Source: Lunularia cruciata
Taxonomy: Eukaryota > Streptophyta > Marchantiopsida > Lunulariales > Lunulariaceae
NCBI GenBank assembly: GCA_948567375.1
Contig: OX419756.1
Span: 36,718,333-36,782,332 of the forward strand
DNA length: 64,000 nucleotides
Reading direction: 5' to 3'
Part shown: piece after piece, positions 1 to 64,000 of the stretch
Layout: each line of letters starts with the position of its first letter
Position numbering within the stretch: the stretch's first letter is position 1
Program-made: the position numbers and the translations under genes
Notes under the pieces: model-generated
Database searches by the model: none
Seen by the model: only the letters and a program-made list of their open reading frames with translations
What the model was told of the DNA's origin: nothing

Positions 1-1704
1 TGAAGGAGCCATAGAGCAAGCTTTAAAGGAAGATAGGTCTGTTTTTGCAATGTGGATCAAGCTGATTGCACAAGCACAATCTGAGGAGAGCCAAGAGCCT
101 CATCAAGCAAGGGTTGATCAGATAGTTCAAGAGTTTATGAATGTGTTTCCGGATGATTTGCCAAAGGGATTACCCTCCGATTGTGGTATGCCCTTCAAGA
201 TTGAGTTAGTGCTAGGGAGTACTCCAATGAGTAGACCAATCTATAGGCTCTCACCAAAGGAGTTGGAGGAGTGATGAACAACACTTATGGAGTTGTTGGA
301 GAAGGACTTCATACAACATAGTACCTCTCCTTGGGGAGCACCTGTACTATTCATTCCAAAGAAGGATGGAGGACTTTGTTTCTATATTGATTATCGTGGG
401 CTCAATGAACAAATAGTGAAGAATGCATATCCTTTGCCTTGGATTGATGACTTGCTTGATTAATTGAGTGGAGCACAATAAATTTGCAAACTAGATCTTC
501 ATAGTGGCTATTGGAAAATCCCCATTGATAGGGAGGATGTGCAAAAGACTGCCTTTTGTACAAGGTATGGGCATTATGAGTGGAGAGTTCTACCTTTTTG
601 GCTCACTAATGCTCCAATAGTCTTCATGGATCAGATACATTGGGTGTTGCATGGACTATTGGATTGGTACATGGTGGTGTTCTTGGATGATATCTTAATC
701 TATAGCAAGACAAAGGTAGAACACATGAATCACATGTGAGAAGTCCTAAGACGACTACGACAATGGAAATTTTATTGTAAGAAGTCAAAGTGTGCCTTTT
801 GGAAAAAGAGATTTACCTTCTTGGGTCACAAGATCTCATCAAAGGGGATCAAGATGGAAGAGGAGAAAATCAAGGCCATTACTGATTAGCCTACTCCAGA
901 GGATGCTACAAAAGTATGGGCATTTAATGGATTTGCCAATTTGTACCAATGGTTCATTCATTATTATGCTCATGTGGATGCACCATTGACTGACCTCTTA
1001 GGAAGGAACTTGAGCTTCCAATGGACCACCAAGCACAAAGAAACATTCTAGAAGTTTAAACATATGGTGTCTTCAAGACCCATCCTTCAACCGTATGATC
1101 CTCAACTACCCTGTGTGGTTGATTTTGATGCTTCTAACTTTGCAATTGGAGTTGTGTTGTAACAAGAATTCCCAAAGGGACTACATCCCGTTGTCTTTGT
1201 GTCTTTCCGACTAAATATGGCTGAAAGAAATTACTCTACTTGAGACCAAGAATAACTTGCAATGGTATATGTCACCAAAGTATGGAGGCATTATCTCTTG
1301 GGGAAACAAGTGATCATGCAAATGGATCACAAACCATTGTTGTAGACCTTACACTTGGAACACATGAAGAGTCGACAACATCGATGGGAGAAACAACTCC
1401 AATTTTTTGACATCAAAATTGAGTACAAACCAAGTTGGTTCCATTTCATCCCTAATGCTCTATCATGGAAACCTGATTTGAAGTCTCTTCTTCTCATCAC
1501 GACAACAATTACAATGGTGTCAATTGATTCCAAGGCCCAAAATGAGTTTTGGTCAACTCTACAACAAGATCACTTCTTCCAAATGTTACATGGTCATCTT
1601 ACAACATGCAACAAGGAGTACAACACCTTCTCCTTCAAGGAATGCCTTTTATTCCATGAGAACCCGGATCTATGTTCCAGCCAAAGCTGATCTCCTACCT
1701 ATAT
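1..1704 (+). pseudogene. B1 pol fragment: linker, reverse transcriptase, RNase H (broken)
   Basis: This is the middle of a chromovirus polyprotein, which copies element RNA into DNA inside virus-like particles. The first ~45 bases encode the last unit of a 20-residue repeat seen more fully in B2 and B3. A protease-RT linker follows, ending in PIYRLSPKELEE near 240-270. The RT core then has FLDD in the YxDD active-site position near 678-692. RNase H begins with VDFDASNFAIG near 1120 and continues past DHKPLL near 1325. Stops interrupt it at several points, including just after 270 and inside the RT. It ends at the A1 junction, and integrase resumes at 30261. Family assignment is firm from collinearity with B2. 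Confidence 0.85.
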
Positions 1705-2148
1705 TATAACACTCATTTGTGCATATATGTGGTATTGTGATATTTAGCTTGGTATTACAAGTACTTGAGATATATTATTTATATAGAGATAAAGGATGGT
1801 TCTACATTAGTCATGATTAGCTAAAGTTAGTCAAAGCTAAGATAGAAGGGACCTTACTTAAGAGGAAGTGGAAAAGATGAGCACCATTATTTTGGATTCT
1901 AGTGTGTTGACTTGGTATTATTCCTAGGTGTTTGGCTTTGAGGAAAGAGTTGAGAACTCTTGGGCATGCAACCCTTTTTGTTTTAGATTTTTTTATAGTC
2001 CAAGGATAGCCCATGTGAAGGAATTCTTGACTTAGTGGTTGGGTCAAGATAAGATCACATGTTTAGTGGAATATGCCCATGTGGATGGATATTCCTTTAT
2101 ACTTTACTTGACTTTTAGCCTAAGTAACTTGAGTCACTCCAGTAATTA
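1705..2148 (+). repeat. A1 5' LTR, left part
   Basis: It matches 29569-30010 and the solo LTR at 41970. Its first bases are TATAACAC where the 3' LTR has TGTAACAC, so the terminal TG has become TA. It stops in the middle of the sequence AGTAATTAGTAAC, where G1 inserted with duplication AATTA, and resumes at 18307. Confidence 0.88.
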
Positions 2149-2373
2149 TGTGGTACCCACAATTTTTTTTTTCAAAAAAGAGAAGAAGAAGTGTATAGAG
2201 AAGTCGGATTGCGCCTGTATGGCCAAAGAAGGCAAAGAAAAGAGTCTTCGGGATGAAACCCGAAGTAAAGTGACTTTGGGTCATAAGGCAAAGTACTCGA
2301 AAATGCCCTATCAGCATACAACCTGAAGTAAGGAGTCTTTGTATCGGGGGGAGCTCAACCCGAGGCAAACCCA
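2149..2373 (+). repeat. G1 5' LTR remnant (first ~225 bp)
   Basis: It is nearly identical to the first ~225 bases of the 3' LTR at 6006 and of the solo LTRs at 30529 and 47783. Similarity stops at about 2373, where gag-end sequence begins directly. A single deletion removed the rest of the LTR, the primer site and most of gag. Confidence 0.85.
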
Positions 2374-2842
2374 CCAATGCCAATATTACATTCAAGCAAT
2401 TGTGGGAAGATAACAAGCTATACAAGAAGCAGCTGAATTTGGCACTCAAGAAGGTGAGATAGATGTCAAAGAAGGACCTGCCTGCTATCTATCGTATTGA
2501 ACAAGAAGATTTGGGATCTCCTGAGGTAGATGCGGAGATTGCATGGTGCATGATCATATTGATACCATTGATTTGGAGTCCGGTGTGAATGTCATGACTG
2601 AAGATACTGCAAATCGACTTGAGTATCATACGTTTGAGCCAACACCCCGAGTGTTGAAGTTTGCAGACCAAACCAGGAGACGGCCTTTGGGCATGATGTC
2701 AAACATAACCATGATCATTGGAGGGGTTCCCTTCAAGTTGAACTACATTGTGTTGCAACCAGTGACAAAAACTGGTTACCCTTTGTTGATCGGAAGACCT
2801 TGGTTGTACAGTGCCCAAGTTGTGGTGGATTGGCATCAGTAG
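2374..2842 (+). pseudogene. G1 gag tail and aspartic protease remnant
   Basis: From 2543 the frame encodes a retropepsin-like domain. The active-site region reads LESGVNVM where an Asp-Ser/Thr-Gly triad is expected, so the catalytic Asp appears changed to Glu. The end reads PLLIGRPWLYSAQV, typical of Athila-type proteases. A TAG at about 2840 ends the frame before the linker to RT. The 170 bases before it are probably the C-terminus of gag, with one stop. The enzyme would have cut the Gag-Pol polyprotein. This copy is inactive. Confidence 0.75.
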
Positions 2843-5800
2843 AAGTTAAGATTCAAGGACATATCGTCCGAAGATCAGAAGCTGGTGATTGTGAGTTGGA
2901 CAAAAGTTCCCCACCTTGGGGAAACAAGTTCATTGGAAGAGGAGGACGAATCCAAAGACTCATTGTCTTCGTCCTCAGACAAATCCGAAGACAAAGTCCA
3001 AGTTAATTATTTGGAATGCTACGAGGTGGATGTCAAAGATGAAGATCCATATGACCTCGCCTTGGGTGAACCTGACTTGGAGGAAGGGGGTTTGATGGCA
3101 GCTCACCTCAGGTTAAGCCAAGTAAGCCACGTTGAAGGAGTCATCAACCCCGATGACTGTCAAGATGTTTTATTGACCGAAGGAAAAATTTTAAAATTTT
3201 TGAAGATAGTCACTTCAGAGGAGTTGGCAGGATACACTGCCTTGTTCATAGAATTCCAGGATGTATTTGCCTGGTCTATTGATCAAATGCCGGGTATTCC
3301 ACAAGAATTTGGAGAACACCGGATTGATCTAGTTGAAGGTGTAGTTCCGGTTCGGCAATGACAATACCACCTAAACCTGAAGTACTCGCTTTTGGTGAAA
3401 GATGAAATCGACAAGTACTCAGGGGCCGGAATCATCTTCCCTATCTTAAGTAGTGAATGGGTCTCCCCCATTATCATTGTCCCAAAGAAGAAAACAGGGA
3501 AGATTCGAGTGTGCCAAGACTTCGGGAAGTTGAACGCAGTCACAAGGAAAGATCATCATCCCTTGCCTTTTACCAATACAATTTTAGATCAGGTAGCAAG
3601 TCATCCTTGTTATAGCTTTCTTGATGGATTTTCAAGGTACAATCAAGTATCCATTCGAGAAGAAGACAAGGATAAAACCACATTCACGACCGACTGGGGC
3701 ACTTTTGCTTACAATCAAATGCCCTTTGGGTTGTGTAATGCTCCCGCTACTTTCCAGCGGATGATGAATTCAATCTTCAAAGATTTCCTACACAAATTTG
3801 TGGAAGTTTTCATTGATGATTTTTGTGTGTTTGGGCAAAGAGATGTACATTTAGATTACCTTTGCCAAACTTTTGAAAGGTGTCATTTTGCCAGCTTGTC
3901 ATTACACTCGGAGAAATGCTTCTTCGCAATGAAGGAGGGAATTCTTCTGGGGCATCGAGTGTCAATCCGAGGTATTGAAGTCGATGTTGATGTCAAGAAG
4001 GTTAAGATAATTGCAGCTTTGGAATCCTTGAAGAACATCCGGGAGCTGAGAGCCTTCTTGGGACATGTCGGATACTATAGACGCTTTGTGTCAAATTATG
4101 CGGTGCTTGCTGCACCACTTACAAAGCTTCTGAAGAAATCCAAAGACTATATGTGGGAAGCAAATCAAGAAGAAGCTTTCCAGGTGTTGAAGAAGAAACT
4201 GGTTGAAGCACCAGTTATGAGGGCCCCAAATTGGGACTTCCCTTTTCATGTATATGTGGACACTTTGTCCATGGCCATTGGAGTTGTCTTAAGTCAAAAG
4301 GACAAAAATAAGAAGGACTACCCGATGTATTATGCCAGCCGACAACTTTCAGTTTCCGAAAAGAATTATTTGATGACTAAAAGAGAAGCACTTGGAATGG
4401 TGTATGCTTGCAAGAAATTTCACCACTATCTATTGGGATATGAGTTTGTCATCTATGTTGACCACTAGGCATTGCAACATTTGGTCAAGAAGGCAGATTT
4501 ATCCGGGCAAATTGCAAGATGGATCTTGTTGTTACAAGAATTCACATATACTATACAAGTAAGGAAGGGAGCTTTGCATTCAAATGCGGACTTCCTGTCT
4601 AGGTTAGAAACTCAAGACCAGGAGTGGGAAATTGACGATCGGTTTCTTGACAAAGAGTTGTATCAATTATCAGCAATGCAAAGTACAAGGTATGCAAGAG
4701 AATATCACTATCTGCATACTCTCCATTGTCCTGAAGGGATGGACCCGGAGTAGAGGGCAGTCTTTCTCAGGAAAATGAGGGCGTACTAGCTCAAACACAA
4801 CATTTTATTTAAAATGGGCGAAGACAAAGTACTTTGGCGATGCTTGGAGTCATACGAAGTAGGAGGAGTGATTGAATCTTTACACTCCAAAGCATCGGGA
4901 GGACACTATGCTCTGAAGAATACTATAAAGAAAATTCTTTTGGTAGGGTATTGGTAGCCTACAATGTACAAAGACGTGCATGCTGATATCCAAAGCTGTG
5001 ATGCTTGTCAAAGAACGGGGAAGCCGACGGCTACTTCTCAATGGCCTTTGAGACCAATTTTGCCTTTGGCTCCATTTGAGAAATGGGGGATTGATTTTGT
5101 GGGTCCCATTCAACTACTAACCCAAGTCACAAGGAGCGATACATTTTGGTTTGCACTGACTATGCTACCAAGATGGTCGAAGCTGAAGCAACTTGCAGAG
5201 ATGATGCTGAAACTATGGCGGAGTTTTTCTTTTGAAACATCATCTCCCGATATGGGTGTCCTTTGGAATTGGTCGGTGACCGAGGAACACACTTTTTGAA
5301 CTTGGTAATGGAGGCGTTAACCAAATACTTTCAGATTAAACATTGGAAGATGACTCCTTATAATCCAAAAGCAAATGGCTTAACGGAAAAGTTGAATGGG
5401 TTACTTTGCAAAATTTTGAATAAGATGACTATCAATTATGCCTATGATTGGGATACAAAATTACCAGCCGCGTTGTGGGCATATCAAATGACAGAAAATA
5501 TTACAACCAAACAAACTCCATACTTCTTGACATATGGCTTGCATCCCATACTGCCAATTGAATTTGAAGTACCGACATATTGGATTCTTTGCAAAGAATG
5601 ACTGTCGGAGGAAGACAGTCAGGATCTTTGGATTCATCAACTAATGTGGTTAGATCAGAAAAGAGACGATGCAATACAAAACACAAAGGAAGTACAAGCG
5701 CAGAGGAAAGTCAGGCATGATAAGCATATCAAGCCTGGGACTGTACGTGAAGGAGACTTGGTTTTGTTATATGACAATCACCGAATATTTTTTCCAGGCA

Positions 5801-5994
5801 AGCTACATTTGAGGTGGATGGGTCCTTATCGAGTTCTTCATCTTTATGAAAATGGGTCCATGCAGCTTGTAGATCTGGAGGGTAATCCTTTTGCCACTCG
5901 AGTAAATGGGTGGAGAGTTGGGAGATATTGGACCATAGACTCGGAAGTCTCTAAGACACCCAAGGTCTATGTTTGCTGGGACGCTCACATTTGA
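2843..5994 (+). pseudogene. G1 pol: RT, RNase H, integrase (Athila-like), broken
   Basis: A protease-RT linker rich in Asp, Glu and Ser (2885-3360) precedes RT from ~3392. RT shows MPFGLCNAPATFQRMM and FIDDFCVFG, a form I associate with Athila/Tat elements. RNase H ends near DADFLSR-like sequence at ~4610. Integrase has the zinc-binding H-H-C-C part (~4890-5010), Asp in WGIDFVGP (~5090), Asp in LVGDRGTHF (~5275) and Glu in NGLTEK (~5385). The tail has FPGKLHLRWMGPYRV (~5795), also Athila-like. In-frame stops lie at about 2840, 3359, 4466, 4751, 4787 and 4955, and one frameshift lies near 5150. Most stops sit where CAG (Gln) or CGA (Arg) would fit. Confidence 0.88.
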
Positions 5995-6005
5995 GGGAGG
6001 GGGTA
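5993..6005 (+). other. G1 polypurine tract
   Basis: GAGGGAGGGGG plus TA lies between the integrase stop and the TGTGG start of the 3' LTR. This is the plus-strand primer site expected for an LTR retrotransposon. It fixes 6006 as the LTR start, and so shows that the long reading frame downstream lies in the LTR. Confidence 0.85.
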
Positions 6006-6752
6006 TGTGGTACCCACATTTTTTGTTTTTTTTCAAAATAAAGAAGAAGAAGTGTATAGAGAAGTCAGATTGCGCATGTATGGCCAAAGAAGGTGAAGAA
6101 AAGAGTCTTCGGGATGAAACCTGAAGTAAAGTGACTTTGGGTCATAAGGCAAAGTACTTGGAAATGCTCTGTCAACATACAACCCAAAGTATGGAATCCT
6201 CGTATCGGGGGGAGCTCAACCCGAGGTGAAGTCAGTCTAACAACCTTTCATTGGGGCGAGAAATTCAAGAAGGGACCGTTCAAAACCGGCGGCCCATACA
6301 CGTGAAGTATGATTGACAGTGACAAGCGCATGTAGGAGTTGTGATTTCTCGGTAGAAACTCAAATTGAAGAGAGACAAAGAAAGTGCAACTTTATAAAAT
6401 TGGGCTCGCAACAAAGCAATGTCGAGAAATTTTCCTTTGCCGTTGAGAAGTCGTCCTGTAGGTGATCGTGGGAAGGGAAATAGAGTTGAAGACATGCTAG
6501 TGTGTAAGGGAGAAGTCGAGAGAGTGACACCGAGAGACAATGAGAAAGCAGGAGAGATGTGAGGAGGAAAGAAGAACTCCGAGTTCACAATGAGGAATCA
6601 TGCAATTTGGAGGTTAGACGTAATCGCAAGAATCAAAGTCTTGAGCCGACTTTGGATTATGTTCTTGGCATGGAACGGGAATGTTAGTTTTCTAGGTTTC
6701 ATGACTGAGATCACCAAGAGCAAGTGTCTTGATGGGCCCAAGGAAGAAGGGA
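6006..6752 (+). repeat. G1 3' LTR, left part
   Basis: It starts TGTGGTACCCACA directly after the purine tract and matches the solo LTR from 30529. A TATA-like box (TTTATAAAAT, ~6391-6400) lies about 20-28 bases before the ATG at 6419. It breaks at 6752 where D1 inserted, and resumes at 16675 (GGGAAGAGAGG). Confidence 0.9.
6419..6752 (+). pseudogene. LTR-encoded coiled-coil protein of G1, N-terminal part
   Basis: This is the start of the same protein that is uninterrupted in solo LTR G2 (30943). The ATG at 6419 is followed by MSRNFPLPLRSR, and later MRNHAIWRLDVIARIKVLSR. A TGA interrupts it near 6558 and D1 splits it at 6752. The remainder is at 16675-17507. The function is unknown. Confidence 0.75.
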
Positions 6753-7414
6753 TGTCGTGCGTATATACATTGCTACACAACATACATTGTTGTCAACATC
6801 ATACACTATAAAAGCACAACTCACACATAAGTCATACATAGACTCTAAAGTGCCACAATAATCAGATTGCTTAACACTCTCAACTCAACTCAACTCAGAT
6901 CAGTACTTGATCTGTCACTCTATAAATTGCCAACAACTGGGCACTGATTACAGTCAAGCCACACCCACTCAAGCATAGAGAATCCAAGTGACGCTCGCCG
7001 GCCTCTGTCCACCATAGCCAGGAACTCGAAGGCTCAACATCAGAGAAGTGAGCTCTCTGGAGCTCACTTTGAAACTATACCCCCTGGACTCGAGCTAGCC
7101 CTGAAACCCTAACGGTCCCGCTGACGGCACACTCGACGGTGCAAACGGTGCAAAGTGACGGTGGGCCCCACCGTGAAGTCAGTACCCCAAACACAAAATC
7201 TAACCGTCGGAAAGTAGTCCTTGAGAAACTGCTAGAATAACTCTAACTACCATCACTGGAACTCTAGTGTCCGAGCATCTAGATGCGGAACTACAAATGG
7301 CGTGACAACTGTCGTGCGTATATACATCGCTACACAACATACATCGCTGTCAACATCATACACTATAAAAGCACAACTCACACATAAGTCATACATAGAC
7401 TCTAAAGTGCCACA
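6753..7414 (-). repeat. D1 3' LTR region with a duplicated 105-bp segment (R-LTR-R)
   Basis: The segment 6753-6857 recurs at 7310-7414, starting TGTCGTGCG and ending GTGCCACA with few differences. Between them, 6858-7307 matches the 5' LTR at 16224-16674. The second R copy is joined to the LTR by AC at 7308-7309, giving the near palindrome GTGACA-AC-TGTCG. The 5' LTR has no R copy. Which part is the true LTR is unclear: the outer end of R at 6753 is an insertion end, yet R also touches the purine tract. Confidence 0.7.
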
Positions 7415-7427
7415 ATCGCCCCCCTAG
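7415..7427 (-). other. D1 polypurine tract
   Basis: On the minus strand the sequence is AGGGGGGCGATT, just before TGTGGCAC of the inner R copy. It is the likely plus-strand primer site. Confidence 0.6.
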
Positions 7428-7583
7428 CTGGCGGTTAGGTCCCTCTAACTCCAGATAGCCATCTACTCTAAGTATATGGTATACCCTCTAATGGGCAAAG
7501 ATCAGGAGGCCGGGTGCTATGGAGCCCCATCGTAAGTCGCCTGTCTGCAATCTATACCATATAAAGAATGAACTAGCTATAGT

Positions 7584-8828
7584 TCAAGTACATCTAGGAC
7601 ATAACCACTGTCCCTGAGGAACCACCGTGAGGGGAGGAGTCATACATGCCATATGCCATCCTCTCGAACAACTATCACACACTAACATAGTAGCAGCTCC
7701 ACCAGAAGAGCCACATAACATACACCTCAAGCCTGCACGTACAAGTGCCAAGCTTGGGTCCATAGTACCATCAATGTTTGGAAGGTGGCATGGCGCACAA
7801 TTGCGCACATGATCCTTCCAAACAACACCATCACGTCCTTCTAACACAAGGACTCCAGATGGCAAAACCTCACGCACTCTCAAGATAGTGCGGCCTGTAG
7901 AAACATCAAGTGTCGTCGGTGCTGTTTGCTGTAGATATACATAGTCGCCTGGATGAAATCGATGGATCGAGGGTCTATAACCTCCTCCTCGAATGGTAGC
8001 ATAGCGTAAAGTATCTCTATGCTGAGCAATCGCCAAGTTCTCAAAGGCCATCGGCATCACTCTCCGAAAGATCTCTGCCCGTTGAGAACATGCGCTCATC
8101 CATACATTGGGGTCATCCAAGTCCAAAACTATAGTAGCATCTTGACGAATGGCTGCAGGTAAATCTGGATCTCGTCCATAGAGTAGGAAGTATGGAGAGA
8201 AGGATGCTAAGGAGGCTTGCCGGCTGAACCGATAGCCCATGGCCAACCAAGGTAATTGGAGATCCCAATCTCCCAAGTGGCCTCTCTACAAACCATACTT
8301 TCGCAATCCTCTCTTCACCGTCTGAACCACTCTCTCTGCTAAGCCATTTGCCTCAGGGTGATCTCGGGATGTAGTACGATGATCAATCAAAGCCTTGTCA
8401 CACAAGACCTGAAACTCTCCCAAGAACTCTGTACCCTGATCAGTCAAAACCTCAGCTGGTGCACCAAAATGACTAAGAACTCGATCCAGGAACGAGTAAG
8501 CTGTCCCTTCACTAGACTTGTCAGGAAGTGCCACCAACTCAATCCACTTAGAGAAGTGCTCCACCATCACCAAAACATACAGATGATGTCTCACAGTCAG
8601 CGGTAAAGGTCCGGCAAAGTCCAAACTCCAACGGTAACCCAATCCCATGATAGGTAATGGGTGTAACTGTGGCGTAGGAGCATTGAATGATACTCTAACT
8701 CGGTCACAAACCATACATCTGGCAACAAACTGCTGTACCTTGGTCTGCATACCGCGCCACCAATAATGACTCTAAAGTAAGCTATATGTACGCTTTACTC
8801 CAAAATGTCCTAGCTCCTCATGAGCATG
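7584..8828 (-). pseudogene. D1 integrase with C-terminal PHD finger
   Basis: Integrase inserts the DNA copy into the chromosome. The zinc-binding part begins HAHEELGHFG near 8828 and ends at CMVC (~8690). The catalytic residues are Asp in WSLDFAGPL (~8615), Asp in VLTDQGTEF (~8435) and Glu in DHPEANGLAE (~8360). A C-terminal domain follows, with HPGDYVYLQQ near 7950. The protein ends in a PHD zinc finger (7590-7724) where chromoviruses carry a chromodomain. Two in-frame TAG codons (8772-8774 and 8286-8288) interrupt it. Gln would fit at both, so these look like recent C-to-T changes. The end is a TGA at 7584. Confidence 0.88.
7590..7724 (-). other. PHD finger domain at the D1 integrase C-terminus
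   Basis: The spacing of zinc ligands is C-x2-C-x11-C-x2-C-x4-H-x2-C-x14-C-x2-C, exactly C4HC3. Trp stands two residues before the last Cys pair (QWLCPRC), as in canonical PHD fingers. PHD fingers are known to bind histone H3 tails. Here it could direct integration or particle components to particular chromatin, by analogy with the chromodomain of chromoviruses. All eight ligands are intact in this copy. Confidence 0.88.
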
Positions 8829-10697
8829 ACGGACCAACTGTGGTCTCTGTGATGGAAGTGGTACTACTCGCACTCTACCATCCTCCCATACACGCAAAAG
8901 GTATCTACCCTCCAATCTGAACCGTCTGGCTCGCTGAAGAATACGGTCTCTCTCCTTGGCCCCAACTGTGCCACCCACAACACCAGTGCGAAGATAGTCC
9001 ATCACTAAGACATCATCATGAATGTCTCGCTGAACTGTACCAATATCTTTACTCTCTGGATCTGTGACCACAATAACTCCTCTTGTATGCGCTAAGAGAG
9101 ATACCACCAAAGTCTCTGCAAATATACACAAAAAGGCCGATGCATGCCAACCTGGCACCATCTCCTCATCTGTCTCACCATGCCAACATGCTCCGGTCTG
9201 ATCCTGCTGGCTGGGACATGGGTTTCTACTCAACCCATTTGCATCACGGTTCACCACTCCAGGTCTGTGAACAACCGTGAAATCATACTCCTGTAAAATC
9301 AGAGCCCATCGTGTAAGCTTCCCTGAAAGCTTGTCGGACTCCATCAACCACTTCAGCGGCTGATGATCAGTGATGAGAGTGAAGGGGTTACCAAATAGGT
9401 AACATCGGAAATGTGCTCCTGCCCAAACTGCTGCCAAGCACTCTCCCTCATATGAACTATACTTCGCCTCCACTGAATTGTTGGAGCGACTAGCATAGGG
9501 CACCACAAACTCCTTCTCCTCATCATCATGCTGGGTGAGCACCGCTCCAAGCCCCAACATACTCCAATCAGTGTGAACCTGAAATGGTCGTCCCCTGATC
9601 GGTCTCCTCAAAATAGGAGCAGATGTCAACCTCTCCTTGAGCTCTACAAAAGCTCTCTCCTGCTCATCTCCCCAACACCACTCTTGTGTAAGCTTGGTCA
9701 GCTTTGTCAAGGCCTTGGCAATGGCACTAAATCCTCTAACATAGCGGCGATAGAAGTTTGCCAACCCAAGGAATGCTCGCACTCTACTCACATCCGTAGG
9801 CCGAGGAATACGTGCAATAGCCTCCACCTTGGTCTGCTGGACACCAAGTCCTCCGGGGTAGATTGTGTGACCCAAATACTCAACCTGCTTGTGGAAGAAC
9901 CTACACTTCCCAGGATGTAGTTTGAGTCCATGAGATCTCAACCTCTCAAACACCTCCAACAAATGTCGCTCATGCTCCTCCACAGTAGTGCTATACACCA
10001 AAATGTCATCAATATAGCACCGAGCAAAATCCAGTCCAGCTAGGATCCTATCCATGACCCTCTGGAACTCAGCAGGAGCATTCTTCAACCCAAATGGTAA
10101 GAATCTCCATTGATATAACACATCCTTGCCGTGAGGATCAATAGCCCAAAATGTTGTCTTGGACTTATCTTCCTCCCTGATCGGCAACTGATGATATCCC
10201 GCTCGAAGATCCAAAGTACTGAAGACCTTTGCATGCCCAATCGCATCAAAAATCTCCTCCGGTGTAGGCATGGCATACCGATCAGCCCTGGTCTGTCGGT
10301 TGATAGGACGGTAATCTCCACACATCTGCCTATCTGTATAGTTGCCATGCATATCCTTCTTGGCTGGCATCACTGTCGCTGATGCATACTCTCCATGTGA
10401 AATCTCGACCAAACCAGCCTCAAAAAGGTCACTACTCCGGCTCTGAATCAATGTCCTCTCCATCTCACTATATCGATAAGGACGTCGGAAAATAGGTGTG
10501 TCGCTAGTCAGCTCAATCTGTATACCAGGTCCCTTCAGAGCACCCAAATCCTTCATACTGAAGGCAAAACAACTCGTGTGACTCCTCAAGAACCTCCAAA
10601 CCCTCCGTCTTTCCTCTCCAATAAGCTTGGGTCCAAGATCTGGCTCCCAAGTATCCTCTGTAACTGTAGTAGGAGTGGAAGACGTACTGACTGGCTG
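8829..10697 (-). pseudogene. D1 reverse transcriptase and RNase H
   Basis: Except for the bounding TAGs at 10698 and 8772, this is one open stretch of about 600 codons. RT shows the ADRYAMPTPEEIFDAIG region, FLPFGLKNAPAEFQRVMD, and the YIDD active site at 10005-10016. RNase H includes FQVHTDWSMLGLGAVL (~9570) and TDHQPLKWLME (~9355). An RNase H-to-integrase linker lies near 9000-9250. It is in the same frame as the methyltransferase upstream and integrase downstream, so one polyprotein is expected. The YIDD and the AFLGLANFYRRYVRGFS motif are ordinary for Ty3/gypsy. Confidence 0.92.
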
Positions 10698-11024
10698 CTA
10701 TACTGGGCCCTTGGGAGCAATGGTGTCATGCTCCCGACCACTAGAGGTCCCAACCTCTGTGTGAAAAACTCCTTCCACTCTGGCTGCATCCCATGTGGAC
10801 CAAGGGTGTAATCCAAGTAGCCCACGCTCACCTGGATGGACTCCAAGTAGACCACTCTCCCTAGTAGCTACTGGATGTGTCCCAAGAATACCATGTCCAC
10901 TCGGTCCATTGCCCCCAGCATGTGCCTGAATCGTCTCAATAGGCACAGGGCTCACAAGCGTCCGAGTGGTGATGCCTATCAAGCGCATCCTACGTTGCTC
11001 TACCAAACCAAGGCTCACAATCCA
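10698..11024 (-). other. D1 spacer between methyltransferase and RT with G-x-L-G-x-H-P repeats
   Basis: This translated spacer, in the methyltransferase-RT frame, contains three imperfect repeats of the form G-(I/L)-L-G-x-H-P around 10800-10900 (GILGTHP, GLLGVHP, GLLGLHP). Its role is unknown. It ends at a TAG at 10698-10700, after which the RT frame continues. Confidence 0.6.
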
Positions 11025-12203
11025 GGTCAAACAGTTCAGGTCCATAGCTTGACCTAACACCTGACGCCTGGATGCCTCTGACACTGCTGGAACAGCGGTA
11101 ATACCGGTGTGAAAACCCATCGCCCGCTCTCTCTCATCAGCATTGGGCTCCACCAACTGCTGTAACTGTGAGTCCCAAACAAGTTCAGGTCCTCCCTCTC
11201 AAAAAGCATGAGAGCCTGGGAAACTCATGAGTGTGGGAAATGCAGCTCTAGGCTGTCCAACTAGGTTCACCACTGCCATAGATGACCTATCAACCACTAC
11301 CACTGTCTGAGACTGACGTTCAGCATCCAAGATATCATCAACAAGAATGTGGTCTAGTCGCTGAATCCCATCATAACTACGCTGTAGAACCTCTCTGGGT
11401 AAGAGGTTCGTCCACCAAAGACAAAGACGATGAGCCCGTGATCCCACTCTGGCTGCATCTAACAATACAGCAGGTCCCATCCATGAATGGACCTGATGTG
11501 TACTCGCCACCACTCTAGTGCGAGAATCACCCATCAATGGAATGTTCTCCAAAAGGTAAGCTAGAGAAACAGACTGATGAACCTGGAGATGTCGTAATAT
11601 CCGTAACATCTCCCAAAACACACCAGAACGAGGATCCTGAAGACCCAAACCACGGCCCGCACGTGTATGTCCCTGACATGGCCATCTAGAAATCACCAAG
11701 TGAACAGGCCCATGTCTCTCTAGGTCATGCGCCCCCAGTAAGGAAATGTCTCCTGGTAAGGCCTTCTGGTAACCTCTGACTGCTGACATCGGTAATAACT
11801 CCGGATACCGATAGGCCAAGTGTGCCACATGATGTAGAGAGACTCGCCTAGCAGTCTCATCTCTCTCTACATACAAGTACCTCTATACTCGGATACCCGC
11901 CTGTAACACCGCAGCTAGTCCGGTGCTGATCCCACCAAACAACTCCAATAGGCATATCCCCTCTACTGGATACTGCCAAGCAATGAGTGTGGTATCCAGA
12001 GGTGTCAAAGCAATTGCCTCTAGAGGCTCATCCTCACACTCATCCCCTGATGGTACGAAGGCTCCACTCCAAGCCTGTTGCACCAACTGATCTGCATGCT
12101 GCTGCAATGCCTCCTCTAAACTCCACAATGGAACATCCAAGGTGGATGGAACAATCCCACTCGTACTCCATAGCCGAGTGATCTCCTCTGGTACTGGAGT
12201 ATC
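11025..12203 (-). pseudogene. D1 cytosine-C5 DNA methyltransferase domain inside pol
   Basis: The motifs of a C5 methyltransferase occur in canonical order. Motif I: LLELFGGISTG (11951-11919), the S-adenosylmethionine site. Motif II: YVERD (~11873-11859). Motif IV: WPCQGHTRAGRG with the catalytic Cys at 11676-11678. Motif VI: LLENIP (Glu at 11547-11549). Motif VIII: VGSRAHRLCLWWTNL (~11447-11403). Motif X: RRQVLGQAMD (~11069-11040). The enzyme would methylate cytosine in DNA. Order I to X is not permuted, unlike plant DRM enzymes, and by eye motif VIII recalls DNMT3. TAG at 11883-11885 (between motifs I and II) and TGA at 11199-11201 interrupt the frame. The position between protease and RT, in the RT frame, is unusual. 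Confidence 0.88.
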
Positions 12204-12280
12204 CTATGCATGGGCGTTCCCCTCCAACAAGTCACCAGGCCAAGTGACTGCACCGCTGAAAGCCAAAACTGATGCTACTA

Positions 12281-13385
12281 TGGTCCTGGACTGTAGTGAG
12301 CCAAGACTGCCACTACTGAAACGTACTGGTAGACGACATACCGTCCCTCACCAGACTGCCAACCAGGTCTATAAGAGGCTGTCTCCTCCCAATAGTCAAT
12401 ACTGAAACCCATGGGGTATAACACTGCTCCCCCAACTAGCACATCATATGACTCAGCTATCGTCACAATAGCCTGAGCTCTCACTACCGAGCTATCAGTC
12501 GGATTACCAGGCTGAACCTGGACAACAAGCTCCCCACGTGTGATGTACTATGTCGAACCACCACCTAGAGATGTCTGGATCTGAAATGGACACCTCTCCA
12601 CATCGGTCTTCCGTAACTCCAGACCAACAACTGTAGCCTTCCCCAACATAAGGGGCTGCGCACCAGAGTCTAACAAGACTCTCTGTGGTGTATAGACCTT
12701 CCCTGAAGGTCCCACTAAATGAAAGATCCCCCTCTGGTTATCCAATAGGACAACACCAGGTGTAAACCGCACTCTCTCAAAGGCCGGTCTAGCTGGCAAC
12801 TCCTCCAGTCTAGCCGCTGTTGCCTGCCACAACCCACTGGTCGCTGAACAGATCCCATGCTCCTCAACCAAGTCAGCTCCACTACCAACCACCTCTGCTC
12901 TAGTAGTAGGAACTGCACCATCCCTACTCTCACACAACGTGGCAGCCAACCGGAACACTGGGGCTGGGTCAACTCCCAATGTAAACATGTCACTGGCTGA
13001 AAATAAAGGATGCCGCATAATCAGCTGAGCCGCCCCCAACATCATGCTAGACTCAGTCTGTGTAGTAGCAGGTGGCTGACTAGCAGGTACTCCATCAGGT
13101 ACTCCATCACCACCTACCACACCTGCACTGGGACGTCTAGGAACCATGGATGTCGTCTGCAATGCCTCAGATAGCGTGAAAGACTGGGGAAGTCTGACCT
13201 GTCTCCCAACCTCTCCTCTTTGTGGGTCCAACTCCACTGATGCTCCTCTAGGCTCTGGAGCACGTACTGCACTCCTAGTCACTGCTGCAGATGCATCCAC
13301 CTGTGCTGCTCCGCACATGAAGTCCAAAGCATCTCTATCACCAGCATATGAGGTGGAAGCCTCAGCACCCGAATCTGATCTCCTC
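12281..13385 (-). pseudogene. D1 aspartic protease region
   Basis: The protease active site reads VLLDSGAQPLMLGK near 12650, with the expected Asp-Ser-Gly. The C-terminal half continues past a TAG (12548-12550) to YDVLVGGAVLYPMGFSIDYW near 12420. The N-terminal ~190 residues are a long, low-conservation linker rich in Ala, Ser and Pro. It shares the gag frame. Near 12340 the homologous reading continues in the other frame, the one used by methyltransferase and RT. I see no obvious slippery heptamer there, so a one-base insertion or deletion is as likely as programmed frameshifting. Confidence 0.82.
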
Positions 13386-14959
13386 TAAGCAATAGCCATA
13401 CTAGCCAATCTCTGCTCCAACTGCTCAATCCGAGTAGCCATAACTGTGTCAGAAGTAAGGGCAGGTACCGCACCCCTACTAGGTGTAGATCCTCTACCAC
13501 CACCTCTACCACCTCGTCCTCCATGAATTGGAGCTCCTCTACTACCTGCCATAGCAGCCCTACCACTCCGTAACTCCGGGTGTAGGTCAAAACACCGGTC
13601 ACTAGTGTGACCAAATCTGTGGCAATGCTCACATTGCCTCTATGCTGGCTGTGATGCACCAGAGGTATCAGGTCCGCTGCCCTGAGTACACTCTCTCCTA
13701 TGGTGAGGTCCACCACAAGTCCAACAAGCAACACCACCACTCACTGGCTGCTGCTGACCCGAAAATGAGGGTAAGGGTCTAACTCCGCTAGGCCCTCCAC
13801 TCGCTCCATAGGATCTGGGCTGTCCACCCTGTCCTCGAAAACCAACTGGGCGTGGTGCACTCTGCTGCACTCTAGAAGAAGTCACAACCGTGGATGAGGT
13901 CTCTCTACCAAATCAAGCTGTCACCACTCTCTCCTCCACCATGTTGAGCTCAATACGCTCAGCCAAACCAAAGACTACTGCCAAAGTGGGCGAAGTAGCG
14001 TGCAACAACGTAGCATCACGAACTCTACGTCGCAACTCCCTGTCCAGTATCCCATACCAAAACTGGACTGCCTGGGCCTCAATAACTCCTTGAGTGAAAC
14101 TGATCAGCCGCCTCATGCGAGTGTATGCCTCGCGTAGGCTCTCTCCAGCCTTCCGTTGGAACTCCTGCAAGCTCCTCAGCTTGTCAGTCCGCACTCCCTG
14201 GTAGTTTTGCCTCAAACATAGGAAGAACTCAACTATGGGGTTAAACCCCGGTACCACACCACCTCCTGCAGCGGTACCTCCACTCATAGTAGCACTATCT
14301 CCAGCTAGTGCACCTCCACTAGCTCCACCCACACTACTTGAGCTAGAACTCGCAGGTATAGCCGATCTACTCCTGGCCACCGAGCCTGAAGTGATGGAGA
14401 CATAGTGTGGAGACCAATACTGTCTCCATAACTCAATCTCCTCCAAATGAGCTCTCCTGAACTCATGGTAGTCGTCCATCGGTGGACCCTCCAAGTGCTG
14501 AAACAACCCCTTCCATGCCATGAAGGGTGTGAACAAAGTCGGGTTCCGCATCTGCTACAGATCACACCAACTATCGAACTCCTGGATGAAGTCATCCAAC
14601 TCAATGGTACCCACTGTACCAGAGTAACGCCTAGGGCCTTTGGAGGCCCCATAAATCTCGTCCATGTCCCACAACAACGGTGCGGACACACCAAGTGCAC
14701 TCTCAACTGAATCAGCTCCTGTGTCGAGCTCCAACTCAGAGTCAATCTCCTCCCTCACTGGGACCTGAGATACAGGCTGATACCGAGCACCACTCCGAGT
14801 AAACCCACTGCGTACTGCAGAGCTAACTCCTCTGGAATCTCCAAAGAACTCCGTCGTGACAAAGTAACCACACCAACAAACCCAAACCACCAATTGCAAC
14901 AGCAAGTCGCAACCGCAAGTGCCCCACCAAGTGCCAACACCACCGCGTGCCAACACCAA
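13386..14959 (-). pseudogene. D1 gag with two zinc knuckles
   Basis: Gag forms the particle and binds element RNA. The capsid-like part spans roughly 14550-13950 and includes FRRAHLEEIELWRQYW and LRSLQEFQRKAGESLREAY, typical of plant gypsy gag. Two zinc knuckles follow: CWTCGGPHHRREC (~13720) and the canonical CEHCHRFGHTSDRC (~13630). After them come a Gly/Arg-rich stretch and a short coiled region (TRIEQLEQRLASM). Stops in frame: TAG at 14555, TGA at 13913, TAG at 13640 and TAG at 13386. The start is uncertain: the first in-frame Met region begins at 14959. Confidence 0.82.
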
Positions 14960-16223
14960 CTAAACACCACCCACTAATGTAACTCTAACCGAGATAACTA
15001 TACTAAAGGAAGGGCAACCTGTAACCTGCCATCATAACACGCACTCTCACGGTCTGCAGGTCATCACTTCCTGCCTCATCGGAGAGAAACAAAGGTAGTC
15101 TGACTGGTCATCACTCCAGCCTCACCACCGAGAGCACACCAGAGCACCAACGCTCAAAAGTCAAGGCACCTCACACAAACGTGGTGCACAAACAGGAAGC
15201 AAAGAATGGAGGGGATCCAATCACAAGAAATCTAAACAAAAACCCTCCATCTCATAACACAACACGGGACTGACTCTGCCACCATTTGGCATTTGACATA
15301 AGAGTAGTTCGTATCTAAGTCCTAAGCTACCAGGATCACCAAGAATGGGATCAAACTGCCTCTCCTAGCCAAAGCTACACGTGTATAGATAACAGTGGCA
15401 CAGTCACTATGACAACAAGTGAGGGTGGACCAATTGGCTAGGGCACCAGTCTAGGAACAAGAGATCTAGGGGTCAAACCCTGTTGCGCACAATCTAGCAA
15501 GAAAGGCAGATTTTGTCAACCAATGACCAAGATCTACACTAAACTAGCTAGCCTCACGCCAGCAAGTTGGCTTGCTGGCCCTTCTAGGCCTTCGTAGCCT
15601 CTCATAGCCCACAGCCCTATGCCTCGAAGCCTCAAAACGCTGAAATTCAGCCAAATGAGGCCTTTCTTGTTGCCACTTCGAACCTCCTCCAAAATTGGCG
15701 AAACTTCTCCAAACCTGCGAAACTCCTCCAAACTAGCAAAATTTCTCCAAATCTGGCCAAACAGCGAAACTCCTCCAATTCTGGCCCAAAAATCTGACAT
15801 AAAATCTGACGTAAAATTTGACATAAACCCTAAAGATGGATGTCCGCCAAATCCCCCGCTAACTTTCCACTCGAGCCAAATTGACAAAACGGGTTTTTCC
15901 AAATTACAATTTCATGAGAAGAGCTTTCCAACTCCACCTTCAATTTCACTTTCTGAGCCCAACTCGCAGCAAATTGGTCTTGCCTTCACCTCCTGAGCTC
16001 AAAATCACAACACTGCTCGAAAATTGCTCCTTCTTTGCTCGAAATTTGGCCAGCGCTTCCGCACACCGTCCGCCTAACTGCCAAATTTGCATCAACTACA
16101 CGAGCTTCTGCACACTAGGGAAACACAAAACCTGAATCGAGCTACCACGATCCACCGAGCTTGGAGATACCACCAACACTCAACGTTCCTGCACCCGATT
16201 TCCCCCTGACTTCACTTCTCTGA
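14960..16223 (-). other. D1 long 5' leader (~1.26 kb)
   Basis: It lies between the 5' LTR and gag, with no convincing coding sequence. It contains a tRNA-like stretch (15437-15490, plus strand) and, on the minus strand near 15276-15290, TGGTGGCAGAGTCAG. That resembles the initiator-Met primer site TGGTATCAGAGC and would imply a longer 1.4-kb LTR. The leader is collinear with D2 (41200-44000), so it belongs to the family. Confidence 0.6.
15437..15490 (+). other. tRNA-like sequence in the D1 leader
   Basis: TTGGCTAGGGCACC resembles a D-arm/A-box, and GGGGTCAAACCCT resembles a T-arm/B-box. The D2 copy at about 41915-41961 keeps the form, with GGGTTCAAACCCT. No full cloverleaf with a normal anticodon loop can be folded by eye, so this is not called a tRNA gene. 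It runs antisense to the element. Confidence 0.4.
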
Positions 16224-16674
16224 TGTAATCAGATTGCTTAACACTCTCAACTCAACTCAACTCAGATCAGTACTTGATCTGTCACTCTATAAAATGCCAA
16301 AAACTGGGCACTGATTACAGTCAAGCCACACCCACTCAAGCATAGAGAATCCAGGTGACGCTCGCCGGCCTCTGTCCACCATAGCCAGGAACTCGAAGGC
16401 TCAACATCAGAGAAATGAGCTCTCTGGAGCTCACTTTGAAACTATACCCCCTGGACTCGAGCTAGCCCTGAAACCCTAACGGTCCCGCTGACGGCACACT
16501 CGACGGTGCAAATGGTGCAAAGTGACGGTGGGCCCCACCGTGAAGTCAGTACCCCGAACACAAAATCTAACCGTCGGAAAGTAGTCCCTGAGAAACTGCT
16601 AGAATAACTCTAACTACCATCACTGGAACTCCAGTGTTCGAGCATCTAGATGCGGAACTACAAATGGCGTGACA
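16224..16674 (-). repeat. D1 5' LTR
   Basis: On the minus strand it starts TGTCACGCC and ends GATTACA. It matches 6858-7307 closely. The outer end abuts GGGAAGAG of the G1 LTR target. Confidence 0.78.
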
Positions 16675-17507
16675 GGGAAGAGAGGAAATCCGGCTTGCCG
16701 GATAGAGTCGGATTGGAGATTAGTACTCGGAAGAGAGGCAGGCACGAAGAAGGGTGCCACATTCTTGGGGAAGGGAGAGGTAGCCGAAGAAACTCAAGAA
16801 GTGAGGGATGCATTCTCTTCAAAGCGGATGAAGAACGGATACAAGGTTGAGAGTTACAAGGATCCAGTGAAGAGATCGATCGTGAGTGCTCTCATGGCCA
16901 TCTTGAAGCCAGAGAGAACGACGTATGTGATGAAACACCAAGCAGTGTTCTTTCACAAACTTTTTGCAGGAGAACCAATAAATTGGGCAAGGTGCTTCCA
17001 TGGGAGGATGCGACAAATGGTGTGGAATCTACGGGATAAGTTGCCTCCACATTACATTGTGCCATTTGCAGCACACTTTTACCTCGGGTTAAATTTGCTC
17101 AACTCGGCGGGGCAAACTCAAATGGTGTCGCATTTCCATCCCGACTTGAGAAGAGAAGTCGATATAGAGGAGCAACAGTATATTCTTCAAATCTGAAACA
17201 CAGACGAGTACTACAAGAAGACGGGGAAGAACGTGGAGATAGAAGCGAGTACTCCAAAATCAAAGTAGACAAAGTAGGAGTGCAGATGACTTCGGAGTTA
17301 GCAATAGAGATATTAGAGAAGAGTGGGTCAAGAGATAAGGAGTTAGATAGATTACCCACTTGTGCAATTTCAGATCAAGAAAGAGAATTGCTGGATCTGG
17401 TAGAAGAATTAGAAGTTGTGAAACCCGAGGACAGAGTAGTAAGAAGTAAATTTACTTTGGGTTCAAGTTTGAAAGCCGATGACGAAGTAGACATCGAATC
17501 GGACTAG
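16675..17507 (+). pseudogene. LTR-encoded protein of G1, middle and C-terminal remnants
   Basis: It continues the frame broken by D1: residues matching G2 from KRGNP through the conserved FHKLFAGEPINWARCFHGR block (~16956-17010) to YILQI, where a TGA falls at ~17195. After an internal deletion near 17265 only the last ~75 residues remain (17280-17507), ending in DEVDIESD and TAG. It is dead in this copy. Confidence 0.8.
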
Positions 17508-18301
17508 TAACAATTTTGAGATTTGAAGGGGCAGATATGAAGAGGTGCATTGTCATTTTGGATCTACAGATTAGAAGAGTTGTTGTAGAACGGTATAGTT
17601 GTTAGAACTGTCAATTTGTTCACTACTTAAGAGTGGCATTCATAGAGAATTGTTGTTCAGTGCTCATTATTTCTGAGAATAGATAAAGCAAAGTGTTGTG
17701 AAGTAGTGCTCGTTGCTTAAGCTTGATTCCGAGTATCAACTTTGTGTTTGTGTTTGTGAGTGTGTGGAGAAATTTGAAGTGCAAGTCAGAGTGCTTTGTT
17801 GGATGTTGGATTCCACAACCTTGATCTTCATACTGTGTGTTTGATCTTGAGTGAAGTGCAATTGAAGCAATGCCTTGACAGATCTGAGAAGAATTGTAGT
17901 GTTGGTAATATTCTACATTTGTGAGTGCAGTGCAAAGTTGATGTGAAACAATTTTGAATGAGGAAGTTGTGCCTTCAGTGGAGTGGTGGAACACAATTTT
18001 GGGGCGAAGTCGTTTTGCAGTGAAGTGCAATTTTTGGGGGAGCCTGAATCATCAAAATCAAGATTGTTTGGAAAGAATTGATGGAGTTGTGATTAAGGAG
18101 TGTTAATTTGTGACAAGACTGCAAATCAGTGCTTGTTACTCTCTTCTAGGTGTGGTTTCTACCTGAGAGACTAAAGATGAACTCAAGAAGAACAGAAATT
18201 GTTACTTTGCTTTGTTTTTGGACATTTTTGACTTGTATCTTTGCGGGAACAAACTTTACTTACCCGATTACAACAAAAGTGATATTTGCCGAGTTGTCAC
18301 A
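16675..18301 (+). repeat. G1 3' LTR, right part
   Basis: It continues the LTR from 6752. Compared with G2 it has a large internal deletion at about 17265, where the acidic and coiled-coil coding part is missing. It ends GATATTTGCCGAGTTGTCACA-like sequence, followed by the AATTA duplication. Confidence 0.9.
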
Positions 18302-18548
18302 AATTAGTAACTTTGGTGCATAACTATTTCATAAGTATATAAACAAGGGGTGAGGAAGTACTCATCATCCTTTCATTTGCAACTATCTCTCTCTCTCATT
18401 GAGTTCTCTAATGAGCAATGTCTTGAGTATTGAAGTATTAGCCTTGGAGGAGTATGATGGAGTTGGGGTTCTTTGCTTTCTTAGTCCATGGTGGCTACCA
18501 TAATAGCCATCAGAGATTCATTCTGAATGAGAGATAGGCCGGCTCACA
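18302..18548 (+). repeat. A1 5' LTR, right part
   Basis: It begins with the AATTA copy of the G1 target duplication and continues to GCCGGCTCACA. It matches 30011-30260. A TATA-like TATATAAAC lies near 18336. Confidence 0.9.
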
Positions 18549-19479
18549 TTTTTGGTTTCATTGCCAAGACCTCTCTATAAGGCAAGTTAATGTTCTGCGT
18601 ACAATTTTATATTAGAAAGAAGGAGGGTATGAGAGCTCACTTGGAGAGAACTTTAGAGGATGCTAGGGCTTATGTTAGAGAATTTGGACCCATTTGTATA
18701 CCTTGTAGTTCATTATGATGTCATTGAGGTGATTTTGTACATCTTGTACACTTGAGAGGATTTGGAGAGATTGTGTGAGGTGGATTGTAGATTTTGGAGA
18801 TTAAGGTGATTTTGGGCAAAATCTCAAGTTTGGGATCTGGACTTGAAATTTATACATATGATATCTTGGATTATCCTCCAGTTAGAACACTTCAAATTAT
18901 TTTGAGAGCTGTTATGCACACTGGGCTAGAATTTTTGAAAGTTGATAGGGTAAACTGCTCCCGCAACTACATGCTCTTTGGAAAATTGTATAGTGTCTAC
19001 CATTTCTTCAATTTTGAGTGGATTGTGATGAACATTTCCAAGAAAATTCAAAGCATTGTATCCTACTTGTTGACACAAAAATTAGAGAGAGATCATCCTT
19101 GAGCATAGAGTTATAAGTTTTTAAAGTGAGGGGGGGGGGGGGGGGTGGTTTTTAGACCAAATCTGAAATATGTGTGCTGAATAGAACAATGCCTAGGCCA
19201 AATGGCTTGATGAAAAGATCTGAAATTTTCAAGGGAGGGATGCCCTGGAGTTTTAATTAAGTGTGAAACATTTGAGAGGACTGTGACATACCACTTGCAA
19301 GATTTGACTGACATTGTGAGGAAGGGTCAATTTTGGAGAGTTTAGATTTCATGCATGAGGAGTGTGAGAGCAACAAAAAACATGGTTGAGTGCTTAGACT
19401 CATCTTGGGAACATGGAGGGTCACCAAGAGTGGAAATTGAGGCTATGCAAGGTTCCCTAAGGGTGAGACAATTGTAGGG
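18549..19479 (+). other. A1 leader with degenerate primer site
   Basis: Directly after the LTR, TTTGGTTTCATTGCC (18552-18566) is a degraded form of the tRNA-Met primer site TTTGGTATCAGAGCC. The rest has only short reading frames that I cannot assign, such as 18794-19102. A run of 16 G lies at 19130-19145. Confidence 0.55.
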
Positions 19480-19866
19480 GTGGATTTGAGGAGAAGAGAG
19501 TTTAGAATAGAATTTAAAGAGAGTGTTAAGAAGATCCAAAACCTGACACCACTTGGAGGAAAGAGTGAGTCTAAATGCTTTTTATGTGGAGAGAAGGGAC
19601 ATAAGGCAAGTTCATGTCCATTGACTTTTGAGAGCAAGAGATTGAGAGAAAGGAGAGGCTTACTTGACTTTGGTTTGCATGTTGGACCTTCTTCACCAAG
19701 ATTAGGAGGGAGAAGATCTAAGACCAAGGAGTTGTGTGAGGTTTGTGGAGTGGAAGGACTTCCAAAAGGACATGAGTGTAGTGGAGTAAAAGCACATTTG
19801 GAGACTTTGGTGAAGGATCTTGGAGAGAGTCTTAGTACAACTATAGAAATACTTCCACCTTCATAA
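19480..19866 (+). CDS. Zinc-knuckle reading frame in the A1 leader, origin unclear
   Basis: An open frame of about 128 codons contains CFLCGEKGHKASSCP, a canonical C-x2-C-x4-H-x4-C zinc knuckle near 19577-19621. Downstream it also has CEVCGVEGLPKGHEC with C-x2-C-x8-H-x-C spacing (~19741). It lies upstream of the A1 capsid gene, whereas Ty3/gypsy knuckles normally follow the capsid. It may be a displaced gag end, an ORF1 fragment from another retroelement caught in the leader, or an extra RNA-binding protein of family A. The start is not secure: upstream sequence in the same frame also looks protein-like. Confidence 0.45.
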   Translation: MDLRRREFRIEFKESVKKIQNLTPLGGKSESKCFLCGEKGHKASSCPLTFESKRLRERRGLLDFGLHVGPSSPRLGGRRSKTKELCEVCGVEGLPKGHECSGVKAHLETLVKDLGESLSTTIEILPPS

Positions 19867-20121
19867 GCTAGTTCTTGAGATTAGTGATGAAGATAATCTT
19901 TCAATTTATAAATAAACTATCCATGAGAGTTCAATTAATATGCACTCTAGGATTTGATATTGCTATAGAAATCTTGGAGCAACTTGAACCTTTTGTGCTC
20001 CCTAGAGTGGATTATTCTCAAATGGTGTTAGTCATGTATATACTCTATTAATTATAGAGTGAGAGAAAAGAAAAGAGAAAAAGAAAAAATTGAGAGAAAA
20101 GAAAGATAGTGAGGGGTTAAG

Positions 20122-20857
20122 ATGGGGAAACTTCTGGTTTTCTTTGGCAAGGATGGAGAAGATGTGGAGGCCTTTGTAAGAGACTTCAAGAGAGCTTGCA
20201 TAGGAAACAATGAGAGGAGGAAGAATGAGTGGGCCTCATTATTACTAGATTTCTTTGAGGATGCAACACTTACATGGTATGAGCCAGAATACCAAAAGAG
20301 AGAGAGGAGAGATGGGGAAGAAGAGACTTGGGAGGGTTTGACTTCAACACTCATTGAGAACTTTCTTCTAGATGAGAGATATGAGAGATTGATGAGTGAT
20401 GTTAAATTTCTCAAACAAGGAGATGGAGAGAAAGTGAGAGTCTATGTGGAAAGAGTGGAAAAGTTAGAGTCCAGATTTCATATAATGTTGAGGAAGGGTG
20501 GGGATGATGTGGAGACTACTATGATTGGCATAGGGGCCATGATCACCAAGAATTTTGTGGGAGGGTTGAGACCAAAAATTAGAAGTAAGGTGAGATATGA
20601 GAAACCTTCTTCCAAGGTTGAAGCCATCAAGATTGCAATTCGTATGGAGGAGAGTTTGGAAAGAGATGAGAGTGATTTGGTGGTGAAGGAGGTTGTGCAT
20701 CCTCCTCAAGGTTACAAGTATGGTGGAACTTCTGATACTTTGGTAGAAAGGATTACACCACAAGTAGTAGTTGCTCCGGTTCTTGCACCTCCACCAAAGG
20801 ATCTACTTCAAACCATCATAGAACAACTTGCAGATCTCAAGATCAATGTGGTGCAAT
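20122..20857 (+). pseudogene. A1 gag, capsid part (interrupted by B2)
   Basis: A clean frame of ~245 codons starts MGKLLVFFGKDGEDVE. It resembles plant gypsy capsid: DFFEDATLTWYEPEY (~20252), a TLIENFLLDERYERLM region and FLKQGDGEKVRVYVERVE. It is cut after NVVQL by the B2 LTR at 20858. It resumes at 27200 with a degenerate knuckle, CRGRGYI-stop-RNCP (~27320). It forms the particle shell in an intact element. Only the insertion and later changes break it. Confidence 0.85.
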
Positions 20858-21343
20858 TGTAAAAGACCAAGATCGAGGAAAGAAATAGGAGAATGGAAAC
20901 TCATATTGGGACACTTGAATGATAGAAAACTCCAAATGCCTAGCATGAGCTTTGGCTTTGGTATTTATAGGTAGCATACAAAGCCCTTGAGAAGCTTCTC
21001 AAGAAGCTTTCTTAGAGTGCAAGCCAAGTTAACTAGGAAGCTTCTCAAGAAGCTTCCTTCTAGAAGCTGCCTACTTGGCGTGCAAGCTAAGCTAGTTAGA
21101 AGCTTCTAGAAGCTACCTGCTTGGAGCACAAGTTGACTAGTTGGGAAGCTTCCTAGCTGCTTCTAGAATATTCTAGGCTAATTTGGCTTATTATCTACTT
21201 TGTTAGCTTTACTAAATACGTCGCTAAACTCTATATTGTTACAAGAAACTTCCTAGATGCTTCTAGAATATTCTAGGCTAATTTGGCTTATTCTCTACTT
21301 TGTTAGCCTTACTAACTACGTCACTTAACTCCATATTGTTACG
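20858..21343 (-). repeat. B2 3' LTR with heat-shock-element-like arrays
   Basis: It starts (plus reading) TGTAAAAGACC and ends ATATTGTTACG next to the purine tract. It contains a TATA box on the minus strand (CTATAAATAC, 20961-20970) and, upstream of it in element orientation, repeated GAA/TTC palindromes. Confidence 0.88.
20988..21273 (-). promoter_or_regulatory. Array of perfect heat shock elements in the B2 LTR
   Basis: Three contiguous trimers match nGAAnnTTCnnGAAn or its inverse: 21099-21111 (GAAgcTTCtaGAA), 21161-21173 and 21261-21273 (both TTCtaGAAtaTTC). Gapped pairs lie at 20988-21008 and ~21038-21068. All lie upstream of the LTR TATA box in element orientation, where heat shock factors would act. 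The Arabidopsis copia element ONSEN is the known precedent for HSE-driven LTRs. Confidence 0.65.
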
Positions 21344-21357
21344 TATTCCCCCACCGC
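21344..21357 (-). other. B2 polypurine tract
   Basis: On the minus strand the sequence is GCGGTGGGGGAATA, directly before the 3' LTR. B1 has the matching AGTAGTGGGGGAATA at 35354-35368. Confidence 0.8.
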
Positions 21358-21573
21358 TAGTTGTTGACATCCTTGTTGCCATTGAAGCTTCAAACTCCTA
21401 GATGGCCATCTATGCATTTTGGAGGTGAGAAAGAGGTTCCCATGTGGCATCATGAAGGGGATACCCTTTCCAAAGGACCTTGTACTCCGTATGTTGTTGG
21501 CGTCCGTGTTGGATGTAGTGATGCGCAAGGATACAATCAACTTCGTACTCCTCATGATCATTGATAGGGATAG
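21358..21573 (-). pseudogene. B2 integrase C-terminus: chromodomain
   Basis: Minus-strand translation gives EYEVDCILAHHYIQ, then TEYKVLWKGYPLHDATWEP, the classic chromodomain core with the aromatic and WKGY-x-ATWEP signature. Chromodomains of chromoviruses bind modified histone H3 and direct integration into heterochromatin. It is separated from the rest of integrase by solo LTR S. The same domain occurs in B1 near 35150-35300, with stops. Confidence 0.88.
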
Positions 21574-22311
21574 TGTAATACTCTGAGGACAAGAGAAGAG
21601 AGAAAACACAAATTGCACACTCAAACATTCGATGCCCCAAGGGAGCACCTTCTCTTTATTATATAGACAAAGAGGATCTCCTCCAAGGAAGCTCCACCAT
21701 AGGATTAGGGACACAGTAGGTGACATGTCCGCAAGCTCCACCCTTGGATTACTTACTTGGATGGGTGACCTGTCTGGTCTAGGTCTTATCTGGTTGGTCA
21801 AACAAGCTTTGACCGGAGGGAATCTTTTAGGGAATCTTCCTATAGGAATCTCAGAATCACGTGAGTAAGGTACCGTTGGAAAGCTCTCGACGAGACAAAG
21901 CAGGGGGGAGGGAAGGCCAGCCTTTCCTCTGTTGGGGGGGCCATTTGCACATTTTCGAGGCCTAATTCATCCGTTTAGGCCTTCGAAATTGCCTTCAAAG
22001 ATTTCAGGCATATTTTGGTTCCTAGTCTATTAGTAGAAGTCCCCTTTTGGTGATACCTATTTCTGATCTGTTTAGTCCATCATGTGTAACATCCTTCCAG
22101 ATGTTACCAAACCAATTCTCACCTTTAAATCATATGTCTAGCTATTGGTTCTAAGGTTCTCAAGTCTATTTTGGTTTCTGCCCTATTAGTAGAAGTACTC
22201 TTTTGGTGATACTTCTATCTGATCTGTTTTGACCATCATGTATAACATCATTCTAAATGTTACCAAACCAAATTTCACATCTAGATCATATGGCTAACCC
22301 TTGGTATTACA
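21574..22311. mobile_element. Solo LTR S inserted in B2 integrase
   Basis: It starts TGTAATAC and ends GTATTACA, an 8-bp perfect inverted terminus. It is flanked by the direct repeat GATAG (21569-21573 and 22312-22316). The B1 integrase, which lacks it, reads continuously here. No other copy of this LTR is in the window. Confidence 0.92.
22011..22311. repeat. 156-bp tandem duplication inside solo LTR S
   Basis: The unit beginning TATTTTGGTT at 22011 recurs at 22167. Both copies contain a TATTAGTAGAAGT block and a TGTTACCAAACCAA block. The second copy runs into the LTR end. Confidence 0.85.
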
Positions 22312-23507
22312 GATAGGGAGAGAAGGAGGTTGGACGGAGAGGCAAAAGAAGAGGGGTTAGGAACAAAATGTTTCAACTTAGAAACATGAAAGACAGGATG
22401 GATGCGCATATGACAAAGCAAGGCAAGTTGGTAAGCAAGAGGAGAGACAATTTGGGTGACATCAAAAGGTCCTATCCAATTTGGGGCAAGTTTACAAACT
22501 TGGGTATGTAGGAGGGGTGGATTACTAGAGGATAGCATAACTTTATCACCAACTTCAAAGGTGAGATCACGACGATGGTGGTCTGCACATTGTTTTTGAC
22601 TATTCTGAGCAACAAGGAGGTGAGATTTGGCTTGTTGGAGAGATTTGGATATGGTGGTCAAGAAGGTTGAAGTATGAGGGACCTGAGACGGGAAAGGAGC
22701 AAGAAGAGAATCTAGGACAAGCGGATCTTGGCCAAAATTGAGAAAGAAAGGAGAGAATTTGGTGCTTGCTTGTTTAGAATTGTTGTATGCAAACTCCGTA
22801 GCTGCAAGACATTCATCCCAACTGGTATGGTGAATATTGACAAAAGCTCAAAGCATATTTTCCAAGGTGCAATTTGCATGTTCAATTTGTCCATCAGTTT
22901 GAGGATGATAGGCTGTGGACAAAGCAAGTTTGGTGCCAAGTATCTAGAAGAGTGCTTGCCAAAGTTTTCCGGTGAAGCAAGGATCACAGTTGGAGATGAG
23001 TACACATGGCATCCCATGATGTTTGAATAAATTATCAAAGTAGAGTTGCACCTAGGTTAGAGCATCCACAATATCGACCGTTGGTGCCAAATGGATTTGC
23101 TTACTAAGCTTATCCACAAACACCACAATTGTTGTGTGACTTTGTTGTGTCTTGGGCAAGGAGGTGATGAGATCTAAGCTCACATGTTCCCAATGAGTAG
23201 TTAGAATGGGAAGTGGCTGAAGGAGTCCACTCGGCTTCTGGTTACTGGCCTTGTTGCGTTGACAACTCTCACACAATCGGACAAACTCCCAAACATCTTG
23301 TGTCATGTTGGGCCACCACCATTGGCGTTGGAGGGTACCCAAGGTCTTGTCCACCCCCATGTGACCAGCTATTAGTAGATCATGGGCTTCTTGAAGGTGC
23401 ACAAATTGGAGATCACCTTTAGCTAGAATATAGATCCGATCCGCATGGAATAGAAGGCCTTCCTTGAAGAGAAGGTATTGTAATCCTTGTCTCTTGCTGT
23501 CAGACAA
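22312..23507 (-). pseudogene. B2 integrase: zinc-binding domain, catalytic core, C-terminal domain
   Basis: The zinc-binding part has HDLLIAGHMG and CESCQRNKAS (~23380-23240). The core has HVSLDLITSLPKTQQ (~23175), then DGQIEHA with the catalytic Glu near 22890. The C-terminal part has FEVGDKVMLSSSNPP (~22560) and LAPNWIGPFDV. Frame changes and stops occur around 23040 and 22700. The chromodomain follows beyond solo LTR S. Confidence 0.85.
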
Positions 23508-24870
23508 CCATGTACCATTTGGAAGAAGGGATCTTGTTGTAGAGCTAATCGAAACTTGTTATGGACCTTGGGGTCAATTGACACCATCGTAATTGCCGCC
23601 ATGATGAGAGGAAGAGACTTCAAATCAGGTCGTTGTGATAGAGCATCAAGGATGACATGGAACTGATCTGGTTTGTACTCAAGTTTGATGTCAAACAATT
23701 GGAGTTGCTCTTCCCATCAATGATGTCCCCTCTTCATGTGTTCCAAGTGTAAGGTATGCAACAATGGCTTGTGATCAATTTGCATGATCACTTGTTGTCC
23801 CCAAGAGATAATGCCTCTATACCTTGGTGGTATATACCATTGCAAGTTGTTGCCAATCTTGAGCAAAGTAATTTCTTTCAGCTTTATTTAAGTCGACAAG
23901 ACACAAAGGCAATAGGATGTAGTCCATCTGGGAATTCTTGTTGCAACACAACTCCAATTGCAAAGTTAGAGGCATCAAAATCAACCACACAAGGTAGTTG
24001 AGGATCATATGGTTGAAGAATGGGTCTTGAAGACACCATATGCTTTAACTTTTGGAATGCTTCTTCATGCTTGGTAGTCCACTGGAAGCTCAAGTTCTTT
24101 CCCAAGAGGTTAGTCAATGGTGCAGCCACATGAGCATAATAGTGGATGAACCATCGGTGAAAACTGGCCAATCCATTGAACGCCTATACTTTTGTAACGT
24201 CCTTTGGGGTAGGCCAATCAGTAATGGCCTTGATTTTCTCTTCTTCCATCTTGATCCACTCTGATTAGATCTTATAGCCCAAGAAGGTAACCTCCTTTTG
24301 CCAAAAAGCACACTTAGACTTCTTGCAGTAAAATTTCCATTGTCATAGTCATCTTAGGATTTCTTGCACATGATTCACGTGTTTTGCCTCTGTCTTACTA
24401 AAGATTAAGATATCATCCAAGAATAGCACCACGGATTGATCCAGTAGTCCATCCAACACCCAATGCATCTGATCCATGAAGACCACTGGAGCATTAGTGA
24501 GTCCAAAAGGTAGAACTCTCCACTCAAAATGCCCATACCTTGTGTGAAAGGCAGTCTTTTGCACATCCTCTCTATCAATAGGAATTTGCCAATAGCCGTT
24601 GCAAAGATCATCCTTGGAAAAGTAACGTGCTCCACTTAGTTGATCAAGCAAGTCATTGATCCGAGGCAAGGAATATGCATTCTTCACGGTTTGCTTATTG
24701 AGCCCATGGTAATCGATACAGAAATGAAGTCTTCCATCCTTCTTTGGAACAAATAGTACTTGTGGTCTCCAAGGAGAGGTACTATGTCATATGGAGTCCT
24801 TCTCCAACAACTCTATAAATGTTGTTTGCAACTCCTCCAACTCCTTTGATGAGAGCCGATAGATCGGTCT
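23508..24870 (-). pseudogene. B2 reverse transcriptase and RNase H
   Basis: RT is recognisable from NAYSLPRINDLLDQLSGARY (~24680) through WRVLPFGLTNAPVVFMDQM (~24510) to FLDDILIFSKTE (~24425) in the YxDD position. RNase H follows with VDFDASNFAIGVVLQQEF (~23970-23935). It runs to IEYKP-like sequence (LEYKPDQFHVI, ~23680). Stops and small frame changes break it, for example near 24345, 24190 and 23880. It is collinear with B1 1-1704 and B3 45747-47205. Confidence 0.86.
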
Positions 24871-25313
24871 ACTCATTGGAGTACTCCTTGGCAATAACTT
24901 GATCTTGAAGGGCATACCTTGATTGGAGGGTAATCCCTTTGGCAGATCATCCAAAAACACCTAAACTATCGATCAACCATTGCTTGATGAGGCTCTTGGC
25001 CCTCCTTAGATTTTTTCTTGTGCAATCAGCTTGATCTACACCACCAATACAGACTTATCTTCCTCCAAAGCTTGCTCTATGGCTGCTTTACTAACCAACT
25101 TCCCTTCCAAGGACTCATCTCTCTTCCAAGCTTGCTCTATGGTTGCCTTTCTGGCAAACTTCCCATCTTGGGACTCCTTTCCCTTCAAGGTTTGCTCTAT
25201 GGCTTCTCTCTTGACAAACTTCCCATCTTGGGACTGACTATTCTTAGGTGTCTTACTCAGAGGTACCAAACACCTAGTTGGAAATTCCTACCTTGATTTT
25301 GTACTTGAATTTT
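24871..25313 (-). pseudogene. B2 protease-RT linker with 20-residue tandem repeat
   Basis: This spacer of the polyprotein contains three units of a 60-bp repeat (25065-25250). Each encodes a ~20-residue unit like DGKFARKATIEQAWKRDES, rich in Lys and Glu and predicted helical. The same block is in B3 (61921-62100) and its last unit opens the window in B1, so it is a family feature. No known domain is recognised. Confidence 0.7.
25065..25250 (-). repeat. 60-bp tandem repeat, three units, in frame
   Basis: The phrase CTTGCTCTAT recurs at exactly 60-base steps (ending at 25080, 25140 and as TTTGCTCTAT at 25200), with CAAACTTCCCATCTTGGGACT in the better-conserved units. The period is a multiple of three and keeps the frame. 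Confidence 0.9.
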
Positions 25314-25670
25314 TCATTGGATCCAATCAAATTGAACCTTATGACATCCAAGCCAAGGTAGACCCTGAATGATATCATAGTGTAGAGGTGCCACTACAAA
25401 CCTCAAACACTCCAAATACTCCTTCCCAATCTTGAAGGTAACAAGATGCGAAGTGTGGAATGCATAACCCTTTCTACCATCCGCCATCATCAAACTACTT
25501 CCAATCATTGGCTTGATTGGAATACCCAATTCCTTAGCTACTTGCATAGACATGCAATTCTCTAAACTTCTAGAATCAACCAAATTCTTACAACCCCGAT
25601 AAAATATTGTACCTTGCAAGTGAAGCAAAATTTCATAGGTCAAGCCTTCAATCCCATTGGAACTAATCAA
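25314..25670 (-). pseudogene. B2 aspartic protease
   Basis: A 118-codon open frame. The active site reads NLVDSRSLENCMS where Asp-Ser-Gly is expected, so Gly is replaced by Arg. The second landmark, IIQGLPWLGCHKVQFDW, is intact. B3 (62177-62530) shows the same Gly loss as DSRSSKNC, suggesting either shared decay or a family variant. Confidence 0.82.
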
Positions 25671-25696
25671 GCTCCCAATAGGTGGCTTGAAATCTT

Positions 25697-26420
25697 CTAC
25701 TGGGATTCCTCATTTCCTTGATCATTCTGTTCCACAAACTCCATCAAGGCAACTTGTAGAGGTTGCCTATTCCTAAGTGGGCATTTAGCAATGAAGTGTC
25801 CAACTTGGTGACAATAAAAAACCTCCATCTTATCACAATCTTTTTCTATCCGTTGTACCAAGTGGTCTCTATTGGATTGCATCAATCTCCATTGGTGCCG
25901 GTTCTTCCACTTGTGCATAGTGTACTGGTACGCCTTTTGTAGGTCAAGGTCAAGACCAAGTCGTCACCACCAAGGAATCAAAGCGCTTAGCCAATTGCAT
26001 GGCTTCTTCTACATTTTGTGGTTCCCACATGGTCACCTCCAATTTGGTTTGTGACTTCAATCCCTGCACAAATTGATCTAGAATGTCACCTTCTTGTATA
26101 TCTAAAATCTGCATGATGATGTTCCAAAATTGTGTGATGTAGCTCCTTAATGAGCAAATTTGCTTCAACTCCGCTAATTTATCTCGTGCGGCTCGGGTGG
26201 CATTTACAGTTTGAAACCGACCCAATATTGCATCCTTTAATTCTACCCATGTCAAAATTGGTGCAACAATCTGTAGTTTAGCTCGCTCCACTTGGAATTG
26301 CCACCAAAGTTTTGCCACACCATCTTATTGGCTAGAGGCCAAGAGAATCTATTTCCATTCATCTTGAAGATTGGTGGCTTCAAAGTAATGTTTCGTATTG
26401 CCGCCATAGCTACTACTCTA
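25697..26420 (-). pseudogene. B2 gag and zinc knuckle
   Basis: The capsid region spans 26318-25950, with WVELKDAILGRFQTVNATR and LAELKQICSLRSYITQFW, typical of chromovirus gag. The knuckle reads VFYCHQVGHFIAKC (~25820): the first Cys of C-x2-C-x4-H-x4-C is Val here. A frame change near 25945 separates capsid from knuckle. Confidence 0.82.
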
Positions 26421-26659
26421 TCCCACTACTCCCAATTTATCTAATTAGCACATAGATGCAGCACGTCCACTGTTCTCTATAACTTACAACCGAAAGTATC
26501 AAGGATTCCTCAAACACAGTGATCATATGAAGAAAATCCTACCCAAAGCACAAGGTGATGAATTGTGTGAAATGATGCTTGGGTAATATCTGGATATGAA
26601 AATCCCAATGGTTTGGCGAAAGTGGATTTAGTGGTCCATAAATATCATCTATCCCATTC

Positions 26660-26674
26660 TTGCTCTGATACCAA
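26660..26674 (-). other. B2 primer binding site (initiator tRNA-Met)
   Basis: On the minus strand TTGGTATCAGAGCA follows the LTR end (ACA). This is the standard initiator-Met site of plant LTR elements, and it confirms the minus orientation. Confidence 0.92.
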
Positions 26675-27199
26675 TGTAAAAGACCAAGACTGAGGAGAGA
26701 AATAGGAGAATGGAAACTCACATTGGGATACTTGAATGAGTGAAAACTCCAAATGCCTAGCATGAACTTTGACTTTGGTATTTACAGGTAGTATACAAAG
26801 CTCTTGAGAAGCTTCTCAAGAAGCTTCCTTGAGCCACTTTCTTAGAGTGCAAACCAAGTTAACTAGGAAGCTTCTCAAGAAGCTTTGTTCTAGAAGCAGC
26901 CTACTTGGCATGCAAGCTAAGCTAGTTAGAAGCTTCTAGAAACTTCCTTCTAGAAGTTACCTGCTTGGAGCGCAAGTTAACTAGTTGGGAAGCTTCCCAA
27001 GAAGCTTCCTAAATACTTCTAGAATATTCTAGGCTAATTTGGCTTATTATCTACTTTTTTAACTTTACTAACTATGTTGCTAAACTCCATATTGTTACAA
27101 GAAGCTTCCTAGATGCTTCTAGGATATTCTAGGCTAATTTGGCTTATTCTCTACTTTGTTAGCCTTACTAACTATGTCACTTAACTTCATATAGTTACA
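26675..27199 (-). repeat. B2 5' LTR with heat shock elements
   Basis: It matches 20858-21343. Perfect GAA/TTC arrays: four units at 26929-26946 (GAAgcTTCtaGAAacTTC) and three at 27017-27029. The TATA box at ~26779 has decayed (TATTTACAGG on the plus strand). Confidence 0.88.
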
Positions 27200-28240
27200 A
27201 CAACTATGGGAGAAGAGAGAGGTGGATCAGAATGTGAGGAGAGGGCCTAGGAATTGCAGAAGTTATCGTTATAGAGGAGGCCAACCAACCAACAATTTCA
27301 ATGAGAGAAATTGATTTGGTTGTAGAGGAAGAGGCTATATCTAAAGGAATTGCCCAAATTCCACTTACCATGGAAGAAGGGGCTGTGAGAGAGCCAATAG
27401 AGGGAAAGAGGGAGGTAGTGAAACCCAAGTGGCTCCTAATCTAAACAAAGGTCAGGGGATAACATCTATAGATGTAGTTGAGAGCAAGTATGAGAAGGGA
27501 GAGTGCTCAAACTCCAAGAGTCTTAATTTGGAGCTTTTGGCACAAGAGAAGAAGAGAGCTCATTTTATAGAGGATGTGCTCTCTTCTCAAGGATTTGCTC
27601 TTAGCCAAGATACTCCTATGCCTACTAGGAGCACTTGCACAAGCACTTCAACACCATCAACAACAAAGACTCCAAGGAAGAAGTTGGGGATGGAAGACTT
27701 CTTGATCTCAAAGCAACAATGGAACCACAATGTCTTGGAAGATGTTGATAGTCAAAAGGTTAACATCACAATGGGCCAATTGATTGCTTTGAATCCTACT
27801 TTGAGAAAGAAGCTTAGAGGTGGTTTGAGTTCTACAAGGAGCAAGAGGAAGAAGAAGGCAAAAGTTCTAATATCAATGGGGGTGGTGGATGGCAAACCAG
27901 CACTATGGGAGGCTTGTGAATATGCTTCCAAGATTGATGTGAGAGTAAATGGTCACAACATCAAGGATGCATGGGTTGATGGAAGATCAACAGTGAATGC
28001 CATGTTAGAAAGGTTGATGAAGAAGTTGGGTATGATACCCTCAAGACCTTTAATATTTTTGGTGAGCATGGCAAACAAGCAACAAGTTATACTAGTAGGG
28101 GTGATGGATAAAGTGGTAGTTTTAGTTATGGGGTTCAAAATCTCATGACTTTCCAAGTCTTGAAGGATTCAAGCTTTGACTTACTTCTTGGGAGACCATG
28201 GTTGAGAGCAACACACACAACTGATTGATGACACAAAGGG
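27200..28240 (+). pseudogene. A1 gag end and aspartic protease
   Basis: It resumes the A1 gag after B2. A degenerate knuckle lies near 27320. From 27429 a 239-codon frame covers a Ser/Thr-rich linker and the protease start: ALNPTLRKKLR (~27785) and AWVDGRSTVNAM (~27970), where DG-x-S stands for the Asp-Ser/Thr-Gly centre. The C-terminal SFDLLLGRPWL-like end (~28165-28203) is in another frame, so there is a frameshift near 28140. Confidence 0.78.
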
Positions 28241-29075
28241 TACTTGAGGATTGGGCCATCAAACCATAGAGTCACAGTTCTTGTGACTAACACCACCAAC
28301 ACTTCACATTCAGATACACCATCTTCTGATTATTGGGAATTAGATTCTGAAGAAGGCGCTTCAGGTGTGGGCACAAGCATGGACAAGGATGAATCCAAAT
28401 CAGATTCAGATGTGTATTCCTTGTGTGCTATGGATTTTGCACCTAAGCTAGAGGTTTTGAAGGACCCAGATAAATCACCATTGACACTTGAGGAGGTAGA
28501 GAGAAGGTTAGCTACCCTCAAGTATGGCCCAAATGTTACCAAGGAGGAGAAGGTGAGATTTGAGGATATTCTCTACAAGTTCATCCATGTGTTTGCTTTC
28601 AGTTACAAGGATTTGAAGGAAGTCACCTTGGAGGAGCACAAGATAGAGGTGGAGTAACATGCAGGACCAATCCGCTAAAAGCAACGTTGCATCAGCTCAC
28701 CAATATCTTTGGTTGTGAAGGAGGAGATAGATAAGCTCAAGGATGCTAGATTTGTCTTTGAGGTGGAGAATTTAGAATGGGTGTCTCTAATTGTGATTGT
28801 GAAGAAAAAGAATGGCAAGCTTCAAGTATGTGTGGATTACAAGAAGCTCAATGTTGTTACCAAGAAGGACTACTACACATTACCATCCATTTGATGAGAT
28901 CTTGGAGGAGGTTATAGGTCATGAGAGGTATAATTTTGGAGATAGTTATAGTGGATATAACCAAATCAAGATTGCATCAGAGCATCAACAACTCACCACA
29001 TTCACCACACCTTGGGGAACTTATGCTTTCAAGGTCATGCCTTTTGGGCTTTGCAACCATGAAGACTTCCACTAG
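28241..29075 (+). pseudogene. A1 linker and truncated reverse transcriptase
   Basis: A linker rich in Asp/Ser/Glu (28244-28657) leads to the RT start EEIDKLKDARFVFEVENLEW (~28720), then KKNGKLQVCVDYKKLN and KVMPFGLCN (~29035). Sequence stops matching RT right after FGLCN. The active-site YxDD, RNase H and most of integrase are missing. Two frame changes lie near 28890. The deletion joins RT to the integrase end at about 29076. Confidence 0.8.
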
Positions 29076-29519
29076 ATATTCTCCCTTTCAATTGGTATAT
29101 GATATTGAGTCTACCCTACCTATTCACTTTGATCTTTGTACCTTCCAAATCATTCATAAGAGATTGAAGAAAGCACAAGGAGGTAATGCAGAGAAGTCAA
29201 GGAAGGAACAACTAATGGAGTTGGAAGAAGCAAGAGCAATTGCTATGGTTCAAGTGGAGCAAACCCAAAGGAAACAAAAGGAGAGCTATGACAAGAGACA
29301 ATGCAAGAAGAAGGTGAAGCCTTTCAAAGAAGGTGATTGGGTAATGTTGTTTGATTCCATTCAATTCAAGAGAGTGCAAAAGAAGTTTTTGCCTAAGTAC
29401 TTTGGACCTTTCATAGTAGAGAAGGTGTGGGGCAATTACACCTATGATCTCAAGGAGTTGGGAGGAAGATACTTTGATAGGATTAACCATGATAAGTTGA
29501 AGATGTACCATAGAAGGTA
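29076..29519 (+). pseudogene. A1 integrase C-terminal fragment
   Basis: After the deletion the sequence picks up at YSPFQLVYDIESTLPIHFDL, a late integrase motif. It continues with DKRQCKKKVKPFKEGDWVML (~29291) and FLPKYFGPFIVEKVWG, ending in a TAG at 29518. No chromodomain follows. It is open over ~145 codons but lacks the catalytic core. Confidence 0.85.
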
Positions 29520-29568
29520 GAGAGATCTTCACTTTGAGGACAAAGTGAAAACTTAGTCCGGAGGTAGA

Positions 29569-30260
29569 TGTAACACCTATTTGTGCATGTGTGTGGTATT
29601 GTGATATTAGCTTGGTATTACAAGTACTTGAGAGATATTATTTATATAGAGATAAAGGATGATTCTACATTAGTCATGATTAGCTAAAGTTAGTCATAGC
29701 TAAGATAGAGGGGACCTTACTTCAAAGGAAGTGGAAAAGATGAGCACCACTATTTTGGATTCTAGTGTGTTAACTTGGTATTATTCCTAGGTGTTCAGCT
29801 TTGAGGAAAGAGTTGAGAACTCTTGGGCCCGCAAGTCTTTTTGTTTTGGATTTTTCTATAGTCCAAGGAAAGCCCATGTGAAGGAATCCTTGACTTAGTG
29901 GTTGGGTCAAGATAAGATCATATGCTTAGTGGAATATGCATATGTGGATGGATATTTGTTTATACTCTTTGATTTTACTTGGCTTTTAGCCTTAGTAACT
30001 TGAGTTACTCCAGTAATTAGTAACTTTGGTGCATAACTATTTCACAAGTATATAAACAAGGGGTGAAGAAGTACTTATAATCCTTTCATTTGCAACTATC
30101 TCTCTCTCATTGAGTTCTCTAATGAGCAACGTCTTGAGTATTGAAGTGTTAGCCTTGGAGGAGTATGATGGAGTTGGGGTTCTTTGCTTTCTTAGTCCAT
30201 GGTGCGCTACCATAATAGCCACCAAAGGTTCATCCTGAGTGAGAGACATGCCAGCTCACA
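29569..30260 (+). repeat. A1 3' LTR
   Basis: It starts TGTAACACC after the purine-rich GGAGGTAGA and ends CCAGCTCACA. It is 692 bp, with a TATA-like TATATAAAC near 30048. It is followed by ATAT shared with the left flank. Confidence 0.92.
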
Positions 30261-30528
30261 ATATGCCTTCAAAAAGCCCATGATTGACCAATAATTGGGC
30301 ACATGGGTGTGGATAAGACCTTGGGTACCATCCGACTCCAATGGTGGTGGCCCAACATGACACAAGATGTTTGAGAGTTTGTCCGATCGTGTGAGAGCTA
30401 CCAACATAACAAGGCCAGCAACCAGAAGCCGAGTGGACTCCTTCAACTACTCTCCATTTCATCCACTCGATGGGAACATGTGAGCTTAGATCTCATCACA
30501 TCCTTGCCCTAGAGAAAGCAAGGACATA
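30261..30528 (+). pseudogene. B1 integrase zinc-binding part
   Basis: Collinear with B2 23420-23140 on the opposite strand. It shows GHMGVDKTLG and LQWWWPNMTQDV. The Cys pair is damaged (CESYQ, second Cys to Tyr) and TGA codons fall where Trp is expected. It is cut at 30528 by G2. Confidence 0.85.
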
Positions 30529-30641
30529 TGTGGTGCCCACATTTTTTGTTTTTTTCCAAAATAAAGGAGAAGAAGTGTATAGAGAAGTCGGATTGCGCCT
30601 ATATGGCCGAAGAAGATGAAGAAAATTGTCTTCAGGGTGAA

Positions 30642-30665
30642 ACCCGAAGTAAAGTGACTTCGGGT
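30642..30665 (+). promoter_or_regulatory. Inverted repeat in the G-family U3
   Basis: Perfect 9-bp arms ACCCGAAGT and ACTTCGGGT are separated by AAAGTG. Other copies keep it with C-to-T or G-to-A changes (about 2256, 6118, 40420 and 47898). It may be a factor-binding palindrome upstream of the TATA box. Confidence 0.45.
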
Positions 30666-30913
30666 CATAAGGCGAAGTACTCTGAAATGCCGTGTCAGCA
30701 TACAATACGAAGTAAATTGTCTTCGGCTCAAGGGGAGCTCAACCCAAGGCAAATACAGTCTAACAACCTTTTGTCGGGGCGAGAAATTCAAGAAGGGGCC
30801 GTTTCAAAATTGGCAGCTCATACGTGCGAAGGTGGGGTGACAGTGACAGGTGCATGCCGGAGGTGTGATTTCTCGGTAGAAACTCGAAGTGACGGAAGAC
30901 AAAGAAGTGCGAC

Positions 30914-30923
30914 TCTATAAAAA
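30914..30923 (+). promoter_or_regulatory. TATA box of the G-family LTR
   Basis: CTATAAAAAT lies about 20-28 bases before the conserved ATG at 30943. The same box precedes the ATG in G1 (6391), G3 (minus, ~40160) and G4 (48171). Transcription would begin close to or at the ATG. Confidence 0.65.
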
Positions 30924-30942
30924 TCAAAACTGCAACAACAAA

Positions 30943-33252
30943 ATGTCAAGCAATTTCCCTTCGCCGTTGAGGAGTCGTCTTGCAGGTGATCGGGGAAAGG
31001 GAAATAGAGTTGGACTCGTGTTAGTGCATAAGGGAGAAGTCGAGAGAGAGAAATCGAGAGACCGAAAGAAAGCAGAAGAGATGGGAGGAGGGAAGAAGAA
31101 CTCCGAATTTGTAGTGAGAAATCATGCAATTCGGAGATTAGATATAGTAGCAAGGATCGAAGTCTTGAGCCGACTTTGGATCACTTTTCTGGCATGGAAC
31201 TGGAACGTAAGTTTTCCAAGATTCATGACAGAAATCATCGAGATTAAATGTCTTGATGGTCCCGAGGAAGAAGGGAAGAGAGGAAATCCGGCTCACTGGA
31301 CAGAGTCGGATTGGAGACTCGTACTCGAGAAGGAGGCATGCTCGGAGCAGGGAGTCACATTCTTGGAGAAAGGAAAGATAGCCCAAGAAACGCAGGAGGT
31401 GAGAGATGCCTTCTCGTCGAAGAGGACGAAGAATGGGTATAAAGTTGAGAGCTATAAAGACCCAGTGAGGAGAGGAATTGTGAGTGCACTAATGGCCCTC
31501 CTGAAGCAGGAGAGAACTACCTATGTGATGAAACACCAAGCGGTGTTCTTTCACAAGTTATTTGCAGGAGAACCGATAAATTGGGCAAGGTGCTTTCACG
31601 GAAGAACGAGGCAGATGGTGTGGAATCTGCGGGATAAGTCGCCTCCACACTACATCATACCATTTGCAGCCCATTTTTACCTCGGGTTAAATCTGCTCAA
31701 TCTAGCGGAGCGTAATCGAATGGTGTCTCATTTCCATCCTGATTTGAGAAGAGAAGTTGATGCGGAGGAGCAGCAATACATTCTCCAAATCCGGAGCACG
31801 GACGATTACTACGCAAAGATAGGGAAGAACGTGGAGGTCATTGAAAGTACCCCGACGAAGAAGAGAACTCGACAAGCAGAAGCCAAAGAAAACAAGAAAC
31901 CTCGGAAAATGCAGAAAAATAACCCAAGGCAAGGAATGGTGGTGATTGAGTCAGAAGATGAAGACTCAGAAGGCAAAGCCGAGCTCAAGACGGAGGACTC
32001 GGACCGTGAGGAGGAACCTGAGCTGACATTGCAAAGTGGAGATACAAGCAGTGACAGTGAGGAAGGAGGAGAGATGACATCGGTACCAGCGGCTGAAGAA
32101 TACAAAGAAGAAATGCAAGCCGAAGTAGAAACTGAAGACAATGCGGCATTGGAAGACAAAGTACTAGTGTGCAAGGAGAAGAAGATCGCAGTACAGCAAG
32201 GAATTCGCTCGAGATGTAAGGCGAAGTGTGAAGCGGGACTGAGTAAAGTGAAGGAAGAGGTAGAAGGAAGCTTGGGCAGTGAGGCATCGATTCCGATACA
32301 AAGACTCCAGAGAAGAAGGCGAGTATCGGGAGAACACGAGGAAAGAAGAGAGACCACTCCGCGGGAGGACAAAGTTGTCAGTAATGGAGTAGATTACCTG
32401 CAGATGGTAGTATGCCCGCTGTTGGTGAAGATGGAGAAGAAGAAGAAGGAGATGCAGTCTACTTGTCCAAAGGTAAAGACTATGTTGCAGGTCTTATCAA
32501 GATTGGAAGAAGAAAACTCGGAGTTGAAAAAGAGTATAACCCAAGGAAAGGAAGAGAGAGAAGTACTGCAAGCGGAAGCAATTGAGAGGAGTCAGGTAAT
32601 CAAAGACCTGAAGAGAGAAGTGAGTTATCGAGAAGATCTTGCGAGGAAGAGTGACATCGCAAGGGAGAGACAGGTAGCGGAGCATGAAATCTTGAAGCAG
32701 CAGTTTGCTGATTCAAGAGTCGAACTCATCCATGCTATGGCGGGGGTAGCATCGAAGGATCAAGAGCTCGATCGAGTGATAGAGAGTATGGAGGAGAAGA
32801 AGCAACTCTGGCAGCAAGAGTTGGCTGCAAGATATAGAGAAGAAGAGAGATTACGAGACTTACTTCGTAATCAGGAAGAGAAGGTTGCACAGAAGGAGAA
32901 AGAGAAGGAAGCAGTGAAGGTCAAATTCAAAGAAGAATTGGCAATGTACAGAGAAGAATGGCTCGCCGATCAGGAACGCGAACGCAAGACAAGATTGGAG
33001 CCATTGAAGGAAGTTGTCCTTAGAGTAAACGTGATGTTGAGTACAGAGGCCAGCGTTCGAATTGAGGAGACGAGATTGCACGAGTTAAAACTGTTGGTGC
33101 AGGAAACGAGGCAAAGACAAGCGAAAGATACAGATTTGAATGCCTTGTTGATTAAATTGAGAACTTGTGTAGATAGGAAGATCTTAGAAGTAGAAGACAA
33201 TATCGCGATTAGATTAGACTTAGTGAGAATAGAGTTAGAAAAGCTTCGATAG
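30943..33252 (+). CDS. LTR-encoded coiled-coil protein (769 aa), function unknown
   Basis: This is the longest open frame in the window. The ATG (MSSNFPSPLRSRLAG) is conserved in all four family copies, which decides the start. Residues ~1-280 look globular, with the conserved block FFHKLFAGEPINWARCFHGR and PPHYIIPFAAHFYLGLNLLN. Residues ~300-330 are basic (KKRTRQAEAKENKKPRK, nuclear-signal-like). Residues ~330-430 are very acidic. Residues ~495-769 form a long coiled coil rich in Glu, Lys, Arg and Leu. It ends at a TAG at 33250. In the same frame the homologous tail continues to 33516 (VDIGSD), so the ancestral protein was ~857 residues. I do not recognise the family. A gag-like or accessory role is a guess. 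Confidence 0.8.
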   Translation: MSSNFPSPLRSRLAGDRGKGNRVGLVLVHKGEVEREKSRDRKKAEEMGGGKKNSEFVVRNHAIRRLDIVARIEVLSRLWITFLAWNWNVSFPRFMTEIIEIKCLDGPEEEGKRGNPAHWTESDWRLVLEKEACSEQGVTFLEKGKIAQETQEVRDAFSSKRTKNGYKVESYKDPVRRGIVSALMALLKQERTTYVMKHQAVFFHKLFAGEPINWARCFHGRTRQMVWNLRDKSPPHYIIPFAAHFYLGLNLLNLAERNRMVSHFHPDLRREVDAEEQQYILQIRSTDDYYAKIGKNVEVIESTPTKKRTRQAEAKENKKPRKMQKNNPRQGMVVIESEDEDSEGKAELKTEDSDREEEPELTLQSGDTSSDSEEGGEMTSVPAAEEYKEEMQAEVETEDNAALEDKVLVCKEKKIAVQQGIRSRCKAKCEAGLSKVKEEVEGSLGSEASIPIQRLQRRRRVSGEHEERRETTPREDKVVSNGVDYLQMVVCPLLVKMEKKKKEMQSTCPKVKTMLQVLSRLEEENSELKKSITQGKEEREVLQAEAIERSQVIKDLKREVSYREDLARKSDIARERQVAEHEILKQQFADSRVELIHAMAGVASKDQELDRVIESMEEKKQLWQQELAARYREEERLRDLLRNQEEKVAQKEKEKEAVKVKFKEELAMYREEWLADQERERKTRLEPLKEVVLRVNVMLSTEASVRIEETRLHELKLLVQETRQRQAKDTDLNALLIKLRTCVDRKILEVEDNIAIRLDLVRIELEKLR

Positions 33253-33516
33253 GATGTTAAGGCAAAACCCAAAGTAGATAACATCGGGATCCAAATGTCT
33301 TCGGAGTTGCCCTCAGAGCCATTAGAGAAGAGTGGGTCGAAGGATGAGGAGTTAGATAGATTACCCACTAGCGCAATTTCAGATCAGGAAAGAGAATCGC
33401 TGGATTTGGTAGAAGATGTGGGAGATCTGAAACCCGAGGAAAATGTAGTAGGAAGTAAGATTACTTCGGGTTCAGGGTTGAAAGCCGAGGAAGAAGTAGA
33501 CATCGGATCGGATTAG
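33253..33516 (+). pseudogene. C-terminal tail of the LTR-encoded protein beyond the TAG
   Basis: It is in frame with the preceding gene and clearly homologous to the tails in G1 (17280-17507), G3 (37580-37840) and G4 (50500-50778). It contains SDQERESLDLVED and ends EEVDIGSD before TAG. It is acidic. Only the TAG at 33250-33252 separates it from the main frame. Confidence 0.75.
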
Positions 33517-34310
33517 TAACCAATTTGAGATTTGAAGGGGCAGATATGAAGAGGTGCATTGTCATTTCGGATCTACAGGTTAGAATAGTTGTTGTAGAAA
33601 CGGTATAGTTGTTAGAACTATCGATTGCTTCACTATTTAAGAGTGGTATTCGCAGGAAATTGTTGTTTAGTGCTCATTATTTCTGAGAATAGATAAAGCG
33701 AAGTGCTGTGAAGCAGTGCTCGTCACTTGAGCTTGATTCTGAGTATCAACTTTGTAATTGTGTTTGTGAATGTTTGGAGAAATTTGAAGTGCAAGTCAAA
33801 GTGCTTGTTGGATGTTGGATTCCACAGCCTTGATCTTCATTCTGTGTGTTTGATCCTGAGTGAAGTGCAATTGAAGCAATGCCTTGACAGATCTGAGAGG
33901 AATTGTAGTGTTGGTAGTATTCTGCATTTTGGAGTACAGTACGAAGTTGATGTGAAGCAATTTCAATCGAGGAAGTTGTGCCTTCAGTGGAGGGGTAGAA
34001 CATAATTCTGAGGCAAAGTCGTTTTGCAGTGAAGTGCCGTTTTCAGGAGAGCCTGAATCATCACAATCAAGATTGTTTGGAAAGAATTTAAGGAGTTGTG
34101 ATTAAGGAGTGTGAATTTGTGACAAGACTGCAAGTCAGTGCTTGTTACTCTCTTCTAGGTGTGGTTTCTACCTGAGAGACTAAAGAAGAACTCAAGAAGA
34201 ACTGAAATTGTTACTTTGCTTCGTATTTGACCAATTCTGACTCGTATCTCTATGGGAACAAACTTTACTTACCCGATTACCGCAAAAGTGATATTTGCCG
34301 GGTTGTCACA

Positions 34311-35368
34311 ACATACAACAATTGTGGTGTTTATGGAGAAGCTCAATAAACAAATCTACTTGGCACCAACCTTTGATACCGTGGATGCTCCAACCCTAGC
34401 AAAAATTTACTTCAACAATGTCTTCAAGCATCACGGGATGCCATGGATGCTCATCTCCGACCGTGATCCTTGATTCACTAGGAAGTTTTGGCAAGCACTC
34501 TTCCAAATACTCGACACCAAGCTTTCTTTGTCCATGGCCTATCATCCTCAAACTGATGGACAAACCAAACGTGCAAATCATACCTTGGAGGATATGATGC
34601 GTGCCTTTGTCAATGTCCACTATACCAATTGGGATGAATGTCTTGCAACTTTAGAATTTTCCTACAATAATTCCAAACAAGTAAGCATAGGATTTTCTCC
34701 TTTCTTTCTCAATTTTGGCCAAGATCCGCTTGTTCTAGATTCTCTTCTTACTCCTCCTCCATCTCAGGTCTCTCATACTTCAACCTCCTTGACCACCATA
34801 TCCCAATCTCTCCAACAAGCCAAATCTCTCCTCCTTGTTGCTCAGAATTGTCAAAAAGAATATGCAAACCACCATCATTGTGATCTCACCTTTGAAGTTG
34901 GTGATAAAGTCATGTTATCCTCTAGTAACCTACCTCTCCCACTTGATACCAAAGTTTGTAAACTTACCCCTAATTGGATAGGACCCTTTGAGGTCACCTA
35001 AATCATCTCTCATGTTGCTTATCAACTTGCCTTACCTTATCATATGCGCATCTACCCTGTCTTTCACATTTCCAAGTTGAAACCCTTTGTTCCTAACCCA
35101 TCTTCTTTTTCCTCTTGTGTCCAAACTTCTCCTCCTCCCATGCCTATCAATGATCATGAGGAGTGCAAAGTTGATCTTATCCTTGCAAGTCGCCTCATTC
35201 AACAAGGACGCTAACAACATACGGAGTACAAGGTCCTTTAAAACAAGTATCCCTTTCATGATGCCACATAGGAACCTCTTTCTCACCTCCAGAATACACG
35301 GATGGCCATCAAGGAGTTTGAAGCCTTAATGGCAACAAGAATGTCACCAACTAGTAGTGGGGGAATAT
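34311..35368 (+). pseudogene. B1 integrase core, C-terminus and chromodomain
   Basis: It continues the integrase from 30528. It has TTIVVFMEKLNKQIYLAPT, MPWMLISDRDP (second catalytic Asp, ~34460) and TDGQTKRANHTLED. The catalytic Glu expected after DGQT is Lys (AAA, 34567-34569). C-terminal FEVGDKVMLSSSN (~34890) and PNWIGPFEV follow. A degraded chromodomain (CKVDLILA, HTEYKVL-stop-NKYPFHDAT-stop-EP) lies at ~35165-35290. Several stops make it inactive. Confidence 0.87.
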
Positions 35369-35710
35369 ATAACAATATAGAGTTTAGCGACAAGTTAGTA
35401 GAGCTAATGAAGTAGTAAATAAGACAAATTAGCCTAGAATATTCCATAAGTATCTAGAAAGCTTCTTGGCCAGCTTAGCTTGCACCTCAAGTAAGTAGTT
35501 TCTAGAAGGAAGCTTCTAGAAGGTTCCAACTAGCTTAGCTTGCATGCCAAGTAAGCAACTTCTAGAAGGAAGCTTCTTGAGAAGCTTATCAAGAGCCTTG
35601 TATGATCCCTATAAAAAAAGGGTTGAAACTCATGCTAGGCATTCATAGTTACCCCTCATTCCAATGTACTTCTATTCTCTTATTTCTCTCCTTGGTAACA
35701 TCCTTTTACA
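35369..35710 (+). repeat. B1 3' LTR with heat shock elements
   Basis: It starts TATAACAATATAG after the tract AGTGGGGGAATA and ends TCCTTTTACA. A perfect four-unit array GAAgcTTCtaGAAggTTC lies at 35509-35526. A TATA box (CTATAAAAAA) lies ~83 bp downstream at 35609-35618. It is shorter than the B2 LTRs (342 versus ~500 bp). Confidence 0.87.
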
Positions 35711-36786
35711 CCTAAGTATACTTGATCCAAGATCCTACATTCTCTATTTCAAGAATTCACATGGAACCTTTTTGCACAAAGATGCAAGACTTAACTAGTA
35801 ATAATAATAGAAATTTTTAAGAGGTGATTTGAATCTCAACTTGAGAAATGACCAAAACTCCAAACTTGATTATAAGCTCAACTCCAACACCTTACTTCCC
35901 AAAAGCTCCAACTTTAATCAACAAGATCTAATTTGAGATTGATCTAAACTAAAATTTATTATGCTCAACACTATAAGCACCTTTTCTACGCTCCAACCTT
36001 ATTGAAAAATCATAAAAATGTGTCACAATGCTCCCCAAATTGTCCAATTTATGTATCTAACTATGAATTCTACCCCTCTCAATTCAATTGATCATATCTC
36101 CTTGAGAGTTTGCTCATATCACTTGATTTTAGTCATTTAATTTTAGCCTATTAGCTCCTCTCTTCAACCGTGGTCTTGTCTCCTACAATGTGCTCATGTA
36201 GCTCCTTTAATACTCAAAGAAGTCTAGCTTCCCCTATTAGGACCCAAACTCTCACAAATTTGTCATGTAGCCTCTTCATTTTTTGACAAATGGACCCTAC
36301 AACTCCACCTTGAAGATCATGAGAAAATTTAAATCCTTCCTTTCCTACAAGAGCACATGAATTATTTAATCTGAAACTTGCTTGTAAGTAAGCACTAGAA
36401 GGATGACATAATTTGGGTTTTCCATCATCGACTTCGTGAATACCGCTCCAAAATGTGCCAATATCCAATTTTGTAAATCGGCATGATATAGAATCTGAAG
36501 CTTGATGAGAAAAGAATTTGTGAGTGGAAAATTAGGATCATGAAACATCTCTTGCTCAAAATGCTTCCTACCATGCCCTAGTGTCCATGTTTTGCTAACA
36601 CTCTCATTCTCAACATCCTCCTCCCACTTGAGACTCCTAAAACTAAAACACCCTTTCTCACAACTCTCCACCACATATATACATCAAAGCCTTGCAAAGG
36701 ATAAGATTATACTCCACATGGCCAACCACTTAAATATATTGCATATATATTGCTCATATGGCAATAGTTAAGCTGTGAGATCCATC
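35711..36786. other. Unassigned AT-rich sequence between B1 and G3
   Basis: No retroelement protein or LTR match is visible. A 102-codon minus-strand frame (36366-36674) exists but has no recognisable motif. It is probably old intergenic or decayed repeat DNA, and includes the CCATC target of G3 at its right end. Confidence 0.5.
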
Positions 36787-39700
36787 TGTGACAACCCGGC
36801 AAATATCACTTTTGCGGTAATCGGGTAAGTAAAGTTTGTTCCCATAGAGATACAAGTCAGAATTGGTCAAATACAAAGCAAAGTAACAATTTCAGTTCTT
36901 CTTGGTTGCATCTTTAATCTCTCAGGTAGAAACCACACCCAGAAGAGAGTAATAAGCACTGACTCGCAGTCTTGTCACAAATTAACACTCCATAATCAAA
37001 ACTCCATCAAATCTTTCCAAACAATCTTGATTGTGATGATCCAAGCTCTCCCAACAACGGCACTTCACTACAAAACAACTTTGCCTCAGAATTGTGTTCC
37101 GTCCCTCCACTGAAGGCACAACTTCCTCAATCAAAATTGCTTCACATCAACTTCGCACTGCACTCACAAATGCAGAATACTACCAACACTACAATTCCTC
37201 TCAGATCTGTCAAGGCATTGCTTTGATTGCACTTCACTCAAGATCAAACACACAGAATGAAGATCAAGGCTGTGGAATCCAACATCCAACAAGCACACTG
37301 ACTTGCACTTTGAATTTCTTCACACACTCACAAACACAATTGCAAAGCTGATACTTGGAATCAAGCTCAAGTGACAAGCACTGCTTCACAACACTTTGCT
37401 TTATCTATTCTCAGAAATAATGAGCACTGAACAATAATTCTTTGCGAATGCCACTCTTAAGTAGTGAACAAATTGACAATTCTAACAACTATACCATTCT
37501 ACAACAACTCTTCTAACTTGTAGATCCAAATTGACAATGCACCTCTTCATATCTGCCCCTTCAAATCTCAAATCTGTTACTACTCTAATCTGATGTCTAC
37601 TTTGTCATCAGCTTTCAAACCTGAACCCAAAGTAATTTTACTTCCTATCACTTTTTCCTCGGGTTTCATATCTTCTACTTCATCTACCAGATCCAGCAAT
37701 TCTCTTTCCTGATCTACAATTCCTATCAAAATTAAGCCTTCTAAATCTCTATCTCCCAACCCACTCTTCTCTAATGTCTCCACTGGTAACTCCAAAGACA
37801 TTTGTACTCCTATGTTATCTACTTCGGGTTTTGCTCTAACATCTTTCCAAAACTTTTCTATCTCTATTTTCACCAAGTCTAATCTAATCGCAATATTATC
37901 TTCTACCTCTAAGATCTTCTTGTCTACACGAGTTTTGAGACTAATTAACAAGGCTTTCATATCTATATCCTTTGCTTGTCTTTGCCTTATCTCCTGCACC
38001 AACAACTTTAACTCGTGCAGCCTCGTCTCCTCAATCCGAATGTTGGCCTCTGTACTTAACATTGCGTTCATTTGGAGGACTATCTCCTTCAATGGCTCCA
38101 ATCTTGTCTTCCTCTCACGTTCACAATCTGCAAGCCAATCTCTTGGTACATTTCCAACTCCGCCTTGAACTCGGCTTTCACTGTCTCCTTCTCCTTCTCC
38201 TTCTGGACAACCTTCTCCTCTTGATTACAAAGTAACTCTCATAATCGGTCTTCTTCTTTGTATCGTGCCGCCAACTCTCGTTGCCATAGTTGCTTCTTCT
38301 CCTTGATACTCTCCATCACCCTATCAAGCTCTTGATCCTTTGCTGCTACTCTCGCCATAGCATGGATTACCTCTACTCTTGAATTAGCAAACTGCTGCTT
38401 CAAGATCTCATACTCCACTACTTGTCTCTCCCTTGCTATGTCACTCTTCTTCACAAGATCCTCTCAATAACTTACTTCTCTCTTCAAGTCTTCAATTACC
38501 TGATTTCTCACCACTACCTCCGCTCGCAGCACTTCCCTTTCCTCCGCACCTTGAGTTATCCTCTTCTTCTAATCTGGTCAATACCTGCAGTACAGTCTTC
38601 ACCTCTGGACATGTAGACTGCATTTCCTTCTTCTTGTGCTCCAACTTCACCAACAAAGGGCACATGATCTCCCGCAGGTACTCCATCTCCATCACTGGCA
38701 ACTACTTCATCCTGCGGAGTGATCTCCCTTCTCACTTCTTGTTCTCCCGATACTTGCCTTCTTTGCTGCAGTCATCGTCTCGGAATTGATGCCTCACTTC
38801 CCAAGCTTTCGCTTACCTCTTCTTTTGCTTTACTCGGCTCCGCTTCACAATTTGCCTAACGTCTCAAGCAAACTCCTCTCTGCATTGCAATCTTCTTCTC
38901 TTCGAGCACAATTACTTTGTCTTCCAACTGTGTATTATCTTCGGCTTCAATTTCTGCTTGCACTTCTTCTTCGTATTCTTCAGCCGCTGGCGCCGATGTC
39001 ATTTCTCCCCCTTCATCGCTATCGCTGCCCGTATCTCCACTCTGCAACGTTAGCTCAGGCTCTTCCTCATGTTCCGAGTCTTCAGTCTTAAGCTCGGCAT
39101 CTCCTTTTGAGTCTTTGTCATCCGACTCAATTACCACCATACCTTGCCTTGGGTTGCCTCTCCATGTCTTCCAAGGTTTCTTCATGTCTTTGGCGTCACC
39201 TTGCCGACTCCTCTTCTTTGTATTTGGGGTACTCACTATGACCTCCATGTTCTTCCCTGTCTTCGTGTAATAGTTGTCGGTGCTTCTAATCTGCAAGATG
39301 TATTGCTGCTCCTCGACGTCGACCTCTTTTCGCAAGTCAAGATGGAAGTGTGACACCATCCTAGTTCGCTCTGCCAAGTTCAGCAAATTGAGCCTGAGGT
39401 AGAAGTGTGTTGCAAACGGCACAATGTAGTGTAGAGGCAACTTATCCCGCAAATTCCACACCATTTGCCTTGTTCTCCCGTGGAAACACCTCGCCCAATT
39501 GATTGGCTCTCCTACAAATAACTTGTGAAAGAACACCGCTTGGTGTTTCATCACATAAGTGGTTCTCTCCGGCTTCAAGATAGCCATCATGGCACTCACA
39601 ATTCCTCTCTTCACAGGGTTTTTGTAGCTCTCAACTTTGTACCCATTCTTTGTCCACTTTGACGAGAAGGCATCTCTCACCTCCTGGGTTCTCTTGAGCT

Positions 39701-40545
39701 ATCTCTCCCTTTCCCAAGAACGTGGCCCCTTGCTCCAAGCTTGCTTCCTTCCCGAGTAAGAGTCTCCAATCCGACTCTGTCCAGCGAGCCGGATTTCCTC
39801 TCTTCCCGTCTTCCTTGGGTCCATCGAGACACTTACTCTCGATGATTTCTGTCATGAAACATGGAAAGCTTACTTTCTAGTTCCACGCCAGAAACGTGAT
39901 CCAAAGTTAGCTCAAGACTTCAATCCTAGCTATTACATCTAACCTCCAAATCGCATGATTTCTCACTACAAATTCAAAGTTCTTCTTTCCTCCTCCCATC
40001 TCTTCTGCCTTCTCACTATCTCTCAATTTCACTCTCGTGACTTCTCCCTTACGCACTACCACGATTCCAACTCTATTTCCCTTCCCACGATCACTTGCAA
40101 GATGACTTCTCAATGGCAAAGGAAAATTACTCGACATTTTGTCATTGCGAGTTCAATTTTTATAGAGTTGCACTTCTTCGTCTTTCTTCAGTTTGAGTTT
40201 CTACCAAGAAATCACACCTCTTGCATGCACCTGTCACTGTCAACCAACCTTTGCGCGTATGGGCTGCCGGTTTTTGAACGGTCCCTTCTTGAATTTCTTG
40301 CCCCGACAAAAGGTTGTTAGATTGTCTTCGCCTCGGGTTCAGTTCCTCCCGATACGAAGACAATTTACTTTGGGTTGTATGCTAACAGGGCATTTCCGAG
40401 TACTTTGCCTTATGACCCAAAGTCACTTTACTTTGGATTTCATCCCGAAGACTCTTTTCTTTGCCTTCTTTTGCCATATAGGCGCAATCCAACTTCTCTA
40501 TACACTTCTTCTCCTTAATTTTGAAAAGAAAATGTGGGCAGCACA
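36787..40545 (-). mobile_element. Solo giant LTR G3 (3759 bp)
   Basis: It is the reverse complement of the G2 unit: it starts TGTGACAACCCGG and ends TGTGGGCAGCACA. It is flanked by CCATC on both sides (36782-36786 and 40546-40550). No internal region is attached, so it is a solo LTR. Confidence 0.92.
37580..40137 (-). pseudogene. LTR-encoded coiled-coil protein in G3 (frameshifted)
   Basis: The ATG at 40135-40137 (MSSNFPLPLRSHLASDRG) matches the G2 start. The conserved block FFHKLFVGEPINWARCFHGR lies near 39530 in a 274-codon open stretch (38856-39680). The coiled-coil part is broken into at least three frames around 38740, 38560 and 38240. The tail ends DDKVDIRLE at ~37580. It is inactive as a full-length gene, but the N-terminal half is largely open. 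Confidence 0.8.
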
Positions 40546-40655
40546 CCATCATACAACCAACTCCATTTTATGGAGATAAACCACACTAGTCTACTTTTTC
40601 ATGGGCTATGCAAACCACAACATGATAGTGTAGGCTCTTTCTAGCCTTCCACTAG

Positions 40656-41969
40656 AACTCTTGCAAGCTCCTCAGCTTGTCAGTCTACACTCCTTGGTAG
40701 TTTTGCTTCAAGCACTAGAAGAAATCCACCATAGGATTAAACCTTGGTACTACACTACCTCATGTAATAATACCTCCATTCGTAGTAGCACGCTCTCCAA
40801 CTAGTGCACCTCCACTAGATCCACCAATGCTACTAGAGCTAGAACTTATGGGTATTGCCAATCTACCCCTAGCAACCAAGCTTGAAGTGATGGAGATATA
40901 GCTCAAAGACCAATACTATCTTCATAGCTCAATCTCTTCTAGTGAGCTCTACTGAACTCACAATAGTCATCTATTGATGGACCCTCCAAGTGCTAAAACA
41001 ACCCGTTCCATGCAATGAAGGGTGTGAACAAAGTTGGGTTTCATATCGACTACAAATCACACCAACTATCAAACTCTTGGATGAAGTAATCTAACTCAAT
41101 GGTATCCACTATACCAAAGTAGCCCTTATGGTCTTTGGAGGTCCCATAAATCTCATCCTATCCCATAACAACAATACGGATACACCAAGTGCACTCTCAA
41201 TTGAATCAACTTTTATTTCAAACTCCAATTTAGAGTCAATCTCCTCGCTCATTGGGACATGAGATATAGGCTGATACCCAGTGCCACTTTGGGTGAACCC
41301 ACTACGTATTGTAGTGCTATCTCTTATGGAATCCTAAAGTACTTCACCGTGACAATGTAACTCAAATCACAATTGTAACCACCACAAGTACCCCACCAAG
41401 AACCACCACCAAGTGCCACCAATAAGAGCCAACACCAATTGAACATCACCCACTAATGTAACTCTAACTACAACAACCACAATAGGAGAAATGATGACTT
41501 GTAACTTGCTATCACAACACACACTTTCCTAGTCTATAGGTCATTATTTCCTACTTCACCAAAGAGAAATATAGGTAGTCCGACTGGTCATCACTCCAAC
41601 CTCACTACTAGGAGCAAACCAAAGCACTAATGCTCTAAAGTCAAGACACCTCACACAAACATAATGCAAAAATATGAAGTAGAGAATGGAAGGGGTCCAA
41701 TCACAAGAAGTCTAAAAAAAACTCTCTATCTCATAAATCAACACTGGGCTAACTCTACAACCATTTGGCATTTGATATAATAGGAATGTCTACTTACTTC
41801 CTAAGCTACCAAGATCACCAAGAATGAGATCAAACTATCTTTCCTAGCCAAAGCTACATGTGTACAAGTATCAATGGGATAGTTACTAGGACAACAAGTG
41901 AATTTGGACCCATTGGCTAGGGCATCAATCTAAGAACTAAAGATCTAGGGTTCAAACCCTGGTGTGTAC
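40656..41969 (-). pseudogene. D2: decayed relative of D1, gag fragment and leader
   Basis: It is collinear with D1 from about 14170 (gag capsid end) through 15490 (leader), but with many C-to-T and G-to-A differences and no open frame. It shares the tRNA-like stretch (about 41915-41961). It begins abruptly at ~40656, so protease, methyltransferase, RT and integrase are absent. It is interrupted at 41970 by solo LTR A2. Confidence 0.82.
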
Positions 41970-42409
41970 TATAACACCCATTTGTGCATGTGTGTGGTAT
42001 TGTGATATTTAGCTTGGTATTACAAGTACTTAAGAGATATTATTTATATAGAGATAAAGGATGGTTCTATATAAGTCATGGTTAGCTAAAGTTAGTCCTA
42101 GCTAAGATAGAGGAGACCTTACTTTAGAGGAAGTAGAAAAGATGAGCACCACTATTTTGAATTTTAGTGTGTTGACTTGGTATTATTCCTATAACACCCA
42201 TTTGTGCATGTGTGTGGTATTGTGATATTTAGCTTGGTATTACAAGTACTTAAGAGATATTATTTATATAGAGATAAAGGATGGTTCTATATTAGTCATG
42301 GTTAGCTAAAGTTAGTCCTAGCTAAGATAGAGGAGACCTTACTTTAGAGGAAGTAGAAAAGATGAGCACCACTATTTTGGATTTTAGTGTGTTGACTTGG
42401 TATTATTCC
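41970..42409 (+). repeat. 220-bp tandem duplication in solo LTR A2
   Basis: Two nearly identical 220-bp units, each beginning TATAACACCCATTTGTGC and ending GGTATTATTCC. The other A LTRs have one. Confidence 0.92.
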
Positions 42410-42882
42410 TAGGTGTTTGGCTTTGAGGAAAGAGTTGAGAAATCTTGGGCCCGCAAGCCTTTTTGTTTTGGGATTCTTCTTTAGTCCAAGGATAGGCCAT
42501 GTGAAGGAATCCTTGACTTAGTGGTTGGGTCAAGATAAGACCACATGCTTAGGGGAATATGCCCATGTGAATGGATACTCCTTTTTACTTTTTGACTTTA
42601 CTTGACAATTAGTCTAGTAACTTGAGTTACTACGGTAATTAGTAACTTTGGTATGTAACTATTTCACAAGTATATAAACAAGGGGTGAGGAGGTACTCAT
42701 CATCCTTTCATTTGCAACTATCTCTCTCTGATTGAGTTCTCTAGTGAGCAATGTCTTGAGTCTTGGAGTGTTAGCCTTGGAGGAGTATGATGGAGTTGGG
42801 ATTCCTTGCCTTCTTAGTCCATGGTGCGCTACCATAATAGCCATCAGAGGTTCATCCTGAGTGAGAGACAGGCCGGCTCACA
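41970..42882 (+). mobile_element. Solo LTR A2 (913 bp) with internal tandem duplication
   Basis: It starts TATAACACCC and ends GGCCGGCTCACA, and matches the A1 LTRs. GTAC flanks both sides (41966-41969 and 42883-42886). The first 220 bp are present twice in tandem (41970-42189 and 42190-42409). Without the extra unit it is 693 bp, the family length. Confidence 0.9.
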
Positions 42883-44120
42883 GTACAATCTGGAAGGGTG
42901 GGCAAAATTTACCCAAAAAATCATCTAAACTAGCTAGCCTCATGCCAACAAGCTGGCTTGCTTGCCTTCATAGCCTCTAAATGCTAGATGAAGCCTTTCT
43001 TCTTGCCAATTCAAACCCTCTCCAAATTTGGCCAAGCTTCACCTAACTCAAGCCAAGCTTTACCTATCTTGAGCCAAATCTATGGCAATTTGGATGACCT
43101 CTAAATATAGGCAACCTCCATCAAATTTGGCCCAACTTGAGCCAAATCTAGGGCAATTTGGATGACCATCAAATCTAGGCAAACTCCACCAAATTTGACA
43201 TAACTCCTCCGCCAAATTTGATGCAAGTCTGACATAACTCCTCTATAGTTGGTTGATCACTAAGTCCTCCACTAAATCTCCACTTGAGCCAAATTGGAAG
43301 GATAGAGATCTCCAAATCACTAATTTGAGTAGATGGGTTCCCAACTCCGGCTTCAATTTTGAACTTCAAGCTCAACTCACATCAAATTAAATCAACCTGA
43401 TTTCACCTCTTGGGCTCAAATTGAATACCCATTATCTCAAATCGACTCCATTCCCAAAAATTTAGCCACTGCTTTTGCACACCATATGCCCCACTACAAA
43501 ATCTACATCAAATTGCACAAAGCTTCTACACTTGATCACTCTTAGGGAAATCTAAATCATGATCAAAGTACCAACAATCAGTCAAGCTTGGTGATATCAC
43601 CAACACCCTTAGTTTGTGCATCCAATTTCCTCCTAACTCTCACTTCTTTGATGTAATCAATTCTTCTTCAACACAAATCACACTCAAATCAAATAGGTAC
43701 TCTATTCCTCACTCAACAATCTACTAACAATTGTGTATTAATTACAGTCAGACAACATCCACTCCCAACTACGTTACTTGAGACTACCAACCACGTACTA
43801 AGAGACTCCAAGTGATGCTTGTTGGCCTCTATCCACCATAACTAGAAACTTGAAGGCTCAACACTAGAGAAGTAAACTCTCTAGATCTGCCCTTTGAAGT
43901 TATACCCCTCTGCTTGACCTATTTTTTTAACCATTGACAACACATCCAATAGTGCAAATGGTGCAAGTGATAATGGGTCCCACCATGTGATCAATAGCTC
44001 TAACATGAAATCAGACCATCAACAAGTAGTCCATGAGTGAGTACCAAAATACCTATGACTACCAACACTACCACTCCAACATCCAACCAAACTAGCCTCG
44101 GTGCTACAAATGTCATGACT
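42883..44120 (-). repeat. D2 leader and 5' LTR remnant
   Basis: It continues D2 after the A2 insertion and is collinear with D1 15485-16674. The LTR part is about 43652-44120 and ends CAAATGTCATGAC, matching CAAATGGCGTGACA of D1. Like D1, this 5' LTR has no 105-bp R segment. Confidence 0.75.
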
Positions 44121-44352
44121 CTTGTTTAGCTTGTGTGCCAAGAAAAATGCTAGCTTAGCTTGCACTCAAAGTAAAGCAACTTTTAGAAGAAACGTTCCTT
44201 AGGAAGCTTTTTGGTAGCCTTGTACCCAAGTTGCCCATAAATGCTAAAGCCCAAGTCTAGGCTAGGCATTTAGAGCTTCCTTAACTTGAGAGTTCCAATG
44301 TGATCTTCCACTTTGATCTTCAATTCTCCTATTCTCTCCTTGGTCTTTTACA
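44121..44352 (+). repeat. B-family LTR remnant
   Basis: It contains GCTAGCTTAGCTTGCAC, a degraded GAA/TTC array and the end TCTCCTTGGTCTTTTACA, matching the right half of the B1 LTR (35450-35710). It directly follows D2, so D2 may have inserted in a B LTR. Confidence 0.65.
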
Positions 44353-45746
44353 TAGAGTCTCATGTTTATCTAGTTTTTTGGAGTTCTTAAAAGTAATGCT
44401 CAATTCTTAATCAACCAAAGAGAATTAGCTTTAGGTTCTGGTTCTTTGAAGAATAGTTCTTGTGGTACCAATAATGAGTAATATTTACTTTCACCTTAAC
44501 TTGAGAACAAAAGTTGTAGGGAAGTATATGCACTCTCTTCCTTGATATATACATGAGGGATTTCTTCCTTCAATTTCTTGGGATCTTCTTCTTCTAAAGT
44601 GGATTGATGAGAAGAAGACAACTCAAGTTTAGTTTGGAACAATTGTTTGAAGATGTTCATTAATCCAAACTTGCCTTTTTGTAAGGAAAATTGCCAAGGT
44701 GTCAACTTTCTGTTCATCTTTTCTCTCAAGATTTTCAAGTTCATCTTGAGCTCTTTTCTCTTGTGCTACATGCCACTTAACATCATGTTTATGATTTCTC
44801 TTCAAGGCTATTAAGTCACAAGGTGTTTAAATGACTCTTGACTCCTATATCATGTGGTACTTGATTTCTTAATGATATTTATTACCTCATCTATCTTAAA
44901 ATATTGCCAATCCAAAGAGTTTGTCCTTGGCAACCGAATTACCTCCAAAAGTTGTGTGAAATCAAATACAGCCTACTTTACAAAAAAAATAGCAAGGAAT
45001 ACGTTGTTTTCAAAGGGATATGGGTAAAAAATGATGAGACTTGAAGAGAAATGTCACAACTTACAGTTCTCTACTATTATCTATTAAACCTCTTAGGCAA
45101 GAACCACTCCTAAAAGTGAGTGGAGTCACCAAATTTGGTGCACTAAAGCAAATAGGAAACCCAAAAAACACTTTCACTTATAATACCTTTCAACTATTTC
45201 TTGAAGGTGATGATTCAGTCAACTTCAGAAAAAATACTTCTAATAAAAGGAAAACAACTCAAAAGAAGATTTTATACCTTTCCTAGAAGAAAAAACCTCA
45301 AAAGACACCTTGCATTAGCGGCAATTCTTTATCTTTTGATTTGATGATACTTCAACACTAAAACTCACTTAAGACCTATCATGCATTGCTTTGCTTCTTC
45401 CAAACTTCCAAGGTAACCCTAGCCACAAGTGCTTGTGCTCACACACACTCAACTACTTGGCTTCCTACAATGAAGATTCCTCACCACTTCTCAATCAAAT
45501 ACATACAATCAAATACTTGGAATTATGTAAAAGCAACAAAGGGATTTTGGCTCTTTTGCTTCATTCATGTTCAAAGGATTGAATGAATATTTACATGAAC
45601 AAAAGTCTTAAATATTTTCCTACTTCTAATGATAGAAATCAATTGCAAAAGGGGGTGCAAAGATCTACCAAGATTGCACTTCCCTACGTGTGCATTGTAT
45701 ATAAAGGATTCTATTAGCTTGTTCTAACTTATCATGTTGACATGTA
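44353..45746. other. Unassigned AT-rich sequence
   Basis: Short frames only (for example 44496-44744 minus, 45041-45286 plus). None has a recognisable motif. No LTR boundary or tandem repeat is apparent. Confidence 0.5.
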
Positions 45747-47205
45747 GGCCTTCTTTGAAAGAGAAGGTATTTTACTCCTTGTCACATGCTGTCAAACGAC
45801 CATGTACCATTTGGAAGAAGAGATCTTCTTGTAGGGATGACCAAAACTCATTTTGGACCTTGGAGTCAATTCACATTGTCATAATTGCCGCCGTGATGAG
45901 AGGAAAAGACTTCCAATCATGTCATTGTGATAGAGCAACAAGGATAACATGGAACTGACCTGGTTTGTACTCAAGTTTGATGTAAAAAATTGGAGTTGCT
46001 CCTCCCATCCATGGTTTTGACTCTTCATGTGTTCCAAGTGTAAGGCTTGCAACAATGGTTTTTGATCAATTTGCATGATCACTTCTTTCCCCAAGAGATA
46101 ATGCCTCCATAATTGGTGGCATATACCATTGCAAGTTGTTTCCAATCTTGAGTAGAGTAATTTCTTTTAGCCATATTTAGTTGGCAAGACACAAAGGCAA
46201 TGAGATGTAGTCCATCTAGGAATTCCTATTGCAACACGGCTCCAATTGCAAAGTTAGAAGTATCAAAATCAACCACACAAGGTAGTGTAGATCATATGGT
46301 TGAAGAATGGGTCTTGAAGACACCATATGTTTCAACTTCTGGAATGCTTCTTTGTGCTTGGTGGTCCACTGGAAGCTCAAATTCTTCCCCAAGAGGTCAA
46401 TCAATGGTGCAACCACATGAGCATAATAGTGGATGAACTATTGGTAAAAATTGGCAAATCCATTTAATGCTTATACTTCTATAGCGTCCTTTGAAGTAGA
46501 CCAATCAATAATGGCCTTGATTTTTTCCTCTTCCATTTTGATCCCCTTTGATGAGATCTTGTGACCCAAGAAGGTAACTTCCTTTTGCCAAAAGGCACAC
46601 TTTGACTTTTTGCAATAAAATGTCCATTGTCGTAGTCGTCTTAGGACTTCTTGTCTTAGGATATGATTCACATGTTCAACCCATGTTTTGCTATGGATTA
46701 AGATATCATCCAAGAACACCAACATGTACCAATCCAATAGTCCATCTAACACCCAATGTATCTGACCATGAAGATTGTTGGAGCATTAGTGAGCCCAAAG
46801 GGTGGACCTCTCCACTTAAAATACCCATACCTTGTACGAAAGGTAGTCTTTTGTACATCCTCTCTATTAGTGGGGATTTGCCAAAAACCACTGCAAAGAT
46901 CCAACTTGGAAAAGTATTGTGCTCCACTCAATTGATCAAGCAAGTCATTGATCCAAGGCAAGGGATAGCAATCTTCCCTATTTGCTTATTGAGCCCACTA
47001 TAATCAATACAGAAACAAAGTCCTCCATCCTTCTTCGGAACAAATAATATTGATGCTCCCCAAGGAGAGGTACTATGTTGTATGAAGTCCTTCTCCAACA
47101 ACTCCATAAGTGTTTTTTGCAACTCCTCCAACTCCTTTGGTGAGAGTCGATAGATTGGTCTACTCATTGGAGTACTCCTTGGCAATAACTCAATCTTGAA
47201 GGACT
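45747..47205 (-). pseudogene. B3 reverse transcriptase and RNase H (broken)
   Basis: RT begins with TPMSRPIYRLSPKELEELQK (~47170) and [33 protein letters not shown]-like sequence follows (~46960), and FLDDILIHSKTW (~46715) is in the YxDD position. KSKCAFWQKEVTFLGHKISS follows, then RNase H (~46270 onward) with frame changes. It is truncated at its C-terminal side near 45747. Multiple stops and shifts make it inactive. Confidence 0.85.
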
Positions 47206-47782
47206 AAACTCAATTTTGTGTTTAGGAGTGACAAAATGAAAGAAGAGAAGAAGAAGGGTTTTGGTCTAGAGAAGGAAAAAGGAGCAAGAGAGAAACTCTT
47301 GGAAGTTTTTTTTTCTTTATGCACTTTGATCAAAAGGGCCTTTGGGGGAAAATTTTGAGTGGCTAAGGAGCCTTTGCCTTGGACAGTGACAAGAGGATTT
47401 TTGGGAACTTTTCCCTGAATTGGGAGAGAAGAAGATAATTTATGGGAAGTTTTGTGGGGGGCTGGAGCTTGGATAGGAAAAAGGGAAGAGATCGAGGGAG
47501 AGAGAGAGCTTGGCCGAGAACAAGGCTATGACAGGAAAATTTTGGGAGCTTTTGGCCTGGACAAGAATAGGAAGAAAGAGAGAGATTTTTGGGGTTTTTT
47601 TTCCGTGAGTAGGTGATAGGAAGTTTCTGAGTTAGGGTTGCTCTGGCTGGATAGGAGCAAGAATGAAGGATTTGAATTTGCTCTGCTGAGGAGGTGGCAA
47701 GAGAGGAAGGAAATTTCAAGAGAAATCTGCTGGCTGAGCATGGCAAGAGAGGTAGGGTTTGATGAGAAGGCTTTGAGAGAAT
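47206..47782 (+). repeat. C1 5' LTR, left part (5'-truncated)
   Basis: It matches 59500-60085 of the 3' LTR. The junction with B3 is near 47205. It ends at AGAAT, the G4 target. Confidence 0.85.
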
Positions 47783-50700
47783 TGTGGTGCCCACATTTTT
47801 AGTTTTTTTCAAAATCAAGAAGAAGAAGTGTATAGAGAAGTCGGATTGTGCCTGTATGGCCGAAGAAGGCAAAGAAAAGAGTCTTCGGGATGAAACCCAA
47901 AGTAAAGTGACTACGGGTCATAAGGCGAAGTACTTGGAAATGCTCTGTCAACATACAACCTAAAGTAAGGTGTCTTTGTATCGGGGGGGAGCTCAACCCG
48001 AGGCGAAGACAGTCTAACAACCTTTTGTCGGGGCAAGAAATTCAAGAAGAGACCATTCAAAAACCGGTGGCCCATACGCGCAAAGGTTGATTGACAGTGA
48101 CAGGTGCATGCAGGAGGTGTGATTTCTCGGTAGAAACTCAAAGTGAAGAAAGATGTAGAAAGCGCAACTCTATAAAAATCGGACTTGCAATGACGAAATG
48201 TCGAGTAATTTCCTTCGCAGTTAAGAAGTCGTCTTGTAGGTGATCATGGGAAGGGAAATAGAGTTGGAAACGCGTTAATGTGTAAGGGAGAAGTCGCGAG
48301 AGTGAAATAGAGAGATAGTGAGAAGGCAGAAGAGATGGGAGGAGGAAAGAAGAACTCTAAATTCACAATGAGAAATCATGCAATTCAGAGGTTAGATGTG
48401 ATCGCTAGGATTGAAGTCTTGAGCCAACTTTGGATCACTTTCTTGGCGTGGAACTGGAATGTGAGCTTTCTAAGCTTCATGACAAAAATCATCAAGAGCA
48501 AGTGTCTTGATGGACCCGAGGAAGAAGGGAAGAGAGGAAATCCAGCTCGCTGGACAGAGTCAGATTGGAGACTCGTACTCGAGAAGGAAGCAGGCTTGGA
48601 GTAGGGGGCCACGTTCTTGGGGAAGGGAGAGATAGCTCAAGAAACCCAAGAAGTGAGAGATGCATTCTCGTCCAAGCGGACAAAGAATGGGTACAAAGTC
48701 AAGAGCTACAAAGACCTTGTGAAGAGAGGAATTGTGAGTGTGTTGATGGCCATCCTAAAGCCGGAGAGAACCACGTATGTGATAAAACACCAAGCGGTGT
48801 TCTTTCACAAGTTATTTGCAGGAGAACCAATCAATTGGGCAAGGTGTTTCCATGGGAGAACAAGACAAATGGTGTGGAATCTACGGGATAAATCGCCTCC
48901 ACACTACATCATGCTGTTTGCAGCGCATTTCTACCTCGGGTTGAATTTGCTAAACTTGGTGGAGCAAACTCGGATGGTGTTGCACTTCCATCCTGATCTG
49001 AGAAAGGAGGTTGATGTTGAGGAGCAGCAATACATTTTGCAAATCAGGAGCACCAATGACTACTATACGAAGATAGGGAAGAACATGGAGATCAAAGTGA
49101 GAACTCCAAACTCAAAGAAGAGAAGTCGGCAGGGTGAAGCGGAAGACACAAAGAAACCTCGGAAGACCAGGAGAGGCAACCCAAGGCGAGGTATGGTGGT
49201 GATTGAGTCGGAGGATGAAGACTCAAAAAGTGACGCCAAACTCAAGACCAAAGACTCGGAACACAAGGAGGAACCCAAGCTAATGCTATAGAGTGGCGAT
49301 ACAAGTAGCGACAGCAATGAAGGTGGAGAAATGACATCGGTGCCAGCGCCTGCAGAAGAAGAAGAAGAAGTACAGGTAGAGATTGAAGCCGAGGACAACA
49401 CACAATTGGAAGACAAAGTAATTGAGCCCGAAGAGAAGATCACATTGTAGAGAGGAGTTTGCTTGAGACGTAAGGTGAAGTACAATGTAGGTTTGAGTAC
49501 GGTGAAGGAAGAAGCACATGAAAGCTTGGGAAGCAAGGCGTCCATTCCGATACGAAGACTACAGAGAAGAAGGCGAGTATCGGGTGAACAAGAAGTAAGA
49601 AGGGAAGTGGCCGTGCAAGAAGAAGTAACCCCAAGCAATGGAGTTGAGTACCTGAGTACCTGCAGGAGGTGGTGTGTCCTTTGTTGGTGAAGCTAGAGTA
49701 CAAGAAGAAGGAGATGCAGTCGACTTGTCCAGAGGTAAAGACTGTATTGTAGGTGTTGGCAAGATTAGAAGAAGAGAACTCGGAGTTGAAGAAGAGTATA
49801 ACCCAAGGTGAGGAGGAAAGAGAAGTAGTGCAAGCGGAAGCAATAGTGAGAAGTCAGGTAATTGAAGACCTAAAGAGAGAAGTGCATTATTGAGAGGATC
49901 TTGTGAAGAAGAGTGACATAGCAAGGGAGAGACAAGTAGTTGAGTACGAGATCTTGAAGCAGCAGTTTGCTGATTCAAGAGTAGAGGTTATCTATGCTAT
50001 GGCGAGAGTAGCTGCAAAGGATCAGGAGCTTGATAGGGTGATGGAGAGTGTCGAGGAGAACAAGCAACTTTGGTAACGAGAGTTGGCAGCACGATATAGA
50101 GAAGAAGAGAGATTACGAGAGTTACTTCGTAATCAGGAGGAGAGGGTTGTACAGAAGGAGAAGGAGAAGGAGACAGTGAAAGCCGAGTTCAAAGCAGAAT
50201 TGGAAATGTACAAGGAGGACTGGCTTGTGGATCGAGAACAAGAGCGGAAGATGAGATTGGAGCCTTTGAAGGAGATAGTACTCCGGATGAATACAATATA
50301 AAGTACAGAGGCCAACATTTGGATTGAAGAGACGAGGCTGCACGAGTTGAAGTTGTTGGTGCAGGAGATGAGGCAAAGATAAGCAAAGGATATGGATTTG
50401 AATGCCTTGTTAATTAGTCTCAGAACTCGTGTAGATAGGAAGATCTTAGAGGTAGAAGATAACATTTTGATTAGATTAGACTTAGTGAAAATAGAGATAG
50501 AAAAGCTTTGGAAAGATGTTAGAGCAAAACCCAAAGTAGATAACATAGGAGTGCAAATGTCTTTGGAGTTACCAATGGAGACATTAGAGAAGAGTGGGTT
50601 GAGAGATGAAGAGTTAGAAAGATTACACACTAGTGCAATTTCAGATCAGGAAAGAGAATTGTTGGATCTGGTAGAAGAGGTAGAAGATATGAAACCCGAG

Positions 50701-51571
50701 GAAAAAGTAGTAGGAAGTAAAGTTACTTTGGGTTTGGGTTGGAAAGCCGATGACAAAGTAGACATTGGATCGGATTAGTAACAGTTTTGAGATTTGAAGA
50801 GGCAGATATGAAGAGTTGCATTGTCATTTTGGATCTGCAGGTTAGAAAAGTTGTTATAGAACGATATAGTTGTTAGAACTGTCAATTTGTTCACTACTTA
50901 AGAGTGGTATTCGCAGTATCATGTTGTTCAATGCTCATAATTTCTGAGAATAGATAAAGCAAAGTGTTGTGAAGCAATGCTTGTCGCTTGAGCTTGATTC
51001 CGAGTATCAACGTTGTACTTGTGTTTGTGAGTGTGTGAAGAAATTTGAAGTGCAAGTTAGTGTGCTTGTTGGATGTTGGATTCCGCAGCCTTGATCTTCA
51101 TTCTGTGTGTTTGATCCTAAGTGAACTGCAATCAAAGCAATGCCTTGACAGATCTGAGAGGAATTGTAGTGTTGGTAGTATTCTGTATTTGTGAGTGCAG
51201 TGCGAGGTTGATGTGAAGCAATTTTGATCGAGGAAGTTGTGCCTTTAGTGGAGGGGTGGAACACAATTCTGAGGCAAAGTTGTTTTGCAGTGAAGTGCCG
51301 TTTTTGGGAGAGCCTGAATCATCACAATCAAGATTGTTTGGAAAGATTTGATGGAGTTGTGATTAAGGAATGTTAATTTTTGACAAGACTACAAGTTAGT
51401 GCTTGTTACTCTCTTCTAGGTGTGGTTTCTACCTGAGAGATTAAAGATGCAACCAAGAAGAACTGAAGTTGTTACTTTGCTTTGTATTTGGAAATTTCTG
51501 ACTTGTATCTCTGTGGGAACAAACTTTACTTACCCGATTACCGCAAAAGTGATATTTGCCGGGTTGTCACA
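47783..51571 (+). mobile_element. Solo giant LTR G4 (3789 bp)
   Basis: It starts TGTGGTGCCCACA and ends GGTTGTCACA, with AGAAT on both sides (47778-47782 and 51572-51576). The 3' LTR of C1 has the uninterrupted site TTGAGAGAATGCTCTG at about 60076-60091. This is direct proof of insertion. Confidence 0.95.
48198..50778 (+). pseudogene. LTR-encoded coiled-coil protein in G4 (broken)
   Basis: The ATG at 48198 starts MSSNF but shifts frame within ten codons. The conserved middle is open at 48617-49291 (FFHKLFAGEPINWARCFHGR near 48798). Stops then fall at ~49289, 49448, 49750, 50076, 50299 and 50380. The tail (50392-50778) is open and ends DDKVDIGSD. Compared with G2 it is the older or more damaged copy. 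Confidence 0.82.
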
Positions 51572-51576
51572 AGAAT

Positions 51577-53284
51577 GCTCTATTGAAAATTATAGACCAG
51601 TAAGGGAATTGGAAATGCTTTGTAGGAGTTGGCTGATGAGTAGCCAGTAAAGAGGGTTGATAAGGACAAACCAATAAGAGAATTGGAAATGCATTGCATG
51701 AGTTGGCTGATGAGTAACTTGTTAAGAGGGTTTTGGTAAGAGTAGGGAGAATTTTGAGATTTCTTTTGTTTAGTCTTGGTGAAGTGACAGTGAGAAGAGA
51801 GGGAGAAATTTGAATTAGGTTTTGGCTTAGTCCTAGATAGAGGCTGGAGAGAGAGTTTGGGAGTTTGGGGCTTTACCTTGCACTAGACAGGAGCAGGAAG
51901 GAGAGCAAGGAGAATCTCAAGAGTTCTTCTGTTTAGCCTTGGTGAAGTGATAGTGAGAAGAGAGGGAGAAATTCAAATTAGCTTTTGGCTTGGTCCTACA
52001 CAAAGGCTGGAGAAGGAGTTTGAGAGGTGGAGCTTGGCCTTGGACAAGAGATGAAATTTCAAGTATACTCTAAGTGAAGTTCCTATGAAGATTTTCCAAA
52101 AAAGAGCAGCTGGAGACAAGGGTGAACTTTCAAATGTAAAGAGAAGTGAAGTTCCTATGAAGATTTTCTAGAAAAGAGCAGCTGAAGACAGAGGAGTGAA
52201 TTTTCGAATGTAGAAGAGAACTGTTGTGAGTGTTGATAGAAGTGAGGCTCCTCTGAAGGTTTTTTAGAAGAGCAGCTGGAGATAGAGAGATTGAATTTTT
52301 GAATGTAGAGAGGACTGTTGTGAATGTTGGCAGAAGTGAAGTTCCTATGAAGATTTCCCAAAAGTGCAACTGGATAGAGGAGTGAAGTTTTGAATGGAGA
52401 GAGGAATTCTTGAGGTTTGGTTCCAGTTGCTGAATGCTTGGAGAGGAGTGAAGGAGAATCTCAAGTTGCTTCAGCTGGTAGAGGTCCTCTCAAATTGCAT
52501 GAAGGCTAGTAGGAGAAATTTTGAAGTGGAACAGTTCTTTCTGAAGCAGGGAAGGAGAAGGGTGTCAGAGTTGGTAGTCTTGGCTGATTGGCACAAACAT
52601 GAACCAAAAAACAGGATCATGGGAGACTAACAAAGATAGAGCAGTGAGTCACCTTGAATGCTGCCAAAAAAATGTATGCAAAGCGCCTTGGCTAATTTGA
52701 CATTCAGTTGAGACCTTAGAATGGATATTGTCTAGATCAAAACTGTTTTGCTTGACCATGTCTTGTGAGTTCACAACTAGAATTCCTATGAATGATAAAT
52801 TTGGAAGCGGATGTGTGTTATGAATTATGATTAAAGTCAAGGGAAGCTCCATTCTAGGAGCCCTCAGTCCGGTCTACTTGAATGCTGTAATACAATAGTC
52901 TGGGTGCCGGTTTTGTATCTGGTTAGAACATTCACTGTTTCTATAGAGACCACCATAACTAGTTTCCTAAACCTAAACCTCAGAGCCATAGCTTGAGCTT
53001 GACATGGGAATAAATCATGATACCAGCATAGGTAAGGACCTTAAAGCCATACAGCCGTGATAAGCCGGTGCTCAGAAAGCCAAGAACAAAGAAGGAACCT
53101 TTGGAAATATTTGACCTTAGGGGAAGTTACAACAACAAGTTCATATAGAGACAAATTCCCAATAATCCAAGAGTAGGGAAGGAATGTCAATCTATGGGAA
53201 AAATCCAAAAGAAAGACAGTAAGGACAAAGTGAGCACAAGCAGCCATGTGCCTGGCACACTCTCGAGACCAAACATTCCCTGCA
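51577..53284 (+). repeat. C1 5' LTR, right part
   Basis: It matches 60092-61790. It contains the tandem-repeat block at 52070-52380 and ends ACATTCCCTGCA. No gene is seen. Short frames here are antisense or noncoding. Confidence 0.85.
52070..52380 (+). repeat. Degenerate tandem repeat in the C LTR
   Basis: AGTGAAGTTCCTATGAAG-like starts recur at about 52074, 52145, 52240 and 52334 (spacing 71-95 bp), each followed by AGAGCAGCTGGAGA-like sequence. The 3' LTR has the same block at ~60590-60900. Confidence 0.75.
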
Positions 53285-53415
53285 ACATAAGTGGTGACCA
53301 TGTTGGGGACTCTTGGGGCTTGTGCTTAGACGTTAGACCAATTGGAGTTGGGGAAGGGAACAAGGACGGATTGGACTGATCTAAGTGGATAGTAGTTGGT
53401 TGTGCTGAGGTAGAG

Positions 53416-54354
53416 ATGGGGCCAGAGGCCTCATCTGCAGTTATGATTAGGGAACAAGAGATCTCACTGATTGTCATGGAAACGATGAGAGCCATAAAGG
53501 ATCGGGATAAAGAAAGAGACAGGGTGAAAGTGCAGTCTTCACAAGTCACAAAGTGCATGCGTGTTGTGGTAGACCAAAAAGGGGAGTTTGACAGTAAGGA
53601 CATGACCAAGTACCTAAAGGTCTCCTAAAGAGAGGTAAAACTTCATGATCTGGATGAGAACGTTGCCATTGCTAGGTTTCCTACCTTGGCAGAGGTCAAA
53701 ATCAGGAAGGTAGTTGAGGGCTTGATGAGAGGGGCGGAGACATGGGAAGAATTCTCTCAAATGATGAAGGAAGAATTCTTGCTGCAGGATGCGGATCGGG
53801 TCACCCAGGCCATTTTCTTGGACTGGGTGAACAATGGGAGTAAAATTTTGGGGCCTCAAGATCTCCTAAGGGAGTTTAATAAGAGGTTGGGACATCTGTC
53901 AGCTTGTGAAGCCAAGGCCATTAAACTATAGAGGTCTAACTAATTTTTGCGAGTTGCAGATAGTCATTTGCGGGATGAGTTGGAATATGCACTCGATTGG
54001 CTCCAACCTGATTGGTTGGGAGTGGTAGAGTGGGGAAAGATTGAGGAGATGGTTGTCTAGGTGAGCCGCAAGTGGAGGCAAGGAGAGTTGGATGAAGAAG
54101 CAGTAGCCAAAGTGCCTATTTGGAGTAATGTGGTTGGGTCCAGGAGAGAGAAGGTGGAACAGCAAGTGAGCAAGGTGGCTAAAGAAGGAGCCGTTGACGA
54201 GATATCACAACTAATGGAGGGGCTAAAAATTCTGACCACCAAGGTCAACCAGCTGCAAAGTGGGAGTAGCACTGTGAGAACAGGCAGAGAGAGGAGGCAG
54301 CTCTATGGGTGCATGTGGTGTGATAGTAAGAGTCATGCCAAGAGAGATTGCTAG
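53416..54354 (+). pseudogene. C1 gag with zinc knuckle
   Basis: The capsid-like core lies at 53686-54060: VEGLMRGAETWEEFSQMMKE, then DADRVTQAIFLDWVNN, then LREFNKRLGHLSACE. A short coiled stretch (EISQLMEGLKILTTKVNQLQ) precedes the canonical knuckle CMWCDSKSHAKRDC (~54312-54353). Stops in frame are at about 53626 (TAA), 53929 (TAG), 53941 (TAA) and 54058 (TAG). Several fit former Gln codons. It should bind and package element RNA when intact. Confidence 0.78.
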
Positions 54355-55757
54355 GAGTTGTCAGAAGCGTTGTGTAAGCAGTTGGTGAAGTTTGTGGGAG
54401 AGCCTAGAATGAAGAAGGTTGCCTTCTTTGACACTAGAGAGCCAATACCGCTGAACTGGAACAGAGGAGGCATGAAGGCACTGCTAGAGAGACACTTGGG
54501 CAAACGTGAAGTAGGTATGGCAATTGCTACTTTTGAGCCTAGTGTGTATAATGCAATGAGTGAAGTGAAACAATGTGCAGACCTAGGAGAAGTTGAGAAG
54601 AAGAGACTTGCAGAGCAGGTCCGGAGGAAGTCGAGATGGGATGTGCCAATAGCAATAACTGCTATCACAATAGAAGTTGGTGCTACTTGGGACATGATGG
54701 TGGAAGAGAAACAAAAATCTCATCAACGGACAGAGAGTGAAGGGTAAGCAAGAGAAAAGCAGCAGCAAATAGAACCAGAGAGAAGGCAGATCAAAAGGAA
54801 GGAGGTGCAGTTTAGTGATGCACAAAAGAGCAAAGATCAGAATTTGGGTGTGAGAGAAAAGGCCCGGATGGACATAGATGGGGCTGCAAACCAAAAACTG
54901 GGAGAGAGATCTCCTAGAAAGAGGCCGGGTTGGCTGTTGAGCCGGGATATAGAGATAGAACTTGATCCTCAAGAGATCGCTAAAAAGTTATGGAAACAAG
55001 AGGTGAGAGGGTTTACAAACGAGGAATTCTTTGGTGGCTTGAGGAAGGATGTGTAGGACCTTATCCTTGTCAAGGCAAAGAAGAAGCGGTTCTACAAGGA
55101 AGGACCGCACACGTCTTTGTTGTACAAGGCTGGAGTGAGGCTGAAGGAGAAGAGCCAGATGGAAAAGGCCTAGAGCTAGAGCAGGAAAAGCCAGATGATG
55201 AGACCAAGGAAGCACGTGTCTATGATGCTGCTCTTGAGGATGAGAAGTCTTTTGTGCCCTTGTCAGAAGAGGTGCGTGACTCTTTTTGGGCGAGGAGTTG
55301 CAGCAAGTGCAAGATTGAGATGCAAGGGGTGAAGCACCCAATGAGAGCGCTGATTGACTCAGGATTTGAGGTCAACCTCATGTCAAAGGCAGTCTATGAT
55401 GAAGGGCAATGGAAGGTGGACCGCGACATTGACTGGAAGGTAAAATTTGTAAATAAAACCAGGAATGCATTGTGGGGAGCTTGTCTAGATGTCAAAATCA
55501 AGATAGGGAATGTGGTAGAGCCTATCACCGTGTTTGTGCATGATACCTTGCCCTACCTGGTGATCCTAGGACAGCCTTTCATCACTCAGTTTAGGATGGA
55601 GAGTAAGGTCCTGAATGATAGGACTCACATGGCAAAGGTCAGAAGTCAGAATGGGGCCAGAATAGTGCAATTCCCTACTGTTTTTCCGGGCAGCAATAGG
55701 AACAAGAGAGAGTTGAGAGATCTAGAGAAGCCTACTGGAAGGTGGGGTTTCCACTAG
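54355..55757 (+). pseudogene. C1 gag-pro linker and aspartic protease
   Basis: A long charged linker (54358-55056, with TAA at ~54746 and TAG at ~55054) changes frame near 55000. It leads to the protease at ~55310-55610: MRALIDSGFEVNLMS with an intact Asp-Ser-Gly, and YLVILGQPFITQFRMES as the second landmark. The stretch 54990-55757 is open over 255 codons. It cleaves the polyprotein in an intact element. Confidence 0.78.
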
Positions 55758-57830
55758 GTGCCTTGGCAGAGAAGGTGGGAGGACAAGGCACCATATACTA
55801 TATCCCACCATAGAAAATCAGCAAGGAAGACTATTTTGATAGGACCTACACGGGAATCTAGAGTGGTAGAACTGTTTGCTTTGCACATGTAGAGAGCACA
55901 TCGAGAATTTTGCAGAAAAGAATGAGAAAGAAAGAGAGAGTTCTGAAAACAGCAAGGGAGATGGATGATAGCAAGACTATCATTGGAGTGTTGGAGGATT
56001 GGGGAGAAGGCAAGGTAGTCCAGGAGGTGATTGGGGCAATGGAGAAAGGAGAACTTGTGATTGAGATAGGAAAGGAACTTCATGAAGCACTTTCAGAGTT
56101 GGTTCATGAAGTGGAGTGTAACACTAAGTACAAAACAATGGACAAGAAGGTTCATCCCATTGCTATCCCATTGCCATTGGATGCTTTTGAGTTGCTGCGC
56201 AGGACTAGAGAGGAACCAAGATTGAGACAAGAAAGGGATATCAGTCATTTGTTTACTAAGGAGACCTTGGGTGAGCTTAGAGTCGGAGCGGATGCGTTGC
56301 TCATGGAGGTTGAGCGCCATGGATTTAAGGAGATGATTGGTAAGTGTGGGAAAGCTTTTGCTTTCAGATCAAGGAGATTGGGTGTGTGAACACGCAAGAA
56401 GTCACACCAATGATAAATTTCATGGTTCCTCATGTACCATGGGATTTGAGACCAATATTGGTGTCAAAGGCGATTTTGCCCCAATTGATGGAGCTTTTGA
56501 AGGACAAAGTTTAGGCAAACATTTTGGAGCCATCAAAAGTGCCATACTCAAATCGATGGTTCACAGTCAGGAAAAAGAATGGGAAGTTGTAGTTCATATA
56601 GGATATGCAACTGCCAAATAAGATAACAATCCAGAATTCTGGTGTTGGACCGGTTGTGGATGAATTTGCTGAGGAGTTTGCAAGGAGGGCAATTACTCTA
56701 TTGGAGATTTATATTTGGGTTATGATCAGTTTCAACTTTCTGAAGGAAGCTATGACATAACCACCATGCGGACAACGTTAGAGCTAATACGTATGTACAC
56801 TCTCCCGATGGGAGCTACTAACTCTGTGGCACATATGCAAAGAGCTATGAATCGTATTCTGTAGTTCTTTATCCTTGAGAAGACCCCTCCATTCCTAGAT
56901 GATATACCTATCAAGGGTTGCACAATGAGTGAGAAAGATGGAACCTTGGTGAATGGCGGTATTAAGGGGTTTGCCATGGATCACATTTGGGATGTGGAAG
57001 CTATACTGAAGAGGTTGATGGAAGCAGAGGTGACTCTTTCTGGACAAAAGTTGGCATTTGGACTTGGAGAAATCCTTGTGGTGGGACACTTGTGTGGCTC
57101 ATATGGGAGGAAACCAAATCTGGAGAAGGTGGACATTATTCGGAAGATCAAAGACTGTTCCTTGGTTTAGGAGGTAAGACAATTCTTAGGAGCATGTGTT
57201 TTCTACTGTATCTGGATCCCTCATTTTGCTCATGTTGTAGAGAAGCTCTTCCAACTTTTGAGGAAGAGGATCAGATTTTTCTGGAGGCCTGAGCATTCAA
57301 TTGTTATGGCAAAGCTGAAGAAAGTGCTACAGAACCTGCCAATGCTCTACCCGCTTCACTACCGTTGTGGATGACCGATCATAGTTACAATTGATTCAAG
57401 TTCTTATGCTGCTGGTTGGGCTGTGGGCCAAGAAGACAAGAACGGCAGCAGATTTGCAGCAAAGTTTAGATCAAGGATCTTCACGGAATGGCAGCGGAGG
57501 TATCCTCAAATCAAACGGGAATTGTGGGGTACCAAGATAGCGCTAAGATAGGATAGAAACAACCTAATTGGTACCAACATCATCCTGGGAATAGATTGCT
57601 TGCCGCTGCTTAGAATGGTTGGCAACTATGACACTCTAGACATTGCAATGTTGCATTGGATAGCGTTCATTTGGATGTTTAATCAAGAGCTAAGGTACAT
57701 AGCTGGGAAGGACAACCCAGTGGCTGATATGCTGTCTAGAGCATGCTATGAAGGAACTGAAAATAACTATATGATGGATGTGAATGAGCTGGATTTGAAT
57801 TTACTCTTTAGATAAGAATTGTACAAGGAT
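55758..57830 (+). pseudogene. C1 reverse transcriptase and RNase H
   Basis: A pre-RT region is open at 55910-56389. RT is fragmentary: GDLYLGYDQFQLSEGSYD (~56700), PMGATNSVAHMQRAMNRIL (~56806) and FLDDIPIKGCT (~56896) in the YxDD position, then ILVVGHLCGSYGRKPNLEK (~57072). RNase H includes IDSSSYAAGWAVGQEDKNG (~57390) and RYIAGKDNPVADMLSRACY (~57695-57750). The form FLDDIPIKG with the VVGH block differs from the A, B, D and G families. Stops are many. Confidence 0.75.
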
Positions 57831-59144
57831 GATCTTTTGGTTGTTGGAAGGTATCTTAGTTCTCTAGAGAAAAACTCAAAATAGACCAAGGAAGAGTTTG
57901 AGAAGATTAGAAGGAAGTCTAACAAATTTTTGTTGAAGGACTGGTATCTTTGGCGAAGGCCCAAGGGCCGCTCTAGAGTTCCATTTAGAGTGTTGGGAGA
58001 TGAGGAGACAAAGCAGAGAGTGCTACGGGAGTCGCATGATGCAGAGGCTGCTAGACATTGTGGAGTTTAAGGTACGTACAAGCGCATTTGGGGTTTGTAT
58101 TGGTGGCTAGGAATTTATACAAAGGTATGGCGGTATGTGGAGACCTGTGAAAATTGTCAGATCTACTCCAAGGTAAGGCATAGAGATGGGTTGAAACCTA
58201 CTTACCCGCTGAACCTTCATTTTCAGTGGGTTTTGGACTTGGTTCATATGCCTTTAAGAGTCTAGGGAGCCAAATATCTAGTAATGGCAAGGGAAGATCT
58301 GTCTAACTATGTGGAAGGAAGGGCGTTGTCATCTACACATACCCAACAAGTGTGCCGGTTTGTTTTAGAGGATATTATTGCCATGCACAAGTGCTTCTAC
58401 CGGATGAGGGCGGATTGAAGGGAGTTGGACGAAAAGGAAGCAGCTGAGTTCTTTGCTAAATTCAACATCAAATTGAACTTGACAAGTGCTTATAATCCTG
58501 AGGCCAACAGTTTGGGTGAATGAGGTCATCCGCCAATAGTGAATGTGCTAGTGAAGGCCTATCGAGGTGAGACATACAAATGGCCTGATTTGTTGCCATT
58601 GACACTCATGGTAGATAGGTTAACTTGCAGCTCGGTGATTGGAATGCCGCCTGCTGAACTAGTATCAAGGCACTTACTATTATGCGTGTGGAGGAGTACA
58701 TCGTTAGTTGGAGAATTTTTTAGTGGAAGGATAATGTGCCTACAAAGGAATTGATTTTGCACAGGATTGAGCAGAAAATACAAGTGGCACGCAATAAGGT
58801 GAAGGAAGCACTAGCTGAGGAACAAAATATACTTTGACAAGACTCACCGGCTGCGGCTAGTGCCTATCATTGAAGGGGACTAGGTGCTGATTTCAGATAA
58901 CAGCCTGGACATACAACATTCAGCGCTCAAGAAGTTTGCTCGCCATTGGCATGGACCATTTGTTGTCACCAAAGTTCACAAAAATGCCACCTATAGCATG
59001 CAAGAGCTAGAGGGTACTGAACATCATCTGCCATACGCAAGAAAAAGGGTTAAACTTTTCAAACGGCGATCAGGAACCAGAGGAGAAAGAGACCACAAAT
59101 CCAGCTCTAAAGATGATTCAGATGGTGCCACGGAAGGAAACTAA
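57831..59144 (+). pseudogene. C1 integrase
   Basis: The zinc-binding part is ESHDAEAARHCGV and CENCQIYSK (~58032-58170). The core has FQWVLDLVHMPLR (~58225), NYVEGRALSSTHTQQVC (~58305) and AYNPEANSLGE followed by a TGA (~58490-58520). The C-terminal part (58884-59144) reads KFARHWHGPFVVTKVHKNAT and ends at a TAA at 59142. Stops in the core make it inactive. There is no chromodomain or PHD finger. Confidence 0.75.
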
Positions 59145-59190
59145 AAATTTTACATTCTGAACTTTGCTGGAGCAGACCGGTGGCTGCACA

Positions 59191-59207
59191 AGATTGGTGG
59201 GGGTGGA
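59191..59207 (+). other. C1 polypurine tract
   Basis: AGATTGGTGGGGGTGGA precedes TGTCATCGGG, the 3' LTR start. Confidence 0.7.
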
Positions 59208-61793
59208 TGTCATCGGGATAATGATTCACGATTATCATTGGTGCCATTTGGTGAGCTCTAGAGTTTCCTTTAATGGTAACTAAACTCGAGAGTCTCTTTG
59301 TGTTACAAGACACTTGGAGCTTAAATTTGTGACACACCAACTCATGACTTTGTTTATAGTGTTAGAATCTTGGGAATATGTAATTTAGTGCCATTTGAGC
59401 AAATAAGTCTTGTGGGAGTATTTTAGTTTGGGCATTTGAACCAAAGAGTCACGGGAGGTATTTTAGTTAGTGCTACCTTGAGAAAATGAGTCTTGGGGAT
59501 TTTTTGTGTTTAGGAGTGATAAAATGAAAGAAGAGAAGAAGAAGGGTTTTGCCCTAGAGAAGGGAAACTAAACGGGCAAGAGAGAAACTCTCAAAAGTTT
59601 TTTTTCCTTTTTCTTTATGCATTTTGATCAAAAGGGCCTTTGGGGGAAATTTTTTAGTAGCTAAGGGGCCTTTGCCCTGGCCAGTGACAGGAGGATTTTC
59701 AGGAGCTTTTCCCTAAACTAGGAGAGAAGAAGAGAATTTTTGGGAAGTTATGTGGGGGGCTGGAGCTTGGACAGGAAAAAGGGAAGAGATTGAGGGAGAG
59801 AGAGAGCTTGGCCATGAACAAGGCTATGACAGGAAAATTTTGGGAGCTTTTGGCCTGGACATGAACAGGAAGAAAGAGAGAGATTTTTGGGGTTTTTTCC
59901 TTGAGTAGTAACAGGTGATAGGAGGTTTTTTCATGTTAGGGTTGCTTTGGCTGGACACAAGTAGGAGTGAAGGATTTGAGTTTGTTCTGCTGAGGAGGTG
60001 GCAAGAGAGGAAGGAAATTTTGAGAGAAATCTGTTGGCTGAGCATGGCAAGAGAGGTAGGGTTTGATGAGAAGGATTTGAGAGAATGCTCTGTTGGAAAT
60101 TACAGACCCGTAAGGGAATTGGAAATGCATTGCAAGAGTTGTCTAATGAGTAGCCAGTAAAGAGGGTTGATAAGGACCGACCAGTAAGAGAATTGGAAAT
60201 GCATTTTAGGAGTTGGCTGATGAGTAACTTGTTAAGAGGGTTTTGGTAAGAGTATGGAGAATTTTGAGAGTTCTTCTGTTCAGCCTTGGTGAAGTGATAG
60301 TGAGAAGAGAGGGAGAAATTTGAATTAGGTTTTGGCTTAGTCCTAGATAGAGGCTGGAGAGAGAGTTTGGGAGTTTGGGGCTTTACCTTGCATTGGACAG
60401 GAGTAGGAAGGAGAGTAAGGAGGATTTCAAGAGTTCTTTTGTTCAGCCTTGGTGAAGTGACAATGAGAAGAGAGGGAGAAATTTGAATTAGGTTTTGGCT
60501 TGGTCCTACACAGAGGCTAGAGAAGGAGTTTGAGAGGTGGAGCTTGGCCTTGGACAAGAGATGAAATTTCAAGTATACTCTAAGTGAAGTTCCTATGAAG
60601 ATTTTCCAAAAAAGAGCAGCTGGAGACAGAGGGTGAACTTTCAAATGTAAAGAGAAGTGAAGTTCCTATGAAGATTTTCTAGAAAAGAGCAGCTGGAGAC
60701 AGAGGAGTGAATTTTTGAATGTAGAAGAGAACTATTGTGACTGTTGATAGAAGTGAGGTTCCTCTGAAGGTTTTTTAGAAGAGCAGCTAGAGATAGAGAG
60801 ATTGAATTTTGAATGTAGAGAGGACTGTTGTGAGTGTTGGAAAAAGTGAAGTTCCTATGAAGATTTCCCAAAAGTGCAACTGGATAGAGGAGTGAAGTTT
60901 TGAATGGAGAGAGGAATTCTTGAGGTTTGGTTTCAGTTGCTGAATGCTTGGAGAGGAGTGAAGGAGAATCTCAAGTTGCTTCAATTGGTAGAGGTCCTCT
61001 CACAATTGCATGAAGGCTAGTAGGAGAAATTTTGAAGTGGAACAGTTCTTTCTGAAGCAGAGAAGGAGAAGGGTGTCAGAGTTGGTAGTCTTGGCTGATT
61101 GGCACAAAACTGAACCGCAAAACAGGATCATGGGAGACTAAAGAGACCAAGCGGTGAGTCGCCTTGAGTGCTGCCAAACAAAATGTATGCAAAGCGCACT
61201 GGCTAATTTGACATTTAGTTGAGACCTTAGAACAGACATTGTCTAGATCAAAACTATTTTGCTTGACTAGGTCATGTGAGTTCATGAATGGAGTTCCTAT
61301 GAATGATAAATTTGGAAGCGGATGTCTTTTATGAATTATGATTAAAGTCAAGGGAAGGTCCATTTTAGGAGCCCTCAGTCCGGTCTACTTGAATGGTGTA
61401 ATACAACAGTTTGGGTGTCGGGTTTGTGTTTGGTTAGAACATTCACTGTTTCTATAGAGACCACCTTAACTAGTTTCCCAAACCTAAACCTCAGAACCAT
61501 AGTCTGAGCTTGACATGGAAATAAATCATGATACCAGCATAGGTAAGGACCTTAAAGCCATACAACCATGAAAAGCCGGTGTTGAGAAAGCCAAGCACAA
61601 AAAAGAAACCTTTGGAAATATTTGACCTTAGGGGAAGTTACAACAGCAAGTTCATACAAAGACAAATTCCCAACAATCCAAGAGTAGGGAAGGAATGTCA
61701 ATCTACAAGAAAAATCCAAAGAAAGACAATAAGGAAAAAGTGAGCACAAGCAGCCATGTGCTCGGTGCACTCTCAAGACCAAACATTCCCTAT
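59208..61793 (+). repeat. C1 3' LTR (~2.59 kb)
   Basis: It starts TGTCATCGGGATAATG and ends near ACATTCCCT at 61791, where B3 sequence resumes. It holds the empty site of G4, a tandem-repeat block (60590-60900) and no gene. Confidence 0.82.
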
Positions 61794-62176
61794 GATGCTA
61801 GAAACACGTCTACAAACTCCTAAACTATCTAATCAACCATTGCTTGATGATGCTCTTGGCCCTCCTTAGATTGTCCTTGTGCAATTGGTTTGATCCACAT
61901 CACAAAAATAGACTTATCTTCCTCCAAAGCTTGCTCTGTGATTACTTCACTAAGAAACCTCCCATCCAGGGACTCATTTCTCTTCAAAGCTTGCTCCATG
62001 AGTACTTTCCTGGCAAACTTCCTATCTTGGAACTCATCTCCCTTCAAGGCTTGCTCTATGGCTACCTTCTTGACAAACTTACCATATTGGGACTGACTAT
62101 TCTTAGGTGTCTTACTCAGAGGTGCCAGACAACCTAATCAGAAAATCTTACCTTGGTGTTGTACTTGAATTTGTTG
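61794..62176 (-). pseudogene. B3 protease-RT linker with 60-bp repeats
   Basis: It is collinear with B2 24940-25313. Three 60-base units occupy 61921-62100, each with CTTGCTC(T/C)(A/G)TG at the same step. On the minus strand they encode the ~20-residue Lys/Glu-rich unit (DGRFLSEVITEQALEEDKS in the last). The frame is largely open from 62047 to 61829. Confidence 0.75.
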
Positions 62177-62530
62177 TTAGGTCCAATCAAATTGAACCTC
62201 ATGATGTTCAAGCCAAGATAGTCCTAAAATGACATCATAATGTAGAGATTCCACTACAAACCTCATACACTCCAAATACTCCTTCCCAATCTTGAAGGTA
62301 ATAGGATGTAAGGTATAGAATGTAGAACCCTTTCTACCATCTGCCATCATCAATCTACTTCTAATTACCAATTTGATAGGAATACCCAATTCCTTTGCTA
62401 CTTGCATAGACATGCAATTCTTTGAACTTCTAGAATCAACCAAAATCCTACAACCATGATTAGATATTGTACCTTGCAAGTGAAGCAAACTTGCATAGGT
62501 TGAGCCTTCAATCCCATTGGTACTAATCAA
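62177..62530 (-). pseudogene. B3 aspartic protease
   Basis: A 117-codon open frame with ILVDSRSSKNCMSMQVAKEL. The active-site Gly is again Arg, as in B2. The second landmark reads VILGLSWLEHHEVQFDW. The Arg in two copies suggests either inheritance from an already defective master or an independent G-to-A/C change at a methylated site. Confidence 0.8.
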
Positions 62531-62589
62531 GCTCCCAATATGCAGCTTGAAATCTCCTATCTGGATTCTTTGTTTCCTTGATCATTCTG

Positions 62590-63440
62590 CTCCACAAAAT
62601 CCATCTAGGAAACTTGTCTAGGTTTCCCATTCTTAAGTGGACATTCAGCAATGTGATGTCCAACTTGGTAATAATAAAAACACCCACTATTTTATCATAA
62701 TCTTTCTTTATCTATTGTACCAAGTGGTCTCCATTGGTGTTGGTTCCTCCACCCGTGCGTAGTGCATTGGTAGGCTTTGTGTAGGTCAAGGTTGAGACCA
62801 AGTTGTCACAACCAAGGAATTAAAGCGCTTAGCCAATTGCATGGCTTCTTCTACATTTTGTGGTTCATGCATGTTCATCTCTAATTTGAATTGTGACTTC
62901 AATCCCCTCACAAATTGATCTAGAACTTCACCTTCTTGTATATCTGGAAATTGCATGATGATGTTCTAAAATTGTGTGATGTAGCTCCTTATAGAGCCAA
63001 TTTGCTTCAACTCCACCAATTTCTCTTGTGTAGCTCGGGTGGCATTTATAGTTGGAAATTGACCAAGAATTATATCCTTGACTTCTGCTCATGTCAAGAT
63101 TGGTGTAAAAATTTGTCGTTCAGCTTGATCCACTTGGAATTGCCACCAAAGTTTTGCCACACCATCCAATTAGCTAAAAGCCAAGAGAATCTGCTTTTAT
63201 TCATCTTGAAGATTGGTAGCTTCAAAGTAACATTTGCATTCAAACACAAAATTCTCCATTGTGCCTGGAAGACTCTTGCCTTCAAACACCTTGGGTTTTG
63301 GAAATCGGATTTGATCTTCTCCATCTTGAGTTGGTGCTCTCTCTATACGTTCTTGTCATTGTTGGTCTTCTTCATCCAACAATCAAGTAAGGTGCTTGAT
63401 TTGTTGCTGCATAGCAATCATAATGTCTTGTATTGCTGCC
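62590..63440 (-). pseudogene. B3 gag and knuckle remnant
   Basis: It is collinear with B2 gag but with more stops. Capsid-like words such as AKLWWQFQVDQAE-type sequence near 63150 and a broken knuckle near 62660 are visible. No open frame above 80 codons follows gag in this copy. Confidence 0.7.
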
Positions 63441-63689
63441 ATGGCTACTACTCTATCCCACTACTCCCAATTTATTGACAAATAAATGTAGCACATCCAC
63501 CATACTCCATAATTTACAACCGGAAGTATCAAGGGTTCCTCAAACAAGGTGATCATATGCAGAAAATCTTGCCCAAAGCGCGAGATGATGAACTATGTGA
63601 AATGATGCTTTGGTAATACTTGGACACAAAAATCCCAATGGTTTGGCGGAAGTGGATTTGGTGGTCCATAAATTCCATCCATCCCATTC

Positions 63690-63704
63690 TTGCTTTGATA
63701 CCAA
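63690..63704 (-). other. B3 primer binding site (initiator tRNA-Met)
   Basis: TTGGTATCAAAGCAA on the minus strand follows the LTR end ACA. One change from TTGGTATCAGAGC. Confidence 0.88.
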
Positions 63705-64000
63705 TGTAAAAGTCCAAGATCAAAGAGAGAAATAGGGGAATAGAAGATCACATTGGGACACTTAAATGTGGGTAAACTCCAAATGCCTCGTATGAATTTT
63801 GGCTCTTTTATTTATAGAGATCCTACAATGCTCTTGAGAAGCTTCTCAAGAAGCTTCCTTGAGCTACTTTCTTGGAGTGCAAGCCAAGTTAATTGAGAAG
63901 CTTCTCAAGAAGCTTCCTTTTAGAAACCGCTTACTTGGCATGCAAGCTAAGCTAGTTGGAAGCTTTGAGAAGCTATCTACTTGGGATGCAAGCTTAGCTA
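63705..64000 (-). repeat. B3 5' LTR (continues beyond the window)
   Basis: It starts (plus reading) TGTAAAAGTCCAAG. It has a minus-strand TATA box (CTATAAATA, ~63808) and GAAgcTTC pairs from ~63838 on, as in the B2 LTRs. Confidence 0.87.

What the first reader, a model, noticed from the sequence alone, without database searches (positions are those of the whole stretch)
11025..12203. Cytosine-C5 DNA methyltransferase domain inside the pol of a Ty3/gypsy element
Seen: motifs I, II, IV (catalytic Cys), VI, VIII and X in canonical order, lying between protease and RT and in the RT frame. Known: C5 methyltransferases captured by retrotransposons have, to my recollection, been reported in dinoflagellates and charophyte algae, but this is not a standard land-plant element feature. 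Inference: the element may have written methylation on its own copies, on competitors, or on target chromatin. The domain is unpermuted, so it is not a plain copy of a plant DRM gene.
Basis: partly seen in the sequence, partly recalled or inferred. Interest (0 to 1): 0.93.

Follow-up and report, generated by a model that had tools for sequence, protein, structure and literature searches.

The report
Retrotransposon carrying a DNA methyltransferase
A decayed jumping gene in this probably moss- or liverwort-like genome carries its own enzyme of the kind that adds methyl marks to DNA; similar elements turn up in liverworts, mosses and green algae, and one like it had been described in a single alga.

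Summary
On the minus strand, 11007-11963 encodes a complete, unpermuted C5 cytosine methyltransferase domain between protease and reverse transcriptase of a Ty3/gypsy-type element (6753-16674). This copy is dead: two stops lie inside the domain and a frame change lies before it. It is no one-off. The domain, whole or in part, occurs at 7 loci of one Marchantia polymorpha annotation and in M. paleacea, Calypogeia, Sphagnum, Closterium, Chlamydomonas eustigma and unnamed environmental contigs. Family profile and a relative's predicted fold both put DNMT3A/3B first. All retroelement copies in the tree form one clade; two domain orders (before RT, or between RNase H and integrase) split once in both the DNMT and RT trees. 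The closest known element, KnitGypsy-Dnmt3 of Klebsormidium, is described with the same enzyme class and repeat arrangement. So this is a new member of a known kind, extended into land plants. Most likely role: de novo methylation of the element's own free cDNA. This is inferred; no activity was tested.

The parts
16226..16674 (-). A1: 5' terminal repeat (starts TG)
   Evidence: 440/449 identical to A2 at 6859-7307; followed directly by leader, no B
14960..16225 (-). 5' leader
   Evidence: runs on from A1 without a B segment in this copy and in copy 2
13913..14959 (-). gag region, in two open pieces (weak PF03732, E 0.026, below cut-off)
   Evidence: relatives P0121, P0124 hold gag, PR and DNMT in one protein
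12548..13384 (-). protease region (LLDSGAQ at 12656-12676); other frame than DNMT; no Pfam hit
12204..12547 (-). protease-DNMT linker where the frame changes
   Evidence: words of the relatives' linker are read in another frame
11007..11963 (-). DNMT3-type C5 cytosine methyltransferase domain, with two in-frame stops
10698..10700 (-). stop between DNMT tail and RT, 36 residues after HPW; possibly the natural end of the Gag-Pro-DNMT frame
   Evidence: 7 of 18 relatives that end after DNMT keep HPW and end 38-45 residues after it
8775..10697 (-). reverse transcriptase and RNase H (and start of integrase zinc domain)
   Evidence: PF00078 2e-32, PF17917 8.3e-34
8286..8771 (-). integrase core, DDE type (rve)
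   Evidence: PF00665 1.6e-14
7587..8285 (-). integrase C-terminal part ending in a PHD finger (7590-7724)
   Evidence: PF00628 1.5e-11
7310..7416 (-). B1: internal copy of repeat B
   Evidence: 97% identical to B2
6859..7307 (-). A2: internal copy of repeat A, joined to B1 by two bases (GT)
6753..6859 (-). B2: 3' terminal repeat (ends CA); GGGA duplicated at the insertion site
   Evidence: sister empty site 48505-48550
40630..44119 (-). second, older related element (gag 40630-41972, A1 43674-44119), no DNMT found

Best explanation
A decayed copy of a Gypsy-type retrotransposon lineage that captured a DNMT3-type de novo cytosine methyltransferase, most simply once and long ago, and kept it in bryophytes and green algae. 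SHOWN from sequence: domain identity, unpermuted order, DNMT3-like predicted fold of a close relative, kept catalytic residues in relatives, recurrence in many hosts, DNMT and RT trees that agree on the split between domain orders, A-coding-B-A-B termini, DDE integrase with a 4-bp target duplication, PHD-tailed integrase. INFERRED mechanism: the enzyme is made as the tail of Gag-Pro (or, in other branches, inside Pol), so it travels in the particle and methylates the element's own free double-stranded cDNA before integration. The B1-GT-A2 junction is a copy of the two element ends joined, so the cDNA may pass through a circle. Methylated cDNA would look like host DNA and be quiet at first. The PHD finger, of a type that I recall as reading the unmodified H3 tail, would tether the integrase to chromatin. 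My confidence: identity about 0.95, one capture about 0.8, cDNA as the main target about 0.4. The number below is for the whole.
Against: KnitGypsy-Dnmt3, the nearest published enzyme, gave no detectable methylation in yeast; the authors call that inconclusive. No activity, expression or methylome data here. dN/dS could not be computed (no DNA of relatives); the identity means above rest on different sets of pairs. The residue before the catalytic Cys is Glu in 17, Ser in 3 and Gly in 1 of 78 rows instead of Pro. DNMT3A joins a viral-contig protein on long branches in a quick tree, so the root is unsure, and no green-plant host DNMT3 was in it. Gag-Pro placement is not uniform: 8 Marchantia or Sphagnum gene models join DNMT to RT or integrase. 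Why a transposon gains from methylating itself is unexplained.
Confidence: 0.6

Rival explanations
1. The enzyme acts on chromatin at or around the target site (or on host or competitor DNA) after integration, steered by the PHD-tailed integrase, rather than on free cDNA. PHD plus DNMT would rebuild in one element the ADD-plus-methyltransferase pairing of host DNMT3.
For: PHD finger on the integrase tail of the window and of 41 of 224 relatives by similarity to it; closest solved PHDs include CHD4, PHF12, KMT2D, KDM5, PHF21A and ATXR5; the residue two before the His is Gly in 31 of 35 pattern-matched fingers and never Trp, which I recall as the mark of fingers that do not read H3K4me3.
Against: 18 bryophyte-type proteins end after or within DNMT, 7 of them with a complete tail, so joint delivery with integrase is not given, though 8 gene models join them. 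The PHD reading preference is recalled knowledge, not tested. The model of the integrase tail was poor (pTM 0.35).
Confidence: 0.25
2. Host benefit or self-restraint: the enzyme speeds silencing of new copies and so limits damage to the host.
For: Proposed as one option in PMC5890265 (section read); the window element is CpG-depleted (obs/exp 0.49).
Against: CpG depletion is weaker than in the window as a whole (0.36), so no special methylation of this family is visible.
Confidence: 0.15
3. Defence of the host cell against DNA viruses by a transposon-borne methylase.
For: Proposed in PMC6338049 (one part of the text read).
Against: That paper ties it to a loss of such transposons in land plants because large DNA viruses are absent there; bryophytes keep them. 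No direct evidence.
Confidence: 0.05
4. Two or more independent captures of DNMT3-type enzymes, one per domain order, rather than one capture and one move.
For: Two domain orders exist; no host DNMT3 from green plants was in the tree.
Against: All 79 retroelement DNMT rows form one clade away from one DNMT3A fragment and six viral/phage enzymes (98), and the RT tree shows the same split; P0083, DNMT before RT, sits near the other class in both trees (support 80 and 92).
Confidence: 0.2

Closest known systems
KnitGypsy-Dnmt3 of Klebsormidium nitens (PMC5890265)
   Same: Gypsy-type element; unpermuted Dnmt3-type enzyme in the Pol ORF; key residues kept; repeats of DIRS arrangement with Gypsy domains (section and Fig. 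4 legend)
   Different: Host is here probably a bryophyte, not an alga. The word PHD does not occur in that main text. Its sequence and domain order were not available (figure not held, supplements not readable), so direct kinship is untested; two Klebsormidium RTs do fall inside the PHD-tailed lineage.
SymbioDIRS-Dnmt3 (PMC5890265)
   Same: Dnmt3-type enzyme; A-coding-B-A-B repeats (legend seen); two domain orders coexist there too
   Different: Tyrosine recombinase there; DDE integrase and 4-bp target duplication here. The authors see no relation between the Gypsy and the Symbiodinium elements.
SymbioLINE-Dnmt (PMC5890265)
   Same: Retroelement-borne C5 methyltransferase
   Different: LINE, enzyme in the upstream ORF, not in the Dnmt3 group by that text.
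Host DNMT3A/DNMT3B
   Same: Nearest fold and profile
   Different: About 19-26% identity; a stretch between motifs I and IV that DNMT3A lacks; sits in a retroelement; no ADD or PWWP hit among the nine pieces scanned.
Gypsy elements with an AlkB m6A demethylase in Phalaenopsis (PMC9289625, abstract and outline seen)
   Same: Plant Gypsy element that captured an epigenetic-type enzyme
   Different: RNA demethylase in an additional ORF, unrelated enzyme.

Membership tests
C5 cytosine methyltransferase (PF00145) | Motifs I, IV (Cys), VI (ENV), VIII, X in order | tested here: met
   Pfam just above cut-off on one piece
DNMT3 class | Closer to DNMT3A/3B than to DNMT1, DNMT2 or bacterial enzymes | tested here: met
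   (family profile and fold of a relative, not of the broken window copy)
DNMT3 class | Groups with eukaryotic host DNMT3 in a full tree | tested here: inconclusive
   Only one DNMT3A fragment as reference; long branches
DRM (plant rearranged) | Permuted motif order | tested here: not met
   Order I to X unpermuted
Ty3/gypsy | Gag, PR, RT, RH, INT in this order | tested here: met
   gag only weakly by Pfam, PR by motif and relatives
Ty3/gypsy with standard LTRs | Identical direct LTRs at both ends | tested here: not met
   A1 ... B1-A2-B2; 5' end lacks B in two copies
DIRS/PAT (tyrosine recombinase) elements | A-coding-B-A-B split repeats | tested here: met
   B-A-B end seen in one copy only
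DIRS/PAT (tyrosine recombinase) elements | Tyrosine recombinase, no target duplication (the latter recalled) | tested here: not met
   rve integrase; no PF00589 among 9 pieces at E up to 1; GGGA duplicated
KnitGypsy-Dnmt3 kind | Gypsy domains + unpermuted Dnmt3-type enzyme + DIRS-type repeats | tested here: met
   against text and legend
KnitGypsy-Dnmt3 kind | Sequence kinship with the K. nitens enzyme | not testable with these tools
   No protein named K. nitens with a DNMT among the listed hits (one search lists 120 of 983); supplements not available
KnitGypsy-Dnmt3 kind | Purifying selection (Ka/Ks) on the domain | not testable with these tools
   No DNA of relatives; only protein-level conservation
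Chromovirus | Chromodomain at integrase C-terminus | tested here: not met
   PHD finger there instead; no chromodomain hit at E up to 1

The most novel reading that the evidence does not exclude
Capture of DNA methyltransferases by retroelements goes with A-coding-B-A-B termini, whatever the integrase: DIRS with DAM, SymbioDIRS with Dnmt3, and this Gypsy lineage with Dnmt3 (SymbioLINE-Dnmt is an exception). These termini imply a circular, free double-stranded cDNA, and the captured enzyme marks that circle as self before integration. In the green lineage one such capture is old enough to span green algae and bryophytes, moved once within the element, and would give a liverwort whose published list holds only MET, CMT and DRM (PMC5784723, passages seen) its only unpermuted DNMT3-type enzyme.
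Probability: 0.25. Interest if true: 0.85.

Novelty: new member of a known kind. Interest (0 to 1): 0.6.

Why it matters
It moves methyltransferase-carrying Gypsy elements from one published alga into land plants. [quoted passage not shown] With copies at several loci of the model plant Marchantia polymorpha, the question why a transposon carries an enzyme of the kind that silences it becomes open to experiment. The shared repeat arrangement gives a concrete hypothesis (circular cDNA as substrate).

Tried and rejected
Own genome: the genome search with PF00145 was tried 13 times and never answered, so copy number in the window's genome and host identity are open. Viral contigs: 59 loci came back for the DNMT profile (best-segment identity 24-53%); I took them from the match table as ordinary viral or phage C5 enzymes, did not inspect them for retroelement genes, and used six as tree outgroup. 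Phage tblastn: 325 records, all under 60% identity, not pursued as a source. DRM origin: rejected, unpermuted. One-off insertion or assembly artefact: rejected, many independent relatives. Plain LTR element with a deletion: rejected, because copy 2 also runs from A1 straight into the leader; its 3' end is missing, so B1-A2-B2 is seen once. Structure of the integrase tail: pTM 0.35, not used. The viral structure library gave C5 enzymes with mostly large rmsd and added nothing. Rfam on the window at gathering scores: no hit. dN/dS: not possible without DNA of relatives. Literature: the ten searches listed no paper on such elements in bryophytes that I could recognise from titles and abstract starts; only open-licence papers are held, so this is no proof of absence. 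In PMC6317226 (passages) neither 'PHD' nor 'methyltransferase' nor 'Marchantia' occurs in the main text. In PMC12344493 (passages) DNMT3 in retrotransposons is mentioned for streptophytes and dinoflagellates; 'bryophyte' does not occur in it. Passages of PMC6453930 and PMC9985172 added nothing.

Full report
What was checked. The minus strand of 11025-12203 was read in open pieces. Pfam DNA_methylase hits the middle piece just above its cut-off (E 6.9e-5, 22.9 bits against 22); the two outer pieces gave nothing alone. A profile from five relatives finds one DNMT domain in the 64 kb, at 11007-11963, covering positions 2-320 of 321. Motifs I, IV, VI, VIII and X follow in canonical order. The copy is broken: stops at 11883-11885 and 11199-11201, one more at 12204-12206, a frame change between protease and DNMT in 12204-12547, and a change at one well kept motif VIII position.

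The element. In coding order (minus strand): A1 16674-16226, leader, gag, protease, DNMT, RT-RNase H, integrase, PHD finger, B1 7416-7310, GT, A2 7307-6859, B2 6859-6753. A1 and A2 agree at 440 of 449 bases, B1 and B2 at 97%. Ends are TG and CA and the insertion site GGGA is duplicated, as seen against a sister copy of the interrupted repeat at 48505-48550. The 5' end has A but no B. A second, older element in the window (40630-44119) also runs from A straight into the leader, so this is not a private deletion; its 3' end is missing, so the B-A-B end is seen in one copy. A-coding-B-A-B is the arrangement named for SymbioDIRS (legend), and the KnitGypsy legend says its repeats are those of a DIRS element with Gypsy domains. 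The B1-GT-A2 junction equals the two element ends joined; that it templates a circle is inference from DIRS logic, not shown.

Relatives. Three protein searches gave 224 listed proteins; 109 hold at least part of the DNMT domain by the family profile, 84 of them over 200 or more columns. Two of the three searches were seeded with the DNMT, so this is not a frequency. Named hosts with DNMT: Marchantia polymorpha (7 loci in the Mp_ annotation: Mp_1g20900, 2g26090, 4g09160, 6g11220, 7g09570, 8g15430, 8g17980, some with part of the domain only; further MARPO_ and AXG93_ models may be the same loci), M. paleacea, Calypogeia fissa, Sphagnum troendelagicum and S. fallax, Closterium, Chlamydomonas eustigma. 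RT relatives also name Riccia and Klebsormidium. The window DNMT falls in a 15-row set with Marchantia, Calypogeia, Sphagnum and three unnamed rows (SH-aLRT 96) and its RT with Marchantia and Calypogeia (98). The host of the window is therefore probably a bryophyte; this was not confirmed.

Two domain orders. DNMT lies before RT in window, bryophytes, Closterium and P0083; it lies between RNase H and integrase in another class. In the DNMT tree of 86 rows all 79 retroelement rows form one clade (98) and the second class is one side of a branch (95); 40 rows have no known order. In the RT tree of 58 rows the second class is again one clade (99), and P0083 lies near it in both trees. The simplest reading is one capture and one move. 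Both are quick trees with SH-aLRT only; the root rests on long branches, and no green-plant host DNMT3 was available.

Position in the reading frames. Of 18 bryophyte-type proteins that end after or within DNMT, 7 keep the HPW motif of the tail, and they end 38-45 residues after it; the window's stop at 10698-10700 comes 36 residues after the same motif. So that stop may be natural and DNMT may close the Gag-Pro frame. Against this, 8 Marchantia or Sphagnum models, and Closterium proteins and P0083, run DNMT and RT or integrase together; models from large genomes may be spliced in silico.

PHD finger. PF00628 at 1.5e-11. Nearest solved fingers include CHD4, PHF12, KMT2D, KDM5, PHF21A and ATXR5. 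Of 35 sequences matching a PHD pattern among 225, 31 have Gly, 3 Ala and 1 Pro, and none Trp, two residues before the His. That this slot holds Trp in H3K4me3 readers is recalled. The main text of PMC5890265 does not contain 'PHD'.

How it may work. Shown: an enzyme with kept catalytic residues exists in relatives. Inferred: it is packaged and methylates free cDNA, possibly a circle, before integration; PHD steers integration. Published activity exists for SymbioDIRS enzymes, not for KnitGypsy. Rivals are listed with their tests.

Novelty. The kind is known. New here, as far as ten searches of an open-licence library show (listed under Tried and rejected): its presence in bryophytes as a recurring family, the PHD tail, two domain orders with agreeing trees, and the A-B-A-B termini in a land-plant-type copy.

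Noticed in passing
40630-44119: Second, about 64-79% similar element of the same lineage, with other repeats between 41972 and 42925 and cut off at 40630; CpG obs/exp over this span 0.14, so probably much older than the finding's element.
   Followed up: partly
30880-33252 and copies at 36787-40545, 47783-51571: Abundant repeat family with a 790-aa open frame of charged residues; the finding's element sits inside a copy of it (6004-6752 | 16674-17272).
   Followed up: no
L001 (IMG/VR contig, 6001-6831): A viral-contig C5 methyltransferase that groups with DNMT3A rather than with five other viral/phage enzymes in the quick tree (support 90, long branches).
   Followed up: no
P0148, C-terminal part after the PHD finger: Relative with RH-DNMT-INT-PHD order carries a further C-terminal part after the PHD finger, with an SPPV motif that could belong to another methyltransferase-like domain.
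   Followed up: no
relatives: Residue before the catalytic Cys is Glu in 17 and Ser in 3 of 78 relatives instead of Pro; unusual for C5 methyltransferases (recalled).
   Followed up: no
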